Source: Actinomycetes bacterium (GTDB lineage: Bacteria; Actinomycetota; Acidimicrobiia; Acidimicrobiales; Palsa-688). Taken from it: a DNA stretch of 64,000 nt. A program made the translations under genes and the position numbers. The notes under the pieces were generated by a model that was not told the DNA's origin, made no database searches, and saw only the letters and a list, made by a program, of their open reading frames with translations. Positions within the stretch are counted from its first letter, which is position 1. Every line of letters starts with the position of its first letter. Below are positions 1-64,000 of this stretch, piece by piece. The DNA lies in assembly GCA_021828475.1 (NCBI GenBank), contig JAJZIY010000005.1, forward strand, positions 1 to 64,000, given 5' to 3'.

Positions 1-1
1 C

Positions 2-2470
2 GCTCTGGCGGCGGCGCCCGAGCGGCCCCCCGCCGCCGGCACGGACCTGGTGCCCGGCACGGACCTGGTGCCCGGCACGGACCTGGTGCCCGGCACGGAC
101 CTGGTGCCCGGCACGGACCTGGTGCCCGGCACGGACCTGGTGCCCGGCACGGATCTGGCCGTGATCGGAATGGGCAAGCTCGGCGCACGAGAGCTCAACT
201 ACGGGAGCGACATCGACATCGTCCTGGTCGGGCGGGCGGGGGCGCCCGAAGCCCGACGCTTCGTCGCCACCGTCCGCAGCGCCTGGCGCACCGACCTCGA
301 CCTGCGGCCCGAGGGCCGCGCCGGCCAACTGGTCCGCAGCCTCGAGTCCTACGAGGCGTACTGGGACCGATGGGCGCAGACGTGGGAGTTCCAGGCCCTG
401 CTCAAGGCCAGGCCCGTCGCCGGCCAGGCGGAGCTGGGCGCCGGCTTCGCGCTGGCAGCGGCGCGACGGGTCTGGCAGCGGCCGCTCAGTGCGGACGACC
501 TGCGCTCCCTGCGGGACATGAAAGCCCGCTCGGAGCAGATCGTCCAGCGCCAGGGACTGTCGGAGCGGGAGATCAAGCTGGGGCGGGGCGGGATCCGCGA
601 CATCGAGTTCGCCGTGCAGTTGTTGCAGCTCGTCCACGGGCGCGAGGACGCGGCGGTGCGGGCTCCGGCGACACTCGACGCGCTCGCCGCCCTCGCGGCG
701 GGGGGTTACGTCGGCCAGCGCGACGCTGTGGCCCTGGCCAGCGCCTACCGCTTCCTGCGGGCGGTCGAGCACAGGCTCCAGCTGTTCGACGACCGCCAGG
801 TGCACGCCCTTCCCGCAGCAGCCGAGGCGCGGGCTCATCTGGCCCGGGTCATGGGCTATCGCGACGGGCCGGCAGCCACCGCCCTGGCGCGCTTCGAGAC
901 CGACCTGACCCGCCACCAGGCCGAGGCCCGCAGCGCTCACGAGCGCATCTACTTCCGCCCCCTGCTCGAAGCCTTCACCAGCGGGCGCGGGCGCGCCCCG
1001 GACGCGCCGGCGGGGACGGCGATAGCACCGTCTGCAGTCGAGAAGCGCCTCGCCGCCTTCGGCTTCTCCGACGCCACGCGCACGCGAGAAGCGGTGGTCG
1101 AGCTGACCCGCGGGTTCTCCCGCTCGTCACACCTGATGCAACAGATGGTCCCGCTCCTGCTCGACTGGGTTTCGTCCTCGCCCGACCCTGACCTGGGCCT
1201 GCTCGGGCTGCGCCGGCTGGCGACGGGTGAGCACCGCCGCGGCCAGCTGGTGAGCCTGTTCCGCGACTCGCCGGACGCAGCCCGCCACATATGCCTCCTG
1301 CTCGGGACCGGCCCCGGCTTCGCCGAGGGTTACGAGCGCCACCCGGACCAGCTGGCACTGCTCGCCAGCGGTCCCCCGCCGCTGCCCACCCCGGCCGCCC
1401 TGGAGCGAAGAGCGGTCGAGGGCATCGCTTGGCGCAGGCGCGACCAGTGGTGGAGGGGGCTCTCCAGCCTCACGAGGAGCGAACTGCTGCGGGCGCAGTC
1501 ACGCGACGTGCTCGGCCTGGACGACCTGGCCACGACCGCTCGCGGCGTCACCAACCTGGCAGAGGCGGTACTGGGGGTGTGCATGAAGGCGATCGCCTCC
1601 GGGCGCGGCGGCTTGTCCGGCGACGACCTGCCGCCCGCCGACGGCATAGCCGTGGTGGCCATGGGACGCTTCGGGGGCGCCGACCTGGCCTATGCCAGCG
1701 ACCTCGACGTGATGGTCGTCTTCGACGACCGGCGCCTGCCCGGCGAGCAGGCCGAACGCATGACCGAGCAACTGGTCACGCTGGTCAAGGGCGACACGCC
1801 GGTCCACCGGCTCTACGAGCTCGACCTCTCGCTGCGCCCGGAGGGCCGCAAGGGCCCCCTCGCTCGCAGCCTGAGGGCGTTCGAGACGTACTACGCCCGG
1901 TGGGCGCAGGTCTGGGAACGCCAGGCGCTGACCCGGGGCCGCTTCGTGGCCGGCGATCCCGAGGTGGGACAGCGCTTTGCCGAGCTGGCTCGCCACTTCG
2001 TCTGGGGCAACCCCCTCTCGGAGGACGACGCCCTGGAGATCCGCCGCCTCAAGGCCAGGATGGAGAGGGAACGGGTGCCGACGGGGGAGGACCCGCAGTT
2101 CCACCTGAAGCTCGGGCCCGGCTCGCTCTCCGACGTCGAGTGGACGGTCCAGCTCCTGCAGCTCCGCCACTCCGTCCCCGGTGAGGGCACGCTCGACGCT
2201 CTGCAGGCGCTCACAGCGTCCGGAGCGATGGGCTCTTCGGACGCTCAGGTGCTGGCCGAGGCCTACACCTTCTGCGAGCTGGCCCGCAACCGCATGTACC
2301 TGGTACGCGGACGTCCCGGCGACTCGCTGCCCAGGCCGGGCGCCCAGCTGGGTGCGCTGGCCCGGAGCCTCGGCACCACAGCGCCGGAGCTGCGGGAGCG
2401 CTACAGGATGCTCACCCGCCGCGCGCGGCGCGTAACCGAGCGGCTCTTCTACGGCGCCGGCGGCCCCTGA
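2..2470 (+). CDS. glnE: Bifunctional glutamine synthetase adenylyltransferase/deadenylase, 5' truncated
   Basis: GlnE adds and removes AMP on glutamine synthetase in response to nitrogen status. The frame is open to the first base of the window, so the true start lies upstream; 822 residues are visible against roughly 950-1000 for the family. Two nucleotidyltransferase cores are present: one with GKLGARELNYGSDIDIV soon after base 160 (N-terminal, deadenylylating in characterised homologues) and one with GRFGGADLAYASDLDVM near base 1665 (C-terminal, adenylylating). Each keeps the D-x-D metal pair and is followed by the helical region beginning LRPEGR. A six-fold perfect hexapeptide repeat (PGTDLV) sits immediately before the first core. 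Convergent with fabF. Confidence 0.96.
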   Translation, partial: ALAAAPERPPAAGTDLVPGTDLVPGTDLVPGTDLVPGTDLVPGTDLVPGTDLAVIGMGKLGARELNYGSDIDIVLVGRAGAPEARRFVATVRSAWRTDLDLRPEGRAGQLVRSLESYEAYWDRWAQTWEFQALLKARPVAGQAELGAGFALAAARRVWQRPLSADDLRSLRDMKARSEQIVQRQGLSEREIKLGRGGIRDIEFAVQLLQLVHGREDAAVRAPATLDALAALAAGGYVGQRDAVALASAYRFLRAVEHRLQLFDDRQVHALPAAAEARAHLARVMGYRDGPAATALARFETDLTRHQAEARSAHERIYFRPLLEAFTSGRGRAPDAPAGTAIAPSAVEKRLAAFGFSDATRTREAVVELTRGFSRSSHLMQQMVPLLLDWVSSSPDPDLGLLGLRRLATGEHRRGQLVSLFRDSPDAARHICLLLGTGPGFAEGYERHPDQLALLASGPPPLPTPAALERRAVEGIAWRRRDQWWRGLSSLTRSELLRAQSRDVLGLDDLATTARGVTNLAEAVLGVCMKAIASGRGGLSGDDLPPADGIAVVAMGRFGGADLAYASDLDVMVVFDDRRLPGEQAERMTEQLVTLVKGDTPVHRLYELDLSLRPEGRKGPLARSLRAFETYYARWAQVWERQALTRGRFVAGDPEVGQRFAELARHFVWGNPLSEDDALEIRRLKARMERERVPTGEDPQFHLKLGPGSLSDVEWTVQLLQLRHSVPGEGTLDALQALTASGAMGSSDAQVLAEAYTFCELARNRMYLVRGRPGDSLPRPGAQLGALARSLGTTAPELRERYRMLTRRARRVTERLFYGAGGP
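38..160 (+). repeat. 18-bp in-frame tandem repeat inside glnE
   Basis: Six identical 18-base units (ggcacggacctggtgccc) run from 38 to 145, followed by a seventh shortened and diverged unit (ggcacggatctggcc) at 146-160. The unit is in frame and encodes GTDLVP; the last copy (GTDLA) merges into the first beta strand of the nucleotidyltransferase core. Perfect identity between copies points to recent slippage expansion. Confidence 0.97.
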
Positions 2471-2519
2471 AGGCGCGTCACCGCCAAGCGGCGGGGGCCG
2501 GCCCTGACGCTCGGCGGGC

Positions 2520-3785
2520 TCAGTCCGGGGCGCCCGGGCGCGTCTCGCCGTCCACCGGGGGCTGGCTGAACACCAGAGACGCGTTGTGGCCCCCGAAACC
2601 CAGGCTGTTGGTCATGGCGTAGCGGATGTCCGCCGTGCGGGCCACCTGCGCAACGTAGTCGAGGTCGCAGGCCGGGTCGGGGTTGTCCAAGTTGATGGTC
2701 GGGGGCGCGATGCCGTTCTGGAGGGCAAGGATGGCGAAGACCGACTCGAGCGCGCCAGCCGCTCCCAGGGTGTGGCCGGTCATCGACTTGGTGGACGAGA
2801 CCAGCGGGACGGCGGAGCCGAAAACACGCTTCAGGGCAACCGTCTCGACACGGTCGTTGGGCGGCGTGGAGGTGCCATGGGCGTTCACGTAGCCGATGTC
2901 GGCAGCCTCGATGCCGGCCTCGGCCAGCGCCGCCTCCATCGCCCGGACCGCGCCGTCCCCTGTTGGATGGGGTTGGGTGATGTGGTAGGCATCGGCGGTG
3001 GCGCCGTACCCGACCAGCTCGGCCAGCACCGGCGCCCCACGGCTGAGGGCGAACTCGCGCTCCTCCAGGACCAGGGTGGCGGCGGCTTCCCCGAGGACGA
3101 AGCCGTCCCGGTCCCGGTCGAAGGGCCGCGACGCACGCTCGGGCTCGTCGTTGCGGGTCGAGAGGGCCTTCATGGCTGCGAATCCCGCTATGCCAACGGG
3201 CGTCACAGCGGCCTCGGAGCCGCCGCAGACCATGGCGTCGGCCCGGCCCAGCCGTATGGCGTCGAAGGCGGTGCCTATGGCATGCGCCGATGCGGAGCAC
3301 GCCGTCACCGTGCAGCAGTTGTAGCCCAGCAGCTGCCACTCCATGGCGATCTCGCCCGCCGCCATGTTGGGGATCATCATGGGCACCACGTACGGGTTGA
3401 CCCACTCCGGGCCACGGTTGACCAGGGTCCGGATGCCGTCCTCGAGCGTCTTGATGCCGCCGATGCCCGAGGCGTAGACCACACCGGTGCGCTCGGAGCT
3501 CGCCGCCACGTCGAGCTTGGAGGCCTCGATCGCCTCCTTGGTCGCGACCAGAGCCAGCTGCACGACGCGGTCGAGGTGGCGCGCCCGGCGGCGCCCGAAG
3601 GTCGAGCCGGCGTCGAAGTCGTGCACCTCCGCAGCGATCCTGACAGACGAGCGCCTGGCGTCGAACGCGGTGATCGCGGTTACCCCGCTCTGACCGGCGA
3701 CGACGGCCTGCCAGGTCTGCTCCACGTCCAGACCGAGGGGGCTGACCGCTCCCACGCCTGTCACGACCACGCGGCGGTTTTCCAT
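2520..3785 (-). CDS. fabF: 3-oxoacyl-[acyl-carrier-protein] synthase II (KAS II)
   Basis: Condensing enzyme of fatty-acid elongation, joining malonyl-ACP to acyl-ACP. The product is 421 residues, the usual KAS II length. The catalytic cysteine lies in TACSASAHA (about residue 162) and the two active-site histidines in NAHGTSTPPND and STKSMTGHTLGAAGA. I start at ATG 3785; a TTG three codons upstream is possible, but it would lie almost inside the candidate -10 box. No other fab gene is adjacent, so it may be one of several ketoacyl synthases in the genome. It is divergent from the small acidic protein gene at 3883. Confidence 0.95.
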   Translation of the reverse strand: MENRRVVVTGVGAVSPLGLDVEQTWQAVVAGQSGVTAITAFDARRSSVRIAAEVHDFDAGSTFGRRRARHLDRVVQLALVATKEAIEASKLDVAASSERTGVVYASGIGGIKTLEDGIRTLVNRGPEWVNPYVVPMMIPNMAAGEIAMEWQLLGYNCCTVTACSASAHAIGTAFDAIRLGRADAMVCGGSEAAVTPVGIAGFAAMKALSTRNDEPERASRPFDRDRDGFVLGEAAATLVLEEREFALSRGAPVLAELVGYGATADAYHITQPHPTGDGAVRAMEAALAEAGIEAADIGYVNAHGTSTPPNDRVETVALKRVFGSAVPLVSSTKSMTGHTLGAAGALESVFAILALQNGIAPPTINLDNPDPACDLDYVAQVARTADIRYAMTNSLGFGGHNASLVFSQPPVDGETRPGAPD

Positions 3786-3794
3786 AGTCCCCAA

Positions 3795-3800
3795 ATCCTA
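3795..3800 (-). promoter_or_regulatory. Candidate -10 box of fabF
   Basis: On the minus strand TAGGAT ends nine bases before ATG 3785, which predicts a leader of only about two or three bases. There is no convincing -35 box. A perfect palindrome at 3819-3834 lies where the -35 region would be. Confidence 0.35.
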
Positions 3801-3818
3801 GGGGGCCCGACAGTCGCC

Positions 3819-3834
3819 GGGGAGCTTGCTCCCC
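3819..3834. promoter_or_regulatory. Perfect palindrome between fabF and the divergent small gene
   Basis: GGGGAGC-TT-GCTCCCC: seven-base arms around a two-base centre, 34-49 bases upstream of the fabF start and about 50 bases upstream of the divergent gene. The position suits an operator controlling one or both promoters; a hairpin with no function is the alternative. Confidence 0.35.
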
Positions 3835-3869
3835 CGACAGGCACGGGCACGTTGGCCCCCTGCGCTGGG

Positions 3870-3875
3870 TAAGGT
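3870..3875 (+). promoter_or_regulatory. Candidate -10 box placing transcription start at the ATG (leaderless)
   Basis: TAAGGT is followed by exactly seven bases and then ATG 3883. No separate Shine-Dalgarno is present. No clear -35 match is seen. Confidence 0.4.
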
Positions 3876-3882
3876 CGGTCTC

Positions 3883-4059
3883 ATGGCCACCGACCCCGAA
3901 GTACCCGAAGCCGACGCTCTAGAGCAGTCCCAGGACGTGGAGCCGGGTACCGAGGCCGGCATGGCGGCGCCGGAGCGGGCCCCGGCCTTCGAAGTACCCG
4001 AAGCCGACGCTCTCGAACAGTCCCAGGACGTGCCCACAGACGAAGAGGAGCGGCGCTAG
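3883..4059 (+). CDS. 58-residue acidic protein with an internal 14-residue duplication
   Basis: Unrecognised function. The protein is short and strongly acidic, with no membrane segment or cysteine. The phrase EVPEADALEQSQDV occurs twice, separated by about 17 residues, and the protein ends in an acidic/basic tail (DEEERR). Similar PEADALEQ phrases occur, from memory and unverified, in other short actinobacterial proteins. I start at ATG 3883 because the repeat begins three residues later and a -10 box lies seven bases before it; an in-frame start at 3826 would add a basic, proline-rich stretch unlike the rest. Divergent from fabF. Confidence 0.7.
   Translation: MATDPEVPEADALEQSQDVEPGTEAGMAAPERAPAFEVPEADALEQSQDVPTDEEERR
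3898..4032 (+). repeat. 42-bp direct repeat inside the small acidic protein gene
   Basis: Bases 3898-3939 and 3991-4032 match at 40 of 42 positions, differing only at the Leu-Glu codons (ctagag versus ctcgaa). Both differences are synonymous, so the peptide is conserved between copies. Confidence 0.95.
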
Positions 4060-4230
4060 CCTCCTCCCCCTTGGCCTGGGGCCCATGGCGGCTAGCCCCA
4101 GAAGCTGGCCTGAGCGTTGACCCGTCGAGCACTTCATTAGCTTCGAATGACATCTATGTTGTTTCTACGCGGGCGCGCTAAGGTGCGGGTCGTGCCGCGG
4201 CTGGTCGACGGCTTGCAGTCTGGAGGGGGC

Positions 4231-5730
4231 ATGCGCACTTCATGGAGAAGGGCCGCCACGGCGTTTGGCACTGCCGTGCTGATGGTCACGGGTGTCGTCG
4301 TCGGCTCCGGGGGAGCTCGCGCGGACGCGCAGTCCGGTCCCCCGCCGATGATCATCTTGGTCATGGACGAGATCGTCAGCCCGACCGTGCTGGACGTCGT
4401 CGCCGAGGTTGTGCCTGGCAGCGAGGTGGCTACCGCCTTCGTCCGCTATGGGACCACTGCCGCGTACGGTCTCACGTCGGTGCGCAAGGACATCGGGCCG
4501 GGGGAGGCGCCGGTCAAGTTGACCTGGGAGCTGGCCGGCTTGCACCGCTCCACCACTTACCACTTCCAGGTCGTCGCCGAGAGCGCCGCAGGGAAGATCA
4601 CCGGCCGGGACACGACTGTCCCGATGCCCGCGACATCGCTCACCCCGCCGTCCAATCCGAAGGTGCCCCCGATAACGGCGCCGTCCGAGCCTGTCGGCAA
4701 CGCTGATGGGGTGCGCGCCGTGCCGGTCTCGACGGCGAACGTCTCGTTCAGCATGCTGAACGACGTCTCGTGCCCGTCGACGACCTTCTGCCTTGCCGTT
4801 GGCGTCGCCGGCTCTTCGGGGGCCCACTGGCGTCCCCTCGCGGAACGTTTCGACGGGCGGGCGTTCGACGTACTCGCGTCCCCGTCACCCTGGGGTGCAC
4901 AGCTCGTCGGTGTCGCGTGCCGGACGGCACGGTTCTGCCTCGCCGTCGGCAGTGATGGGAACGACACCTTCAGCGAGCGCTGGAACGGGACCGGCTGGAG
5001 CGTCATTTCCACTCCGAGCCCCCGCCTCGACGGCGGCGACCTGCTGGCCAAGGTGGCATGCGTCTCCACGAGCGACTGTTTCAGCATCGGCGTGGAGAAC
5101 GGGGGCACGAAGAACGCCCTCCCGCTCGTCGAGCGCTGGAACGGCACGACCTGGTCGCTCGTTGCGACCCCGGTCGTCCCCTCGCCGGTCCTGGAGTCCA
5201 TCTCCTGCCCGAGCGCGACAAGCTGCTTCGTGGTCGGCATCAAGGACGCCGCAGCAGGGCTCGGCCGTCCGCTCATCGAGCACTGGAACGGCCGTGCGTT
5301 CGTGCTCAGCCCTGCGCCGTCGCCAGGCGGCCAGCTCTTCTCGGTGGCCTGCGGCGGCCCCGCGTCGTGCGTCGCCGTCGGCAACAGCGGCGGCGGTCAA
5401 GCCCTGTTGCTCTACCTTGCCGGCGGATCCTGGCATACGAGCCCCCCGCCGCCCTTGCTGAGCCTCGGCGCGACGGCCTGCGTCTCGCCCTCCAGTTGCT
5501 TCGCCGTAGGCGGGGACACGGCGCACTGGAACGGACGGACTTGGGCGCTCGGTCGTCCCGCAGCGGCCTACGGCGTCGTGGCCACCGGCGCGGGTGGCGC
5601 CGACCTGAGTGGGCTGTCGTGCCCGACATCCGCCGAGTGCGTTGGTGTCGGCGGGCTCGTCCGTCCGGCAACGGGCCCGGGGCGTGGCAACGAGCACGCC
5701 ATAGGGGATGTGATCACCGTAGGGGGCTAG
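4231..5730 (+). CDS. Exported protein: fibronectin III-like domain plus seven-repeat cysteine propeller
   Basis: Predicted secreted protein of 499 residues. Residues 1-32 form a signal peptide (basic MRTSWRR, hydrophobic core, ending near GGARADA). Residues 35-145 resemble a fibronectin III-like module (tract LAGLHRSTTYHFQVVAES). From about residue 170 there are seven copies of a repeat with core xSCxxxxxCxAVG, each followed by a segment like ERWNGTxWS; seven fits a closed seven-bladed propeller with one disulfide-capable cysteine pair per blade. The start at ATG 4231 is set by GGAGGGGG four bases upstream. The same repeat occurs 14 times in the gene at 56408-59734. Function is unknown; surface binding is an inference. 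Confidence 0.85.
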   Translation: MRTSWRRAATAFGTAVLMVTGVVVGSGGARADAQSGPPPMIILVMDEIVSPTVLDVVAEVVPGSEVATAFVRYGTTAAYGLTSVRKDIGPGEAPVKLTWELAGLHRSTTYHFQVVAESAAGKITGRDTTVPMPATSLTPPSNPKVPPITAPSEPVGNADGVRAVPVSTANVSFSMLNDVSCPSTTFCLAVGVAGSSGAHWRPLAERFDGRAFDVLASPSPWGAQLVGVACRTARFCLAVGSDGNDTFSERWNGTGWSVISTPSPRLDGGDLLAKVACVSTSDCFSIGVENGGTKNALPLVERWNGTTWSLVATPVVPSPVLESISCPSATSCFVVGIKDAAAGLGRPLIEHWNGRAFVLSPAPSPGGQLFSVACGGPASCVAVGNSGGGQALLLYLAGGSWHTSPPPPLLSLGATACVSPSSCFAVGGDTAHWNGRTWALGRPAAAYGVVATGAGGADLSGLSCPTSAECVGVGGLVRPATGPGRGNEHAIGDVITVGG

Positions 5731-5739
5731 CCCTGGTGA

Positions 5740-8124
5740 CTACCGCACGGATCTTTTTATCGGCGCCAGGTGCAGGCTGAAACGCTTCTCGCCCACCCCG
5801 GGGAAACGTATCGTGGCCTCGGCATCGGCACCCTGCCCCCGCACGTCGAGGACAACTCCCTCGCCGTAACGCCCGTGCACGATCGTCTCCCCGGCCCGCA
5901 GGCCGAGCGTTTCGGCCCCGGTCCCCTGGACGGGCACGCCGGCTCGGCCCCGCCGCATGGCCGACTCGATCATGTGCTCGCGCACCTCGGCTCGCGACTG
6001 GCGGGAGCGGCGCTCCCGGCCGCGGTTGTCCACCAGCTGCTCGGGGACCTCGGACAGGAAGCGGCTCGGCGGGTTGTACTGGGCCTCTCCCCACAGGCTG
6101 CGGCACCAGGCATTGGACAGGTAGAGGCGCTCCCGGGCCCGGGTGACGCCTACGTAGCAGAGGCGGCGCTCCTCCTCCAGCTCGTGGGGCTCACCGAGCG
6201 CCCTCAGGTGGGGGAACACGCCCTCCTCCATGCCGGCGATGAAGACGACCGGGTACTCGAGGCCCTTGGCCGTGTGCAGGGTCATCAGGGTGACGCCGGG
6301 CTCGTCCTCCCTCACCTCGTCGCTGTCGGCCACCAAGCTGACCTCGGTCAGGAAATCCGCAAGGGAACCCGACTCCCGGGCCGCTCCGAGCAGCTCCTCG
6401 ACGTTTTCGACGCGCCCCTCCATCTCGACCCTGGTGGCGCTCTCGGCCTGCAGCTCGTCGAGGTACCCGGTGAGTGCCAGCACGGCCTGCAGGATCTCGG
6501 CCGGGCCCGCCGCCGGCGCAGCGGGCGCTGCAGAGGATGCCTCCACCGGCGAGGGCTCACCCGGCGCCCCGGGGAGCGCCTGCGCCCGCGGCCCGGCGCC
6601 AAGGGGTAGCACGCCCGTCCACTCCCTGCCCGGGCTCGCCTCTTTACCGGCGCCGGCGGCCGGGGCGTCCGGGGCGTCCGGCTCGCCGGGGCTCCCGGCG
6701 AGCATCGAGCGAAGGCCGTCCATCAGTTCGATGAACACGCCGATCCCCGTGAGCGCCCGGCCGGTCACCCCCGCCTCCTTGGCATGGGCCAGCGCTTGCG
6801 CGAACGAGGCCCCGTTGGCCGCCGCCCACGCGTCGATACGGGCCACGCTGGTGTCCCCGATCCCCCGGCGTGGCACGTTGAGAACGCGCTTCAAGGAGAC
6901 CTCGTCCTCGGTGTTGGCCACGGCATGCAGGTAGGAGAGGAGGTCCTTCACCTCACGTCGGTCGTAGAAGCGGGTGCCGCCCACGACCTTGTAGGGGATG
7001 TTCTGGCGGACCAGCTCCTCCTCGATGGCCCTGCTCTGGGCGTTCGTGCGGTAGAAGACGGCCACGTCTCCCCAGCGGTAGCCGTGGTGCCGGCGCAACT
7101 CGACGATCTCGCCCGCCATCCAGGCTCCCTCGTCGTGCTCGTCCTCGGCCACGTAGCGCACCAGCTTCTCGCCACCCACCTGCGAGGTCCACAGGTCCTT
7201 CGGCTTGCGGCCCAGATTGTTGGATATGACAGCGTTGGCGGCGTCGAGGATCGTCTGGGTCGAGCGGTAGTTCCGGTCGAGGACCACGACAGTGCAGTCC
7301 GGGAACGCCCGCTCGAACTCGAGGATGTTGCGCACGTCGGCGCCACGCCAGCCGTAGATGGACTGGTCCGAGTCCCCGACGACGGTCACCTGGTGGTGCC
7401 CCCCGGCCATCTGCAGGACGAGCTCGTTCTGCGCCCTGTTCGTGTCCTGGTACTCGTCCACCAGAAGGTGGCCGAAGCGGTCGCGGTACTGCTCGAGGAT
7501 GTCCGGGCGTCTGCGGAACAGCTGAACGGCGACGAGCAGCAGGTCGTCGAAGTCCATGGCGTTGGCAGCCAGCAGGCGCCTCTGGTACTCGGTGTAGACC
7601 TCCGCTATCTTGCGCTCGAAGATCGAGCTCCGCCTGGCGTGGTCAGCGTAGGCAGTGGTGTCCATGAGCTCGTTCTTGGCCGACGAGATGGCCGCGTGCA
7701 CGGCACGGGCAGGGAACTTCTTCAGGTCCAGGCCGAGCTCGCGCACGACGTAGCCGGTGAGCCGCACGGCGTCCGCCTGGTCGTATATGGAGAACGACTG
7801 CTTGTAGCCGAGAGCCTGAGCCTCCCGGCGCAGGATGCGCACGCAGGCGGCGTGGAAGGTCGCCACCCACATCCGTTCGGCCACCGGTCCGATGAGCCCC
7901 GAAACCCGCCGGCGCATCTCGTCGGCAGCCTTGTTGGTGAAAGTGATGGCCAGGATCCCCATCGGGGACAAGCCTTTTTCCCGCACCAGCCAGGCGATGC
8001 GGTGCGTCAGCACCCGGGTCTTGCCCGAGCCGGCCCCGGCTACTACGAGCAGGGGCCCGCCCGGGTGGGTGACCGCCTGGTACTGGGAGGGGTTGAGCCC
8101 CTCGAGCAGTTCCTCGACGCTCAG
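5740..8124 (-). CDS. pcrA: ATP-dependent 3'-5' DNA helicase, PcrA/UvrD type, probable CTG start
   Basis: Superfamily 1A helicase for repair and replication-fork clearing. The 794 residues carry Walker A GAGSGKT (30-36), DEYQDTN (about 222), GDSDQSIYGWRG, RNYRST, TLHTAKGLEYP and GVTRARERL, then a C-terminal Tudor-like domain beginning near GETIVHGRYGEG. No ATG, GTG or TTG lies in frame between the Walker A codons and a GTG more than 250 bases inside guaB3. The only sensible start is CTG 8124, giving (M)SVEELLEGLNPSQ as in PcrA homologues. This CTG overlaps the guaB3 stop as CTGA, the position used by NTGA junctions elsewhere in the window. A Pro/Ala/Gly-rich insertion spans roughly residues 474-543. 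Confidence 0.95.
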   Translation of the reverse strand: MSVEELLEGLNPSQYQAVTHPGGPLLVVAGAGSGKTRVLTHRIAWLVREKGLSPMGILAITFTNKAADEMRRRVSGLIGPVAERMWVATFHAACVRILRREAQALGYKQSFSIYDQADAVRLTGYVVRELGLDLKKFPARAVHAAISSAKNELMDTTAYADHARRSSIFERKIAEVYTEYQRRLLAANAMDFDDLLLVAVQLFRRRPDILEQYRDRFGHLLVDEYQDTNRAQNELVLQMAGGHHQVTVVGDSDQSIYGWRGADVRNILEFERAFPDCTVVVLDRNYRSTQTILDAANAVISNNLGRKPKDLWTSQVGGEKLVRYVAEDEHDEGAWMAGEIVELRRHHGYRWGDVAVFYRTNAQSRAIEEELVRQNIPYKVVGGTRFYDRREVKDLLSYLHAVANTEDEVSLKRVLNVPRRGIGDTSVARIDAWAAANGASFAQALAHAKEAGVTGRALTGIGVFIELMDGLRSMLAGSPGEPDAPDAPAAGAGKEASPGREWTGVLPLGAGPRAQALPGAPGEPSPVEASSAAPAAPAAGPAEILQAVLALTGYLDELQAESATRVEMEGRVENVEELLGAARESGSLADFLTEVSLVADSDEVREDEPGVTLMTLHTAKGLEYPVVFIAGMEEGVFPHLRALGEPHELEEERRLCYVGVTRARERLYLSNAWCRSLWGEAQYNPPSRFLSEVPEQLVDNRGRERRSRQSRAEVREHMIESAMRRGRAGVPVQGTGAETLGLRAGETIVHGRYGEGVVLDVRGQGADAEATIRFPGVGEKRFSLHLAPIKRSVR

Positions 8125-9281
8125 TGACCCATCCCTACGCGCTGCGTCCTCTGCAATGTCTTGCCCTCCGTCTGGAGGGCCGGTGCGACCATGACCTCGG
8201 CTTTCTGGAACTCCTTGACCGTCTCGTAACCACAGGTCGCCATCGACGTCCGCAGGGCGCCGAACAGGTTGAGCCGGCCGTCGTTCTCGTGGGCGGGGCC
8301 GACCAGGATCTCGCGCAACGAACCGCGGGCCTCTGTCCTCACCCTGGCGCCACGGGGCAGCGTGGGGTGGAACGTGGCCATGCCCCAGTGGTAACCGTGG
8401 CCCGGCGCCTCCCTGGCCGCAGCGAGTGGCGAGCCCAACATCACGGCATCGGCACCGCACACGATCGCCTTGGCGACGTCCCCGCCCGTACCCATACCGC
8501 CGTCGGCGATGACGTGCACGTACACGCCGGTCTCGTCGAGGTGCTGAGCGCGCGCTGCCCGGGCGTCGGCGATGGCCGTGGCCTGCGGGACCCCGATACC
8601 GAGTACCCCCCTTGTCGTGCAGGCGTGGCCGGGGCCGACACCGACCAGCACGCCCACGGCCCCCGTGCGCATCAGGTGCAGCGCGGCCTGGTAGGACGCA
8701 CACCCGCCGACGATGACAGGTATCTCGAACTCGCGGATGAAGCGCTTGAGGTTGAGCGGCTCGACCGTCTTGGAGACGTGCTCGGCGGAAACGACCGTAC
8801 CCTGCACGACGAACAGGTCGAGCTCGGCGTCGAGCAGAGCCTTCGCGTACTGGGCGGTGCGCTGGGGGGTGAGCGAGGCGCAGGCCACCACGCCGGCGGC
8901 CTTTATCTCACGTATGCGGGCGGTGACGAGCTCGTCCTTGATCGGCTCCGAATAGATCTGCTGCATCCGGGCCGTCGCCTTGTCGGCCTCGAGGTTGGCG
9001 ATCTCGTCCAGGAACGGCTCGGGATCCTCGTACCGGCTCCAGAGGCCCTCGAGGTTGAGCACACCCACACCTCCGAGCCGGCCGATCTCGATCGCGGTCG
9101 CCGGGCTGACGACGCCGTCCATGGCCGAACCCATGAGGGGCAGCTCAAATCTGAAGGCGTCGATTTCCCAGGAAATATCGACATCTTCCGGGTCACGGGT
9201 CCGCCGGCTCGGGACGATGGCGATGTCGTCGAAACCGTACGCTCGCCGCCCGGACTTACCCTTGCCGATCTCGATCTCCAC
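8121..9281 (-). CDS. guaB3: GuaB3 family IMP dehydrogenase-related protein
   Basis: TIM-barrel purine enzyme of the IMPDH/GMP reductase superfamily, 386 residues. It has the superfamily Cys loop as GPGHACTTRGVLG (Cys near residue 221), GGMGTGGD in the phosphate site, and no CBS pair, so it is the short actinobacterial GuaB3 type rather than true GuaB. Some GuaB3 proteins have been reported to act as GMP reductases; I cannot assign the direction of the reaction from sequence. GTG 9281 is chosen because GAGGTAGG lies about six bases upstream and the protein then begins VEIEIGKGK, as in homologues. Its stop overlaps the pcrA start. Confidence 0.92.
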   Translation of the reverse strand: MEIEIGKGKSGRRAYGFDDIAIVPSRRTRDPEDVDISWEIDAFRFELPLMGSAMDGVVSPATAIEIGRLGGVGVLNLEGLWSRYEDPEPFLDEIANLEADKATARMQQIYSEPIKDELVTARIREIKAAGVVACASLTPQRTAQYAKALLDAELDLFVVQGTVVSAEHVSKTVEPLNLKRFIREFEIPVIVGGCASYQAALHLMRTGAVGVLVGVGPGHACTTRGVLGIGVPQATAIADARAARAQHLDETGVYVHVIADGGMGTGGDVAKAIVCGADAVMLGSPLAAAREAPGHGYHWGMATFHPTLPRGARVRTEARGSLREILVGPAHENDGRLNLFGALRTSMATCGYETVKEFQKAEVMVAPALQTEGKTLQRTQRVGMGH

Positions 9282-9358
9282 GGTGCCTACCTCTCGTGCG
9301 CTTTGGGGTGCCTGGTCCACCAAGTCTATTGGCCGGGGCGCCTACGGCGCACCGGCCG

Positions 9359-9772
9359 TCAGGCGCCCGAGAGGCCGATGGCGACCCGCGCGGGCCGCTC
9401 ACCCCTCAGGTTGCCCGAGGGAGACCCGGGGAGCTCCGGCGGCGCGGGTTGGCCCGTGTCGCGCTCCGAGGACATCAGGTAGATGTCGGCGGTACCCGGA
9501 CCGGCCTCGGCGGCGTCGGCGGCACGGGCGGCGACAGTCGGCCCACGCTGGCCACCGGCATGCTGCTCTACGGCCGGCCGCTGCTGGCCCGGCTGGGCGG
9601 GTGGCGGTTGGCCGGGCATGCGTCCCCGCCCAGCCGCCACCTCGGCCCGGCGTGTCATCGCAGGCACGGCGGGCAGCGGGCCTCGCCCGGCCGCGGGGGC
9701 GAGCGAGCCCCCGCAACGTGTGCAGGAGCCTCTCTCGGCATGGTTGTGCACTCCGCACCGGGGGCAGATCAT
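9359..9772 (-). CDS. Small zinc-ribbon protein with a disordered tail
   Basis: The N-terminus, MICPRCGVHNHAERGSCTRCG, holds two CxxC knuckles, a single zinc ribbon. The remaining roughly 115 residues are rich in Pro, Ala, Gly and Arg and probably disordered. Function not recognised. TACCCT ends eight bases before ATG 9772, so the mRNA may be leaderless. The gene lies 45 bases downstream of the Nudix gene on the same strand. Confidence 0.65.
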   Translation of the reverse strand: MICPRCGVHNHAERGSCTRCGGSLAPAAGRGPLPAVPAMTRRAEVAAGRGRMPGQPPPAQPGQQRPAVEQHAGGQRGPTVAARAADAAEAGPGTADIYLMSSERDTGQPAPPELPGSPSGNLRGERPARVAIGLSGA

Positions 9773-9817
9773 CTGCGCCCAGGGTACCCGTTCCGCCGGG
9801 CGGCGCGACCTGGCTCG

Positions 9818-10453
9818 TCAGGCCGGCAGGCGTGGCGCGAGCACGGCGTCGACCAGTTCGGCCAGCATCCGCCCCGTGGCGCCCCAGACCACGTCCTCGC
9901 CCAGGGCGGACAGGTCGAAGAAGGGCACCGCCCGCCGGCCCGAACCGGGTGCCGGCCAGAGCTCCTCGTGGAAGGCGCCAGGCGCGACGAGATCCGCCAG
10001 CGGGACGGTGAACACCCGCTCCACCTCGACGGAACGCGCAGCCAGAGCGGGGGCGTCGCTGCCCGGGTCGGGATAGACGGCGACGAAACAGTGGACGAGC
10101 GCCCGGCTGCCCCGGGTCGTGAGCGGCGACAGTTCGCCGAGCACCTCAACGGAGCCGGGGACGGCGCCGACCTCCTCCTCGGCCTCGCGCAGCGCCGCCT
10201 CCAGCGGGCTCTCACCAGGCTCGAGCCGCCCGCCGGGGAACGACACCTCACCTGCGTGGTAGCGCAACAGCGACGACCGCCGGGTGAGGACCACATGGAC
10301 CTGCCCCACGCGCTCGAACAGCAGGCACAGCACCGCGGCAGGCCGGCTGTCGCCCCTGGGCGGTAGCTCCGCCGGGGCTACGTCACGCACGGGCCCGGCC
10401 TGCGAAGGCAGGGTACGGGCTGCGAGGGCGCGGCGTACGTCAGCCAGGGCCAC
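9818..10453 (-). CDS. Nudix hydrolase, CoA pyrophosphatase-like (NudL/UPF0035)
   Basis: Likely hydrolyses coenzyme A or a related nucleotide diphosphate. The Nudix box GGRLEPGESPLEAALREAEEEVG is complete, with the metal-binding REAEEE. Just before it, LTRRSSLLRYHAGEVSFPGG matches the UPF0035 signature that marks CoA pyrophosphatases. I use GTG 10453 (VALADVRRAL) because GAGG lies six bases upstream and the length (211 residues) fits the family; the frame is open to 10609, so a longer N-terminus overlapping the upstream gene is possible. Confidence 0.85.
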   Translation of the reverse strand: MALADVRRALAARTLPSQAGPVRDVAPAELPPRGDSRPAAVLCLLFERVGQVHVVLTRRSSLLRYHAGEVSFPGGRLEPGESPLEAALREAEEEVGAVPGSVEVLGELSPLTTRGSRALVHCFVAVYPDPGSDAPALAARSVEVERVFTVPLADLVAPGAFHEELWPAPGSGRRAVPFFDLSALGEDVVWGATGRMLAELVDAVLAPRLPA

Positions 10454-10559
10454 CTGCCTCGGCCGCCCGGGCCTCAAAGCCTCCCACCGAGCCGGGCTCC
10501 CGGGCAGCCAGCCGTCGGGCCGCGCTACCGGGCGCGCCTGGGGGACCGGGCCGAGCGCC

Positions 10560-10787
10560 TCAGACGACGGGGGCCCAGCTGCCCGCGACGTCGCCGCCAT
10601 CCGCGGCACCGGCAGTCATACCGGCACCGGCCGCCGCCTCCCCGCCCTGGGCGGCAAGCTCCTCCAGGAGCCGGCGCATGCCGCCTGTCTTGAGGTTGGC
10701 CATGACCCGCCCGGGCGTCACGTCGCCCCTCTCCCACTCCATCCAGGACTGCAACAACTTGCCGGCGTCGGGCGGGGGGATCTCCAT
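10560..10787 (-). CDS. Small protein of unknown function downstream of the LCP gene
   Basis: 75 residues. The first 45 (MEIPPPDAGKLLQSWMEWER..., then TPGRVMANLKTGGMRRLLEEL) look like a compact helical domain; the tail is Ala/Gly-rich. ATG 10787 lies 17 bases after the LCP stop, so it is probably cotranscribed and translationally coupled. I do not recognise the family. A longer frame through the LCP gene is a shadow. Confidence 0.6.
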   Translation of the reverse strand: MEIPPPDAGKLLQSWMEWERGDVTPGRVMANLKTGGMRRLLEELAAQGGEAAAGAGMTAGAADGGDVAGSWAPVV

Positions 10788-10804
10788 CGCCGCCAGACTA
10801 CCCG

Positions 10805-12484
10805 TCAGCAGGCCCTCGGGTCCCAGGGCGCGACCTGGTCCTTGGCCGAGCTGATCGGGGACCCGCCCGGCGTGGGCACGCTCGTTGTGGTACTGGCTGC
10901 CCCGGTGGTGGACGTCGGCGCTCCCGTCGTCGAGGTGGCGGGTGTCGTGGTCGTGCCGGTCGTACCCGGTTGGCTGGTGGAGGAGCCCGGGACCACCGTG
11001 GTGGTGGTCGTCGGGGCCGCCTTGGCCGCCACCGAGATCACCGAACCGAGGTCGAGCTCGACCGTCCCCGCTGGCACGCTCGGGTCGAGCTGCATCATGG
11101 CGGACCCCGACAGGTACCTCATGACGTAGAGGGCGCGGGGGATGTCCGCCTTGGAGTGGTAACGGACCAGGGTCTCGGTGGTGGTGGACGGCTCGGTGCC
11201 CACGGACTCGCCCGAGACCTTGAGGCCGTGGGACTCGAGTGCCTGCCCCGCCGCAACCGCGGCCTGGTAGTTGCCGGCGATGCTGACCACGTCGACCGAC
11301 GTCGGCGGCGTCTGGTTGGCGAACGCCAGGGGATCCCAGGCCCGGATGACGTTGTTGTCCGTCGGCTGCACCGGGAAGAGCACGTCGCCCATGTAATAGC
11401 CGCCGTAGTAGTAGTTGTTGACGTAGGTGCCCGGCATCGTGGTCTCCTTGACGGCGCCCACGTTTATGTGCCTGTAGTGCAGGACCAGCTTGAGCAGCTC
11501 GTGCTTCAGCGGCGCGTCCACGGTCATCTGGTTGGTCACCGCTGACAGGAAGCTGTTGGCCGTGAACGGGTTGGTCAGGCCCTTGGCTTTGGCGGTGTCG
11601 GCGACGATCTTCATGAACGTGTGCGTCCTGCCTATGCGGGCCAGGTCGGAGAGCGGCTCCTGGGGCCAGTCGTAGCGAGGAGCGTTGTCGCCGGGCGGGT
11701 CGTACTGGAGGTGCCTGGCACGCACGAGCGTCAGCGCCTGCCAGCCGTCCAGATGGATGCAGCCGGTCTTGGGCACCCACAGGAGCGACTCGGCGTCCCA
11801 GAGGCGCTCGGGAAAGTACACGTTGATCCCGCCGAGAGCGTTCACCGTGTTGATGAACCCGTTGAAGTTGAGCTCGATGAAGTGGTTGATGGGGATCCCG
11901 AGGTCGTCCTGGATGGCGTTTATGAGGTTGTTTGGCCCGTCGGGGCCATTGTTCAGCGCTGCGTCCATCTTCTGGTAGGGCCCGACCACGCTCCCCGCCG
12001 GCATGGGCGAGAACATGTCCCGGGGGATCGACAGGATCGAGGCCGTGTCCGTGGTGGGGTCCAGGTGCAGGATCATCATGATGTCGGCCAGGGTCCCCGA
12101 GCCGATGGAGGTCCCGTACTGCTTCTGCTCGGCCAGAGTGAGGCCCTGGCGGGTCTGGTTGCCGATGAGCAGGATGTTCTCTGGATGGAGGCCGCCGGCC
12201 CCCGCCACCGTCGTCGCAGGGCCACCGCCGCCGACGCTCTCCTGGCCCGTCGGGGTCTCGCCGCTCGACGGGCCCGTCTTGATGCCGCCGATCAGGTTGT
12301 CGACGTAGACGTAGGCGGACGCCATGGCTGCGATGCACACCAGTACCAGGACGTTGACCCCGATGAGGGCACGCCTGGGCCAGCGGCGCTTGAGGCGGGC
12401 GCGCGCCTTGCGCACGGCCCTGGGGTTCGGCTCCTTGCCGGCACTGTGCTTGGGCTTGGACGCGGCTGGTTGCGGCTCGTTCAC
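10805..12484 (-). CDS. LytR-CpsA-Psr (LCP) family protein with LytR C-terminal domain
   Basis: LCP proteins attach lipid-linked glycopolymers to peptidoglycan outside the membrane. The 559 residues comprise a basic cytoplasmic N-terminus, one membrane segment (about 40-62), an LCP domain (about 100-300) with the conserved arginines in SIPRDM and VRARHLQYD, and a second domain (about 375-480) resembling LytR_C. A Thr/Ser-rich tail ends the protein. GTG 12484 is the start; TAGAAT at 12497-12502 could be its -10 box, giving a leader of about five bases. Confidence 0.9.
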   Translation of the reverse strand: MNEPQPAASKPKHSAGKEPNPRAVRKARARLKRRWPRRALIGVNVLVLVCIAAMASAYVYVDNLIGGIKTGPSSGETPTGQESVGGGGPATTVAGAGGLHPENILLIGNQTRQGLTLAEQKQYGTSIGSGTLADIMMILHLDPTTDTASILSIPRDMFSPMPAGSVVGPYQKMDAALNNGPDGPNNLINAIQDDLGIPINHFIELNFNGFINTVNALGGINVYFPERLWDAESLLWVPKTGCIHLDGWQALTLVRARHLQYDPPGDNAPRYDWPQEPLSDLARIGRTHTFMKIVADTAKAKGLTNPFTANSFLSAVTNQMTVDAPLKHELLKLVLHYRHINVGAVKETTMPGTYVNNYYYGGYYMGDVLFPVQPTDNNVIRAWDPLAFANQTPPTSVDVVSIAGNYQAAVAAGQALESHGLKVSGESVGTEPSTTTETLVRYHSKADIPRALYVMRYLSGSAMMQLDPSVPAGTVELDLGSVISVAAKAAPTTTTTVVPGSSTSQPGTTGTTTTPATSTTGAPTSTTGAASTTTSVPTPGGSPISSAKDQVAPWDPRAC

Positions 12485-12496
12485 TGGAATAAGGAC

Positions 12497-12502
12497 ATTC
12501 TA
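12497..12502 (-). promoter_or_regulatory. Candidate -10 box of the LCP gene
   Basis: TAGAAT on the minus strand, 12 bases before GTG 12484. Good -10 match, no clear -35. Confidence 0.35.
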
Positions 12503-12565
12503 GGTTGGCGACCGGTTCCCACCCGGTCGGCCTGGTCCCCAATGTCGCTCCCCCGGGGCGCGCAA

Positions 12566-12603
12566 AGGGCCCGGCTCCTCGCTGGGGGAGAAGGCCGGGC
12601 CCT
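12566..12603 (-). terminator. Hairpin terminator downstream of groEL
   Basis: AGGGCCCGGC and GCCGGGCCCT form a perfect ten-pair stem around an 18-base loop, about 40 bases after the groEL stop. On the minus strand the stem is followed by TTTGCG, a short U run typical of very GC-rich genomes. Confidence 0.6.
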
Positions 12604-12641
12604 GCTCAGACGTGGCGGTACGTGCCGCGTCGTCCTGCTCG

Positions 12642-14569
<1,928 letters not shown>

Positions 14570-14618
14570 GATGTCGTCGCCTCCGTAACAATCGTTCTGT
14601 ACCGGGTTCTCTCCGGCT

Positions 14619-14645
14619 TTAGCACTCTCACCGGACGAGTGCTAA
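14619..14645 (-). promoter_or_regulatory. CIRCE operator (HrcA binding site) of groESL
   Basis: TTAGCACTC, nine bases, GAGTGCTAA: a perfect match to the CIRCE consensus with both arms intact. It lies directly downstream of the candidate -10 box, where bound HrcA would block initiation or early elongation. hrcA itself is not in the window. Confidence 0.95.
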
Positions 14646-14673
14646 CGATAGCGGCCCCACGGGCTTAGCACAA
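14645..14673 (-). promoter_or_regulatory. Candidate groESL promoter
   Basis: On the minus strand TTGTGC (14668-14673), a 17-base spacer, and TATCGT (14645-14650). The -10 box abuts CIRCE. The heat-shock arrangement supports it although the -35 match is modest. Confidence 0.55.
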
Positions 14674-14728
14674 ACCTTGCTCGCAACAAGGCGGGCACCA
14701 GGCGTGTTTGACGGCGCACACTGCGGGT

Positions 14729-15184
14729 ATGGTCCCAGTCAGCGCCCCGGGCGCCTGTTCCAGGCCGCAACCCGGGCACCGTCCCCAAACCGTGCTCCCC
14801 AGATACGAGAACGCCGTGTTGTCCCCTTACCGATACGGGCTGGAGGTCCTCGCCCCGGCTCAGGCGCCGGGTGGCCAGGCACCTCTCCTTGCCTCAGCCG
14901 CCCCGGCGACCAGCGCCTGGCAGTCCGAGGCTGCCTGCCGGGAGTTGCCCACGGAGCTGTTCTTCCCCGTCGGCCACGGGCCACGGGCACAGGCCCAGGC
15001 TCGCCGGGCAAAGGACATATGCGACGCCTGCCGGGTCCGTCCCGAGTGCCTGGGCTATGCGATGGCCGCCAACATGCCGTACGGCGTCTTCGGCGGCTTG
15101 GCCGAGGACGAGCGCCGGGAGCTTCGCCGGCAGTCGCACGCCGGGTACGGTGCCGGCGACAGGCCCCTGGAGGCGTCGGCCTGA
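14729..15184 (+). CDS. WhiB-family iron-sulfur transcription regulator
   Basis: Actinobacteria-specific 4Fe-4S regulator. The WhiB core is clear: a first Cys in EAACRELP, then ICDAC and PEC giving the four cluster ligands, then GVFGGLAEDERREL, the beta turn plus basic C-terminus used for promoter contact. The usual turn is GVWGG, so Phe replaces Trp. The start is uncertain: ATG 14729 gives 151 residues, TTG 14708 is longer, and GTG 14816 gives 122, closer to usual WhiB length. Divergent from groES. Confidence 0.88.
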   Translation: MVPVSAPGACSRPQPGHRPQTVLPRYENAVLSPYRYGLEVLAPAQAPGGQAPLLASAAPATSAWQSEAACRELPTELFFPVGHGPRAQAQARRAKDICDACRVRPECLGYAMAANMPYGVFGGLAEDERRELRRQSHAGYGAGDRPLEASA

Positions 15185-15270
15185 GCGACCGGGAGCGAGG
15201 TCGCGCCCATCGCACTTCACACTTCGCTGCCCGGCCCGGACGGCTCACCGTGACCCCGAGCGTGCACCGG

Positions 15271-17388
15271 TCAGGTAGCGAGGGGCTCGGGGGCCGCTAG
15301 CGCCTCCCGGAAGAACTGTGCCCCGTTGAGCAGCAGGCTCTCGGCGACGTCCTCGCCTGCCGCTACGTGGGACACCCCGGGCAGGGGGAGCACGTGGTGG
15401 GGCCTGTGGGCCGTGAACAGGGCGCCGGACAGCGCCAGCGTGTGCTTGGCGTACACGTTGTCGTCCGCAAGCCCGTGCACGAGCATCAGTGGGCGCCTCG
15501 AGCCCGCCGCCAGGCCGAGCAACGAGGTCCTGGCGTACGCCTCGGGCTCCTCCTCGGGTAGGCCCATGTAACGCTCGGTGTAGTAGGTGTCGTAGTAGCG
15601 CCAGTCCGTCACGGGTGCGCCGGCTATGGCAGCGTGGAAGACGTCGGGCCGGGCCAGCACCGCCAGCGCGGCGAGGTACCCGCCGAACGACCAGCCCTTG
15701 ATCCCGACACGGCCCAGGTCCAGCTCGGGTACGAGCTCGGCGGCTCCGTGCAGGGCGGCCACCTGGTCCTCTAGCACCGGCCCGGCCAGGTCCCGGTAGA
15801 CCGCCCGCTCGAAGTCGGGGCCGCGCCCCGGGGTACCCCGGCCATCGGCCACCACCACGGCGAAACCCTGCTCGGCGGTCCATTGCGCCTCCAGCCAGAC
15901 GGACCGGGCCGCCATCACCAGCTGGTGGCCAGGGCCGCCGTAAGGGGCCATCACGACCGGCAACTTGCCGCCAGGGTGCCCCGAAGGCAGGACGACACCG
16001 ACGCTCAGCCGGCGTTCGCCGACGCGCAGTAACCGTACGTGCGGCGTGATACCCGGTTGTCGGGCCAGGTTTCGCAGGAGCACCGGCTCCGAGCCCTCCC
16101 GGCGCACCTGCACCCGCACCCCGTGCCAGTCCAGCGAACGGGCGGCGACCACTCGTACCGGGCCAGCCCCCATGGCTGCGCAGACACCGCCGACATCGCT
16201 GAGCCGCCTGGTGCCGCCGTCCGGCGACCACTCCCAGGCCTCGACGACCTCGGGCTCCTGCGATGCGCTGAACACGACGGCATCGCCGACCGAGCTGACT
16301 TCGCGCACCTGGAGCCCCTCGGGCGTGATGGCCCTGCCGTCGAGAGTGAGCCGCCACGTACCTGCGTCCTCGGCCGCCCACAGCAGTGCGCCACCGCTGT
16401 GCCAAGCCGGCAGCCCAGCGGGCCACTGCACCCATTTCGGACTGCTCATACCGGCGACCTCCCTGGTCGCGCCGGTCGACGGGTCCGCAGCGAGGACGAT
16501 GCAGGCCTTGTGGTCCCGCCGCTCCACCAGCAGCAACGGTGGGCCCTCGGCCGCCCAGTTCACCGCCACCAGGTACGGGTAGGTGGCGCGGTCCCACACG
16601 ACCTCCCGGCGGTCTCCCGGTGAGCCGACGGGCAGCCACCAGAGCGTGACCTCGGCGTCCGGTGTCCCGGCGGCCGGGTAACGGTGCGCAACGGGCGGCG
16701 CCGCCGGGCTGGCCGGGTCGGCCGTCCACCACGTCGCGACGCCGCTCTCGTCCACGCGCGCCGCCAGCATCTCGCCCGAGCCCGGGCCCCACCAGAACCC
16801 TCGCAGGCGGCCCATCTCCTCGGCGGCGATGAACTCTGCGGCACCCCAGCTGACGTCCTGTCCCTCCTGCGCCAGCACCTCCCAGTCGGCTGATCCGTCC
16901 GTGGCCACGCAACACAGGCGGTTGCCGGCCAGGAACCCCACGTACCTGCCGTCCGGGCTCGGGCGCGGAGCGAAGACGCCTGGCGGAGCTGCCAGCTGGC
17001 GCGGCGGACCGGCCTCACCGGAGCCGCTGGTCCCCACCCACCAGAGCCTCCCGTCGAGGGCGAAGGCTGCGTGCTCGACGGCGTCGTCGCAGGCGTAGCC
17101 GACTATCCCGCCGGCGAGCTCCCGGGAACGTTCCCGCCGGGCCCGCTCCTCTGCTGGCAGGTTCTCCTCACCGTCTTGCAGGAGGCCCGCAGCGCTTGCC
17201 AGCTCACGTTCGACGCCGGCCTCCGTGTCGTAGCACCACAGCGCCGTGGCGGGGTTGTCACCGGAGGGGGAGCGCAGGAACAGCACCCTGTCCCCCCCCG
17301 GCGAGACGGTGAAGCTCCTCGGTGCCCCGAGGCTGAACCTGCGAGTTCGCGCTTGCTGACGCGGGAAGCTCTCGACCGGCGGGGCCAT
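15271..17388 (-). CDS. S9 family peptidase, dipeptidyl peptidase IV-like
   Basis: Serine peptidase of 705 residues with an N-terminal beta-propeller and a C-terminal alpha/beta hydrolase. The catalytic triad is visible: Ser in GWSFGGY, Asp in HGLADDNV, His in GVSHVAAG. AEFIAAEEMGR in the propeller matches the paired-glutamate motif that binds the substrate amino group in DPP-IV, so X-Pro dipeptide release is the likely activity. No signal peptide, hence probably cytosolic. ATG 17388 is used; TTG 17418 and a GTG between them would overlap or abut the tsaD stop. Last gene of the long tsa array. Confidence 0.88.
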   Translation of the reverse strand: MAPPVESFPRQQARTRRFSLGAPRSFTVSPGGDRVLFLRSPSGDNPATALWCYDTEAGVERELASAAGLLQDGEENLPAEERARRERSRELAGGIVGYACDDAVEHAAFALDGRLWWVGTSGSGEAGPPRQLAAPPGVFAPRPSPDGRYVGFLAGNRLCCVATDGSADWEVLAQEGQDVSWGAAEFIAAEEMGRLRGFWWGPGSGEMLAARVDESGVATWWTADPASPAAPPVAHRYPAAGTPDAEVTLWWLPVGSPGDRREVVWDRATYPYLVAVNWAAEGPPLLLVERRDHKACIVLAADPSTGATREVAGMSSPKWVQWPAGLPAWHSGGALLWAAEDAGTWRLTLDGRAITPEGLQVREVSSVGDAVVFSASQEPEVVEAWEWSPDGGTRRLSDVGGVCAAMGAGPVRVVAARSLDWHGVRVQVRREGSEPVLLRNLARQPGITPHVRLLRVGERRLSVGVVLPSGHPGGKLPVVMAPYGGPGHQLVMAARSVWLEAQWTAEQGFAVVVADGRGTPGRGPDFERAVYRDLAGPVLEDQVAALHGAAELVPELDLGRVGIKGWSFGGYLAALAVLARPDVFHAAIAGAPVTDWRYYDTYYTERYMGLPEEEPEAYARTSLLGLAAGSRRPLMLVHGLADDNVYAKHTLALSGALFTAHRPHHVLPLPGVSHVAAGEDVAESLLLNGAQFFREALAAPEPLAT

Positions 17389-17410
17389 CGTGCGAGGCAC
17401 CTTACCCCGC

Positions 17411-18421
17411 TCAGACAAGCGGGAGCCGCAGGTTGGGGTCCACCGGCGCGTCCAGGCGCGTCGGGCCGTCGGTGCGCAACCTGTAGCAGGCCGTGGCCCC
17501 GATCATGGCCGCGTTGTCCGTGCACATACGCCGCGACGGGATGAAGGCGGCGAGACCGTCCTCCCGGCACGCCGCGGTTACGCGCTCGCGCAGCGAAGTG
17601 TTGGCGGCAACGCCACCACCGATACAGATCGCCTTGGCGCCGACCTCCCTCGCAGCCTTGCGGGCCTTGGCCACCAGCACGTCCACGACGGCTTCCTGGA
17701 AGCTGGCAGCCACGTCCGCCAGAGGAGCCCGGGGGTTGGCCCGCATGTAGCGCACAACAGAGGTCTTGAGGCCACTGAAGGAGAAGTCGTAGCCCTGGCC
17801 GGCCAGGCCACGGGGAAAGGCGACGGCGTCGGCACGGCCCTCGCTGCCGACCCGCTCGATTGCCGGGCCCCCGGGGTACCCGAGACCGAGGAACCTGGCC
17901 ACCTTGTCGAACGCCTCGCCCGCCGCGTCGTCGATCGTCTCGCCGAGGAGCCGGTACTCGATGCTGCCCTCGGCAGCGCCCGCCTGCATGCAGATGAGCA
18001 TGGTGTGGCCGCCGGACACCAGCAGCACGACCGTGGGGAGGCTGAGAGAGGGGTCCTCCAGGAAGGCGGCGTGCAGGTGGCCCTCCATGTGGTTGACCCC
18101 CACGAAGGGCAGGCCCCACGCCCAGGCGTACGCCTTGGCGGCGCTGGCGCCCACGAGCAGCGAGCCCACCAGGCCCGGCCCTATCGTCGCCGCAACTGCG
18201 GACAGCTCGCCTGGCGCCGTACCGGCTTGTTCCAAGGCCTGGCTCACCACGGGCCCGACCAGCTCCAGGTGGGCACGGCTCGCCACCTCGGGGACTACCC
18301 CGCCGAAGGCGGCATGCAGGTCGGTCTGGCTGCTCACGACCGACGACAGCACCACCCTGGCGTCTTCGACGACCGCGGCCGCCGTCTCGTCGCACGACGT
18401 CTCTATCGCCAGGACCTTCAT
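17411..18421 (-). CDS. tsaD: tRNA N6-adenosine threonylcarbamoyltransferase TsaD
   Basis: Transfers the threonylcarbamoyl group to A37 of ANN-decoding tRNAs with TsaB and TsaE. 336 residues; ASKHA fold with ETSCDETAAAV at the start, metal-site HMEGHLHAA and ATP-site GGGVAANTSLRE. ATG 18421 overlaps the rimI stop as ATGA. All three t6A partners TsaB, TsaD and TsaE are in this array; TsaC is not in the window. Confidence 0.97.
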   Translation of the reverse strand: MKVLAIETSCDETAAAVVEDARVVLSSVVSSQTDLHAAFGGVVPEVASRAHLELVGPVVSQALEQAGTAPGELSAVAATIGPGLVGSLLVGASAAKAYAWAWGLPFVGVNHMEGHLHAAFLEDPSLSLPTVVLLVSGGHTMLICMQAGAAEGSIEYRLLGETIDDAAGEAFDKVARFLGLGYPGGPAIERVGSEGRADAVAFPRGLAGQGYDFSFSGLKTSVVRYMRANPRAPLADVAASFQEAVVDVLVAKARKAAREVGAKAICIGGGVAANTSLRERVTAACREDGLAAFIPSRRMCTDNAAMIGATACYRLRTDGPTRLDAPVDPNLRLPLV

Positions 18422-18954
18422 GGCGCCTCTCCGGTCGAACCCAGGCGTGCGGCCACTGCCGGCGACGCCAGCTCGTGCAGCCACATCACCAGGCCGTCCT
18501 CATGGGTTTCGGGATAGTAGTTGGGGCGCACGCCTTCGGCGACGAAACCGAAGCTGCGGTACAGCGCCTGCGCCGCCAGGTTGCCCATACGCACCTCGAG
18601 CGTCATCGACGAGCAGCCGCGGGCCAGTGCCTGCCTGACCAGGTGGGCGAGCAGGCGCGAGCCCAGCCCCTGCCGGCGCAGCTCGGCCGACACGGCGATG
18701 TTGGTCACATGGGCCTCGTCGACCACGAACATCAGCCCGGCGTACCCGACCAACTTGCCGTCAAGCTTCATGACGACGTAGTAGCGGTCGCTGCCGTGGG
18801 ACAGCTCGCTGTTGAACACCCCGAGCGACCACGGCCTGGGGTGCGCCCGGTGCTCCGTACGCAGCACCGCGGGCAGGTGCCGGCGCCGCATCGGCTCGAA
18901 CGTGATACTGCCGTGCTGCCCCTGGCCTCCCGGGCCGGCCTGCGGCACTGTCAT
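18418..18954 (-). CDS. rimI: Ribosomal-protein-alanine N-acetyltransferase RimI-like (GNAT)
   Basis: GNAT acetyltransferase, 178 residues; in other bacteria RimI acetylates the N-terminus of ribosomal protein S18. The acetyl-CoA loop RRQGLGSRLL and the C-terminal NLAAQALYRSFGF are typical. The usual start of the domain is at about residue 16, so a short leader precedes it. Both ends overlap neighbours by ATGA. Placement between tsaB and tsaD is widespread in bacteria. Confidence 0.93.
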   Translation of the reverse strand: MTVPQAGPGGQGQHGSITFEPMRRRHLPAVLRTEHRAHPRPWSLGVFNSELSHGSDRYYVVMKLDGKLVGYAGLMFVVDEAHVTNIAVSAELRRQGLGSRLLAHLVRQALARGCSSMTLEVRMGNLAAQALYRSFGFVAEGVRPNYYPETHEDGLVMWLHELASPAVAARLGSTGEAP

Positions 18955-19664
18955 GGCGCCGCCCGGACCTCCCCGACCCGACCGTCGACCTGGTCCCAGC
19001 CGATCCTCACGTCCGCCTGCCTCAGGTACAGCGGTCGCGGCGGCCGGTCGGGCACGACACCCCCGGCCAGCCGGGCCGCGCCCAGTTCGGCCACCACCTC
19101 CGCCGAGGGCCACATCTCACCGGGCCCCGCCACCTCGGCGACGGGCGACATCAGCTCCCGGTAGCGCCATGCGCCGTCGCCGACGGCGAGCACGGGAGCG
19201 GGTGAGCCCGCCAGCGACGCGGCCACAGCCTCGGGCGGCGCGACGGCGGGCGCCTGCAGCTGGTGCAGCTCCCGGCCATCGGTCTCGTACAGCGCCCAGT
19301 ACACCTCGCCCCGGCGGGCGTCCACCACCGTGGCGAGGCGGCCGGCCCTGCGCCTGTGCGGGTTAGCCAGGACGTCGAGGCTGGACACCCCCACAACGGG
19401 CACGTTGCGGGCGAGACCGATGGCGGTAGCCGTGGCGAGCCCTACACGCAGGCCGGTGAACAAGCCCGGCCCTATGTCGACCGCCACCGCCCCGATGTCG
19501 CCGACAGCGGTGCCCGTCCGCTCACACAGCTCCTGTACCAGGGGCATCACCACCTCGGCGTGCTTGCGGCCCCCCACGACGCGCGCCGAGGCCATCGGGC
19601 CGTCGTCACCCCACAGCGCCACGCCGGCGCTGGACGTCGCCGTGTCTATGCCCAACAGGGTCAA
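18951..19664 (-). CDS. tsaB: tRNA t6A biosynthesis protein TsaB
   Basis: Inactive TsaD paralogue that scaffolds the t6A complex. 237 residues; begins (M)TLLGIDTATSSAGVALW and contains DIGPGLFTGLRVGLA. The start is TTG 19664, supported by AGGAGGT five bases upstream, and it overlaps the tsaE stop as TTGA. No in-frame ATG lies upstream before a run of low-complexity sequence. Confidence 0.95.
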   Translation of the reverse strand: MTLLGIDTATSSAGVALWGDDGPMASARVVGGRKHAEVVMPLVQELCERTGTAVGDIGAVAVDIGPGLFTGLRVGLATATAIGLARNVPVVGVSSLDVLANPHRRRAGRLATVVDARRGEVYWALYETDGRELHQLQAPAVAPPEAVAASLAGSPAPVLAVGDGAWRYRELMSPVAEVAGPGEMWPSAEVVAELGAARLAGGVVPDRPPRPLYLRQADVRIGWDQVDGRVGEVRAAP

Positions 19665-20416
19665 AGCGCACCTCCTCTGCGTCCAACCCGCCCGTCGCCT
19701 GGCTGGTCGCGGCCGCCCGGCCAGCCCGGCCGGCCGGGCTGGCCGGTGCCGGAGCCGGTGGTACCGACCCCGGCCCGCTGAGGGCGGAGCCCCGAACCGT
19801 CCAGGGCTGCCTCGATGGCGGGCAGGCGCTCCTCCCAGCTCGGGCCTGCCGGCAGGAGCACGACCGAACGCGTGCCATCGGCTCCGGGCTGCACCCAACC
19901 CGGACCGCCCTGCCGAGTAGCGCGCACCGGCGCATCCCGGCCCGGCGCACCGCTGGGCACAGCGCCGCCCTCCGGTCCCTCCCCGAAGTCGATGGTCACT
20001 CTCAGGCAGTCGTGGTCGAGGGCGGGAGCGGCCCGCTCGCCCCATTCGACGACGGCGGCGGCGCCCTCCTCGACCAGTTCGGGGATGGCCAGGTCGACCA
20101 CCTCCTGGAGCTGCTCGAGACGCCAGACGTCGGCGTGCAGGAGGTCGAACCCCTCCGACGTCCTGTAGCTGTGGACGAGCACGAACGTCGGGCTCGTCAC
20201 GGGGCCTTCGACCCCCAGTGCCGCCGCCATGCCCTTGGTCATGGTGGTCTTGCCCGCCCCGAGGTCGCCACCGAGCAGGACTGTGTCCCCGGCTCTCAGG
20301 ACTCCGGCCACGGCGGCGCCCACCTTGGCCATGTCCGCTTCCGTGCGCGCCAGCACTTCCAGGGCATCGACCGGGCGCGGCCCCTGCGCCCTCCCCGTAC
20401 CGGTCTCCGCCGTCAA
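19661..20416 (-). CDS. tsaE: tRNA t6A biosynthesis ATPase TsaE with a long C-terminal extension
   Basis: P-loop ATPase that drives turnover of the t6A complex. Walker A is GGDLGAGKTTMTKG and the family signature SPTFVLVHSY follows. TTG 20416 overlaps the uracil-DNA glycosylase stop as TTGA and gives 251 residues, about 100 more than usual. The extra C-terminus is Gly/Pro-rich and probably disordered. GTG inside LEVLART is an alternative start. Confidence 0.92.
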   Translation of the reverse strand: MTAETGTGRAQGPRPVDALEVLARTEADMAKVGAAVAGVLRAGDTVLLGGDLGAGKTTMTKGMAAALGVEGPVTSPTFVLVHSYRTSEGFDLLHADVWRLEQLQEVVDLAIPELVEEGAAAVVEWGERAAPALDHDCLRVTIDFGEGPEGGAVPSGAPGRDAPVRATRQGGPGWVQPGADGTRSVVLLPAGPSWEERLPAIEAALDGSGLRPQRAGVGTTGSGTGQPGRPGWPGGRDQPGDGRVGRRGGAL

Positions 20417-20985
20417 CGCTGCCCGCCGCGGGCGTGGCCCGCAGGCGCCAGCGCCTCCTTCGCCCGCACCAGGTCCGCTCGCATCTGGGCGACGACCTGC
20501 CCACCGCCGCGCAGGGCAGCCGAAGGGTGGAACGTTGGGACGAGCCGACCGTTGCGGTACGGGTAGGTGCGGCCGCGCACGCGGCTGATGCCCTCGGTCG
20601 TGCCGAGCAGGAGGCGGGTGGCGAAGTTGCCCAACGTGACGACAACGCTGGGGTCGATCCACTCGAGCTGGCGGTCCAGGAAGGGCGAGCAGAGCTCGAT
20701 CTCGTCCGGCAGGGGATCCCGGTTGCCGGGCGGGCGGCACTTGACGGTGTTGGTTATGTAGAAGTCCTCTCGGGTCAGGCCCATCTCCTCCAGTACGAGC
20801 CGGTCCAGCAACTGTCCCGAGCGTCCGACGAAGGGGAGGCCCTGCAGGTCCTCCTGCTCGCCTGGTGCCTCACCGACGAAGACCAGGCCGGCCCTGGGCC
20901 GGCCCATCCCGAACACGACATTGGTACGGGTCCCAGCCAGGCGGCAGCGCGTGCAGCCAGCGGCATCCCCTGCGAGAGCCTGCAT
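20413..20985 (-). CDS. Family 4 (iron-sulfur) uracil-DNA glycosylase
   Basis: Removes uracil from DNA. 190 residues with the family 4 motif GEAPGEQEDLQGLPFVG and four cysteines placed for a 4Fe-4S cluster: two in CTRC near the N-terminus, one in VKCRPPGNRDP and one in ELCSPFL. The C-terminal HPS motif is FHPSAAL. ATG 20985 puts the first Cys at residue 11, as in thermophile homologues. GTG 21045 is an alternative with a -10-like TACCCT six bases before it. Confidence 0.92.
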   Translation of the reverse strand: MQALAGDAAGCTRCRLAGTRTNVVFGMGRPRAGLVFVGEAPGEQEDLQGLPFVGRSGQLLDRLVLEEMGLTREDFYITNTVKCRPPGNRDPLPDEIELCSPFLDRQLEWIDPSVVVTLGNFATRLLLGTTEGISRVRGRTYPYRNGRLVPTFHPSAALRGGGQVVAQMRADLVRAKEALAPAGHARGGQR

Positions 20986-21051
20986 CCCCGGAGGCAGATC
21001 CCCCCTCCCGTCGCCCTTCCCGGCAGGCGCACTTGTCCCGACCACAGCTGC

Positions 21052-21057
21052 AGGGTA
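21052..21057 (-). promoter_or_regulatory. Candidate internal -10 box before the uracil-DNA glycosylase gene
   Basis: TACCCT on the minus strand, six bases before GTG 21045. It could give a leaderless message for the glycosylase-tsa part of the array. A perfect 14-base palindrome, CCGGTGGCCACCGG, lies at 21088-21101, just past the previous stop. Confidence 0.3.
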
Positions 21058-21103
21058 GTTGAGCACACAAGCGCGGCGGCTCCCGGGCCGGTGGCCACCG
21101 GGT

Positions 21104-21685
21104 TCAACGCCGCGCCTGGCGGGCGAGCAGCGCAACCAGGACGAGCAAGCCTCCGCCACCGGCGACGACCGTCGGGAGTGCGGAGCCGAGGCGGGCCGAC
21201 CCGGCCTCCCCGGCCAGCCAGGCCAGCGGCAGGGCGCCGCCGACCACGGCCACGATCGCCGCGGCGCGCTCACCCATGGCCCGGCCCGACCAGTCGCTTC
21301 GGACCGCCAGCTCCGACGACAGCGCCACCAGTTCGGCCGCCAGCAGCAACAGGCAGCCGAAGCCGGCCGCCGGGAGCACGGACACCGGCCGACCGGCCCG
21401 CCCGGCCAGGTATGCGAGGCCGAGCAGCCCAAGGCCCCCGACGGCTGCGGGCAGGTGGCATGCGGCCGTTGCACCCGCGACGAGCAGCACTCCCACCGCG
21501 GCGAGTGCCACGAGGGCGCCGGCCAGCCTGGGGCCCGTGGCCACGGCCCAACCTCCACCAGCGCACGCGCAGGCGACGGCCGCGGCAGCCGAGCGGGGCT
21601 CGGGCCACTGGCGCCGGCGCGCCGCCTCGGCAGCGCCAGCCCAGCGCCCGCCCGAGAGCCCACCACGTCGCCCCTCACCGGCCAC
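21104..21685 (-). CDS. Multi-pass membrane protein in the MoxR-DUF58 array
   Basis: 193 residues; after a basic, Ala-rich N-terminus there are several hydrophobic segments (for example VALAAVGVLLVAGATAACHL and LLLLAAELVALSSEL), ending LLVLVALLARQARR. No catalytic motif is visible. GTG 21685 overlaps the DUF58 stop by 11 bases. Its position, after MoxR and DUF58, suggests it belongs to the same membrane-associated module. Confidence 0.75.
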   Translation of the reverse strand: MAGEGRRGGLSGGRWAGAAEAARRRQWPEPRSAAAAVACACAGGGWAVATGPRLAGALVALAAVGVLLVAGATAACHLPAAVGGLGLLGLAYLAGRAGRPVSVLPAAGFGCLLLLAAELVALSSELAVRSDWSGRAMGERAAAIVAVVGGALPLAWLAGEAGSARLGSALPTVVAGGGGLLVLVALLARQARR

Positions 21686-22964
21686 GGCGCGTCCATGCGG
21701 CCAGCTCCTCGAAGGCCTCCGCCAGCGGTTGCCCGACGGCCCAGGGGACCACCGGGGCCCCTGCCCGGCGCAGCCCCGCCCGGTTGGCCTCCCGGCGCGC
21801 CCGCCAGAGGGCCATTGCAGCGCCGTCCAGAGGAGCGGCCAGCATGGACCGGTGCGTCGGCGGCTCCACCTCCAGCACCGCCAGGTCGAAGCCCCGGCGG
21901 ACCAGCTCGACCATCGACGCCCCGGAGGAGGGGCTCTCGAGAGTCGACAGGCCGACGAGCAGCGACGCCGGCGGGATCGTGTGCGGGGGCAGGACGTCGA
22001 CGCCCCTGTAGACGGCACTCTGAGCGGCGTCCGTACCCAGCAGGGCATCGACCACCAGGTAGTGCTGGCGGCTGCCGAGGCCCGGCCGGAGCCAGCGGAG
22101 CCAGCCTCCGAACTTCACCAGCCCCACGCGGTCGCGCTGGGCCAGGTAGGCCTCGGCCAGCGCGCAAGCAGCGGTGACGGTCCGCTCGACGCCGCACGGG
22201 TCGAAGGTGTCCAGCAGGAGCACCACGTCTGCTCCCCGCTCCGGGTGCCTCTCGTTCACGAAGAGGCTGCCGTGGCGGGCGGAGGTGCGCCAGTTGACGT
22301 CCCGGGCCCTGTCACCCGGGTAGTACGGCCGCACGCCCGCCAGGTCGTACCCGGTGCCCTTGGCGCGCGAGGTGTGCAGCCCGGACGGCAGGACCAACCT
22401 CTCCGGTAGTACAAGGGTGCGCAACGTCTGCGGGGTCGGGTACACGGGCACGCTCTCAGCGACAGGGATCTCCCCCACCGCCTCCCACGCCCCCAGCCGG
22501 GAGGAGGCCCGGCAGACGGCGACGCCCGGCGACAGCCTTCCCCACCGCGCCGCAAGCAGGGCCGTCCTGTGCTCGACCTGCCCTGCTCTCTCCAGGAGGA
22601 GACCAGCCGGCCCGGGCCGCCTCAACCGGGTGCCGGGCGGCCGGTCCGGGTGAGCGAAGCCGGGACCAGGACGCAGGCCGACCTCCACCCACACCGGGCC
22701 GTCGTCCACCTCCAGGCGTACGTCGACGTCGAGCTCCTCGCCCTCGGTAGCCGAAGGCCGGACGGTGCTCGCGCTCACCCGCACGGCGGGCCGTGGAGCC
22801 ACCAACCCGGCCAGCAGGGCCAGGGCGAAGGGCGCTCCGATGGCGACGGCCTCGGGTCGGCCCGTTACGAGCGCTGCGACGCATGCCACCACGGTGAGAA
22901 CCAGGTAGCAGGAGGCCTTCGCCGACGGTCTCCACTCGAGGGTGACCGGCGCCGCTGGCGTCAT
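21675..22964 (-). CDS. DUF58 domain protein, MoxR partner
   Basis: 429 residues. Two hydrophobic segments occupy the first 55. The DUF58 signature follows the central beta region: GTGYDLAGVRPYYPGDRARDVNWRTSAR. Next comes a VWA-like fold with LLLDTFDPCG, which lacks the complete DxSxS metal site. DUF58 proteins pair with MoxR ATPases, probably in assembly or metal loading of client proteins; the client here is unknown. ATG 22964 overlaps the moxR stop as ATGA. Confidence 0.9.
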   Translation of the reverse strand: MTPAAPVTLEWRPSAKASCYLVLTVVACVAALVTGRPEAVAIGAPFALALLAGLVAPRPAVRVSASTVRPSATEGEELDVDVRLEVDDGPVWVEVGLRPGPGFAHPDRPPGTRLRRPGPAGLLLERAGQVEHRTALLAARWGRLSPGVAVCRASSRLGAWEAVGEIPVAESVPVYPTPQTLRTLVLPERLVLPSGLHTSRAKGTGYDLAGVRPYYPGDRARDVNWRTSARHGSLFVNERHPERGADVVLLLDTFDPCGVERTVTAACALAEAYLAQRDRVGLVKFGGWLRWLRPGLGSRQHYLVVDALLGTDAAQSAVYRGVDVLPPHTIPPASLLVGLSTLESPSSGASMVELVRRGFDLAVLEVEPPTHRSMLAAPLDGAAMALWRARREANRAGLRRAGAPVVPWAVGQPLAEAFEELAAWTRRGR

Positions 22965-23992
22965 TCGCCGGTGACCACAGCCCGCTGCGGCTGGCCGGCC
23001 CGAGCGGCCGTGAGGTCCTCCGCCGCCGGCACGGGCACCTCGCGCAAGCAGGCGGAGACGACGCTCTCGGGGCGCTCGCCGCGCACCCAGAGATCGGGCC
23101 GCAGCCTGAGCCGGTGCGCCAGGGCGGGCACGGCAACGGCCTTCACGTCCTCCGGCACGACGAAGTCACGCCCGCGCAACAGCGCCCATGCCCTCGACAG
23201 CTGCATCAGCGCCAACGAACCGCGCGGGCTGGCGCCGATCTCGACCGCCGGCCGCCCCCGTGTCGCAGCGACCAGCGCCACCACGTAGCGCCCGATCGGC
23301 TCGGACACGTGGACCGCCTCGACGGCCGCCTGCATGCCGAGCAGCTCACCGCCTGCGAGCACGGGACGCAGGGTCACCTCGTCGGAGCGCCGTTCGATGC
23401 GCCGGGCCAGCACCTCCCATTCGGCGTCGCCGTCGGGGTAGCCGACCGAGGCCCGGAGCAGGAAGCGGTCGAGCTGCGCCTCGGGCAGCGGGTACGTCCC
23501 CTCGAGCTCTATGGGGTTTTGCGTGGCCACGACGAGGAAGGGAGGGCCCAGCGGGCGGGTCGTGCCGTCGATGGTGACCTGGCGCTCCTGCATGGCTTCG
23601 AGCAGCGCTGCCTGGGTCCGGGGCGAGGCCCGGTTGACCTCGTCGGCCAGCAGGAGGTTGGTGAAGACGGGCCCGGGTTGGAAGGCGAACTCCGCGGCCT
23701 TCTGGTCGTAGACCGACGAACCCGTGATGTCCGCCGGCATCAGGTCCGGCGTGAACTGGGCCCTGGCGAACCCGATACCCATGACCTGGGCGAACGACCG
23801 GGCCATGAGGGTCTTGGCCAACCCCGGGTAGTCCTCGAGCAGGACGTGGCCGTTGGCCAGGAACCCAGCCATCACCAGGGTCAGGACCGGGCCCTTTCCG
23901 ACGACCGCCCTGGCCACTTCGGCGATCACCAGCCGTGCCCGCTGCCCGGCGTCCTCGACCTCGGGCACCGGGGCCTCGGGACGCTGGCTCAC
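22961..23992 (-). CDS. MoxR-family AAA+ ATPase (DUF58 partner)
   Basis: 343 residues. Walker A is the MoxR variant LLEDYPGLAKT, Walker B LLLADEVNRA, sensor 1 ATQNPIELEGTYPLPEAQ, and the lid contains SPRGSLAL. Chaperone-like ATPase role inferred from the family. GTG 23992 overlaps the upstream stop as GTGA. One of two MoxR genes in the window; the other (46189) pairs with a CoxE-type VWA protein. Confidence 0.94.
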   Translation of the reverse strand: MSQRPEAPVPEVEDAGQRARLVIAEVARAVVGKGPVLTLVMAGFLANGHVLLEDYPGLAKTLMARSFAQVMGIGFARAQFTPDLMPADITGSSVYDQKAAEFAFQPGPVFTNLLLADEVNRASPRTQAALLEAMQERQVTIDGTTRPLGPPFLVVATQNPIELEGTYPLPEAQLDRFLLRASVGYPDGDAEWEVLARRIERRSDEVTLRPVLAGGELLGMQAAVEAVHVSEPIGRYVVALVAATRGRPAVEIGASPRGSLALMQLSRAWALLRGRDFVVPEDVKAVAVPALAHRLRLRPDLWVRGERPESVVSACLREVPVPAAEDLTAARAGQPQRAVVTGE

Positions 23993-24525
23993 AGCGCGCT
24001 TACGTCCTGCACCAGCGCCTCGACTTCTCCCGGGCTGAGGCCCGGGCCGTCACGCCCCGGAGTGGGCACCCCTGCCCCCACGAGCTCCCACAGCCGCTCC
24101 CCCATGGCAGCCCTGGCCTGTGCCGGCATGGTCGTGAGGTCGATCCCCCGGTGAGCCCTCAAGCGGTACCGCGCTGCTTCCCGTACCAGGGGGCGCAGCC
24201 GGAGCTCGGCGTCGGCACGCCCCGACGTGAACGTTGCCAGGCGCATGGCCAACTCTATTTCCAACAGCTGGGGCGGCCTCGCCGCCGGCTCGACGGGCGC
24301 CGCCTCCAGGAGCTGGCCGAAGCTCTCCCGGCGCCAGTTCGGGGGCCATGACGACCTGACGACCAGGAAGGCGACCACGGCCGCTCCGGCGCCGGTCCCG
24401 GTCCGGGCGGCAGCGGTGGCCGGGAGCGCCCCGGCCCGGAACAGGCCCCAGGAGGCCAGAGCCACCGCACCCAGCCAGATCGCCACCAGGACCGCCCGGC
24501 GCCTGCCGGCCCCCGGGCTGCTCAA
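23989..24525 (-). CDS. Membrane-anchored protein in the MoxR array
   Basis: 178 residues; two hydrophobic segments near the N-terminus (VLVAIWLGAVALASWGLF and GAGAAVVAFLVV), then a cytosolic helical domain with RPPQLLEIELAMRLATF and LRLRPLVREAARYRL. The middle resembles the helical part found before DUF4129/MoxR genes, but I cannot name a family. TTG 24525 overlaps the upstream stop as TTGA. Confidence 0.75.
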   Translation of the reverse strand: MSSPGAGRRRAVLVAIWLGAVALASWGLFRAGALPATAAARTGTGAGAAVVAFLVVRSSWPPNWRRESFGQLLEAAPVEPAARPPQLLEIELAMRLATFTSGRADAELRLRPLVREAARYRLRAHRGIDLTTMPAQARAAMGERLWELVGAGVPTPGRDGPGLSPGEVEALVQDVSAL

Positions 24526-25442
24526 GGCGCCCCCACGCCGGCAGGCTGCGCCACACCGGCTCCGGTCCTACCAGCAGCAACGATGTCATCCCGCAGCGCG
24601 CTCAGCGCAGCCAGGGCCGCGTCCTTCATGTCGCGCCCGCAAGGGCGCACGTCGAACTTCGCCCGTTCGAACAGGCCGGCCAGCTCGCGGGCGACAGCAG
24701 CGTGCGCGCCGAGGCCGACGAGCACGCGGTCCAGGTGCTCGAAGGGGGCCTCCCAGCGCTCGCGCCCCCACCCCGTCCCGGCCAGCCAGCTGTCCATACG
24801 CCCGTAGGCAGCGATGACGGCCCGGCGCGGGTCGGGTTCGCCCGCCAGCGCGTCGAGGGACAGGTCGAGCGCGGCGACGACCTGTTCGCGCTCGGGGCCG
24901 GACATGGCGGGCACAGTGCGGCCGGGAAGCCCCCTGGCCGGCTGGTACCCGTGTCGGCGCCGCCGGGTGACGCGGGCCGCCAACAGGGCGAGCAGGGCAG
25001 TGACGGCCCCGATGGCGAGCGCCGGCCAGCCGGGGCCGCCGCGGTCCGCTCCGGTGGCTGCAAGCCTGGCCGGCGCGGTGGGGACGCCGGGCAGCACACG
25101 AAGTGACGGGTGCTGGCGCTTGTCCAGCAGGAGCAGGGCCACGACCAGGCCCACAACGACCAGGCCGGCGACCACCAGCACGAGCACGGACCACCACCTG
25201 CGCTCCGACAGCACCGCCCGGCCGCCGACAGGCTGCGCGTCCAGCAGGCCGGCGACAAGGGTGTAGAGCCAGAGGACCACCCCGGCGGCCACCGCCCCGG
25301 CGATCAGGTCCGAGGCTACAGCCGGGACAGCGAAAGCACCCTCGCCCGCCGGCACCGACCTCCCGGCCCCGGCGGCCGCGGCCACGCCGGCGAGCAGGAC
25401 CGCTGCGCCGACCATGCTGCCGGTTGCCCGCACCCTGCCCAT
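24522..25442 (-). CDS. DUF4129 domain membrane protein
   Basis: 306 residues. Three or four hydrophobic segments (one is VLVLVVAGLVVVGLVVALLL) precede a cytosolic DUF4129-like region from about residue 185, with AVIAAYGRMDSWL, RWEAPFEHLDR and ARELAGLFERAKFD. DUF4129 proteins commonly accompany MoxR and DUF58. ATG 25442 is probable; GTG codons upstream in frame are possible. This is the first gene of the array running to 15271 and is divergent from serC. Confidence 0.85.
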   Translation of the reverse strand: MGRVRATGSMVGAAVLLAGVAAAAGAGRSVPAGEGAFAVPAVASDLIAGAVAAGVVLWLYTLVAGLLDAQPVGGRAVLSERRWWSVLVLVVAGLVVVGLVVALLLLDKRQHPSLRVLPGVPTAPARLAATGADRGGPGWPALAIGAVTALLALLAARVTRRRRHGYQPARGLPGRTVPAMSGPEREQVVAALDLSLDALAGEPDPRRAVIAAYGRMDSWLAGTGWGRERWEAPFEHLDRVLVGLGAHAAVARELAGLFERAKFDVRPCGRDMKDAALAALSALRDDIVAAGRTGAGVAQPAGVGAP

Positions 25443-25518
25443 GAGCCCATGTTCCCAGACCCCGCCGCGCGGCGTCCGGCACCCGAGCACCCCGCCTGTC
25501 CGACCACGCCTGCCAGGG

Positions 25519-25547
25519 TTCACGGTGACCGGCCGCCGGCGTATACG
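25519..25547 (+). promoter_or_regulatory. Candidate serC promoter
   Basis: TTCACG (25519-25524), a 17-base spacer and TATACG (25542-25547), about 38 bases before ATG 25585. Confidence 0.45.
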
Positions 25548-25584
25548 CAGGAGCACCGGGCCGCCTGCTGGCAGACTGGCAGCC

Positions 25585-26718
25585 ATGCCTGACACCGCAC
25601 CGGACATCACCATCCCACGGGACCTGCTCCCTGCCGACGGCCGCTTCGGCAGCGGCCCCTCCAAGGTGCGCCGCTCCGCTGTGGAGGCCCTCGCCGGGCC
25701 GGGCGGGGCCATTATCGGCACGAGCCACAGGCACGAGCCCGTGAGGTCCGTGGTCGGGCGCCTGCGAGCCGGGCTGTCGGAGCTGTTCCACCTGCCGGAC
25801 GGCTACGAGGTCGTGCTGGGCAACGGCGGCACGACCGCCTTCTGGGACATCGCCACGTTCTGCCTGGTGGAGAGGCACAGCCAGCACCTGCGTTTCGGAG
25901 AGTTCTCCTCGAAGTTCGCGGCTGCCGTCCAAGCCGCTCCCTGGCTCGACGCTCCCGACGTCGTCGAGAGCCCGACCGGGACCCACCCCCAGGCCGAGGC
26001 CAGGCCCGGGACGGACCTGTACGCCCTGACCCACAACGAGACCTCGACGGGGGTGATGATGGAGGTCCGCCGGCCGGAGGGTGCGGACGCCGACGCGCTT
26101 GTCGCAGTCGACGCGACCTCGGCTGCTGCCGGGCTACGAGTCGACCCTGCCGCCTTCGACGTCTACTACTTCGCCCCACAGAAGAGCCTGGCCTCGGACG
26201 GCGGGCTCTGGGTCGCCCTCATGTCACCGGCCGCCCTGGCCCGGGTGGACAAGCTCAAGGCTTCGGGCCGCTTCGTGCCTGCCTTCCTCGACCTCTCCAG
26301 CGCCGTCGACAACAGCCGGCTCGACCAGACCTACAACACCCCGGCCCTGGTCACCCTGCTCCTGGCCGTCGACCAGCTCGAGTGGGCGCTGTCCAACGGC
26401 GGCATGGGCTTCACCTGCGGCCGCTGCGACCGCTCCGCCGAGATCATCTACGGCTGGGCGGAGCAGGCGCCCTATGCGAGCCCCTTCGTGGCCAAGCCCG
26501 ACGAGCGCTCGCACACCGTCGCCACCATCGACTTCGCCGACGAGGTCGACGCTGCCACCGTGGCCAAGGTCCTACGGGCCAACGGGGTCGTCGACACCGA
26601 GCCGTACCGCAGGCTCGGGCGCAACCAGCTGAGGGTGGCCATGTACCCTGCGATAGAGCCGGAGGACATCCGGGCGCTGACCGCCAGCATCGACTACGTC
26701 GTCAGCGCGCTGTCCTGA
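25585..26718 (+). CDS. serC: Phosphoserine aminotransferase, actinobacterial type
   Basis: PLP enzyme making phosphoserine from phosphohydroxypyruvate in serine synthesis. 377 residues. The PLP lysine is K200 in YYFAPQKSLASDGG, and GNGGTTAFWD near residue 76 forms the cofactor phosphate site. The protein starts PDTAPDITIPRDLLPADGRFGSGPSKVR, as in mycobacterial SerC. ATG 25585 has no strong Shine-Dalgarno. Convergent with alr. Confidence 0.95.
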   Translation: MPDTAPDITIPRDLLPADGRFGSGPSKVRRSAVEALAGPGGAIIGTSHRHEPVRSVVGRLRAGLSELFHLPDGYEVVLGNGGTTAFWDIATFCLVERHSQHLRFGEFSSKFAAAVQAAPWLDAPDVVESPTGTHPQAEARPGTDLYALTHNETSTGVMMEVRRPEGADADALVAVDATSAAAGLRVDPAAFDVYYFAPQKSLASDGGLWVALMSPAALARVDKLKASGRFVPAFLDLSSAVDNSRLDQTYNTPALVTLLLAVDQLEWALSNGGMGFTCGRCDRSAEIIYGWAEQAPYASPFVAKPDERSHTVATIDFADEVDAATVAKVLRANGVVDTEPYRRLGRNQLRVAMYPAIEPEDIRALTASIDYVVSALS

Positions 26719-26761
26719 TCAGCAAACGGCCGGGGGTGAGCGATGCCTGCGCCAGCGGGTG

Positions 26762-26786
26762 CCCGGGCTCGGAGAGACGGCCCGGG
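26762..26786. terminator. Possible bidirectional terminator between serC and alr
   Basis: CCCGGGC and GCCCGGG form a seven-pair stem around an 11-base loop in the 84-base convergent gap. No U tract on either strand, so the call is weak. Confidence 0.3.
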
Positions 26787-26802
26787 AGCAGCGGGAGCAG
26801 GC

Positions 26803-28014
26803 TCAGACGTAGATCCGTGGTAGGCGCGGCGACAGGCCGCAGGTGACCTCGTAGGCGATGGTCCCCAGCCGGCTGGCCCACTCCCAGGCCGTCACCTCCT
26901 CGCTTCCCTGTCGACCGATCAGTACGACCTCGTCGCCGGTACGCACACCCGCACCCGGCCCGCAGTCGACCATGATCTGGTCCATCGTGACCGTCCCCGC
27001 TATGGGGCAGCGCCGCCCGCCCACCAGCACCTCGCCGCCCGCCTCGTACAGCCGTCGCGGCACGCCGTCGGCGTAACCGAGCGGCACGGTGGCGACGACC
27101 GAACGGTGCGCAAGTTCGTAGCGCAGCCCGTAGGAGACACGCTCGCCCGCTTCGACCTCCTTGGCGAAGGAGACCTGGGCCTTGAGCGAGAGCACGGGTT
27201 GCAGCGCTGCGACGGCGGGATGGGCCCTGACCAGCGGGCCCGGCGAGATGCCGTACATGGCTATGCCGGGTCTCACCATGGCGTAGCGAGCCTCGGGGTG
27301 GCACAGCGCTCCGGCGGAATTGGCAGCGTGGAGCAGGTGCGGTTTGGTCCCCTCGGCCTCCAGCCCGGCCAGAGCGGCATCGAAGCGGCGCAGCTGCTCG
27401 CCCGTGTAAGCGTTGCCCGGTTCGTCGGCCACGGCCAGGTGCGTGAAGGCACCCTCGAGGACAAGCTCCGGCTGCCCCGCCACAGCCGCGGCCAGCTCGG
27501 CGAACGTGCTCTCGTCTGCACCCACACGGTGCATGCCGCTGTCCAGCTTGAGGTGCACCGGTACGGGCGCGCAACCGGCACCGCTGTCACGGCGCTCTGC
27601 ACGGGCCGCGTCTAGCAGCGCCGAAAGGCCCCCGGCTGTGTAGACGGCCGCCGTCAGGTGGTCCTCGACCACCATCCGCATCGCCTCGGGCGGTGGCTCC
27701 GAAAGTACGAGCACCGGTACGTCCAGGCCTGCCTGGCGCAGCTCGTGGCCTTCCTCGGCCAGGGCCACACCCAGGTAGGAAGCCCCACCCTCGATGGCAG
27801 CGCACGCCACCTGGACGGCTCCGTGGCCGTAGCCGTCCGCCTTGACGATGGCGCAGACGCGCGCCGGGGCGACGGTCCGGGCGATGTGGGCGACGTTGGC
27901 GGTGACGCGGGCCAGGTCCACCTCCAACCAGGCCGGCCTCAGCCACCCCGCCACCCTCTTCGCGCTCGTCAGGTAACCGTCGGGACGGTCGGCACGGGGC
28001 ATCGCCGCCGTCAT
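26803..28014 (-). CDS. alr: Alanine racemase
   Basis: PLP enzyme supplying D-alanine for peptidoglycan. 403 residues. K58 in AIVKADGYGHG binds PLP; the second catalytic base is the Tyr in LGYADGVPRR; the C-terminal domain carries TVTMDQIMVD. ATG 28014 overlaps the nnr stop as ATGA. Last gene of the rplM-alr array. Confidence 0.96.
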   Translation of the reverse strand: MTAAMPRADRPDGYLTSAKRVAGWLRPAWLEVDLARVTANVAHIARTVAPARVCAIVKADGYGHGAVQVACAAIEGGASYLGVALAEEGHELRQAGLDVPVLVLSEPPPEAMRMVVEDHLTAAVYTAGGLSALLDAARAERRDSGAGCAPVPVHLKLDSGMHRVGADESTFAELAAAVAGQPELVLEGAFTHLAVADEPGNAYTGEQLRRFDAALAGLEAEGTKPHLLHAANSAGALCHPEARYAMVRPGIAMYGISPGPLVRAHPAVAALQPVLSLKAQVSFAKEVEAGERVSYGLRYELAHRSVVATVPLGYADGVPRRLYEAGGEVLVGGRRCPIAGTVTMDQIMVDCGPGAGVRTGDEVVLIGRQGSEEVTAWEWASRLGTIAYEVTCGLSPRLPRIYV

Positions 28015-29414
28015 GCCCGCAACCCCGACAACCAGGCAGCGACCAGCTCGGGGAGATCCCCGGCCGTCAGCCCTTCGGCGAAACCTGAACGCGCCGCCCG
28101 TCCGTGCACGTGAGCGGCCAGGGCGGCCGCCTCGAACGGCTCGACGCCCCTGGCCAGGAAGGCTCCGACAATTCCCGAGAGCACATCACCCGTGCCCGCC
28201 GTCGCCAAGCGTGCGCTGCCGGTCGCTGCCAGCAGGGCGCGCCCATCCGGGGCGGCGACGACGGTGGTCGAGCCCTTGAAGAGCACCACCGCACCGCTGC
28301 GGGCCGCTGCCTCCCTGGTCACGGCCACCCTGTCCGGACCTGGCGGGCGCCCAAGCAACCTGGCCAGCTCGCCGGCGTGTGGTGTGACAATGGTCGGTTG
28401 GCGACGACGGGCCACCACCGCGGCCAGGCCGTCGATACCGCCCATGGCGTTGAGGCCGTCGGCGTCGAGCACCGCAGGGACGTCGGCCGATGCCAGCAGC
28501 AGGCCAACCTCGCCTCCCGGCAATCCACCAGAGCTCCCGGCTCCACCGGTCACAGGGCCCAGGCCCGGGCCGACCACGAGGGCCTTCACCCGGGACATCT
28601 GCGCCAGCAGGGGGACGTGCCAGCCCGTCTCCGGCACCGGGAGGTACACGAGCTCGCTCGGGGGGAGCACGCTGGGGCTGACGCCCGGCATGGAGAGCCG
28701 GACATAACCCGCCCCGGCCCTCATCGCCGACCGGCTGACCAGCCACGGTGCCCCTGTCATACCGGGCGAGCCGGCCACCACCTGCACGGCGCTCTGCCAC
28801 TTGTGCGCCTCGCGTGGCCTCGGGCGAAGGTGCCGGGCCACGTCGCCGTCCTCTACGAGCCAGCAGGAGGCCACCCGGACGACCTCGGCTCCGAGGCCGA
28901 TGTCGGCCACCGTCAGCTCCCCTGCCAGCTCCGGACCGCTGCCGAGCAGCAGACCGGGCTTGAGCGAGGCGAAGGTGACTGTCGCGGCCGCTGCCAGGGC
29001 CCCCCCGCCATCGGGCACCTCACCCGTCAGGCCGTCCAGCCCCGACGGGATGTCGACCGCCAGGACGGGTGAGGAGCTCCGGGGCGGCTGGTAGGGCCGG
29101 CGCAACCCGGTGCCGTAGGCGGCATCGATCAACAGGTCGGCCTTCGGGAGCTGCTCGGACGCCAGGAGATCCCTGGCGTCGCGGACGTCGACGATCGCAC
29201 CCCTGCCGGCCAGGATCCCGGCTGCCACACGCCCGTCGGCGCCGTTGTTACCCGGGCCGGCCACCACCACCACCCGCCTGGCGTACGCTCCGCCCATCAC
29301 CCTGACGGCACCCGCCGCCACCGCCGCACCGGCACGTGCCACCAGGTCGGAGACAGCCTGCTCGGTGCTACGGTCGACACCGGCCGTCTCCTCCGGCGTA
29401 AGTACGGGTATCAC
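28011..29414 (-). CDS. nnr: Bifunctional NAD(P)H-hydrate epimerase / ADP-dependent dehydratase
   Basis: Repairs hydrated NAD(P)H. 467 residues: N-terminal epimerase (about 1-200) with AGPGNNGADGRVAA and DIPSGLDGLTG; C-terminal ribokinase-like dehydratase (about 210-465) with VVGPGLG, PTIVTPHAGELARLLG, FKGSTTVV and ATAGTGDVLSGIVGA. The N-terminus is short of helices compared with the usual epimerase but keeps the key loop. Overlaps acpS and alr by ATGA. Confidence 0.95.
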   Translation of the reverse strand: MIPVLTPEETAGVDRSTEQAVSDLVARAGAAVAAGAVRVMGGAYARRVVVVAGPGNNGADGRVAAGILAGRGAIVDVRDARDLLASEQLPKADLLIDAAYGTGLRRPYQPPRSSSPVLAVDIPSGLDGLTGEVPDGGGALAAAATVTFASLKPGLLLGSGPELAGELTVADIGLGAEVVRVASCWLVEDGDVARHLRPRPREAHKWQSAVQVVAGSPGMTGAPWLVSRSAMRAGAGYVRLSMPGVSPSVLPPSELVYLPVPETGWHVPLLAQMSRVKALVVGPGLGPVTGGAGSSGGLPGGEVGLLLASADVPAVLDADGLNAMGGIDGLAAVVARRRQPTIVTPHAGELARLLGRPPGPDRVAVTREAAARSGAVVLFKGSTTVVAAPDGRALLAATGSARLATAGTGDVLSGIVGAFLARGVEPFEAAALAAHVHGRAARSGFAEGLTAGDLPELVAAWLSGLRA

Positions 29415-29797
29415 GAAAGGGCCAACACCACGGCGGCGGCGGCGGTTGCAGTATGCGTCAGCGAGACGAGCCAGGAGCCGACGGCCCGCTCGGCCGCCAG
29501 GCGCACGGCCGCCCCGGACAGGACCAGCTCGGGTTGCCCAGAAGGGAGGCGGCGGACCTCCACCTCGTGGAAGGCGAACGCACCCAGGCCGACACCCATG
29601 GCCTTCATCACCGCCTCCTTGGCGGCGAAGCGAGCCGCCAGGGAGGGCACAGGGTCAGCCAGGGAGCCGGCGTACTCCCGCTCCCCCGGCGTGAACACGC
29701 GCTCGCTCATCGACGGCCGTCTCTGCAGCACCTGCCTGAACCGCTCCATGTCGACCAGGTCGACACCCATCCCGAGCGGGGCCCCGGCGAACGGCAC
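29411..29797 (-). CDS. acpS: Holo-[acyl-carrier-protein] synthase
   Basis: Transfers phosphopantetheine from CoA to acyl carrier protein. 128 residues with MGVDLVDMERF (Mg-binding Asp) and FAAKEAVMKAMG. GTG 29797 follows GAGGG; ATG 29770 at MGVDLVD would be the minimal start. It lies one base past the stop of the GlmS-like gene. Confidence 0.95.
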   Translation of the reverse strand: MPFAGAPLGMGVDLVDMERFRQVLQRRPSMSERVFTPGEREYAGSLADPVPSLAARFAAKEAVMKAMGVGLGAFAFHEVEVRRLPSGQPELVLSGAAVRLAAERAVGSWLVSLTHTATAAAAVVLALS

Positions 29798-29798
29798 C

Positions 29799-32700
29799 TC
29801 AGCCCTCCTGCGCCGACCAGTTGCCGGCCAGCACTGCTACGGGCTCGGTGAGCAGGTCGATCACGGGCACCATGGCCAACACGTCGTCGTCGAAGCCGGG
29901 CCGGGCCTCGGTGACCGCGTCGACCAGGGCCGCGTAGCGCCCCTGGTACCCCTCGAGGACGGCACGCGCCTGCACCGGGGACAGCCGGTCCTCGAACTGC
30001 ACGTGCAGCAGGGTCATGCCGACCACCTGCCCGTCTTTGACCTCTGGCACCATCACTCCGGTCCGGCCGTCGTGGAGACCCCGGAACACGGTTACCTCCC
30101 TCTTTTCGGCCGCCCTGTGCTTGGTGCCCCTGAGCGTGGGATCGGCGGCCGAGCGCGAGACCATGCCTGCGGATATCCCGCCCCGGTCCACCACGCTGAT
30201 CGTGGCCCCTGCGAGCCGGTCCGCCTGCGGCGCGGAGGCAGGGGCGAGCTCCACGTGGTAGCGGGTGAACCCGAGCACCCCGTGCACTGCAGGCGCCAGG
30301 GCGGCCAAAGAGCGCAGCGCCCTGTAGCCGAGAGAACCGGCCGATGCTCCCGCGCCGAGCGCCTCCGCCACCAGCTGCGAGCGCAGGAGGTCGTCCTCGC
30401 TGCGCGATATCCCGACTGTGACGGTCTTGGCCTGGTGCTTGATGGCGTCGATAGGCCTGGCCAACTCGTCGATGGCGGCCCCCAGTGCGGCAAGCAGGTC
30501 CTCGGCCAGCGCTGAGGGCGACCCGACCTTGCCCATTTCGGCCTCGTAACCCTCCACCGGCAGGGCGCCGGTCGCATAGCGCAGCAGCGACGTCAGCCTT
30601 CCGGCGCTGGAGGCGCTGAGGTTGCCGTCGTAGGCACCGGAGCGCAGGCCGGACACGGCGGGAGCGGTCACAGCCTCGAGGGCCGGCACGACAGCGGCCG
30701 GCAGCCCGGAGCGCTCGATGAGCGACCGGGCCTCCCGTAGGGGATGGGCCTGGGCGTCGATGGACAGCGCCGCCTCGTACCCGAAGATGTGGCCGACCAT
30801 CGCAGCGAGCACGAAGGCCAGCTCGGGATGGGTGTCGGGCACGGCAACGACATCCACGTCGTCTCCGAAGAGCGCTCTCTGGCTCTCGCTCACGACGACC
30901 ACCGGTGCCGCTTTGTGAGCCTTGAAGATGGCCACCTCTTTGGCCAGGTCGCGGGCATTGGCCCCGCTCGTGCCCGCAGCGCACACGATGACCATCGGCT
31001 CCGAGGACAGGTCGATGTGCTTCTTGTCCTCGACCGTGTCGAGGGCTATCGACTTGTAGCACAGCTCGGAGAGCTTGATCCGCAGCTCAGCCGCGGCGAC
31101 GTGGTCCGGGCCGCTGCCGGTCACGGCCCAGTTGCGCCGAGGTGGGGCCACGGCTGCGGCGATCATGGCGATCTCGGTGCGTTTGGCCAGGACCGTGGCC
31201 ATGTGGTCGGGGAGGTCACGCAGTGCGGCCAGCACGTCCTGGCGGTCCCGGCCGAGCCCAGGCCCACAGCAGGCGGTCATGCCGGCTGCGAGTAGGTGGC
31301 CGGCGGCGATCTGGGAGTAGAAGGCCTTGGTCGAGGCCACCGACATCTCCACGTCGCGCCCGTCCGAGGTGTAGAGCACGCCGTCCGACTTGTGCACCAG
31401 GTCGCTGTTGCGGCGGTTGACGATCGAGACGACGAGCGCGCCCCGGGCGCGCACCAGGTCGACGGTGCGGTTGGTGTCCGTCGTGGTCCCGGACTGGCTT
31501 ATCGCCACGACGAGCATGCCGGTGAGGTCGTCAGGCAACCCGGTACCGTCGGGCCCCCATCCGGACAGCTCGGTGGCCGGCATCCGGGCGACGCGCACGC
31601 AGGGCATTGCCCGCGCCAGGGCGGCGGCCACTGCCTGGCCGGCCACCGCCGCCGTACCCTGGCCGACGACGACAGCCCGGTCTATGGAACCATCCGCCAG
31701 GCGCCTCCGCAGGGTGGCAGGCAGCGCCTCGTCACCGAGGCGCACCTCGTAACCACCTCCCGGGCCCGGCACCAACTTGCCCCGGAGCGTCTTGCGCACC
31801 GACAGGGCCGCCTCGGAAATCTCCTTGAGCAGGAAGTGACGGAACCCGTGGCGGTCTATGTCCCTGGTGGTGATCTCCGCCCGCTTGACCTCGGACATGG
31901 CAATGGGCAGCGGCGAACCGTCGTAGCGCTGCCTGCGGGCACCGTCCATCTCACCCGCCCGGCCCCGCTCGAGCACCACCACCTGCCCGCCACCCTCGCC
32001 GTCCATGCGCAGGTACTCCGACGCCTCCTCGACGAGCCCGTAGGGTTCACTGGCCACCACGAAGGCGTCGGCGGCCAGGCCGATGTTGAGGCCCTGGCCG
32101 CTGCCGCGCAGGGCCAGCAGGAGCCGGCCGGGCTCGCGGGCCATGTTGACGGCGATGCCGACCGAGCCGTCGAACCTGCCGACTGCCTGCCTGAACGCGT
32201 CCTCAGGCGCCACACCGCAGGCCATCCGCCTGGCCACCAGGGTGGGCACCAGCTTGGCGTCGGTCGTCACCTGGGCCGGCGGCGCGATCTCCTCTTCCGC
32301 CAGCAGAGCCGCGTAGTTGTCGATATCGCCGTTGAGGGCACCGACGGCGTAGGCCGTCCCGTCGGGGCCGAGCACCAGCCCGCCCTCTTCGGAGTTGAGC
32401 GGGTGGGCGTTCGGCTCCGAGATCAGGCCCACGCTGGCCCAGCGGGTGTGGGCCACGACGGTCGCCTCGACGTCCGGCGAGGCGAGTGCGAGGGCGAGCA
32501 AGCTGTCCGAGGCCACGGCTCTGCGCAGCGCCCGCACGTTGTCGCCCAGTTCGCCGATCTCAGCCGCCGTCTTGTAGACGATCGACAGGCAGCCGGCAGG
32601 CCAGCGCACGCTCATCGACGTGAACAGGCGGTCGCCGGAGCGTCCGCCAGCCAGGGCGGCCACCTCGGGTGCTCCGGGGTCGAGCCCGTGGCCCGAGAGC

Positions 32701-33260
32701 ATCAGGTGCAGCCCGGCCGAGTCCCGGCCCCGCACCTCCAGGCGGTCCAGCGAGCGCAGGGCGACGTGGAGCGACCAGGCCACCCCCAGAGCGGGCCGCG
32801 GCGGCACGGCAGCGAGACCGAGCCCGTGACAGAGCTCGCGGGTGCTGCGGAGCGCGCCCAAGCGGTCCTGCGCCAGCGCCCAGACCGAGTCGCGCAGGGC
32901 GACGATCGCCGCGTTGAGATCCTCGACGCCCCCGGCCGTGTCGGCCAGCCCACTGCGGTCGAGTGCGGACTCGTAGGACTGGAGGTGCGACGTCACGGCC
33001 GCCGTCGACCCTTCGAGCAGGGGCTCGATGCCAGGGCCCCCGAGCATGGCCTCCAGTCCGGGCACGCCTCTGAGCGCGCTGTCGAGAGCCCGCAGGGCAG
33101 CCGTCGCTGCGCGCAGGCCGGCGGCATCACCCGGCGCAGGCGGGCCCGCCCACACAGGCTCCAGCGCTGCGCCCGCCTCTTCGAGCAGCCGGCGCACCTC
33201 CTCCAGGGAGGGCGCGGCCCGTCGGGAGGGCCTGGCCAGCACGGCCGCTATCCCACACAT
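29799..33260 (-). CDS. Giant GlmS-like glutamine:fructose-6-phosphate amidotransferase with two extra domains
   Basis: 1153 residues against about 610 for GlmS. The N-terminal nucleophile is kept (MCGIAAVL), but an insertion of about 150 helical residues separates it from the rest of the glutaminase domain: LEVRGRDSAGL (174-184), HTRWASVG (271-278) and ALNGDIDNY (309-316). FRHFLLKEI (near 473) introduces the isomerase half. SIS 1 has GQGTAAVAG, SQSGTTTDTN and VASTKAFYSQ; SIS 2 has LRIKLSELCYKS and DKKHIDLSSEP. The usual GlmS C-terminal tail is recognisable as HPLREARSLIE near 839-849. About 300 further residues of unrecognised sequence follow. glmM is immediately upstream, so glucosamine-6-phosphate supply for the wall is the likely role; whether it replaces canonical GlmS is unknown. 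ATG 33260 gives Cys2. Confidence 0.9.
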   Translation of the reverse strand: MCGIAAVLARPSRRAAPSLEEVRRLLEEAGAALEPVWAGPPAPGDAAGLRAATAALRALDSALRGVPGLEAMLGGPGIEPLLEGSTAAVTSHLQSYESALDRSGLADTAGGVEDLNAAIVALRDSVWALAQDRLGALRSTRELCHGLGLAAVPPRPALGVAWSLHVALRSLDRLEVRGRDSAGLHLMLSGHGLDPGAPEVAALAGGRSGDRLFTSMSVRWPAGCLSIVYKTAAEIGELGDNVRALRRAVASDSLLALALASPDVEATVVAHTRWASVGLISEPNAHPLNSEEGGLVLGPDGTAYAVGALNGDIDNYAALLAEEEIAPPAQVTTDAKLVPTLVARRMACGVAPEDAFRQAVGRFDGSVGIAVNMAREPGRLLLALRGSGQGLNIGLAADAFVVASEPYGLVEEASEYLRMDGEGGGQVVVLERGRAGEMDGARRQRYDGSPLPIAMSEVKRAEITTRDIDRHGFRHFLLKEISEAALSVRKTLRGKLVPGPGGGYEVRLGDEALPATLRRRLADGSIDRAVVVGQGTAAVAGQAVAAALARAMPCVRVARMPATELSGWGPDGTGLPDDLTGMLVVAISQSGTTTDTNRTVDLVRARGALVVSIVNRRNSDLVHKSDGVLYTSDGRDVEMSVASTKAFYSQIAAGHLLAAGMTACCGPGLGRDRQDVLAALRDLPDHMATVLAKRTEIAMIAAAVAPPRRNWAVTGSGPDHVAAAELRIKLSELCYKSIALDTVEDKKHIDLSSEPMVIVCAAGTSGANARDLAKEVAIFKAHKAAPVVVVSESQRALFGDDVDVVAVPDTHPELAFVLAAMVGHIFGYEAALSIDAQAHPLREARSLIERSGLPAAVVPALEAVTAPAVSGLRSGAYDGNLSASSAGRLTSLLRYATGALPVEGYEAEMGKVGSPSALAEDLLAALGAAIDELARPIDAIKHQAKTVTVGISRSEDDLLRSQLVAEALGAGASAGSLGYRALRSLAALAPAVHGVLGFTRYHVELAPASAPQADRLAGATISVVDRGGISAGMVSRSAADPTLRGTKHRAAEKREVTVFRGLHDGRTGVMVPEVKDGQVVGMTLLHVQFEDRLSPVQARAVLEGYQGRYAALVDAVTEARPGFDDDVLAMVPVIDLLTEPVAVLAGNWSAQEG

Positions 33261-33285
33261 GATCAGAAGGCTAGCTGCGGCGGGA

Positions 33286-34773
33286 TCAGGCCCGGCCGAC
33301 TGACGGGCCCGGCTCGGCTTCCCCGAGCGCCCGGTGCAGAGCCCCGACCAGGCGCCCGGCACAGTCCTGGGCCTGTTGCTCGCTGCGGGCCTCGACCATG
33401 ACCCGCACGAGGGGCTCGGTGCCGCTTGGCCGGAGCACGACGCGGCCCTCGCGCCCGAGGCTGGCCTCGACCCGGGAGACCTCCGCCCACACCTCGTCAG
33501 CGCCGGCCAGGGCCTCGCGCCGCGCCACCCGGACGTTGGTGAGCACCTGGGGGTACTTGTCCATCACGCTCCCCGCCAGCTCGTGCAGAGGTGCACCGAG
33601 GCGGCGCACCAGGTCGGCCAACAGCAGGCCGGAGAGGACGCCGTCCCCCGTCGTGGCCAGCGCCCGGAAGACGATGTGGCCGCTCTGCTCGCCGCCCAGG
33701 CTCCAGCCGTTGGCGTCGAGGGCTTCGAGCACGTAACGGTCACCCACGGCGACCGTGTGCACCCTGACCCCGGCCGGTTCCATCGCCCGGTGGAAGCCGA
33801 GGTTGGTCATGACGGTGACGACGACCGTGCCGCCTCCGAGCAGGCCCTGCTGGTGCATGTCCCGCGCCAGCAGCGCCAGGATGCGGTCGCCGTCCACGAC
33901 CTGGCCGTCCTGGGCCACCGCTATGACCCGATCGGCGTCGCCGTCGAAGGCGAGGCCGATGTCCGCCCCGTGAGCCAGCACGGCGCCGGCCAGCGCGTCC
34001 GGGTGGGTCGACCCACACTCGTGGTTGATATTGGTGCCGTCTGGTTCGGCGCCGAGCACCGACACCACCTCGGCGCCCGCAGCGCGCAGTACGTCGGGAG
34101 CACTGGCGTAGGCGGCACCGTTCGCGCAGTCGAGGACCACCCTCATCCCGGACAGGTCCCGACCCTCGAGGCAGCTCACGACGTGCTTCTCGTAGCGGGC
34201 CAGGGCCCCCTCGTCGCGTTCGAGGCGCCCGAGCGAGGCGCCCTTGCGCATCGCCGCTCCGGCGCTACCGGCCTGTATGGTCTCGAGCTCGGCCTCGATC
34301 CTTCGCTCGGTGGCGTCGGCCAGCTTCAGCCCGCCGGGGAGGAAGAACTTGATGCCGTTGTCGTGATAGGGGTTGTGCGACGCGGATATCACGGCCGCGG
34401 GAGCGTCCTGCTCGGCGGAGACGAACGCTACCGCCGGGGTGGCCAGGGTCCCCAGGTCGACCACGTCAGCGCCCTCGGAGGCAAGGCCGGCCGAGAGCGC
34501 CGCCTGCAGCAAGGGCCCGGACAGCCGCGTGTCGCGCCCGACGAGGAAGCGCCGGCGCGGCGCGGCACTGCCGGGTGGGAGGACACGGGCTGCGGCCCTC
34601 CCCAGTGCCAGAGCCAGCTCGGGCGTCAGCTCGTCGTTGGCGGAACCTCGTATGCCGTCGGTCCCGAACCGTGGTGCGCGGTGCGCCGTAGGACCCGCCG
34701 CCGCGTCAGCGCTTGGAGTACTGGGGCGCCTTACGGGCCTTTTTGAGGCCGTACTTCTTCTGCTCCTTCTCAC
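33286..34773 (-). CDS. glmM: Phosphoglucosamine mutase, start overlapping rpsI
   Basis: Converts glucosamine-6-phosphate to glucosamine-1-phosphate for UDP-GlcNAc. The phosphoserine loop is [12 protein letters not shown] (Ser near 132), the Mg site DGDADR and the sugar loop GGEQSGH; the C-terminal phosphate site is [11 protein letters not shown]. Homologues start about five residues before FGTDGIRG, but no ATG, GTG or TTG exists there. The nearest legal codon is GTG 34773, 68 bases inside rpsI, which would add about 35 basic residues. The product is certain, the start is not. It is 25 bases upstream of the GlmS-like gene. Confidence 0.93.
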
Positions 34774-35098
34774 GGGGGTCGCGGGTCAGGAAGCCGGCCC
34801 TCTTGAGCGGCACCCGCAACTCCGGCTCGAGCTCGGCGAGCGCCCTGGCGATGCCCAGGCGCAGGGCGCCGGCCTGGCCCGAGATGCCGCCGCCGTCCAG
34901 AGTGGCGTCCACGTCGTAGTCCGTCGCCTTGTCGACCACACGCAGGGGCTCGGTGAGCACCATCCGGTGGGTGGCCGAGGGGAAGTAGTCCTCCACGGGC
35001 CGCCGGTTGACGGTGATGGCACCATCGCCGGGACGCAGGCGGACGCGCGCTATGGCGGCCTTGCGCCTACCTGTCGACTGGACTAGCGGTTTGGGCAC
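34706..35098 (-). CDS. rpsI: 30S ribosomal protein S9
   Basis: 130 residues, full length, with [33 protein letters not shown] and the basic tail ending in KAPQYSKR that reaches the P-site tRNA. Second gene of the usual rplM-rpsI pair; its 3' end is probably overlapped by the glmM start. Confidence 0.98.
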
Positions 35099-35171
35099 TG
35101 CCGTGTTCTCCTCTTGGTGGCCTTGTGCTGAGCGGTGTGACGGGAACCTGGTAGGAGGCGCTGGCCCCGGC

Positions 35172-35624
35172 TCAGGCTACCCGGTGGGCCGAGTGGTCCA
35201 ATGACCAGGGCTTGGGAGCCTGGCCTGCGTGTTTGTGCTCCGGGCCCGCATAGACCTTGAGCTTGCCGATCATCTGCCTGCCGAGCGGGCCCTTGGGCAG
35301 CATGCCCTTGACGGCGATGCGCACGAGCTCCTCGGGCCGGTCGGCCAGCAGCTCGTCGTAGGACCGGGCCTTGATGCCGCCGGGGTAGCCCGAGTAGCGG
35401 TAGTGGAACTTCTTCTGTCCCTTGTCGGAGGACAGCACGAGCTTGGCGGCGTTGACCACGACGACGTAGTCGCCGGTGTCGAGATGGGGAGCGAAAGTAG
35501 CCTTGTGCTTGCCACGCAGCAGGCGGGCCACCTCGGACGCCAGACGTCCGAGCACGGCACCCGAGGCGTCCACCTCGTACCAGGCATGCTCGATTTCGGA
35601 GGCTTTGGGAGAGTAAGTACGCAC
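35172..35624 (-). CDS. rplM: 50S ribosomal protein L13
   Basis: 150 residues with [31 protein letters not shown] and [16 protein letters not shown] 35624 gives (M)[14 protein letters not shown], the usual beginning. First gene of the minus-strand array ending with alr. Confidence 0.97.
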
Positions 35625-35945
35625 GGGCCCACCAGCATACCTGGTCCGTCCGGGCTTGGCCAGGCGAGCTGCCGGGCCCCCCGTGGCCTGCCCGAGAGCG
35701 CCGCCAGGCGCGGCGCCCGCCCTGCCAGGGCCAGGCACGAGAGCTGCGGCACAGGTGCCCCGGCCCTCCCCAAGGGCCCCGCAGGAGAGCGCCCGGGAGG
35801 AGGGTACGGGCCGCCCCCGGCCCCGGGCTGGAGGGGAGCCGGTCAGGTGCGCCGTGGGCCTGGGGTGCGCCCGGCGAGACGGTCGGCGAGAGGGAGGCCG
35901 GTCCCGGTTTGTTCGGCTGCCCGCGACACGCCTAATTTGTTGCCA
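35625..35945. other. Divergent regulatory region between rplM and coxB
   Basis: 321 bases without a gene. The coxB promoter lies at its right end. On the minus strand TATGCT stands about ten bases before the rplM GTG and could be its -10 box, weakly supported. The rest is GC-rich with no recognisable riboswitch or tRNA. Confidence 0.5.
35909..35938 (+). promoter_or_regulatory. coxB promoter, predicted leaderless
   Basis: TTGTTC (35909-35914), 18-base spacer, TAATTT (35933-35938), then seven bases and GTG 35946. The AT-rich -10 box stands out in very GC-rich sequence, and no Shine-Dalgarno precedes the GTG. Confidence 0.6.
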
Positions 35946-36713
35946 GTGCACGCGTTGCTCGCATCCGTCATCCGCTGGGGCTCACCCAACGGCATCACGT
36001 CTCAGTCGAAGAACCTCACGTTCCTCTGGTCGCTGACGTACTACATCGCCATCCCGCTCGGCGCCATCGTCGTGGGCCTCATCGTCTGGTGCGCCGTGCG
36101 CTACCGGGAGCGGCCGGGCGAGGAGCGCATACCCCGGCAGGTCCAGTACCACATCCCGCTGGAGGCGCTGTACACCATCGTGCCGATCATGCTGGTGATC
36201 ACCCTGTTCGTGTTCACCTACCGGGCCGAGGACCGCGTGGACGCCATCGCCAAGAACCCCGCCCTGGTCATACGGGTCGACGCCTTCCAGTGGGGCTGGA
36301 AGTTCACCTACCCCAACGGGTTCCAGGAGATCGGCAGCGTGGCGACGGAACCCAGCGTGGACAGCCCCAACCTACCCGTGCTGACCCTCCCCGCCGGGGA
36401 GACGGTGCAGGTCAACCTGTTCAGCGACGACGTCAACCACTCGTTCTACGTGCCGGCCTTCCTGTTCAAGCGGGACGCGATCCAGGGCATCAACAACTCC
36501 TTCGACGTCAACATCGACCCGAGCGTGGTCGGGCGCCGCTTCATCGGCGAGTGCACGCAGTTCTGCGGCCTTTACCACCCCTACATGCGCTTCTGGCTCG
36601 AGGTCATGGCCAAGGACAAGTTCAACGGCTGGCTCGCCAGCCACCACGGCGTGGAGACCAACTCGGCGACCAAGGTGACGCCGGTCCCCAATCAGGGAGG
36701 TAGGACCAAGTGA
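35946..36713 (+). CDS. coxB: Cytochrome c oxidase subunit II
   Basis: Electron-entry subunit of the aa3-type terminal oxidase. 255 residues: two membrane segments (about 30-52 and 80-98), then a cupredoxin domain outside. All CuA ligands are visible: H165 in VNHSFYVP, then C203, C207, H211 and M214 in [13 protein letters not shown]. There is no obvious cleavable signal peptide. GTG 35946 is chosen from the -10 spacing; two TTG codons lie just upstream in frame. Starts the coxB-ctaD-ctaF operon. Confidence 0.95.
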
Positions 36714-38512
36714 GCCTCGTCCAGGAAAGGCCGCCCCACTTCGAGCAGCCGGAGCGGCGCCTCACCGAGGTCGTGCCCGGGCCCAAGCCGAGGGGCGTGC
36801 TGTCCTACCTGACCAGCACCGACCACAAGCAGATCGGCATCAACTACATGGTGACCAGCTTCACCATGTTCCTCATCGCCGGGGCGATGGCCGTGCTCAT
36901 GAGGGTCCAGCTGTCGGTGCCCAACAACAACTTCCTGTCACTCGAGACCTACAACCAGCTCTTCACGATGCACGGCAGCATCATGCTGTTCCTCTTCCTC
37001 GGCCCGTTCGCCTTCGGCATGGCCAACTACCTGGTCCCGCTGCAGATAGGTGCACCGGACATGGCCTTCCCCAGGTTCAACGCCTTCTCCTACTGGCTGT
37101 TCCTCGGCGGCTGCATAACCATGATGTCGGGCTTCCTCACCTCGTCCGGCGCCGCCGACTGGGGCTGGTTCGCCTACGCGCCCCTGACCGAGGCGATCCA
37201 CAGTCCCGGCCCGGGTGGCGACCTGTGGATATGCGGAGTGGCGCTGGCCGGCTTCTCGGGGATCTTCACCGCCGTCAACGTGATCACCACCGTGTTCACC
37301 CTCAGGGCGCCGGGCATGGTCATGTTCCGCATGCCCATCTTCACCTGGAACCAGCTCATCACCGCCTTCCTGGTGCTGCTCGCCTTCCCCGTGCTCACAT
37401 CCGCCCTCGTCATGCTCTGGACTGACAGGCACCTCGGGACCCACTTCTTCGACCCGACGGGCGGTGGCCAGCCGATCCTGTGGCAGAACCTGTTCTGGTT
37501 CTTCGGCCACCCCGAGGTGTACATCCTGGCGCTGCCCTTCTTCGGGGTGGCGACCGAGATCATCGCCACCTTCTCGCGCAAGCCGGTGTTCGGCTACAAG
37601 GGCATGGTCTTCGCCACGCTCTCGATCGGCGGACTGTCGATGGGCGTCTGGGCCCACCACATGTACACCACCGGAGCGGTGCTGTTGCCGTTCTTCGCCA
37701 TCCTCACCTTCCTGATCTCGGTCCCGACGGGCATCAAGTTCTTCAACTGGATCGGGACCATGTTCAGGGGCTCGGTGCGCCTCGACTCACCCATGCTGTT
37801 CGCCCTGGGCTTCCTCATCTGCTTCCTTCTGGGCGGCTTCACGGGCGTCATGCTGGCCGAGCCACCCTTGGACTTCCAGCTGCACGACACCTACTTCGTC
37901 GTCGCGCACTTCCACTACGTGCTCTTCGGGGGCTCGGTCTTCGCCGCCTTCGGCGGCATCCACTACTGGTTCCCGAAGTTCACCGGTCGCAAGCTGGACG
38001 AACGCCTGGCGAAGCTCACCTTCGTCATCATGTTCATCGGCTTCAACCTCACCTTCTTCCCCCAGCACGACCTGGGACTGCGGGGCATGCAGCGACGCAT
38101 CGCCGTGTACCCGGCGCACCAGGGCTGGGACTTCCTCAACATGCTGTCGTCGATAGGGTCGTTCATCCTGGCCTTCGCCATGCTGCCCTTCATCGTCAAC
38201 GTGTGGGTCACGCTGCGCAGCGGCAAGCGGGTGGGCCCCAACCCCTGGGACGGCATGACGCTCGAGTGGGCGACGCAGTCGCCGCCGCTCGAGCACAATT
38301 TCGAGTTCCTGCCCCCGATCCGCTCGGAGCGCCCCGTCTGGGACCTCAACCACCCGGACCACACGAGCCTGCCCCACGGGCGCCACATGCGCGAGCTGGC
38401 GATGGCGGGCGCCCGCACGGCTGTGCCCGGACAGGACGGGACGCCGGGTGACGGCTCGCCGCCGGATGCCGCCCGAGGCGCGACGGACGGTGAGGGGGGT
38501 CGGGCCCGATGA
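36710..38512 (+). CDS. ctaD: Cytochrome c oxidase subunit I
   Basis: Catalytic heme-copper subunit with twelve membrane helices, 600 residues. Visible signatures: [10 protein letters not shown] (heme a ligand), [13 protein letters not shown] (CuB His near 267 and the cross-linked Tyr), AHHMYTTG (two CuB His), [14 protein letters not shown] (heme ligands). Type A proton channel. GTG 36710 overlaps the coxB stop as GTGA, with GGAGGTAGG upstream. The cytosolic C-terminus is extended and polar. Confidence 0.98.
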
Positions 38513-38898
38513 AGCGCGAGTGGCAACTGGCGCTCGGCACCGCCGCCTTCCTCGGGATAGTGGCCGTCGTCTACTGGGTGTGGAGCGGCGAATGGTCCGG
38601 CACGGTCATGCTCGCCTTCGGCGGTGCCGCCTACGCCATCATGTTCGGTTTCATCCTCCTGTCCTTCCTCCGGCGCAAGGGCATCCCCCGGGTGGAGGAC
38701 CGCGAGGACGTCACCCAGGAGGAGGGGGCGGGCGAGATCGGGTTCTTCCCTGCCAACTCGATCTGGCCGGCCGCCATGGGCCTCGGTGCCGTCTTCCTCG
38801 CCATAGGCCTCGCCTTCGGCAAGTGGTTCTGGATCATGGGCGGCATCCTCCTCGTAGGAGCCATCGTCGGTTTCGCCGTCGAGGCCGAGTCGCGCTAG
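38509..38898 (+). CDS. ctaF: Actinobacterial cytochrome c oxidase subunit IV (CtaF)
   Basis: 129 residues with four hydrophobic segments, two at each end of a polar loop containing [29 protein letters not shown]. This protein is specific to actinobacterial aa3 oxidases. ATG overlaps ctaD as ATGA. Subunit III is not adjacent and must be elsewhere. Confidence 0.9.
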
Positions 38899-38905
38899 GC
38901 GCCCT

Positions 38906-39250
38906 TCAGTCGCCCGCCGGGCCGTTAGCCGTGCGGCCGAGGGCCACCGAGAGGCGGTGCTCGGCCGTGCCCAGGCTCAGCCCGCTCACCAGTACCGTCT
39001 TGCGCCTCGAAGAGCGGCCGCTGTGCAGGACGACCCGGGACGCAGGCAGGTCCAGGTAGCGAGCCAGGGCACCCACGACCGCCGCGTTGGCACGGCCGTC
39101 CAGAGCAGGCGCCCGGGTGCGGACCTTGAGCGCGTCTCCGTGCATACCGGCCAGCTCGTCCCTGGTGGCACCGGGCTGGACGTGCAGTGTGACCAGGACG
39201 CCGCCCGACGTCGCCCTGAGCGCCGCCCCGAGGGCGCCAGCCTCACTCAG
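38906..39250 (-). CDS. DUF167/YggU family protein, probable CTG start
   Basis: Small alpha/beta protein of unknown function. Core: LHVQPGATRDEL, HGDALKVRTRAPALDGRANAA and SGRSSRRKTVLVSG. The first ATG (39145) would cut off the first conserved strand and the QPGA motif, which are plainly encoded upstream. No ATG, GTG or TTG precedes them in frame before the preceding stop region; CTG 39250, overlapping the upstream stop as CTGAGTGA, gives 114 residues beginning (M)SEAGALG. This is the second probable CTG start in the window. Confidence 0.85.
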   Translation of the reverse strand: MSEAGALGAALRATSGGVLVTLHVQPGATRDELAGMHGDALKVRTRAPALDGRANAAVVGALARYLDLPASRVVLHSGRSSRRKTVLVSGLSLGTAEHRLSVALGRTANGPAGD

Positions 39251-40610
39251 CGGCGTCGGCCAGGGCCTCGGACAGCGACGGGTGCACCAGGCAGCTCTCC
39301 ACGAGGTCGCTCACCTTGAGCCCGGCCGTAACGGCCAGCGCGATGACGGAGATGAGCTCGGCAGCCTGGCTGCCGACGATGCAACCGCCGAGGACGACGC
39401 CCGTGGCAGGGTCGGAGATGATCTTGACGAAGCCACGAGGGTCGTCGTTTATGAGAGCCTTGGCCGAGGCCCCGAACGGCACCTTCGTAACCCGGATCTT
39501 GCGCCCCGTTGCGAAGGCTTCGGCCTCGGCCAACCCGACGTCGGCTATCTCCGGGTCGGTGAACACCGCCGAGGCTGCCTTGTCGTAGTCGATGTGGCGG
39601 TGCTCGCGGGTGTGCAGCCCCATGATGTGCTCGGCGATCTTGCGTCCCTGCATCGAGGCCACCGAGGACAGCGGCAAGCGGCCGCAGACGTCGCCGCACG
39701 CGTAGATGTGGGGCACGTTGGTCTGGCAATGGTGGTTGACGGTCACGTAACCCCACTTGTCCGCATTGACGCCTGCCTCGTCCAGGCGGAGCCGGTCCGA
39801 ATTGGGGATGGAGCCCACAGCGATGAGCACGTGGCTCCCGGCCACCGTACGCCCGTCGTCGCAGTGCAGCACCACTCCGTCGGAGGTGCGCTCGACCCCC
39901 TGCGCTCGTGCACCCTTGAAGAGTTGCACCCCGCGCCGCAGCAACTCGTCCTCGAGCGCGGCCGCCACCTCGGCGTCCTTGTGGGGCAGCACGTGCTGGC
40001 GGCTCACGATCAGGCTGACCTTGGAGCCCAGCGAGCTGAACATGTGCACGAACTCGACCCCGGTGACACCCGAACCCACGACCACGAGGTGCTCCGGCAC
40101 CTCGGGCGGCGGGTAGGCCTGGCGGGTGGTCAGCACGCGCTCGCCGTCCGGCTCGGCCCAGTCCGGGACCCGGGGCCGGCTCCCGGTGGCCACCACGATG
40201 GCGTCGGCGGACATCCTCTCCTCTGCTCCGCCGGCGTCGCGCACCACTACCGTATGCGGCCCGGCGAGCCGCCCCTCCCCTCGCAGGGTGCGCACGCCCT
40301 GGGAGGCGAGCAGGTCCTCGACGCCCCGCTGCAGCCGGCCCGTCACGGCACCTATCCGCTCAGCCAGCGCAGCGTGGTCGACCTGAGGAGCAGGCCCGCC
40401 GACGGACAGACCGAAGCCGGGCACCCGCCGGGAGAAGGCCAGGGCGCCGGCGGTCGCGATCATGGCCTTGGAGGGGATGCAGTCCCACAGGTGAGCGGCG
40501 CCTCCCACGACATCGCGCTCGACGAGGGTGACCCTGGCTCCCAGGCTGGCGGCACGGCTCGCGGCCTGGTTGCCTCCGGGGCCACCTCCGATCACGACGA
40601 TGTGTGTCAA
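39243..40610 (-). CDS. LpdA-like FAD/NAD(P) flavoprotein lacking the redox disulfide
   Basis: Two-dinucleotide-fold flavoprotein of the lipoamide dehydrogenase family, 455 residues. FAD site GGGPGGNQAA; NAD(P) site VVGSGVTGVEF; second FAD motif YACGDV; dimer-interface HPSLSEAL with the His-Glu pair. The active-site segment is HLWDCIPSKAMI, so only one of the two cysteines of CxxxxC remains. The same loss occurs in mycobacterial LpdA (Rv3303c), reported to reduce quinones, so an NAD(P)H:quinone reductase is more likely than a lipoamide dehydrogenase. Upstream of DUF167. Confidence 0.9.
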   Translation of the reverse strand: MTHIVVIGGGPGGNQAASRAASLGARVTLVERDVVGGAAHLWDCIPSKAMIATAGALAFSRRVPGFGLSVGGPAPQVDHAALAERIGAVTGRLQRGVEDLLASQGVRTLRGEGRLAGPHTVVVRDAGGAEERMSADAIVVATGSRPRVPDWAEPDGERVLTTRQAYPPPEVPEHLVVVGSGVTGVEFVHMFSSLGSKVSLIVSRQHVLPHKDAEVAAALEDELLRRGVQLFKGARAQGVERTSDGVVLHCDDGRTVAGSHVLIAVGSIPNSDRLRLDEAGVNADKWGYVTVNHHCQTNVPHIYACGDVCGRLPLSSVASMQGRKIAEHIMGLHTREHRHIDYDKAASAVFTDPEIADVGLAEAEAFATGRKIRVTKVPFGASAKALINDDPRGFVKIISDPATGVVLGGCIVGSQAAELISVIALAVTAGLKVSDLVESCLVHPSLSEALADAAE

Positions 40611-40624
40611 CTCGACCCGCCCAG

Positions 40625-41533
40625 TCAGCTCCCGGCCGGGCCGGAAGGCTCGACCGGTGCGGGCTCGACCGAGGCGTCCGCTCGCGCCTCGACCACCTCG
40701 GACCGGGCGGCCGGGGCCTGCAGCTGTGCCGCCTGCACCGGCTGGGCCGCAGTCAGGGCCTCCGGCGTCCCTGCCCCGAGCGCACCTGCTGAAGAGGGTG
40801 CGCCGGACAGCCCCATCTGTACCCGCATCTGGTCCAGCCGCTGCTGCGCCTCGATGTTGACACTGGCCTGCTCGATCTCGAGCATGCGGGCTTCGACGCC
40901 CTGGCCGCTGAGCTCGGCCGTACCGAGCGCCTTGGCGTACTGCGCCTCGATCTTCTGGCGGACGTCGTCGAAGGTCGGCACGTCCTGGTCGACCGTCTGG
41001 GACAGGCTCGCCATCGCAGAGTTGAGCTGCTGCTGCATCCTGGCCTGGTCAAGCTGGGAGAGCAGCTTCTGGCGCTCGGCGAGCTTCTGCTGGAGGGCGT
41101 TCGCGTTCTGCTGCACCGCGGCCTTTGCCTGCTGTGCGGCCTGGGTGGCCTGCAGGTGCATCGTCTTCAGGTCGTCGACCCGCTTCTCGGTGACGATCAG
41201 CCGGTTGGCGAAGGCCTCGGCCGTCTGGTTGTACTCGGCCGCCTTGGAAGCGTCACCCCTGGCAGCGGCGTCGGCGGCCATCTGCAGGGCTTGGCGGGCC
41301 GAGCCGCTGATCCTCTCGAGCTCCTGCATCGACCGGTTGAGCTGGAGCTCGGTCTGCTTTTGGTTGGCTATCACGCTCGCGGCCTGTTCGACGAGGCGGC
41401 GATGCTGGTCCTGCGCCTCGGCCATGGCCTGTTCGAGCTGCACCTTGGGGTCAGCCGTCTCCTCGAACCGCCCCGAGAGCTTGGCGGTCAGGTACTTCCA
41501 CCTCCGGCGTAGGACTTTCCACATGGCTCGCAT
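40625..41533 (-). CDS. PspA/IM30 family protein
   Basis: Membrane-stress, ESCRT-III-like protein, 302 residues. It is almost entirely helical coiled coil (about 20-235), with ADPKVQLEQAMAEAQ near the start as in the family, then a Pro/Ala/Glu-rich tail. The N-terminus MWKVLRRRWKYLTAK can form an amphipathic membrane helix. A second ATG three codons in is an alternative start. The upstream neighbour is another coiled-coil membrane protein, possibly a partner. Confidence 0.9.
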   Translation of the reverse strand: MRAMWKVLRRRWKYLTAKLSGRFEETADPKVQLEQAMAEAQDQHRRLVEQAASVIANQKQTELQLNRSMQELERISGSARQALQMAADAAARGDASKAAEYNQTAEAFANRLIVTEKRVDDLKTMHLQATQAAQQAKAAVQQNANALQQKLAERQKLLSQLDQARMQQQLNSAMASLSQTVDQDVPTFDDVRQKIEAQYAKALGTAELSGQGVEARMLEIEQASVNIEAQQRLDQMRVQMGLSGAPSSAGALGAGTPEALTAAQPVQAAQLQAPAARSEVVEARADASVEPAPVEPSGPAGS

Positions 41534-41632
41534 GCTAGGGCGCCCGCTGTCCTGCGGCTACACAGGACACCCCTGATATCGCCGGCCCTGCGGCTCAGGG
41601 CCCTCCCTGGTGCAACAGGCGCGCACCGGGGG

Positions 41633-42412
41633 TCAGGGCCCGGGAGCCTCCTCCGGGCCGCCGCCGGCCGGCGCCCTTGCCTCGTCGAGGGCTGCGACGA
41701 GGGCCTCCAGGTGGGTCGAGACGCTGGCGAGGTCGCTGCTGGCCGGGCCCGCCGCTCCAAGCAGGCGGCCCGAGGTGGCTGCAAGCTTCTCCATGCGCTC
41801 GACCAGCACACCCAGCCTGGCCGACAGCTCGTCTGCGGCCGCCTGCGAGCGGCGCAGGGAACGCAGCTCGGCGGCCAGCTGCTCCTCGCGGGCCTGCAGG
41901 GCGGTGCGCTCCGCAGGCGCGGCGGAACGCAGCCGGCCCTGCACTGCGTCCAGGTCAGCTGCCACTCGCTCGGCGCCACGGAGCGGTGTACCCAGGGCCG
42001 CTCCCGCCCGAGCCATGCTCCACTGCTCCTCGACGGCCGCTGCAGCCACGGCAGACGCCCGCGCCATCTGTTCTGCGAGCGGCCCGGGCGGGCAGTCCCT
42101 GGCGAACTGCTGGAGCTGCTTGCGAGCTCGCGCCGCCCTGGCGGTGAGCCCTCTCCAAGGTTCGGGCACCGCCCAGGGGTCCACTCGGACCGAGCGCCGC
42201 ACCGCCCGCCTGCGTAGAGCTGCCTTGCGCCTGACATACGCCCACGACAGCCGGGCGCAGTAGCCCGCGGCCCCGAGGCCCATGGCCACGGCCAGCCCGA
42301 GGTGAGCAGCCTCGCCTGCGGCCACACCGGCGCCCGCCAACACGATCGCGCTCGGCGATGCGGCCGCACGGGCCACGCTCGGAAGGCGTCGGGCTGGCCG
42401 CTTCTCGAGCAC
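41633..42412 (-). CDS. Membrane-anchored coiled-coil protein upstream of pspA
   Basis: 259 residues. One or two hydrophobic segments at about 20-58, a basic stretch (YVRRKAALRRRAVRRSVR), then long Ala/Glu/Arg-rich helices predicted as coiled coil (AADLDAVQGRL to LVERMEKLAA). No enzyme motif. It lies 99 bases upstream of pspA on the same strand, so a role in PspA recruitment is an inference from context. Confidence 0.7.
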   Translation of the reverse strand: MLEKRPARRLPSVARAAASPSAIVLAGAGVAAGEAAHLGLAVAMGLGAAGYCARLSWAYVRRKAALRRRAVRRSVRVDPWAVPEPWRGLTARAARARKQLQQFARDCPPGPLAEQMARASAVAAAAVEEQWSMARAGAALGTPLRGAERVAADLDAVQGRLRSAAPAERTALQAREEQLAAELRSLRRSQAAADELSARLGVLVERMEKLAATSGRLLGAAGPASSDLASVSTHLEALVAALDEARAPAGGGPEEAPGP

Positions 42413-42553
42413 GCCTCAGAGGCTACGCCGCTGCGGGGACGTGCCCGCTCCGCGTTGCACTGCGCCGACACCGGCTGGTAGAAACACTGTCGCCCGCGCA
42501 AATACGTCCCTTCTGCGCACTTCCCCTTTTCAACGACCTACGAGCACCCACCC

Positions 42554-44854
42554 TTGCGCCAGCCTCCCTGCACCGTCCGACCCCGCAACAGCGCACTGGC
42601 CGTGTCCTGGCTGCTGCTCGCGGCAGCCATGGCGCCGGTGCCAGCGGCGCTGCCGGCCGCGGCGGCCGTCACATCTGGGAACGGGCACGTTCCGGGTGCC
42701 GGGGGCGGCATATCGCGGCTCGCACCGGGCCTCGACTTCGTGCAGGAGTGGGCGCGCGGGCCCTTCGCCGGCGACCGGGGCAACCCGATCGCGATGTCGT
42801 CGCCGGTGGTCGCCACCCTCGACGACTACGGGCCGGCCGTCGTCGTTGGCGACCGCAGCGGCTACGTCTACGCCTTCCACCTCGACGGCGGGACGCGGGT
42901 TGCCGGCTGGCCAACCTACGACGGCGGGGCCCCGATCGACTCGACGCCGTCCGTCGAACCGACGGGGGGCTCGGCCCTCGACACGGTCTTCGTCGGCGAG
43001 GGCAACGCCGCCGCCTACCGGACCGGCGGTTACGCCGCATTCGCTCCCGACGGTCACATGCTCTGGCAAACCCGCGTCGTAGAGCCGCCGACCGACAAGA
43101 ACCCGGCCTACGCCGTCCAAGCCTCCATGACGGTGGCAGAACTGCAGGGCCGGCCGGCGGTGTTCGCAGGCTCGCTCGGCCAGGAGGCCTACGCGCTCGA
43201 CGCCACCAACGGGGCTACCCTGACGGGCTGGCCGTTCTTCAGCGCCGACAGCGTCTTCTCCACGGCAGCGGCCGCCGACCTCTACGGCAATGGTCACACC
43301 GAACTGGTGGTGGGGGGTGCCTCGACGCACGGCTTCGCCCTCGGGCAGGGTTACCACAGCGGGGGCCACCTGCGCGTGCTCGACTCACGCGGTGGCCTCG
43401 TGTGCCACGCCGACCTCAACCAGGAAGTGGACTCGTCGCCCGCCGTCGGCGGCTTCCTGGCCGGCGGGGCCACCGGCATAGCCGTGGGCACGGGTTCTTT
43501 CTATGCCGGGGCGACGGACAGCAACGTGCTCAACGCCTTCGGCAGCCACTGCAACCTCGTGTGGTCGGACACGCTCGACGGTTTCACCGGGTCCAGCCCG
43601 GCACTGGCCGACCTGTCGGGCACAGGTGCCCTCGACGTCGTCGAGGGCACCGACAACGGGGCGGCAGGCTCCGTGTGGGCGCTCGACGGCTCTGACGGCT
43701 CGACCCTCTGGCACGTCTACGTCGGCGGCAGGGTGATCGGTGGCGTGGTCACCGCCGACCTCAGCGGGCAGGGTTACCAGGACGTCCTCGTCCCGACGAC
43801 CCACGGGGTGGACGTGCTGGACGGTCGCAACGGGTACCTGCTCGACGTGCTCGCCCCCAACCTGGGCTTCCAGAGCTCCCCGCTCGTAACCGAGGACCCC
43901 AACGGTACCGCCGGCGTCACGCTGGCCGGTTACGACGGCGCTGACAACGAGGGCGTCGTGCTCCACTACGACATCCCGGGCAGCAACGGTGCCCTGGCGG
44001 TGGGTGCCGGGTCGTGGCCCATGTTCCACCACGACCCGCAACTGACGGGGACCACCGGTGCCGCCCAGGCCCCTTCGGGTTCGCCGTGCGACGTGCCGTC
44101 GGCCGCCAACAATGGCTACGACCTGGTGAGCTCCGAGGGCGCTGTCTACAGCTTCGGCCAACCCGACTGCGGCTCGGCCGGCGCGGGCGCCCCCCGCTCG
44201 CCTGCCGCCGGCATCGCCATGTCACCCGCCGTGGGCGGCTACTGGCTGGCCCTTGCGGACGGAGCCGTGCTGGCGTTCGGCTCGGCCTCCGACTTCGGGT
44301 CGATGTTCGGGCACCATCTCAACTCGCCCGTGACCGGCATCGCTGCAACTCCAGACGGGCGTGGGTACTGGCTCGTCTCGGCTGACGGGGGCGTTTTCGG
44401 CTTCGGTGACGCCAATTACTACGGCTCGCCCCCGTCGCCAAGCGCCAGGATCGTCGGCATCGCCTCCAGTCCCGACGGCCACGGCTACGTGCTGGCCGGC
44501 GCCGACGGCTCCGTGTACGAGTTCGGAGACGCCCAGTTCTATGGCTCGATGGCCGGCCGGCACCTCAACTCGCCGGTCGTCGGCGTGACCGAGGACGACG
44601 CCACGGGGGGGTACTGGCTCCTCGCTGCCGACGGGGGCGTCTTCGCCTACGGGGCGCCTTACGAGGGCTCAGCCGGCGCCATCGACCTGGCCGCGCCCAT
44701 GGTGGCCATGGCATCGACGACCGACGGGCGGGGCTACTGGCTCATTGCCCGCGACGGCGGGGTGTTCGCCTACGGGGACGCGCCCTACAGGGGCTCGGCC
44801 GCCGGCCGTACGGGCGGGGTGCCGATAGCCGCAGCCGCCGGCTACAGCGGCTGA
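42554..44854 (+). CDS. Exported two-propeller protein (FG-GAP/PQQ-like plus six short repeats)
   Basis: 766 residues. Signal peptide about 1-38 (WLLLAAAMAPVPAALPAAAA). Residues 45-510 form repeats of the FG-GAP/PQQ kind, for example AVVVGDRSGYVYAFHLDGG, TVFVGEG and ADLSGTGALDVVEGTDNG. Residues 515-766 hold six copies of a second repeat, GYWLVxxDGGVFxFGDAxxYGS. This second module also ends the protein at 56408-59734. The start TTG 42554 is the only codon that keeps a basic signal-peptide N-region; GTG further in is possible. Function unknown, probably cell-surface binding or adhesion. Confidence 0.82.
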   Translation: MRQPPCTVRPRNSALAVSWLLLAAAMAPVPAALPAAAAVTSGNGHVPGAGGGISRLAPGLDFVQEWARGPFAGDRGNPIAMSSPVVATLDDYGPAVVVGDRSGYVYAFHLDGGTRVAGWPTYDGGAPIDSTPSVEPTGGSALDTVFVGEGNAAAYRTGGYAAFAPDGHMLWQTRVVEPPTDKNPAYAVQASMTVAELQGRPAVFAGSLGQEAYALDATNGATLTGWPFFSADSVFSTAAAADLYGNGHTELVVGGASTHGFALGQGYHSGGHLRVLDSRGGLVCHADLNQEVDSSPAVGGFLAGGATGIAVGTGSFYAGATDSNVLNAFGSHCNLVWSDTLDGFTGSSPALADLSGTGALDVVEGTDNGAAGSVWALDGSDGSTLWHVYVGGRVIGGVVTADLSGQGYQDVLVPTTHGVDVLDGRNGYLLDVLAPNLGFQSSPLVTEDPNGTAGVTLAGYDGADNEGVVLHYDIPGSNGALAVGAGSWPMFHHDPQLTGTTGAAQAPSGSPCDVPSAANNGYDLVSSEGAVYSFGQPDCGSAGAGAPRSPAAGIAMSPAVGGYWLALADGAVLAFGSASDFGSMFGHHLNSPVTGIAATPDGRGYWLVSADGGVFGFGDANYYGSPPSPSARIVGIASSPDGHGYVLAGADGSVYEFGDAQFYGSMAGRHLNSPVVGVTEDDATGGYWLLAADGGVFAYGAPYEGSAGAIDLAAPMVAMASTTDGRGYWLIARDGGVFAYGDAPYRGSAAGRTGGVPIAAAAGYSG

Positions 44855-44875
44855 GGGCGGGCGGTAGGCTTGGCC

Positions 44876-46117
44876 ATGACCTCCGTGAACGATCTCGGGC
44901 GGCGGGCCAAGAGCGCCAGCCGGGCGCTGGCGGTTGCAGCTACGGGCACCAAGGACGCCGCCCTCCTCGCGGCGGCGGACCTGATGCTCCACCGCGGCGA
45001 GGAGATCCTGGAGGCCAACGCCGGGGACGTGCGGCGGGCGACCGACGCCGGGAGCAGCCCCACAGTGGTGGACAGGTTGCGCCTCAACGAGGCCAGGGTG
45101 GCGTCCATGGCCGCCGGGCTCAGGCAGGTGGCCGCCCTCGCCGATCCCGTCGGGGAGGTGACCGAGGGTTGGACCAGGCCCAACGGCCTGACCATCGAGC
45201 GCGTGCGTGTGCCCCTCGGCGTCGTGGCCATCATCTACGAGAACCGGCCCAACGTCACCAGCGACGCCGCCGGCCTGTGCCTCAAGTCGGGCAACGCCGC
45301 CTTCCTGCGCGGTAGTTCGGCTGCCCTCGGCTCCAACCGGGCGGTGGCCGCCGTGCTGCGGGAGGGCATCGCCAAGGTCGGGTTGCCCGAAGACTGCGTG
45401 GTGCTCGTCGAGGACACCAGCCACGAAGCAGCGCGAGACTTCATGCGCCTGCGCGGCGTCATCGACTGCCTCATCCCCCGGGGGGGCCCGTCGCTCGTCC
45501 AGGCCGTGCTCGAGAACGCCACGGTGCCGTACGTGATAGACGGTGACGGCAACTGCCACGTCTACGTCGACGCCTCGGCCGACATCGACATGGCGGTATC
45601 GATCACTGTCAACGGCAAGACCCAGCGTCCGAGCGTCTGCAATGCCACGGAATCGCTCGTCGTGCACCGCCGGGTCGCCTCCGAGTTCCTGCCCCGGGTG
45701 GCCGAGGCGCTGGCAGGCGTGAGGCTCGTAGGCGACGAGACGGCGTGTGCCCTCGTGCCCGCTATGGAGGCGGCCGGCGAGGACGACTGGGGCCGCGAGT
45801 ACCTGGACCTGGTGCTGAGCGTGAAGGTCGTGGACGACCTCGACGCGGCGATCGGGCACGTACAGCGCTACAGCAGCGGTCACACCGAGGCCATCGTCAC
45901 CCGCGACCTCGACGCCGCCAGGCGTTTCACCCGCGAGGTGGACGCGGCAGCGGTCATGGTCAACGCATCGACGCGGTTCACCGATGGCGAACAGTTCGGC
46001 TTCGGTGCCGAGATCGGCATAAGCACTCAGAAACTGCACGCGCGGGGCCCGATGGGCCTGCGCGAGCTCACCACCACCAAGTACGTCGTCATGGGGACCG
46101 GCCAGATCCGGAGCTGA
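44876..46117 (+). CDS. proA: Gamma-glutamyl phosphate reductase
   Basis: Second step of proline synthesis, NADPH-dependent reduction of glutamyl phosphate. 413 residues, normal length. The catalytic cysteine is in [10 protein letters not shown], preceded by the long aldehyde-dehydrogenase-like fold with [15 protein letters not shown] and FLRGSS. ATG 44876 is preceded by TAGGCT five bases upstream. proB is not adjacent. Confidence 0.97.
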
Positions 46118-46175
46118 CGGGCGGGGCGCAGCCCCTGGGCCGTTTATTGGCGGCCAACCGTCGCCTGAGCACCCC

Positions 46176-46181
46176 TAACAT
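46176..46181 (+). promoter_or_regulatory. Candidate -10 box, leaderless start of the MoxR-VWA cluster
   Basis: TAACAT followed by exactly seven bases and ATG 46189. No Shine-Dalgarno lies between. No good -35 at 17-18 bases. Confidence 0.45.
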
Positions 46182-46188
46182 GGCCCGG

Positions 46189-47085
46189 ATGAGCACGACA
46201 GGGGCACCGGGGACCAGGTTCGAGAGCCCGGAGGCGGTAAAGGACGCTCTCGGGGGTGTCGGCTACCTGGCTGACACGTCGATCGCGTCGGTCGTCTTCC
46301 TCGGCGACCGGCTGGGCAAGCCCGTGCTCGTCGAGGGCCCCGCTGGCACCGGGAAGACCCAGCTGGCCAAGTCCGTCGCCGAGATGACCGGTGCCAGGTT
46401 GGTGCGGCTCCAGTGCTACGAGGGCCTCGACGAGTCCAAGGCTCTCTACGAGTGGAACTACAAGAAGCAGTTGCTTCGCATCCAGGCCGAGCAGGTCGCC
46501 AGCGAGGACGAGAGCTGGGACGAGCTCGAGCAGGACATCTTCTCCGAGCCGTTCCTCATGGCCAGGCCCCTGCTGGAGGCGATCAGGGCCACCGACCCCG
46601 TTGTGCTGCTCGTGGACGAGGTCGACAGGGTCGAGGTCGAGACCGAGGCGCTGCTGCTGGAGGTGCTCTCCGACTACCAGGTCTCGGTCCCCGAAATGGG
46701 CACGGTCAGGGCGACGCAGGTCCCCCTGGTCTTCCTCACCTCCAACAACACCAGGGAGCTGTCCGAAGCCCTCAAGCGGCGGTGCCTGTTCCTGCACATC
46801 GACTACCCGACCCTCGAGCGCGAGCGCGAGATCGTGCTGGCCAGGGTGCCTGGCATCCGGGCCGCTCTCGCAGACCAGATCGTCCGCACGGTCGCCCTCA
46901 TAAGGGGGCTCGAGCTGAAGAAGGCCCCGTCCGTCTCCGAGACCCTGGACTGGGCCCGGACCCTCCTGCTTCTCGGAGTGTCGGAGCTGGACGCTGCGTC
47001 TGCAACCGCGACGCTGCAGGTACTGCTCAAGCACAAGACGGACATCGAGAGGGCGTCGCGCCAGCTCGCCGCTGCCCCGAGCTAG
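46189..47085 (+). CDS. MoxR-family AAA+ ATPase (CoxD-like)
   Basis: 298 residues. Walker A EGPAGTGKT, Walker B VVLLVDEVDR, sensor TSNNTRELSEALKRRC with the arginine finger region. This is the CoxD/NorQ-like branch that works with a VWA protein, here encoded 7 bases downstream. An in-frame ATG at 46180 is within the candidate -10 box, so I use 46189. No carbon monoxide dehydrogenase genes are nearby, so the CO-related name should not be taken as function. Confidence 0.92.
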   Translation: MSTTGAPGTRFESPEAVKDALGGVGYLADTSIASVVFLGDRLGKPVLVEGPAGTGKTQLAKSVAEMTGARLVRLQCYEGLDESKALYEWNYKKQLLRIQAEQVASEDESWDELEQDIFSEPFLMARPLLEAIRATDPVVLLVDEVDRVEVETEALLLEVLSDYQVSVPEMGTVRATQVPLVFLTSNNTRELSEALKRRCLFLHIDYPTLEREREIVLARVPGIRAALADQIVRTVALIRGLELKKAPSVSETLDWARTLLLLGVSELDAASATATLQVLLKHKTDIERASRQLAAAPS

Positions 47086-47092
47086 TCCGGAC

Positions 47093-48532
47093 GTGAGCAC
47101 GACGGCGGGCGCCGTAACGGACGCGAGCGGAGCGGACGAGGTCGCCAACGGCCTGCTGCTGACCTTCTCCCACTTCGTCGAGGAGCTCCGGGCGGCCGGC
47201 GTGCCGGTGAGCACCACCGAAGTGCTCGACGCGACCGAGGCCCTGCGCCACCTTCCGGTCGAGGACAGGGCCGCATTGAAGGCCGGCATGGCGGCCGCCC
47301 TCGTCAAGCAGGAAGGCCACTGGCGCGCCTTCGACACGCTCTTCGAGCTCTTCTTCTCGCTGCGCGCCCGCCTGGCGGGCATGGAAGACACCGAAGGTGC
47401 CGGCGTGGAGGGCGGCGGGGGCCCCGACGACGCCAGGCCCCTCACCCAGTCCGAACTGGCCCAGATGGCCCTGGAAGCGCTGCTCAACGGGGACGAGCGG
47501 CTGATGGCGGCGGTGGCCCGTGCCGCCGTCGAGCGCTACGCCGGCATGGAGCCGGGCCGCCCGGTCGGGGGCAGCTACTACGTCTTCAAGACGCTGAGGC
47601 AGCTCGAAGCCGAGGCCCTGCTGTCCCGGCTGTTGGCCCAGGCGCAGGAGACCGGGGGCCTGGAAGGGCTGACGCAGGCCGATGAGTACCGCCGCAGGCT
47701 GGCGCAGCTACGAGCGGAGGTGGAGGGCGAGGTGCACCGCCGCCTTGTCGAGGACCGGGGCGCAGAGGCGGTGGCGCGGGCCACCCGCCGCCCCCTGCCC
47801 GAGGACGTGGACTTCATGCACCTGGGCAAGGAGGAGCTGGCCGCCCTGCAGCGGACCATCCAGCCGCTGGCCCGCAAGCTCGCCGTGCAGATGGCCCGCA
47901 AGCGCCGCCGCGGCCACCAGGGGCGCCTCGACTTCAGGGCCACCGTGCGCCGGTCACTGTCCACGGGTGGCGTCCTCGTCGACCCCCGCTTCAAGGCTCC
48001 TCGCCGCTCCAAGCCGGAACTGTGGGTGTTGGCCGACATATCTGGCTCGGTGGCGGCCTTCGCCAGGTTCACGCTGCAGTTGGTGTACGCGCTGTCGTCG
48101 CAGTTCTCGCGCACCCGGGCATGGGCCTTCATCGACGGGGTGGACGAGGTGACAGACCTGTTGCGGGGAGCCGACGACATGGGCGCCGCCGTGCACTCCA
48201 TCAACACCCAGGCCGACGTCATATGGACCGAGGGGCACTCGGACTACGGCCATGCACTGTCGGAGTTCGTGGGCCGGTGGGGCCGCGAGCTGACTTCGCG
48301 CACCACCGTGCTCGTCCTCGGCGACGCCCGCAACAACTACCACCCGCCCCAGGCCTGGGCGGTCGCAGGGATGGCGCAGCGGGCCCGCAACATCTGGTGG
48401 CTGAACCCCGAGCCGCGCGCGTACTGGGACACCGGGGACTCGGTCCTCGCCCAGTACGGGGTGCACTGCACCGGGGTCGACGAGTGCCGCAACCTGCGCC
48501 AGCTGCGCCACTTCGTAGAGCAGCTACCCTGA
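47093..48532 (+). CDS. VWA domain protein, CoxE-like
   Basis: 479 residues. The N-terminal half is helical (FSHFVEELRAAGVPVSTTEVLDA) with a charged region around RRGHQGRLDFRATVRRSL. The C-terminal VWA-like domain has the MIDAS motif DISGS in WVLADISGSVAAF, then WTEGHSDYGHAL and LVLGDARNNYHPP. MIDAS plus MoxR partner indicates ATP-driven remodelling or metal insertion of a client. GTG 47093. Follows the ATPase by seven bases. Confidence 0.9.
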   Translation: MSTTAGAVTDASGADEVANGLLLTFSHFVEELRAAGVPVSTTEVLDATEALRHLPVEDRAALKAGMAAALVKQEGHWRAFDTLFELFFSLRARLAGMEDTEGAGVEGGGGPDDARPLTQSELAQMALEALLNGDERLMAAVARAAVERYAGMEPGRPVGGSYYVFKTLRQLEAEALLSRLLAQAQETGGLEGLTQADEYRRRLAQLRAEVEGEVHRRLVEDRGAEAVARATRRPLPEDVDFMHLGKEELAALQRTIQPLARKLAVQMARKRRRGHQGRLDFRATVRRSLSTGGVLVDPRFKAPRRSKPELWVLADISGSVAAFARFTLQLVYALSSQFSRTRAWAFIDGVDEVTDLLRGADDMGAAVHSINTQADVIWTEGHSDYGHALSEFVGRWGRELTSRTTVLVLGDARNNYHPPQAWAVAGMAQRARNIWWLNPEPRAYWDTGDSVLAQYGVHCTGVDECRNLRQLRHFVEQLP

Positions 48533-48564
48533 AGTTTGACCGCCAGCACAGGAGGCCCCGCCCG

Positions 48565-49821
48565 ATGGTCCTCGCCAGTCGTGAGTTCATAGCTTCCCCG
48601 GACGATCGCAAAGACCAGATCGTCTTCAAGTGGCCCGACCTGCGCATACGCAAGTTCACCCGGGCGATCGTCAACGCCGACCAGTTGGCCCTCTTCATCA
48701 ACACCGGGCAGGTAGTGGGGACGATGGGCCCCGGCCGCCACCAGATCGACGCGGACGAACTGCCCTTCCTCGGGGCCTTCGTGGACTTCGCCACAGGGGG
48801 TAACGCCTACCGGGCGGAGCTGTACTTCGTCGGCACCCGGGAGTACCCCGGCTTCACCTTCGGCGGGCGCATCGACGACATCCAGGACCCCCAGACCGGC
48901 ATGGTGGTCACCCTGCGGGTCTTCGGTGACTACTCGTTGCAGGTCACGGACCCTGCCGCCCTCATCACCAACCTGGTCGGCACCGTCGACGTCACAGACA
49001 ACAACCGGGTGGCCGGGTGGGTCAGCGACCAGCTGCTCAAGGTGATGCGGACGGAGGTCACAACCCAGGTGGTGCGCAACGGCTGGCCGGTCCTCGGCCT
49101 GTCTGCCTACACGCCGGACATAGAGAAAGCCGTCATCCTGGCCGCCAACAACCAGCTCACCACCTACGGCGTGGCACTGGTGCGGATGGGCAACTTCGAC
49201 CTCAACCTGTCGGACACCGACGAGGCCCAGCTGAAGAGCCTGGCCAAGGACACCGCCTACAGCCGCCTGGCGGGAGGCTTCAACCGCTACGCCTCAGGGG
49301 AGATGGCACTCGGTGCCGGCCAGGGCATGGCCCAGGGCGGCAGCGGCGACAGCGGTGCCTTCCTGGCCGCCGGCCTGGGGTTGGGCGGACAGCTGGCCGG
49401 GGGCGCCGGCCCGCAGGGCCAAGGCGGTGAGCCGGGCCCCGTACCGCCCCCAGCACCCGGCTTCGCAGGTGGGGGTGCCGGTTATGCCGGAGCACCCGCC
49501 TCCCATGCCACTGCGGCCACCGTCGAGTGCCCCAACTGCCACGCGGCGGCGCCTACCGGAGCGAAGTTCTGCCCCTCGTGCGGCCAGGCGGTACCGGCTC
49601 CCGCCGGGCACTGCAACGCCTGCGGGACCGACAACCCGCCGGGCTCCCGCTTCTGCGCCAGTTGCGGGCAGCCACTCGGCCCCCAGCCCGTGCACTGCCC
49701 GTCCTGCGGAGCGGAAGCGGCCGCCGACCAGCGCTTCTGCGCCTCCTGCGGCACGGCTGTCGCACCTCCTGCCACCGGCGGCACCGGGACTGGGCCCCAG
49801 CCGGAGCCTGGGCCCCAGTAG
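48565..49821 (+). CDS. SPFH-domain protein with three C-terminal zinc ribbons
   Basis: 418 residues. Residues 1-245 match the SPFH (stomatin/flotillin-like) family often labelled virion-core-like or YdjI-type: QIVFKWPDLRIRKFTRAIV near the start and SDQLLKVMRTEV later. A Gly-rich hinge (about 260-315) leads to three successive zinc ribbons (about 322-400) with six CxxC knuckles: CPNC, CPSC, CNAC, CASC, CPSC, CASC. ATG 48565 is preceded by AGGAGG. SPFH proteins scaffold membrane microdomains; in Bacillus YdjI recruits PspA-like proteins, and pspA is 7 kb away here. Same strand as the MoxR-VWA pair. Confidence 0.88.
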   Translation: MVLASREFIASPDDRKDQIVFKWPDLRIRKFTRAIVNADQLALFINTGQVVGTMGPGRHQIDADELPFLGAFVDFATGGNAYRAELYFVGTREYPGFTFGGRIDDIQDPQTGMVVTLRVFGDYSLQVTDPAALITNLVGTVDVTDNNRVAGWVSDQLLKVMRTEVTTQVVRNGWPVLGLSAYTPDIEKAVILAANNQLTTYGVALVRMGNFDLNLSDTDEAQLKSLAKDTAYSRLAGGFNRYASGEMALGAGQGMAQGGSGDSGAFLAAGLGLGGQLAGGAGPQGQGGEPGPVPPPAPGFAGGGAGYAGAPASHATAATVECPNCHAAAPTGAKFCPSCGQAVPAPAGHCNACGTDNPPGSRFCASCGQPLGPQPVHCPSCGAEAAADQRFCASCGTAVAPPATGGTGTGPQPEPGPQ

Positions 49822-49925
49822 AAGAAGTAGTAGACCAGCGGCCGGTGCCGCCATGGCCCCTGCGGGCCGGGCACCGCCGGCCCAGGAGATGGAGGACACC
49901 GATTTTCTATACCGGAGGCGGCTCC

Positions 49926-50882
49926 TTGACGGTGCTGCTCATCATGGTGGTCATGTTCCTGCTCCGCTACCAGATGATGGCTTCGAGGCGACGGGGCCCG
50001 TGGGGCTCCGGGCGCAGCCGGTGGCCCGGCCAGAACAGCCGGGTACCGCCCCGGGCTCCACCCTCGTGGCCCGGTGGCGGCCCGGCCGGGGGCGGTCGCG
50101 CCGTGCCCGGGCCCGGCCCCGGTGGCGACGCCTCGGTCCCGGCAGGGCCCGGGCGGGGAGCCGGTGCCCGCCTGGCTGGTTCCGGGGCCCCTTGGCCCGG
50201 CGCTCCCCGGCCCGGTGCCCACGCACCGGATTGGCTCTCCGACCCGCGTCCCGCCGCCGCTTCGGTACCCGCCGAGCTGTTCCCGGTGGACCACGCCAGG
50301 GCGGTGCAGGCGTCACACCCTCTAGACGTCGGCCTGGCAGCCATCAAGGCCCACGACCCCGCCTTCGACTTGGAACAGTTCACCCAGAGGGCCCAACAGG
50401 TCTTCTTCACCGTCCAGCAGGGATGGGTGGAGCGCAACCCGGACCTCAGCCGGCGCGTGATGGCCGACGGCCTCTGGCAGGCTCAGCGCTTCCAGGTGCA
50501 GAGCTACCTGGAAGCTCACCGCCGCAACGTGGTCGACAACCTGGCTGTGGCCAATATCTGGCCCGTTGCCGCCAGTTGCTCGTCCAGCACTGATGTCGTG
50601 ACCGTCAGGATCCTGGCCGCCTGTACCGACTACGACGTGGACGATGCCACCGGAGCGGTGGTGAGGGGCGACACCGAGGTGAGGTCGTGGGCCGAGGACT
50701 GGACCTTCCAGCGCTCCTCCTCCGCCGTCACCCGGCCGGGCGGGACCACCATGGGCGAACGCTGCCCCAATTGCGGGGCACCTCTCGATGTCGACATCGC
50801 CGGGAGCTGCCGGTACTGCAAGGCACCGATAATGTCCGGGGACTACGACTGGGTCCTGGCCCGGATATCGCAAGTCGGTTGA
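49926..50882 (+). CDS. Tim44-like domain protein with N-terminal membrane anchor and C-terminal zinc ribbon
   Basis: 318 residues. A single membrane helix (VLLIMVVMFLLRY) starts right at the N-terminus. It is followed by a Pro/Gly/Arg-rich linker (about 20-115), a Tim44-like domain (about 125-270; RRVMADGLWQAQRFQVQSYL, IWPVAASCS, WAEDWTFQRS) and a zinc ribbon (CPNCGAPLD, CRYCK). TTG 49926 is supported by GGAGGCGG seven bases upstream. The zinc ribbon echoes those of the preceding SPFH protein, suggesting partners. Confidence 0.85.
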   Translation: MTVLLIMVVMFLLRYQMMASRRRGPWGSGRSRWPGQNSRVPPRAPPSWPGGGPAGGGRAVPGPGPGGDASVPAGPGRGAGARLAGSGAPWPGAPRPGAHAPDWLSDPRPAAASVPAELFPVDHARAVQASHPLDVGLAAIKAHDPAFDLEQFTQRAQQVFFTVQQGWVERNPDLSRRVMADGLWQAQRFQVQSYLEAHRRNVVDNLAVANIWPVAASCSSSTDVVTVRILAACTDYDVDDATGAVVRGDTEVRSWAEDWTFQRSSSAVTRPGGTTMGERCPNCGAPLDVDIAGSCRYCKAPIMSGDYDWVLARISQVG

Positions 50883-50900
50883 CGTGGCACCTGTAGCCGG

Positions 50901-51458
50901 GTGACCGCCGGCGGCACCGGCCGGCGCCGGCGGGCGGCAGCGTTGGCCGTGGGTGCGGCCACTCTGGTCCTGGTCTGGGCGGCAGCCGGCGGCTTGGACA
51001 GCAAGGCTGGGCCTGCTCGGACCGTGGTGGCCTCGGGCCCCGCCCGGCACGCGGCCTCAGTGGTGAGCCACTTCCTCGCCCTGCGCGAGGCCGGGGAGTG
51101 GGCCGCGGCCTGCCGCTACTTCGTCCCAGGATCGACGGCGCGCACCCAGTGCCTCCGACAGGTCCCAAGTGCCGACAAGGGCCTGTCGTACACCGGCGCC
51201 GTAGCTGTCCCTGCTGCTGTCGCCGACGGCAGCCGTGCGCTGGTTTCGGTGACCGGGCACCTCTGCGTGTCGGACAGCCGCTTCAAAGGGCAGGGGCGCT
51301 GCGTGGCCAATGCCAACCCCGGCGCCGGGATGCCAGGCGCCAAGCTGAGCTTCCAGGCCGCCTACTCGCTGGCCGTGTCCAAAGCCGACCGGTCCTTCAG
51401 CCCTTGGCCCTGCCAGCGCGTGCACGGGGAGTGGTACCTGGTGCCCGTGACGCTGTGA
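50901..51458 (+). CDS. Anchored or secreted protein of unknown function
   Basis: 185 residues. Basic start, one hydrophobic segment (about 12-30), then an extracytoplasmic domain with four cysteines (ACRYF, TQCL, HLCVS, GRCVA) plus PCQRVHGEWYLVPV at the end. The shape (VVSHFLALREAGEWAAACRYF early, GEWYLVPV late) resembles NTF2/SnoaL-like folds, unproven. GTG 50901, 18 bases after the Tim44-like gene, so probably the last gene of this cluster. Confidence 0.7.
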   Translation: MTAGGTGRRRRAAALAVGAATLVLVWAAAGGLDSKAGPARTVVASGPARHAASVVSHFLALREAGEWAAACRYFVPGSTARTQCLRQVPSADKGLSYTGAVAVPAAVADGSRALVSVTGHLCVSDSRFKGQGRCVANANPGAGMPGAKLSFQAAYSLAVSKADRSFSPWPCQRVHGEWYLVPVTL

Positions 51459-51471
51459 CCCCCGGGCGGCC

Positions 51472-53412
51472 TCAGCCGGCCACGGCTGCGGGCACGACGC
51501 TGGCGAGGCCGACCTTGGCCAGCTCGCTCTGCAGGGCGTAGCCCAGCATCTCGTTGTAGACCGACAGGATCTCGAAGCCGTAAGCAGGGTTGCTTGCCCA
51601 CACCCCGGACAGTCCCATCCACGTACGGCAGCAGCCCTGCACCCCGGCCGGAGCCCGCCCACCGACGACCGGCACCGGAGAGGCGTAGGAGCTGAGGAGC
51701 AACTGCTGGCTGAGCACACCCGCCATCGCCGAAGGGAACCTCCACCCGTGCTTGCACGAGTCGCAGGCCCCGATACCGGCGAAGTTGTTGTACTTCGCCG
51801 GATCCTGACCGAAGGACGGAAAGGAGAAGTAACCGGTTTCGACGATCGACTGCGCGAACGCCACGTCACCGCGCACCCCGGTGTCCCGAGCAGCTTCGAG
51901 GTAGTCGGAGACAAGGTTGCCGAAGGGGACGGTGACGTTGGGCCGCGCCCCGGTCGAGGTGTACCAACCCTCGATCTGCGCCGCCGTGAGCAGGGACGTC
52001 CCCAGGATGCCGGGGCCCTCCCCGGCTACGTCGCCGGCGCCGGCGCCCGGCAGGGCGGGGGAAGCCGTGGGGCCACTGCCTGCGGGGGCCAGGCCGGCCG
52101 TAGCGGGCGTGGCGGGGACAGTGGTGGTAGTGGCCGCCACCGCGACGACATCCTGAGGCGCCACGCCCGAGCTCAGGTTGGGAACGAGGGGCATACCCTC
52201 CGGGAACACTGCGAAGCTGCTGTCGCCGCCGCTCAAGTTGCCATGCACCAGTACCACAGGACCTCGCTTCACCTTGTCCGGGTGGCGAGGAGCCAGGCGA
52301 CCTTCACGTCGCAGCAACGCCGTCAGGGGGTCCAGCGGTGCGGTGCCGGCGACCGTGGCCCATGTCCTGGCCAGGACGACGTCGGCGCGCGACAGGCGCA
52401 GCTGCGCGCGGTCGACGAGCACTTTGGACCAGCGCGTCCGGCTACGCAGCCAGGCGCGTCGCTCGACGACCCTGGCGATGGCGGTCCGGGTACGAGCCAG
52501 AGCGAGCGCGTGCTGTGCCGATGCAAGGCCGGCAGTGGTGTCGGCGGCCGCGACCGTCCCCAGTTGCACCACGTCCACCTGTGCCTCCTGAGCCAGCAGG
52601 CCCGTGCCGTTCTCGGCCGACTGGCCCGTGTACTCGGCCACGCCCAGCTCGTACAGGGCCCTCTGGAACAGCTCGACCCGGGCAAGTGCCATGGCCTGGC
52701 GGACCTCGTCCCGGCGCAGGGTGGCTGCGGTGACACGCCATGCGGCTACGGCCGCCTGGTACCGGTGGGTCGCCACAGCCAGCAGGGCTCTGGCTTTGCC
52801 GACGTAGCTCCTGGCCTCGGCATATGCGTTGAGGCTCACCATCTGGCGCTCTTCGAACGTGATGGCGGCAATCAGTGCCCGGCTGCCGGCCGGCAGCCCT
52901 TTGGGCGGCGGGGTGGAAGTCGAGGTCCCGGCTCGCCCGCTCTTGGAGGGCCCCGGGCTCCCGCCCGTCAAAGAAGGTCCCGAGGAGATGAGCGGCACGG
53001 TGGTGGTCGTAGTGGCCGACACAGCCGTACCGGACGGGCCCGAGGCCCCTCCCGGCGATCCGTTCGCCACGGTGCCCGGCCGAGCAACATGCGATGTGAG
53101 GACGGTCGTCGAGGTCGGGACGGTCGTCGAGGTCGCCAGGGTACCGGCGCGGACAGCCCGCACAGCCGAGGCGAGCCTGGGGTCGCCTGCCAGTTGCCGG
53201 GCGCTGGTCACCCCCTCGGCCAACAGGGCCCCCGTGCTCGCTGTCGCCCGCCAGGCGGGGTCGCCGTGGCCGGGGCGGCTCGGGCCACCAGGCAAGCCGG
53301 CAGCACCGAGGGCCAGCGCTACGAGGGCGGCGAGGGGCGCCGTCCGCGCCAGCCGGCCCGTCGGTGACCAAACCGACCGGCGCCTGCTGTGCTGACCGTG
53401 GTGTGCTGGCAT
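51472..53412 (-). CDS. Secreted peptidoglycan hydrolase with coiled-coil region and glucosaminidase domain
   Basis: 646 residues. Signal peptide about 1-45 (LAALVALALGAAGLPGG); Thr/Ser/Pro-rich linker; a long helical region (about 175-380, rich in Ala, Arg and Val) likely coiled coil; a second linker; then a glucosaminidase domain (about 500-640) with TAAQIEGWYTS, DVAFAQSIVETGYFSF (catalytic Glu) and KYNNFAGIGACD. This fold cleaves the glycan strands of peptidoglycan. ATG 53412 is preceded by GGAGAAACGAAGG. The coiled coil may hold the enzyme inactive, an inference from other actinobacterial hydrolases. Confidence 0.87.
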   Translation of the reverse strand: MPAHHGQHSRRRSVWSPTGRLARTAPLAALVALALGAAGLPGGPSRPGHGDPAWRATASTGALLAEGVTSARQLAGDPRLASAVRAVRAGTLATSTTVPTSTTVLTSHVARPGTVANGSPGGASGPSGTAVSATTTTTVPLISSGPSLTGGSPGPSKSGRAGTSTSTPPPKGLPAGSRALIAAITFEERQMVSLNAYAEARSYVGKARALLAVATHRYQAAVAAWRVTAATLRRDEVRQAMALARVELFQRALYELGVAEYTGQSAENGTGLLAQEAQVDVVQLGTVAAADTTAGLASAQHALALARTRTAIARVVERRAWLRSRTRWSKVLVDRAQLRLSRADVVLARTWATVAGTAPLDPLTALLRREGRLAPRHPDKVKRGPVVLVHGNLSGGDSSFAVFPEGMPLVPNLSSGVAPQDVVAVAATTTTVPATPATAGLAPAGSGPTASPALPGAGAGDVAGEGPGILGTSLLTAAQIEGWYTSTGARPNVTVPFGNLVSDYLEAARDTGVRGDVAFAQSIVETGYFSFPSFGQDPAKYNNFAGIGACDSCKHGWRFPSAMAGVLSQQLLLSSYASPVPVVGGRAPAGVQGCCRTWMGLSGVWASNPAYGFEILSVYNEMLGYALQSELAKVGLASVVPAAVAG

Positions 53413-53771
53413 CCTTCGTTTCTCCGGGCCCGGGACGTCCTGCCCGGCTCCGCTTGGGCGCTGACGGGCGCGCCGCGCGCAAGCTCGGCGCTCCGAAGAG
53501 ACTGGCCGACGCGGCATGGCGGACCGGCCAGGCTCCCACCAGGGCCTCCTTGGCCCCGACGACTGAGCGCTGGCTGCGACCACAGCCGATCGGGACAACC
53601 TCCCACTGGCAGTATCGGCAACTCACGCACCGCACCGAAGACCTTGCTCCGGTCCTGCGGCGCGCCGACGCGGCCAGCAACTGGGCGCTCCACCTCGCCC
53701 GGCTCCCCGTACTCTACGCTGCGGGCCGGCCCAGCGCACGGGGCCGCCGCGCGGTGCCTGTGCCGTGGCTG
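53413..53771. other. 359-base gap upstream of the glucosaminidase gene
   Basis: No supported gene. It is the 5' region of the minus-strand glucosaminidase gene and lies past the cysH stop. GC-rich hairpins are possible. I looked for a c-di-AMP (ydaO) riboswitch and did not find its conserved core. Confidence 0.5.
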
Positions 53772-54446
53772 CTATTTGGGCGCGGGAGGGAGGACCTCGT
53801 CGTGGATGCCGCACTCGGTCTTCGCCAGGCCGGACCACCGGCCGGACCGCGGGTCCTCACCGGCGGTCACAGGCTTGGTGCACGGCCAGCACCCGATGGA
53901 GGGGTAACCCTGCTTGAGCAGAGGGTTCACCGGTACATCGTGGTCGGCGATGTAACCCTCGACGTCGAGGTCGGTCCAGTTGGCCAGAGGGTTGACCTTG
54001 ACGAGCCCACGGCGGTCGCGTGTCACGATCGGCGCCTGCTTGCGGGTCGACGCCTCCTGGCGGCGCAGCCCGCTCATCCAGGCGGCCTTCCCGACCAAGG
54101 CTCGTTCGAGTTGCTCGAGCTTGGCCGGGCTGCAGCAGTTGACCGGATCCGACTTCCAAAGCGGCACGGTCGGCTGGCGGACGGTCATGATCCGTAGGTT
54201 GAGCCCGTAACGGCGCCTCACCTCCTCGACCGTTGCCAGGGTCTCAGGGAAGTGGTAGCCGGTGTCGATGAAGACGACCTCGATCGACGGCTCCACCTTG
54301 GTGGCAACGTCGATGAGGACGGCATCGGTCATCGAGGCCGTCAGGCACAGCCGGGGGTGGAACTGCTCGACCGCCCACTGGACGATCTCGCCTGCAGAAG
54401 CGCGCTCGAACCCTGCGTTGAGCTCGGCAAGAGCCTCCTGCGTCAT
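53772..54446 (-). CDS. cysH: Adenylyl-sulfate (APS) reductase
   Basis: Assimilatory reduction of APS to sulfite. 224 residues. The iron-sulfur cysteines of the APS-specific form are present: CC in PVNCCSPAK and CxxC in GCWPCTKP; the catalytic cysteine is in TECGIH near the C-terminus. PAPS-only enzymes lack the cluster cysteines. ATG 54446 has a perfect AAGGAG upstream. Downstream partner of the sulfite reductase gene on the same strand. Confidence 0.95.
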   Translation of the reverse strand: MTQEALAELNAGFERASAGEIVQWAVEQFHPRLCLTASMTDAVLIDVATKVEPSIEVVFIDTGYHFPETLATVEEVRRRYGLNLRIMTVRQPTVPLWKSDPVNCCSPAKLEQLERALVGKAAWMSGLRRQEASTRKQAPIVTRDRRGLVKVNPLANWTDLDVEGYIADHDVPVNPLLKQGYPSIGCWPCTKPVTAGEDPRSGRWSGLAKTECGIHDEVLPPAPK

Positions 54447-54509
54447 GTCTCCTTTTCCAGGGACGTCAAGCAAAGTCAAAACACTACCTCTCCCGCGCCG
54501 AAGGCCCGC

Positions 54510-56294
54510 TCAGGCACCGGCGCACTCGCCCATGCCCACTTCGGCCACGTACGGACCAGTCTCGTCGAAATCGATGTAGTAGTCCGGCCGCTCCTCCGGG
54601 GAGGGCCACTGGTCGAGATGGCCAAGGCCGGAAGCCACGGCCTTGGCTCCCCCGACCCGAGCCAGCCATGACCCGAAGTCCTCGCCCGCTTCGCGCTCGT
54701 CGGCGTAACGTCCCACGATACGGACCGTGGCCTCGGCACAGGCCTTGGCCGGCAGGCGCATCGCTCTCTGGCCGAACTCGATCTCCGTGTCGCCCACACG
54801 GCCGCCAAGCAGCAGCTGGTAGCCGGGAGCCGCCCGGCCATGGGCGCGACGCTCTGCCCCGTGGAAGCCGATGTCGGCGACGTGGTGCTGCCCACAGCTG
54901 TTGGTGCAGCCGGAGATGTTGACCCGCACGCCCCCGACGTCGGCCAGGCCCGCCTTCTCCAGGGCGTTGCCGATGTCGTCAGCCAAGCCGCGGCTCTGGG
55001 TCACAGCCAGGTTGCAGGTGTCGGCACCAGGGCAGGACACGACGTCACGGGCGAGCTCGGCACCCGGTTCGGCCATGCCGATGGATGCGAGACGCGAGTA
55101 GAGCAGCGGCAACTGTTCGGCCGTCAGGTCCCGGAAGGCCAGGTTCTGGCGGTTCGTGACACGGACGCTGGCACCTAGGTCCCGCTGGATTGCCGCCAGC
55201 TCCCTGAACTGGGTGGACGTTATGTCACCCAGGCGGGCATGAGCGATCGCCGACACGGTGCCCTTGGCCACGCCGACGACGACGTTGGCGGACTCCCAGC
55301 GCTTGTAGGGGTCGCCGGGCCCGAGGCGCAGGGTCACAGGGGTGCCGACCGGGGTCGGAGCCGCGCCGGCCCCAACGCCCGCCGGGGCGTCTCCCAGCTC
55401 CTCGACCACGGCAGGCAGACCTCCGGGCCAGCTGCTGGAGGCCAACAGGTACTTGCGCTCCTTCAGGACGCGTCGGCGCAGCTCGTCCATGCCGATGGTG
55501 TCAACCAGCCACTTGAGCCGCGCCCGTAACTTGTTGTCACGGTTGCCGAAGTGGTCGAAGGTGCGCAGCACCGCCTCGAGCGAGGCCATCAGCTCCTCAC
55601 GCGGCGTGAACTCCTCGAGGGCCTGCGCGGGGTGAGGGTTGGCACCGAGCCCGCCCGCGAGGAAGACACGGAAGCCGGCCTCCGTCGTGCCGTCCGGGCG
55701 GGGGCGCGAGACGGCCACCACTCCCACGTCGTTGAACATGGCCTGGCCGCAGTCGGTCATGCAACCCGAGAAGTTGATCTTGAACTTGCGGGGAAGGCGC
55801 TGGGCGTAGGGATGGTGCAGGAAGTGCCGGAACGCTGCCTCGGCCCAGGGGCTGACGTCGAGCACCTCGAAGGGGCAGGCCCCGGCCAGGTGGCAGCCCG
55901 TGACGTTGCGGACGGTGTCGCCGCAGGCTTCGCGGGAGGTGAGGCCCACCATGGCGCAGTCACGCAACAGTTGAGGGACCGTCTCCAGCTGCACGAAGTG
56001 GAACTGGATGTTCTGCCGGGTGGTCAGATGGCCCCAGCCCCGGCTGTAGCGGTCCGCTATGTCGCCAAGGACCTCGAGCTGCTCGGGGGTGACGGAGCCG
56101 TAAGGCGCCTTGACACGGACCATCTGGTTGCGGCCACCCTGGCGCTGCCCGTACACGCCGTTGTTGAGACGGAAGACCCTGAACTCCTCCTCTCCGAGGT
56201 CGCCGGAGACGTACGCCGCGAGCATGGTCTCGAACTTCTCTATGTCGGCTTTCAGTTCGGGCGTCAGGTCACGGGTGACGATGGCGGGAGTCAT
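54510..56294 (-). CDS. Ferredoxin-type sulfite reductase (siroheme, 4Fe-4S)
   Basis: Reduces sulfite to sulfide; 594 residues. Two nitrite/sulfite reductase repeats; the siroheme-cluster ligands are CPGADTC near residue 421 and CTNSC near 461. An earlier repeat has TGCHLAGACPF and SGCMTDCGQ. Nitrite reductases share these motifs, but the adjacent cysH points to sulfite. ATG 56294 lies directly at the predicted transcription start; ATG 56312 is upstream of that and less likely. Transcribed with cysH. Confidence 0.92.
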   Translation of the reverse strand: MTPAIVTRDLTPELKADIEKFETMLAAYVSGDLGEEEFRVFRLNNGVYGQRQGGRNQMVRVKAPYGSVTPEQLEVLGDIADRYSRGWGHLTTRQNIQFHFVQLETVPQLLRDCAMVGLTSREACGDTVRNVTGCHLAGACPFEVLDVSPWAEAAFRHFLHHPYAQRLPRKFKINFSGCMTDCGQAMFNDVGVVAVSRPRPDGTTEAGFRVFLAGGLGANPHPAQALEEFTPREELMASLEAVLRTFDHFGNRDNKLRARLKWLVDTIGMDELRRRVLKERKYLLASSSWPGGLPAVVEELGDAPAGVGAGAAPTPVGTPVTLRLGPGDPYKRWESANVVVGVAKGTVSAIAHARLGDITSTQFRELAAIQRDLGASVRVTNRQNLAFRDLTAEQLPLLYSRLASIGMAEPGAELARDVVSCPGADTCNLAVTQSRGLADDIGNALEKAGLADVGGVRVNISGCTNSCGQHHVADIGFHGAERRAHGRAAPGYQLLLGGRVGDTEIEFGQRAMRLPAKACAEATVRIVGRYADEREAGEDFGSWLARVGGAKAVASGLGHLDQWPSPEERPDYYIDFDETGPYVAEVGMGECAGA

Positions 56295-56302
56295 CGTCCC
56301 TA

Positions 56303-56331
56303 TTCTTATCATTCCTGATCGCTTTAGTCAA
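56303..56331 (-). promoter_or_regulatory. Sulfite reductase promoter with overlapping TGA-N9-TCA dyad
   Basis: On the minus strand TTGACT (56326-56331), a 17-base spacer and TAAGAA (56303-56308), with ATG 56294 eight bases further, so probably leaderless. TGACTAAAGCGATCA at 56316-56330 is a TGA-N9-TCA dyad covering the -35 box. Rrf2-family regulators (RirA and relatives) bind such dyads; assignment to a particular regulator is an inference. Confidence 0.55.
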
Positions 56332-56407
56332 CATTAAGCCCGTTGCCCCTCCACGGGCCGGCCCATCGTCGCCGGACGTGAGCCGACGCGGCTGGGGCGG
56401 CCCGCTC

Positions 56408-59400
56408 TCAGGTACCTGCTATGGCCACGACGGGCCCTGATGCGGCCAGCACCGTCTGCGCGAGCGCAGGGGAGGCGTCCCCGAAGCCGTACACGCGCCC
56501 GTCCGAAGCGGCCATGTAGTAGCCCTTGCCGTCGGGTGTCATGGCCAACCCGACGATGTCGCGCACCTTGACATGGCGGGCCGGCAGGCTGCCGAAGTAC
56601 CTCGCCCCCCTGCCGAAGGTGAAGGCCCCGCCGTCCGCTCCCACGAGCAGGTAGCCGGCGCCGGATGGGGCGACCACCAGGGCTCGCACGTCGTGGACGT
56701 GGTGGTGGGACGCCGGGAGGGAGCCGTGGTAGCGGGCCGTACCGAAGTCGAAGACGCCGCCGTCGGCCCCCACGAGCAGGTAGCCGGCCCCGTCGGGCGC
56801 CGAGGCCATCCCCACGATGTCATGGACGTGCACGTGGCGGGCGGGCAGCGAGCCGTGGAAGCGGGCGTCGCCGAAGGCGAAGAACCCACCGTCGCGTCCC
56901 ACCAGCCAGTACCCGGCCCCGTCGGGCGTGGCGGCAATCGCGACTATGTCCTTCACCCGGACATGCAGTGCCGGCAGGTCGCCCTCGAAACGGGCCGTCC
57001 CGAAGGCGCTGACCGTGCCGTCCGCCGTCGCCACCCAGTAGCCGGTACCTCCCGGCGCGGCAGCGATGCCGACGACCTTGCCACCGGCAGGACCGGGCCC
57101 GCCCATGGCACGGGCGGCGCCGACACCGAAGACGACCCCTTTGGTCGTGGCCAGCCAGTAGCCGGGAGCGGGCAGGCGGACGATCTCCTCCAGCACCTTG
57201 GAACTGGAGGGGGTGAAGCCCTGGCTCCCCGAGTAGGACGCCTGGACAAGGCGCGTGCCGGGCGTGCCGTAGACCACCGTGCATGTGGCACTGCCCCCAG
57301 CACTCACCGGCAGCGACGTGCAGCCCTCCAGGGCGGCTCCGTCAGCGATGAAGCTCACCGAACCGGCGGTGGGCACCGGCGTCACCGTGGCGGTGTAGGT
57401 CAGTTGCACCCCCGTCAGGACCGGGCCCGCCGAGGCCACGACGCTCACCCTGGTGTGACGGGGCGGCGGGGGTGCCAGGTCCCCCGACTCGACGAGGGGG
57501 TAGCGCTCCTGGGCGTCCTGGTACCACCCCACAGCGGTGCACGCCAGCGCGGCCGTGCAGGAGGTCCCCAGGAGCTGAGCAGCCTGGCCCGAGGGGGTCG
57601 GGGGCGATGCCGTGACCCAGGTGCCGCCTGTCAGCACGGCAACGAACGCCTGGTCGCCTGCGCCCACTGCGCTCCGGACGTAGCCGGTGGCAGCGCACGA
57701 GGCGGGCGACACGCAACTGACCGCGCTCAGACCGGCCCCGCCGCCGCCACCAGCGGGGCCGCCGACCACGGTCCACACCGGCGGGGAACCAGCCCCGACG
57801 GCGCCATGCACAGCCGGCTCCTCGACCAGCGGTAGGTCACCGGTGGCCACCGTCGAGGAGCCGACGGCCAGGCAACGACCCGTGCCCGGGCACGAGACGG
57901 AGCTCAGCATGTCCGAAGCGGAGGCCGTCGCGGCGGCCCCGGCACCCGACCAGGAACCCGAGGCCAGGGTCTCAACGAGCCCTCTTGTGCCCTGGCCGCC
58001 CGAAGCGGTGCCAACGGCCGTGCACGTCCCGGTGCCGGGGCAGGAAACCGCCAGCAACTCGCCGGCCGTGCCCACCATCGGCAGCGCCTGGAGCGACCAG
58101 CCGTTCGAAGGCCCTGTGACGGCGATGGGGACGGCCTTGCCGGAGGTCCCGACGTAGTAGCCGACTGCGGTGCAGGCTCCGACCGCCGGGCAGGACACGG
58201 CCTGCAGATAGGTGGCGGCCGAGGTACCGACGCCCGGGCTGGCGACCACCGCCCAGGCACCAGCGGAAAGGGTCTCGATCAGTGGCTGTGCCACCCCGGC
58301 CGAGTCGACGTAGTAGCCCACGGCGACGCACTGCCCCAGGGCGGGGCAGGACACGCCCTGCAGGTAAGCGGGAGCGCCGGAAACCAGGCCCGGCACCACC
58401 GGAGCCGGGGCGGCCTCCGGCGACCACAGGCCCGCCGAGAGCACCTCGACCAGGGGTGCGGGTAGGCCCGTCAGGCTCACGGTGTCACCGACGGCAACGC
58501 ATTGGCTCGTAGCCGGACAGGAGACCGAGAGCAGCTCGGCGTCCGACGCCTGGGGCACCGCCGTCCCAACGGTCGCCCACTTGCGGGCGATGCCCGAGGC
58601 AGCCAGCGGCAGGGTCACCGGTGAGAGGGGTAGCGCCTGCCAGCCAACGGCGTTACAGAGCTGGGAGGTGCAGGAAAGGGCGGACAACGCCCTGTCGCCG
58701 CCACCGGGACGGGGCCTGGACAACTGCCAGCTGCCAGCCGCCAGGAACAAACTGAGCGCTTGTCGCCGCTGGCCGTCCGAATACGAGCCGACTGCCGTGC
58801 ACTGCCCGACTGCCGGGCAGGCCACCGCGCTGAGCTGGTTGTTCGCCACGCTGGCGTCAGGGCTGGCCGTCACCGGCACCCACCGGCCGTTGGCGAGGAC
58901 GTCCACGAGCGTCTGATTGGCATGGCCGTTGAAGTACCACCCGACGGCAGCACAGGAGGTGGCGGACGGGCAGGAGACGCCGTCCAGGACATTGTCACCG
59001 CCCCCTCGCGAGGCCACGCCAACCGAGTACCAGGCCGTGCCCGACTGCGTCTCGATCAGCGGGTGCATGGCACCGGTGGCCGCCTGGTAGTAGCCGACGG
59101 CCGTGCAGCCGCCCGACTGGGTGCAGCTGACCGCCTGCAGGACGTCGCTCCTCACCCCTGGCTCGGCGGCCGGTACGACCGCCCAGCCGCCGGCGGAGAG
59201 CGTCTCGACGAGCGCCTGCTGGCGCCCGCCTGCGGTGTACCAGCCGACGGCGGCGCACGACGCCGGTGCCGAACAGGACACACCGGTCAGCTCCTCGGAA
59301 GCGCCCAGCTGTGGCAGCGGCGCCATCGACCACGTCCCCCCGGCCAGCACCTCCACCAGGGCCTGGCGTGACGAACTGCCAACGGCCTGCTGGTAGCCCA

Positions 59401-59734
59401 CGGCCACGCATTGGCCCGGTGCCGGACAGGAGACGGAGCCCAAGCCCACCAGCCCGGCCCCCGGCACGGGGGGCAGGGTCACCTGCTGCCAGGAGCCCGA
59501 AGTGCGCACCTCGACCAGAGGAGGCTGCCCGGTGGACAACGCGGCGGTGCCCACCGCCACGCACTGCGAGCCGGCGCAGGACACCCCCTCGAGCCGGCTC
59601 CGGGCCGCGCCTGGCGGGGCCGGCACCGACCCGGGCGACCACGACGAAGAAGGGACCTGTGCGGCTACCGCCCTGGCCACGGGTGAGAACAGGCCCGCCA
59701 GGATGGCGGCTGTCGCCATGACGCGGTTGAGCAT
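56408..59734 (-). CDS. Large exported protein: fourteen-repeat cysteine propellers, Ig-like domain, six-repeat module
   Basis: 1108 residues. Signal peptide 1-26 (AILAGLFSPVARAVAAQ). From about 40 to 790 there are fourteen copies of the repeat xSCxxxxxCxAVG, each followed by a strand like PLVETLSAGxW; fourteen fits two seven-bladed propellers. Residues about 800-885 resemble a bacterial Ig-like domain (TYTATVTPVPTAGSVSF, SYSGSQGF). Residues about 890-1108 hold six copies of GYWLVxxDGGVFxFGDARFHGS. ATG 59734 follows GAAGGGAG. Shares its first repeat with 4231-5730 and its last with 42554-44854. A surface receptor or adhesin is the inference. Confidence 0.85.
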   Translation of the reverse strand: MLNRVMATAAILAGLFSPVARAVAAQVPSSSWSPGSVPAPPGAARSRLEGVSCAGSQCVAVGTAALSTGQPPLVEVRTSGSWQQVTLPPVPGAGLVGLGSVSCPAPGQCVAVGYQQAVGSSSRQALVEVLAGGTWSMAPLPQLGASEELTGVSCSAPASCAAVGWYTAGGRQQALVETLSAGGWAVVPAAEPGVRSDVLQAVSCTQSGGCTAVGYYQAATGAMHPLIETQSGTAWYSVGVASRGGGDNVLDGVSCPSATSCAAVGWYFNGHANQTLVDVLANGRWVPVTASPDASVANNQLSAVACPAVGQCTAVGSYSDGQRRQALSLFLAAGSWQLSRPRPGGGDRALSALSCTSQLCNAVGWQALPLSPVTLPLAASGIARKWATVGTAVPQASDAELLSVSCPATSQCVAVGDTVSLTGLPAPLVEVLSAGLWSPEAAPAPVVPGLVSGAPAYLQGVSCPALGQCVAVGYYVDSAGVAQPLIETLSAGAWAVVASPGVGTSAATYLQAVSCPAVGACTAVGYYVGTSGKAVPIAVTGPSNGWSLQALPMVGTAGELLAVSCPGTGTCTAVGTASGGQGTRGLVETLASGSWSGAGAAATASASDMLSSVSCPGTGRCLAVGSSTVATGDLPLVEEPAVHGAVGAGSPPVWTVVGGPAGGGGGAGLSAVSCVSPASCAATGYVRSAVGAGDQAFVAVLTGGTWVTASPPTPSGQAAQLLGTSCTAALACTAVGWYQDAQERYPLVESGDLAPPPPRHTRVSVVASAGPVLTGVQLTYTATVTPVPTAGSVSFIADGAALEGCTSLPVSAGGSATCTVVYGTPGTRLVQASYSGSQGFTPSSSKVLEEIVRLPAPGYWLATTKGVVFGVGAARAMGGPGPAGGKVVGIAAAPGGTGYWVATADGTVSAFGTARFEGDLPALHVRVKDIVAIAATPDGAGYWLVGRDGGFFAFGDARFHGSLPARHVHVHDIVGMASAPDGAGYLLVGADGGVFDFGTARYHGSLPASHHHVHDVRALVVAPSGAGYLLVGADGGAFTFGRGARYFGSLPARHVKVRDIVGLAMTPDGKGYYMAASDGRVYGFGDASPALAQTVLAASGPVVAIAGT

Positions 59735-59920
59735 CGAGAACTCCCTTCGCCCCGTCCGTGCCCCGGAGACCTTTCTAATGCGTCGCGCAGGGGTGCGGCC
59801 AGGCGGGCGGTCCGTGCCGGGTGGCTCGCGCTCCCGGGTGGCCACCCCGGCGGCACCGACCCGAGGCCGGAAGACGGCGGCCCCGGGACCTGGCACCGGG
59901 CGCCGGCGGAAGGGTCGGCC

Positions 59921-61264
59921 TCAGCCCTGCCTGAGCAGCTCGGCGACCCGAAATGCGAGATCCAGCGACTGGCGGCCGTTGAGCCTCGGGTCACATGTCG
60001 TCGTGTAGCGCAGGGCCAGGTCGTCCTCGACGATCTCCTCTGCCCCTCCGAGGCATTCGGTGACGCTGTCCCCGGTGAGCTCCACATGGACCCCGCCGGG
60101 CCACGTCCCCGTCCGGCGGCAGGCCGAGAAGAAGCCGGAGATCTCGCTGAGCACGTGGTCGAAGTGGCGGGTCTTGCGGCCACCCTCCGATGTGAAGGTA
60201 TTGCCGTGCATGGGGTCGCAGGTCCAAACGACCGGGTGGCCCGAGGCCCGGACCGCCTCCTGGAGAGCAGGCAGCGCCTCGGCCACCCGCGCCGCACCCA
60301 TCCGGCTTATCAGGGTGAGGCGCCCTGGCTTGCGCTGCGGGTCGAGCAGGTCGCACATGGCGACGAGCTCCTCGGGGGAGGCGTTGGGCCCGACCTTGGC
60401 TGCGACGGGGTTGTTGATGCCGGACAGGAAGTGCAGGTGGGCCCCGTCGAGCTGGCGGGTGCGCTCGCCGCACCAAACGAGGTGGGCCGACGTGTCGTAC
60501 CAACCACCGGTCAGCGAGTCCCGCCTCGTGAGGGCCTCCTCGTAGCCGAGGATCAGAGCCTCGTGGCTGGTGAAGAAGTCGACCTGGTGCAGGCTCTCCT
60601 CGGCCTTGAGGTCGATGCCGCACGCAGCCATGAAGCGCAGGGCACGGTCGATCTCCGAAGCGATCGCCTCGTAACGCTCCCCCTCCCGGCTGGAGGCCAC
60701 GAACTGCTGGTTCCACATGTGGACCTGCTCGAGGTCGGCGAACCCACCCTTGGTGAACGCCCGGAGCAGGTTGAGGGTCGAAGCCGACTGGTGGTAGGCC
60801 GCTATCAGGCGTGCCGGGTCGGGGCGCCGGGCAGCCTCCGTCGGGGCGTCGTCGTTTACGATGTGCCCCCGGAAGGCCGGTATCAGGGCACCGTCGACCG
60901 TCTCGAAGGGAGACGACCGAGGCTTGGCGAACTGCCCGGCGATGCGGCCGACCTTGACGACGGGCGTCCCCGTCCCGTAGGTCAGCACCACCGCCATCTG
61001 CAGGATGACCTTGAGCTTGTCGCGGATGCTGTCGGCCGTGAAGTCGTAGAACGACTCAGCACAGTCTCCGGCCTGCAGCAGGAAGGCCTCGCCTGCCGCA
61101 ACCTGGGCCAGTGACGCCTCGAGGGCGCGCGCCTCGCCGGCGAAGACCAGCGGCGGCAGCGTCGAGAGCACCTTGAGGTGCTGATCGAGTGCATGCTCGT
61201 CCGGCCAGTCCGGCTGCTGCTCAGCCGGGTGGCTGCGCCAGGAGGAGGGAGCCCAGTCGTTCAC
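59921..61264 (-). CDS. Class II 3-deoxy-7-phosphoheptulonate synthase
   Basis: First step of the shikimate pathway, plant/actinobacterial class II type. 447 residues from GTG 61264. Key segments: LLQAGDCAESF, KVGRIAGQFAKPRS, HQVDFFTSHEALIL, GPNASPEELV, WTCDPMHGNT and GGVHVELTGDSVTEC. TTG 61300 gives a longer N-terminus. Divergent from nadD. Confidence 0.95.
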   Translation of the reverse strand: MNDWAPSSWRSHPAEQQPDWPDEHALDQHLKVLSTLPPLVFAGEARALEASLAQVAAGEAFLLQAGDCAESFYDFTADSIRDKLKVILQMAVVLTYGTGTPVVKVGRIAGQFAKPRSSPFETVDGALIPAFRGHIVNDDAPTEAARRPDPARLIAAYHQSASTLNLLRAFTKGGFADLEQVHMWNQQFVASSREGERYEAIASEIDRALRFMAACGIDLKAEESLHQVDFFTSHEALILGYEEALTRRDSLTGGWYDTSAHLVWCGERTRQLDGAHLHFLSGINNPVAAKVGPNASPEELVAMCDLLDPQRKPGRLTLISRMGAARVAEALPALQEAVRASGHPVVWTCDPMHGNTFTSEGGRKTRHFDHVLSEISGFFSACRRTGTWPGGVHVELTGDSVTECLGGAEEIVEDDLALRYTTTCDPRLNGRQSLDLAFRVAELLRQG

Positions 61265-61357
61265 GGGATTAACCGTGGCAGGCCGGCGCAGGTACGGCAA
61301 GTCGAATTACCCCGGGAGGGGTGCCCTGCCGGCGCCGCCAAGTACGGGACCAGCCGG

Positions 61358-61363
61358 TATCGT
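61358..61363 (+). promoter_or_regulatory. Candidate -10 box of nadD, leaderless
   Basis: TATCGT, then eight bases, then GTG 61372. No Shine-Dalgarno and no clear -35. Confidence 0.4.
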
Positions 61364-61371
61364 TCCTGGCT

Positions 61372-61968
61372 GTGGCAGCTCGGCTCGGCATCTTCGGCGG
61401 CACGTTCGACCCGGTGCACGTGGGCCACCTCGTGGCCGCCGTCAATACCAGGCACCAGCTCCACCTCGACCGGGTCGTGATGATGGTGGCCAACGTGCCG
61501 TGGCAGAAGGCGGGCACCCGCCTCGTCAGCCCGGCCGAGGACCGCTTCGACATGGTCCTGGCCGCCGTGGGCGGCGTGCCCGGCCTCGAGGCCAGCCGCA
61601 TGGAGCTGGACAGGGGTGGCCCCTCCTACACGGCGGACACCGTGGCCGAGATGAGCCGCGCCAACCCGGGCGCTCAACTGTTCGTGATCGTCGGTTGGGA
61701 CGTGTCCGCCGAGCTGGCCAGCTGGGAGCGCTTCGAAGAAGTCCGCGAGATGGCATCGCTGGTAGTGGTGAACCGGCCGGGCACGCCACCACCGGTGGGC
61801 CTGGTCCAGCAGGGGTGGAGGGTCGAAGAGGTCGCCGTGCCCAACCTGGACATCTCCAGCACCGACCTGAGAGCGCGGGCAGTCGACGGGCGCCCGCTCG
61901 ACTACCTGGTCCCCGGTCCTGTCGTACGTGTGATCCGCGAGCGGGGACTGTACTCTGTGACTGGATGA
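61372..61968 (+). CDS. nadD: Nicotinate-nucleotide adenylyltransferase
   Basis: Makes deamido-NAD from nicotinate mononucleotide. 198 residues with GIFGGTFDPVHVGHL (HxGH site) and ISSTDLRAR. GTG 61372 brings the motif to residue 6. First of nadD, a small membrane protein, rsfS; overlap with the next gene is ATGA. Confidence 0.95.
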   Translation: MAARLGIFGGTFDPVHVGHLVAAVNTRHQLHLDRVVMMVANVPWQKAGTRLVSPAEDRFDMVLAAVGGVPGLEASRMELDRGGPSYTADTVAEMSRANPGAQLFVIVGWDVSAELASWERFEEVREMASLVVVNRPGTPPPVGLVQQGWRVEEVAVPNLDISSTDLRARAVDGRPLDYLVPGPVVRVIRERGLYSVTG

Positions 61969-62198
61969 CCATCGCCCCCCCTGCTCAGGCAGGCCCGCCG
62001 GCCCACGGTGGGCTGCACCGCAGGCCCGACCGGCGCAGGCGGCTGGTCGAGAAGGTCCTGGCAGCGGCCCTGCTGCTGGTGGCCTTCCTCGTCACGGTCG
62101 TCCTACTGGGGCTGCAGTGGCTCGGCACTCAGAGCGCCGGCAGCTCCGCCCCACCACCCGCCACCCCTTCCCTCACCAGCGAGGTGCACACTTCTTGA
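61965..62198 (+). CDS. Small single-pass membrane protein between nadD and rsfS
   Basis: 77 residues: Pro/Arg-rich cytosolic N-terminus, one hydrophobic helix (VLAAALLLVAFLVTVVLLGL), short Ser/Pro-rich tail. In many actinobacteria a LytR-type gene with such a helix occurs here; no LCP domain is present, so this may be a remnant or an independent protein. Overlaps nadD as ATGA and rsfS as TTGA. Confidence 0.7.
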   Translation: MTIAPPAQAGPPAHGGLHRRPDRRRRLVEKVLAAALLLVAFLVTVVLLGLQWLGTQSAGSSAPPPATPSLTSEVHTS

Positions 62199-62644
62199 CC
62201 TTCACCCCCGACACTCGGGGAGCTTGGGAGGACACTGGCGCCGCTGCACCCGGTTTCAGTACCGAGCGCACCCGGGAACGCTGTACGGTCGCAGCCAGGG
62301 CCGCCTCGTCGAAGTCCGGCCGCGACACCGTCGTGCTCGGCGTCGACCGCCTCCTCGGCCTCACCGATGCCTTCCTCATCACCAGCGGCACCAACCCTCA
62401 CCAGGTCCGCAGCATCGGCGAGGAGATCGAACGCCAATTCAAGGTCGCCGGCCATGGCAAGCCGTTGTGCGTAGAAGGCCTGGACGATGCCCGCTGGGTC
62501 CTGATGGACTTCGGTGACCTCGTCGCCCACGTCTTCCTCGAAGAGGCCCGGGAGTTCTACGACCTCGAACAGCTCTGGGGCGACGCACCGGCATGGTCCT
62601 GGGACGACGGGGCGGACGCGCTCGTCCCGTCGCGGAAGGGCTGA
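62195..62644 (+). CDS. rsfS: Ribosome silencing factor RsfS
   Basis: Binds L14 and keeps subunits apart in starvation. 149 residues; core DTVVLGVDRLLGLTDAFLI, SIGEEIERQ and DFGDLVAHVFLEEAREFYDLEQLW. TTG 62195 overlaps the previous stop as TTGA; the first 40 residues are less conserved. Terminator follows. Confidence 0.95.
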   Translation: MTFTPDTRGAWEDTGAAAPGFSTERTRERCTVAARAASSKSGRDTVVLGVDRLLGLTDAFLITSGTNPHQVRSIGEEIERQFKVAGHGKPLCVEGLDDARWVLMDFGDLVAHVFLEEAREFYDLEQLWGDAPAWSWDDGADALVPSRKG

Positions 62645-62685
62645 GCCGGCGGGCATCGTCGAGCCAGGCGGGAGCGAGGACGCGG

Positions 62686-62718
62686 ACAAGGGCGGGAGGC
62701 CGAGCCTCCCGCCCTTGT
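62686..62718. terminator. Bidirectional hairpin terminator between rsfS and rpsJ
   Basis: ACAAGGGCGGGAGGC, CGA, GCCTCCCGCCCTTGT: a perfect 15-pair stem with a three-base loop, 42 bases after the rsfS stop and 48 before the rpsJ stop. Serves convergent genes; the U run (TCTTTC) is short. Confidence 0.85.
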
Positions 62719-62766
62719 CTTTCGCGTCTTCAGGGCCCCGAGCGGCCAAGCAGATTAGGGGCCTGA

Positions 62767-63081
62767 CTACGCGCTCTGTATCTTGATCTCGATGTCCACA
62801 CCGGCAGGCAGCTCGATCCGCTGAAGCGAGTCGACCGTCTTGGAGGTGTGCTCGACTATGTCGAGAAGCCGCTTGTGCACCCGCATCTCGAAGTGCTCAC
62901 GGCTGTCCTTGTACTTGTGGGGGCTGCGGATCACCGTGTAACGGTTGATCTCCGTGGGCAGCGGCACCGGCCCGCGCACCTTTGCCTGCGTGCGCAGGAC
63001 CGTCTCCACGATCTTCTTGGTCGACTGGTCTATGACCTCGTGGTCATAGGCCTTGAGCCTGATCCGTATGCGCTGAGCCAC
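62767..63081 (-). CDS. rpsJ: 30S ribosomal protein S10
   Basis: 104 residues, full length. Contains [13 protein letters not shown] at the start, [10 protein letters not shown] and [12 protein letters not shown], the tRNA-proximal loop. Lies 23 bases downstream of tuf, the junction of the str and S10 operons; here nothing else follows on this strand, so the remaining S10 genes are not adjacent. Confidence 0.98.
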
Positions 63082-63104
63082 GAGAGGGTCTCCGTCCTGG
63101 TCCG

Positions 63105-64000
63105 TTACTTGATGATCTTGGTGACGCGGCCTGCGCCGACGGTACGGCCACCCTCACGGATGGCGAACCGGAGGCCTTCGTCCATGGCGATCGGCTTCTG
63201 CAGCTCAACCATCATGGTCACGTTGTCGCCTGGCATGACCATCTCGGTGCCCTCGGGCAAGGTGACGGATCCGGTGACGTCGGTGGTGCGGAAGTAGAAC
63301 TGCGGCCGGTAGTTGGTGAAGAAGGGCTTGTGGCGACCGCCCTCGTCCTTGTTGAGCACGTAGACGTTGGCCTCGAAGTTGGTGTGGGGCGTGATCGAGC
63401 CGGGCTTGCAGAGCACCTGGCCGCGCTCGATCTCCTCCTTCTTGGTGCCACGAAGCAGGACGCCGATGTTGTCACCGGCCTGGCCCTGGTCGAGCAGCTT
63501 GCGGAACATCTCGACGCCGGTGCACACGGTCTTGGCCGTCGTACGCAGGCCCACGATCTCCACCGGGTCGTTGATCTTGATGACGCCCTGCTCCACCTTG
63601 CCGGTGGCGACCGTGCCACGGCCGGAGATGGTGAAGACGTCCTCGACCGGCATGAGGAACGGCTTGTCGATCTCGCGCTGCGGCTCGGGCACGAAGGAGT
63701 CAACGGCCTCCATCAGCTCGAGGATGCCCCGAGCGGCGTCGGCGTCGCCCTCGAGGGCCTTGAGGGCGGACACCCGCACGATGGGGGTGTCGTCGCCGGG
63801 GAACTCGTAGGAGTTGAGCAGCTCACGCACCTCGAGCTCCACCAGCTCGAGCAACTCCTCGTCGTCCATGGCGTCGACCTTGTTGAGGGCGACGACGATC
63901 GAGGGCACGCCGACCTGGCGGGCCAGCAGGACGTGCTCACGCGTCTGAGGCATGGGGCCGTCCGGCGCCGACACGACCAGGATTGCCCCGTCGACCTGGG
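63105..64000 (-). CDS. tuf: Elongation factor Tu, 5' part beyond the window
   Basis: Delivers aminoacyl-tRNA. About 298 C-terminal residues are visible, from the end of the G domain ([26 protein letters not shown]) through domains 2 and 3, to [15 protein letters not shown]. The reading frame continues to the last base. The G1 loop and start are outside the window. Confidence 0.98.

Follow-up and report, generated by a model that had tools for sequence, protein, structure and literature searches.

The locus and its gene

The window, which is the whole stretch of 64,000 nucleotides analysed here, comes from contig JAJZIY010000005.1 of an Actinomycetes bacterium (assembly GCA_021828475.1). Cell-wall synthesis takes glucosamine-6-phosphate (GlcN6P) as its first building block, and the enzyme that makes this compound, GlmS, starts the synthesis of amino sugars and the wall. 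On the minus strand of the window, the frame from 33260 to 29802 encodes 1153 residues with no internal stop (stop codon at 29799-29801) and begins with MCGIAAVL, with Cys directly after the start Met (Table 1). The protein matches the Pfam SIS family (2e-16) and an NCBIfam GlmS subfamily (2e-62), and misses all curated GlmS cut-offs (211 versus 381 bits; 187 versus 418 bits, the latter for the TIGR01135 equivalog at E 4.8e-55). The same long architecture is present at 70 loci with an intact N-terminus among 78 examined; two of the 80 loci retained (L019 and L023, cut or holding N runs) had been removed before this count. Taken together, the SIS and GlmS-subfamily matches and the recurrent architecture indicate that the long gene is not a product of chance. 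An assembly or annotation artefact, that is, two fused genes or a frame-shifted neighbour, we regard as ruled out for all practical purposes by these 70 loci of like architecture, which include complete chromosomes.

Table 1. Features of the glmS locus in the window (residue numbers refer to the 1153-residue protein).
Feature	Position	Strand	Basis or remark
Ribosomal protein S9 (rpsI)	34706..35098	-	Profile match
glmM, next pathway step	33286..34773	-	TIGR01455, 6.3e-162; true start probably ~35 codons into the open frame
Long-form GlmS gene, 1153 aa + stop	29799..33260	-	ORF translation, profile matches, recurrence in loci
Start codon and Cys2, N-terminal nucleophile of the glutaminase domain	33255..33260	-	Invariant in alignment A1; equals E. 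coli Cys1
Insertion 1, ~residues 10-154, helical, separating strand 1 of the glutaminase fold from helix 1	32799..33233	-	Residue spacing, model
Insertion 2 region, ~residues 188-262	32475..32699	-	49 residues more than in E. coli from Arg26 to Arg73
Glutaminase active-site motifs HTRWAS / NAHP / NGD / TD, residues 267-335	32256..32462	-	Alignment A1, E. coli comparison
Isomerase (double SIS) domain, residues 469-835	30756..31856	-	Pfam, alignment, structural matches
Insertion 3, helical residues 836-932 that follow the isomerase domain and precede the catalytic tail	30465..30755	-	Spacing, model
Catalytic C-tail, residues 933-950, K945 = E. coli K603	30411..30464	-	Conservation, tail profile, alignments, structural alignment
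C-terminal domain, residues 962-1153, weakly PAS/GAF-like	29802..30377	-	Fold searches; sequence searches of Pfam and PDB gave nothing credible
acpS	29411..29797	-	Profile matches
nnrD/yjeF-type NAD(P)H-hydrate dehydratase	28011..29414	-	Profile matches
Alanine racemase (alr)	26803..28014	-	Profile matches

The gene adjoins glmM, as had been pointed out in the original prediction, and so lies at the entry to wall synthesis. In the arrangement rpsI-glmM-[glmS]-acpS-nnrD-alr, the bracketed slot is occupied by either the long or the canonical GlmS form, with the same gene order around both. Between positions 28000 and 36500, no riboswitch or ribozyme, the glmS ribozyme included, was matched in Rfam at the gathering threshold. 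As a side observation, the genome's own glmU match scores 353.9 against a cut-off of 366.85 bits and covers positions 2-339 of 452; we read it as GlmU, possibly incomplete.

Domain layout and catalytic residues

Canonical bacterial GlmS and the long form have in common the domain order (glutaminase, double SIS, C-tail), the catalytic residues, the fold and the operon place, whereas the long form carries about 500 added residues and mean core identity between the two forms is only 27.8%. With E. coli GlmS as the reference for spacing between catalytic residues, the Cys1-to-Arg26 interval is 150 residues longer in the window protein, and this stretch is alpha-helical in the AlphaFold2 model, so the proposal of some 150 helical residues inserted after MCGIAAVL holds. 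A second insertion, absent from that proposal, adds 49 residues between Arg26 and Arg73. The Glu488-to-Lys603 interval is extended by 98 residues, and past the Lys603 equivalent there are 208 residues versus 5 in E. coli. According to this spacing, the 300 unrecognised residues once thought to follow the GlmS end are instead made up of ~98 residues before the tail, the catalytic C-tail itself (933-950) and ~203 residues after it: two modules enclosing the tail, rather than one extension. The broader claim of a GlmS-like enzyme of 1153 residues with a split glutaminase domain is borne out by the agreement of reading frame, profile matches and residue spacing.

A review gives Cys1, Glu488, His504 and Lys603 as the catalytic residues of GlmS (PMC9272926). 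In 15 long forms, chosen for comparison among the 55 sequences of alignment A1, the equivalents of E. coli C1, R26, R73, W74, H86, N98, G99, D123, Q348, S349, T352, K485, E488, H504 and K603 are identical in all 15, so that Cys2 and the glutaminase motifs are present as first described. Some neighbouring positions deviate: S347 is Thr in 4 of the 15 (Ser in the window protein), T76 is replaced by Ser, H77 by Val, C300 by Gln and S303 by Ala (Ala also in 3/13 canonical rows), and HID takes the place of HGP at H504.

The model of the window protein (pLDDT 89.5, pTM 0.80) has the overall glutaminase and double-SIS fold, with a VIA Z of 42.3 over 595 residues; in structural comparison, E. coli GlmS and GFAT-1, both full-length, matched it at Z 42-44, and Foldseek gave a TM of 0.79 to 2j6h, normalised by its 608 residues. 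Human GFAT-1 (6r4f, 6svm and others) is among the best structural matches. Unlike the long form, GFAT-1 ends with a free C-tail (residues 670-681) and has no added domain beyond it.

An internal catalytic tail

In canonical GlmS/GFAT, the mobile C-tail carrying K603 is the free C-terminus, and this tail contributes residues to both active sites. In the window protein, the pattern DVDxPRNLAK[ST]VTVE is not found at the chain end; the homologous tail, PIDAIKHQAKTVTVG, lies internally at 933-950 and is followed by 203 residues. Its AK-T-VTV motif, with the invariant K945, aligns to the E. coli K603 region, and K945 is Lys in 55/55 sequences of A1 and throughout the 56 long rows of the core alignment. 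When 12 canonical tails are combined into a profile, its best placement in the long family is 933-950 (z 6.5; runner-up 3.8), and the observed tail score, E. coli tail included, was reached by 29 of 20000 column shuffles. K945 is put on K603 both by the MAFFT alignment and by structural alignment (model 950 on 1moq 608, 946 on 2j6h 604, 950 on 6svm 681). The tail is the lowest-confidence part of the model (pLDDT <50 at 942-953), and so the model alone does not reliably place K945 in the active site. The equivalence of K945 with K603 implies that the tail, terminal in canonical GlmS (TIGR01135; E. coli 2j6h, 1jxa, 1moq), is internal in the long form. Overall, the long form carries its catalytic tail as an internal loop, with an added helical bundle on one side and an added C-terminal domain on the other.

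Among 21 members, the C-terminal domain has no named Pfam family at a credible E and no PAS or GAF match up to E 10, and a PDB sequence search gave 0 matches at E up to 10. Its resemblance to PAS/GAF folds is weak, with a best Foldseek E of 0.014 and VIA Z values of 9.1 to 7jsr, then ~7 to the GAF domains 5w10, 3ci6 and 3mmh. The nearest fold, that of the large glutamate dehydrogenase L-GDH180 (7jsr; 164 aligned residues, rmsd 4.5 A, 13% identity), was matched at 175-361; the crystal structure was solved at 6.27 A, and ab initio modelling supplied its N-terminal part. L-GDH180 is described as an ammonia/glutamate enzyme enlarged by modules that are proposed as metabolic sensors, and its added segments form intersubunit contacts (PMC8175468). 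Its catalytic core is unrelated to that of long GlmS, and its ACT/PAS segment stands at the N-terminal end.

Such contacts fit a reading in which the protein is an ordinary GlcN6P synthase whose added modules only build or stabilise the oligomer or shield the ammonia channel, with no ligand sensing. Insertion 3 looks like a helical bundle of generic type (FAT domains, Z ~7), a likeness that may reflect merely a common arrangement and is likewise compatible with a structural role. However, S1035, R1036, K1047 and D1064 are polar residues of the C-terminal domain invariant across phyla, suggesting a conserved site, sensor domains are among the nearest folds, and it is precisely the mobile catalytic tail that the modules enclose. 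We consider the purely structural role possible, if somewhat doubtful.

Distribution and enzyme identity

The long and canonical forms are separated by a deep split in the tree (SH-aLRT 100). In a sample of 100 Acidimicrobiia genomes, 55 encode canonical GlmS, 41 the long form and none both, while 4 have neither over threshold. The 30 families sampled are uniform in form (15 canonical-only, 15 long-only, 0 mixed), and for this reason the 100 genomes cannot be counted as independent. Outside the class, all 28 further long-form genomes tested lack canonical GlmS over the cut-off, complete Desulfosarcina and Desulfonema chromosomes included. The Desulfobacterota sample (n = 198) holds 155 canonical and 25 long forms, 1 genome with both and 19 with neither over threshold; 24 of the 25 long-form genomes are without canonical GlmS, the exception being G310. 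Many of the genomes compared are incomplete metagenome bins. Long GlmS is thus not an oddity, but a deeply separate family that occurs in Acidimicrobiia and Desulfobacterota as well as in a few other groups. The original prediction had named a form both common and already characterised as its refutation: common the long form is (41/100 class genomes), while a literature search, confined to open-licence papers and hence weak as a sign of absence, returned no description of it. The main text of PMC5962788 mentions neither GlmS nor glucosamine.

A canonical glmS elsewhere in the source genome (93.5% complete), for which a search had been proposed, was not detected, none of 6 TIGR01135 matches being over the cut-off. 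On the strength of residue conservation, tail mapping, fold match, distribution and synteny, the window protein is very probably the organism's GlcN6P synthase, taking over the function of canonical GlmS at the usual glmS locus, and long GlmS is most likely the cell's only such enzyme.

We also weighed a shift of the protein to a different reaction, whether for some other amino sugar phosphate or as a form that is regulatory or inactive, with GlcN6P made by a different enzyme, such as an isomerase-only NagB-II-like protein running in reverse with free ammonia. The source genome does encode such SIS proteins, including a NagB-II-like one (L083; G000:C16:15628-16644, 1.2e-49, under the cut-off), and the deviating active-site neighbours listed above point the same way. 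Against this stand the conserved catalytic residues, the mutual exclusion with canonical GlmS and the identical operon place. Moreover, in five of five other long-form genomes tested, the sole match to the NagB-II-like protein was long GlmS itself; such a companion is therefore not shared by these genomes, and L083 is rejected as a shared GlcN6P source. A change of reaction thus seems improbable. Nor is the window protein itself a NagB-II/GlmD-type deaminase: these share the SIS-pair isomerase domain with long GlmS, but as stand-alone SIS pairs have neither extra modules nor a glutaminase domain, which is present here with its catalytic Cys.

Proposed working and significance

As GlcN6P synthase, the window protein would hydrolyse glutamine through Cys2 and pass the ammonia to the double-SIS isomerase domain, where, judging from residue conservation and fold, E732, H748 and K945 (E. 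coli E488, H504 and K603) would carry out the ketose-aldose isomerisation in the conversion of fructose-6-phosphate to GlcN6P. In the most likely scheme for the added parts, they would regulate the enzyme in response to a metabolite bound to the C-terminal domain, both by keeping hold of the tail or letting it go and by touching the glutaminase insertion. A regulatory step of this kind, in which the added modules sense and gate the mobile tail, may well exist, although we stop just short of calling it probable. GFAT-1 is a regulated version of the same enzyme, under UDP-GlcNAc feedback (PMC8041777); there the regulation works through the isomerase domain and the linker between domains. It is tempting, if still tentative, to go further and suppose that this clade has made the free tail an internal gate under sensor control. 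A pathway or nitrogen metabolite would bind to the C-terminal domain, which would lock or free K945 by way of the helical bundle together with the glutaminase insertion; the form would have been swapped with canonical GlmS within the operon, and many Desulfobacterota members would be precursors with a cleaved propeptide.

Because curated models miss the long form, metabolic reconstructions may show a false glmS gap in the affected lineages, which comprise 41 of the 100 sampled Acidimicrobiia genomes and 25 of the 198 from Desulfobacterota. The class sample, where the two forms fill one operon slot and never co-occur in a genome, offers a clean case of enzyme-form substitution at a central-metabolism locus, and a tail naturally tethered between two modules makes glutaminase-isomerase coupling directly testable. 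If the proposed gate is true, the entry step to bacterial wall precursors would be controlled by an intrinsic sensor domain.

Gene context and genomic distribution

The original prediction of a GlmS-like enzyme was borne out by Pfam/NCBIfam and PDB sequence matches, conserved residues and AlphaFold2 fold matches. The 1153-residue protein, which with its family is called the long form hereafter, matched SIS in Pfam (E 2e-16), with GATase_6 below threshold. In NCBIfam, GlmS models ranked best (E 2e-62 and 4.8e-55), yet the scores lay far under their cut-offs, so that the long form falls short of the equivalog score of the curated GlmS family. A PDB sequence search with the window protein returned E. 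coli GlmS and human GFAT-1 as top matches. Between the glmM stop and the start of the gene lie 25 bases, and acpS adjoins its 3' end; Pfam/NCBIfam backed the identities of the surrounding rpsI, glmM, acpS, nnrD and alr.

Coordinates of the long-form gene and of further open frames (L, locus; G, genome, G000 being the window's own; C, contig)
Feature	Location	Strand	Residues	Remarks
Long-form gene	window 29799-33260	minus	1153	single open frame from 33260 to 29799, 1153 codons plus stop; N-terminus MCGIAAVL
Frame downstream of alr	window 24586-26034	minus	482	0 Pfam/NCBIfam matches; may not be a gene
L083, NagB-II-like isomerase-only SIS protein	G000:C16:15628-16644			lacking in the 5 further long-form genomes checked for it
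Short frame ~7 kb from the Desulfatibacillum long GlmS	G126:C41:28433-28618		154	matches end of C-terminal domain, E 2e-8
L125, giant GlmS-like frame	G102:C496		1882	faint similarity to long-form C-terminal domain, E 0.0012
L127, giant GlmS-like frame	G125:C13		1511
L126, grouped with L125 and L127	G107:C222		1130	matches isomerase part

The shared glmM/acpS/nnrD/alr neighbourhood indicates that the long form and ordinary (canonical) GlmS occupy one slot. Considering loci with a glmM match in the stretch examined, and measuring between open-frame ends, glmM lay upstream on the same strand at a distance of at most ~320 bases in 18 of 19 long loci from the set L002-L023, in 6 of the 8 long loci L100-L107 (723 and 2481 bases in the remaining two) and in 10 of 11 canonical loci from the set L088-L099. 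One or more of the acpS, nnrD and alr genes turned up at 11/12 canonical loci, acpS being on the opposite strand at L092, and nnrD at all eight long loci L100-L107.

The relatives search yielded 375 candidates. The 80 loci kept for study came from Acidimicrobiia, many Desulfobacterota, Actinocrinis, Actinophytocola and one Planctomycetota bin. Among 100 genomes of the class Acidimicrobiia, which we do not claim as independent, as inheritance at family level accounts for most rows, 55 had a canonical GlmS over the cut-off, 41 the long-form C-terminal extension, none both and four neither (G054, G057, G077 and G093, the last holding a canonical fragment). Its 30 families were canonical-only (15) or long-only (15), with none mixed, and the window's own order contains families of both kinds. 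No canonical GlmS over the cut-off was found in 28 further genomes picked from the 58 long-form loci L024-L081, a set in which Desulfosarcina alkanivorans, D. widdelii and Desulfonema magnum are represented by complete chromosomes. In the phylum of D. alkanivorans (G117), 155 of 198 genomes carried the canonical form, 25 the long form, one both and 19 neither; in the window's phylum, where the long form alone was counted, it occurred in 31 of 396. The sole sampled genome with both forms, G310 (L109, L110), has its canonical gene near serS and an M20 hydrolase gene, and its long gene adjoins a nucleotide-sugar epimerase/dehydratase gene.

A quick tree without bootstrap (598 core columns; 19 canonical and 56 long rows, 75 in all) separated the two forms with an SH-aLRT of 100. 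Mean core identity was 48% within canonical, 55% within long and 28% between them. Actinomycetota long forms clustered with the remaining long forms and not with the canonical enzymes found in the same class, a topology compatible with change in either direction. Overall, the most secure reading, and a very probable one, is that the long form is the cell's GlcN6P synthase.

Anatomy and the internal catalytic tail

Long forms were aligned with E. coli GlmS, whose residue numbers are used in this paragraph, and with 12 canonical enzymes from the class. The predicted insertion of about 150 residues just after MCGIAAVL was recovered as a Cys1-Arg26 interval 150 residues longer than in E. coli; the Arg26-Arg73 and Glu488-Lys603 intervals are longer by 49 and 98, and 208 residues follow Lys603, versus 5 in E. 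coli. All 15 long forms compared retain glutaminase residues C1, R26, R73, W74, H86, N98, G99 and D123 and isomerase residues Q348, S349, T352, K485, E488, H504 and K603. At position 347, 11 of them keep Ser and four have Thr; T76 is replaced by Ser, H77 by Val (13/15), C300 by Gln (14/15) and S303 by Ala, which also occurs in 3/13 canonical rows. Of the positions compared, Cys1, Glu488, His504 and Lys603 are named as catalytic in the review PMC9272926.

The C-terminal tail of canonical GlmS in this class is of the kind LDVDKPRNLAKTVTVE. Long forms carry, typically, RP[IV]DA[IV][KR]HQAKTVTVG at 935-950 of the window protein, invariant from H942 to G950 in a 55-sequence alignment. When a profile of 12 canonical tails was scanned across the aligned long forms, its top position was 933 (z 6.5, against 3.8 for the second-ranked position). 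Once the E. coli tail had been included, column-shuffled tails reached the observed score in 29/20000 trials, and the reversed tail scored 10.2 versus 26.2 for the true one. MAFFT on whole proteins placed the E. coli tail at the same site unaided. Structural alignment of the AlphaFold2 model paired residue 950 with 608 of 1moq and 681 of 6svm, 948 with 606 of 1mos, and 946 with 604 of 2j6h and 1jxa, and thus gave the same register; rows 6r4g, 6svq, 2vf4 and 3ooj were off by one, and certain others stopped short of the tail. The long form therefore lacks the free C-terminal tail that defines the curated GlmS family. A tail of about 300 residues beyond the end of GlmS had been predicted; the extra residues exist (98 + 208), but the catalytic C-tail sits within them, so GlmS does not end before the extension.

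The N-terminus was surveyed at 78 loci, eight of which were set aside because the locus was cut short or misplaced. In 42 of the remaining 70 (L031, L051, L077 and 39 others), no start codon precedes the catalytic Cys; upstream lies a conserved in-frame stretch of ~45-50 residues ending IYxGRxPxxV...FPxxxxxL before xCG, with [FLV][FLV]P in 41/42. Such a stretch implies a putative propeptide that would need removal. In PurF and glutamate synthase, a propeptide is removed before the catalytic Cys. The window protein has no such stretch.

L125 and L127 represent a third, giant GlmS-like architecture: the glutaminase part begins MCGIV, a double SIS and a tail reading PRNRAKSVT[VA] are present, and the frame holds several hundred further residues; their genomes carry the long form too.

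Predicted fold and added modules

The full AlphaFold2 model, built on 55 sequences, had a mean pLDDT of 89.5 and a pTM of 0.80, being weakest at 276-279, beside the HTRWAS loop, and at 942-953, in the tail. Foldseek matched it to human GFAT-1 and E. coli GlmS (2j6h, TM 0.79 of target), and VIA gave Z 42-44 over ~600 residues. Modelled separately, the C-terminal part (836-1153; pLDDT 89.6, pTM 0.64) gave nothing significant in Foldseek (lowest E 0.014), and VIA ranked 7jsr, a large glutamate dehydrogenase, first (Z 9.1 over 164 residues). Residues 1 to ~110 of this model resembled FAT helical bundles and ~127-255 GAF and other sensor domains, both with Z near 7, where values below 8 may reflect a common arrangement. 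We tentatively regard the C-terminal domain as PAS/GAF-like. Its S1035, R1036, K1047 and D1064, invariant in the 55-sequence alignment, would suit a putative binding site.

No earlier description of a long GlmS form was found in the open-licence literature, and on the strength of these open-library searches it appears to be new. The long form is a GlmS homologue that, judging from sequence and model, should work in a GlmS-like manner. Modules on either side of the mobile tail, together with the insertion in the glutaminase domain, suggest that tail closure might be under their control; the added modules may sense a ligand or play a purely structural role.

Follow-up and report, generated by a model that had tools for sequence, protein, structure and literature searches.

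A five-gene locus of an Acidimicrobiales bacterium comprises two separate conserved gene pairs and one stray gene

Five closely spaced genes on one strand, encoding a MoxR-type AAA+ ATPase, a VWA protein, an SPFH protein, a Tim44-domain protein and a small anchored protein, raise the question of whether they constitute one system. They lie in a stretch of 64,000 nucleotides (the window) from contig JAJZIY010000005.1 of an Acidimicrobiales bacterium, and the original prediction, made from the sequence alone, had described them as a single cluster. A search of the gene neighbourhoods of the five families recovered two conserved pairs and not the five genes as one unit. The locus has a 2+2+1 composition, with two separate conserved gene pairs and one stray gene.

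Gene content of the locus

The genes of the locus and those immediately upstream that bear on its interpretation are as follows.

40625..41533, minus strand: PspA/IM30 (ESCRT-III-like) gene (Pfam PspA_IM30 2.5e-26; tblastn in 15 loci)
41633..42412, minus strand: coiled-coil, probably membrane protein beside pspA, cluster c9 (codon pattern, translation)
44870..46117, plus strand: proA, glutamate-5-semialdehyde dehydrogenase (NCBIfam PRK00197 588.6 bits; synteny)
46189..47085, plus strand: MoxR-type AAA+ ATPase, 298 aa (Pfam AAA_5/AAA_3, conserved motifs; NCBIfam MadB-like below cut-off)
47093..48532, plus strand: CoxE-type VWA protein, 479 aa, MIDAS DISGS (Pfam VWA_CoxE 4.5e-45; MoxR adjacency)
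48565..49821, plus strand: soluble SPFH (Band_7_1) protein, 418 aa (Pfam Band_7_1, DZR; no TM segment)
49926..50882, plus strand: Tim44-domain protein with N-terminal anchor and C-terminal zinc ribbon (Pfam Tim44 2.5e-20; predicted fold)
50901..51458, plus strand: small anchored orphan protein, gene 5 (no family match)

The five reading frames of the locus are open, all on the plus strand, with intergenic gaps of 7, 32, 104 and 18 bp and a coding-type GC3 of 0.84–0.92. Coordinates, GC3 and open frames thus bear out the predicted run of same-strand genes with short gaps, and Pfam agrees with the domains assigned to the first four (AAA+, VWA, SPFH with three ribbons, and Tim44).

The MoxR protein matches AAA_5 (1.5e-13) and related Pfam AAA models. 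Its Walker and sensor motifs are kept, as is the MIDAS DISGS of the VWA protein (37–38 homologues). The VWA protein scores 154 bits with PF05762 (cut-off 26.4) and has the MoxR gene 7 bp upstream, which together place it in the CoxE type. Scores with the NCBIfam MadB and MadC equivalogs (311/475 and 170/600 bits, respectively) do not reach the cut-offs, and no real match to the VWA protein came from a sequence search of the PDB.

The SPFH protein is composed of a Band_7_1 domain (PF13421, 85.6 bits with a cut-off of 24, E 4.7e-24), a Gly/Pro-rich linker and three C-terminal zinc ribbons. Its hydropathy maximum of 1.07 (KD19) indicates that there is no TM helix.

The Tim44 protein has a single N-terminal hydrophobic segment (KD19 of approximately 2.0), a Tim44 domain (PF04280, 73.5 bits with a cut-off of 29.6, E 2.5e-20) and one cysteine ribbon (CPNCGAPL...CRYC) of weak Pfam score, the four cysteines of which are invariant across 14 homologues. 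The predicted structure (pLDDT of 74 overall, mostly above 85 within the domain) is similar to human Tim44 (2cw9, Foldseek E 3.4e-07) and to mitoribosomal mL45. The start of the gene (49889–49930) is uncertain, being either the TTG at 49926 or, by alignment with locus L025 (MYARGSSL), a site approximately seven codons upstream with no usual start codon in frame.

Gene 5 has one N-terminal hydrophobic segment (KD19 of approximately 2.0), no match to a Pfam or NCBIfam family, and a structure predicted from a single sequence with a pLDDT of 43. It is missing from the locus in a genome of the same genus (G015), and weaker relatives lie elsewhere in three genomes of the window's family. Because the gene occupies the same position only in one sister species (G128, 78% identity), it probably belongs to neither module.

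Distribution of the two pairs

Among 118 genomes of the order, MoxR is matched in 115 and VWA in 113 (approximately 110 strongly), and by their match coordinates the two genes are neighbours in most of these genomes. The proA gene lies near MoxR–VWA, usually directly upstream, in 15 of 16 loci examined outside the window's family; among 29 loci from across the phylum, a VWA gene is present in 24 and proA in seven, with flanks of only 1.5 kb. MoxR and VWA were proposed as partners, and their adjacency in nearly every genome upholds this: they are an old, near-universal pair in the order, usually after proA, that also occurs in other families of the phylum. We take Rv2427c-Rv2426c-Rv2425c of Mycobacterium tuberculosis to be the same proA–MoxR–VWA series. 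A literature search on MadB/MadC, Rv2425c/Rv2426c or MoxR with SPFH returned nothing directly on the locus. A MoxR–vWA conflict system was considered and rejected: no third component was present among the neighbours scanned, and the pair is near-universal, not patchy.

The pair resembles CoxD–CoxE, NorQ–NorD and RavA–ViaA in setting an AAA+ ATPase beside a MIDAS-bearing VWA protein of the CoxE type, but here genes for CO dehydrogenase, NOR or fumarate reductase are absent beside it, and the lineage is proA-linked. By analogy, the best model is NorQ–NorD, in which the ATPase twists the linker of its VWA partner and acts on a membrane enzyme (PMC13036017). A MoxR hexamer would likewise drive the VWA adaptor to remodel a client. 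Subunits II and I of an aa3-type cytochrome oxidase are encoded at 35229–38512 (plus strand), approximately 8 kb upstream of MoxR–VWA; a link is conceivable because NorQ–NorD serves a heme-copper oxidase relative, but the oxidase genes were not seen among the conserved neighbours of MoxR–VWA. The window also holds a second, classical MoxR (AAA_3, AAA_lid_2; 22964–23992, minus strand), followed by a DUF58 protein (21678–22964, minus strand) in the common MoxR–DUF58 pair.

Common neighbours at the MoxR–VWA locus are obg, proB, pspA, proA, MoxR, VWA, cysH, sulfite reductase, DAHP synthase and nadD. The upstream PspA gene and coiled-coil protein that had been predicted are both present, on the minus strand, with PspA 3–5 kb upstream of MoxR. 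A plus-strand PspA was rejected: the open reading frames at 39087 and 41610 have no family match, and the true pspA is the minus-strand gene. The coiled-coil protein is a conserved neighbour in ten loci and has no Pfam match. Directly upstream of proA lies the gene (42554–44854, plus strand) of a secreted beta-propeller protein (PQQ_2) that carries repeats at its C-terminus, and related repeats are present in a large minus-strand protein at 56408–59896 (cluster c18).

The SPFH–Tim44 pair, by contrast, is patchy: of the 118 genomes, 14 give a strong match to SPFH and 11 to Tim44. All 11 genomes with Tim44 carry SPFH (hypergeometric p 3.8e-13, computed without regard to relatedness); the genes are adjacent in ten and split by contig ends in the eleventh. 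Among named genomes, the pair is found in Acidimicrobiales, Microthrix, Dormibacteraeota and Chloroflexi MAGs, Elusimicrobia and Clostridia. The suggestion that SPFH and Tim44 belong together is sustained by this co-occurrence and by adjacency from Acidimicrobiales to Clostridia, and the common zinc ribbons may be the cause of the pairing. SPFH without an adjacent Tim44 was found in genus g102 and in genomes G109 and G097.

Outside the window's family, the SPFH–Tim44 pair adjoins unrelated genes, such as that of a lysylphosphatidylglycerol-synthase-type membrane protein (LPG_synthase_TM), with apparent WYL regulators among its neighbours; no MoxR or VWA gene was near it in the loci examined, and no PspA was present in the stretches retrieved. 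A single five-gene system is rejected on account of this separation of the pairs and of the lack of conservation of the orphan, including its absence within the genus.

Other arrangements of Tim44–zinc ribbon proteins were also observed. In approximately 25 loci of Acidobacteria and Myxococcota (L067–L112), the gene follows that of a TPM-like membrane protein, and some of the proteins hold two Tim44/ribbon units. In Clostridia (L103, L117 and L118), a second, weaker Tim44-like protein is encoded between the Tim44–ribbon and SPFH–double-zinc-ribbon genes. Three genomes of one family (loci L032, L034 and L035) have a second Tim44–ribbon gene away from SPFH, in a neighbourhood common to all three.

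Meeting of the pairs in one family

SPFH is present in 23 of 32 genomes of the window's family and lies near proA and/or MoxR–VWA in 21 of these 23; contig ends in G124 and G129 prevent the linkage from being judged there. Three arrangements were distinguished: proA–MoxR–VWA–SPFH–Tim44 on one strand (A, ten genomes including the window), the same with MoxR–VWA inverted in place (B, nine genomes), and SPFH–Tim44 ahead of proA (C, two genomes). A midpoint-rooted SPFH tree, in which some branches beyond the family are long, recovers the family as one clade (91/94); within it arrangement C diverges earliest, leaving A and B as sister clades. Since the arrangements follow the tree, the modules most simply met once, the neighbourhood outlasting two rearrangements. 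In loci L221 and L222 (genus g102), SPFH lies beside MoxR–VWA, and Tim44 was not detected there.

The kept neighbourhood is mild evidence of coupling between the pairs. It would be explained if the four proteins formed one machine, in which MoxR–VWA remodels the SPFH–Tim44 assembly at the membrane by loading, disassembly or delivery of metal to the zinc ribbons, and the persistence of the linkage despite both the inversion of MoxR–VWA and the move of SPFH–Tim44 relative to proA, together with the short same-strand gaps of arrangement A, fits such a machine. However, the linkage arose once, an in-place inversion retains adjacency passively, and in arrangement B the pairs are divergent and up to 5.7 kb apart (G144). 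Moreover, nearly all genomes without SPFH–Tim44 have MoxR–VWA, and SPFH–Tim44 is unlinked elsewhere. We therefore regard a four-gene machine as unlikely; coupling to MoxR–VWA is possible, and co-operation between the modules is superfluous for explaining the data.

Possible roles of the SPFH–Tim44 pair

The SPFH protein has the features of the YdjI type, namely a Band_7_1 domain, no TM helix, a low-complexity region and a C-terminal zinc finger. YdjI of Bacillus subtilis, an SPFH protein that is itself soluble, carries a low-complexity region and a C-terminal zinc finger; it needs YdjG/YdjH for membrane localization, recruits PspA and is required for PspA foci (PMC8581546). A zinc ribbon is present in YdjG (PMC9239133), and the tie between SPFH proteins and PspA was already noted in a review of ESCRT systems (PMC10936438). 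The locus thus shares with pspA-ydjGHI a TM-less scaffold of this build, a zinc-ribbon membrane partner encoded alongside and the presence of pspA in the broader neighbourhood. It differs in that the partner is a Tim44-domain protein, there are three zinc ribbons and MoxR–VWA is next door. It is also not a pspA-ydjG-ydjH-ydjI operon, as pspA is on the opposite strand, approximately 7 kb from SPFH, and the partner is Tim44.

Our preferred explanation, to which we assign a probability of roughly 0.6, is that two independent modules met: a housekeeping MoxR–VWA pair and an SPFH–Tim44 pair working like YdjI with YdjG/YdjH. The Tim44 protein would be anchored by its one N-terminal helix, with the Tim44 domain and zinc ribbon probably in the cytosol, where it would rest on lipid and hold the soluble SPFH protein, presumably by direct contact. 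SPFH oligomers would organize the inner membrane and may offer a docking site for PspA. Several points argue against the YdjI-like reading: no homologue of YdjG or YdjH was identified, Tim44 is a different domain, and some SPFH genes lack an adjacent Tim44. Against PspA docking, PspA is on the other strand and is kept beside proA in genomes of the order both with and without SPFH–Tim44.

The Tim44 protein also resembles TimA and Tim44-like bacterial proteins in its N-terminal anchor, Tim44 domain and mitochondrial Tim44 fold, and differs from TimA in its extra C-terminal zinc ribbon and its pairing with SPFH. It could be imagined to act in protein targeting or insertion, like TimA or mL45, while SPFH would hold a platform of insertase or protease, as the fold matches to Tim44 and mL45 and weak matches to the NCBIfam TimA adaptor families (NF033778 and NF033779, 35.2/200 and 40.3/80 bits) would allow. 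Yet these scores are far under the curated cut-offs, and no insertase, translocase or protease gene is conserved beside SPFH–Tim44, so that we find this role quite improbable.

Vps4 disassembles the ESCRT-III polymer in archaea and eukaryotes. MoxR–VWA might similarly serve PspA, as an AAA+ disassembly engine for an ESCRT-III-like polymer, with SPFH–Tim44 as an added membrane dock. PspA is divergent beside proA–MoxR–VWA in many genomes of the order, and in Bacillus the membrane link of PspA is an SPFH protein (PMC8581546), but phylum-wide loci of proA–MoxR–VWA show no PspA in their 1.5 kb flanks, and the housekeeping neighbours (obg, proB and nadD) indicate that the synteny may be passive; we judge this very improbable. 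We give equally little credence to the idea that, in the window's family, the MoxR–VWA motor, the SPFH–Tim44 dock and PspA are one membrane-repair machine; if it were true, an AAA+ motor would recycle the SPFH or PspA polymer, as a bacterial counterpart of Vps4–ESCRT-III.

On the preferred explanation of two independent modules, an apparent five-gene system is split into parts that are testable separately, and the cluster amounts to a variation of modest novelty, not to a new machine. The SPFH–zinc ribbon/Tim44–zinc ribbon pair is widespread in several phyla, and no description of SPFH together with Tim44 and a zinc ribbon was found in the searchable literature. It is likely a second way in which scaffolds of the YdjI kind are anchored to the membrane.
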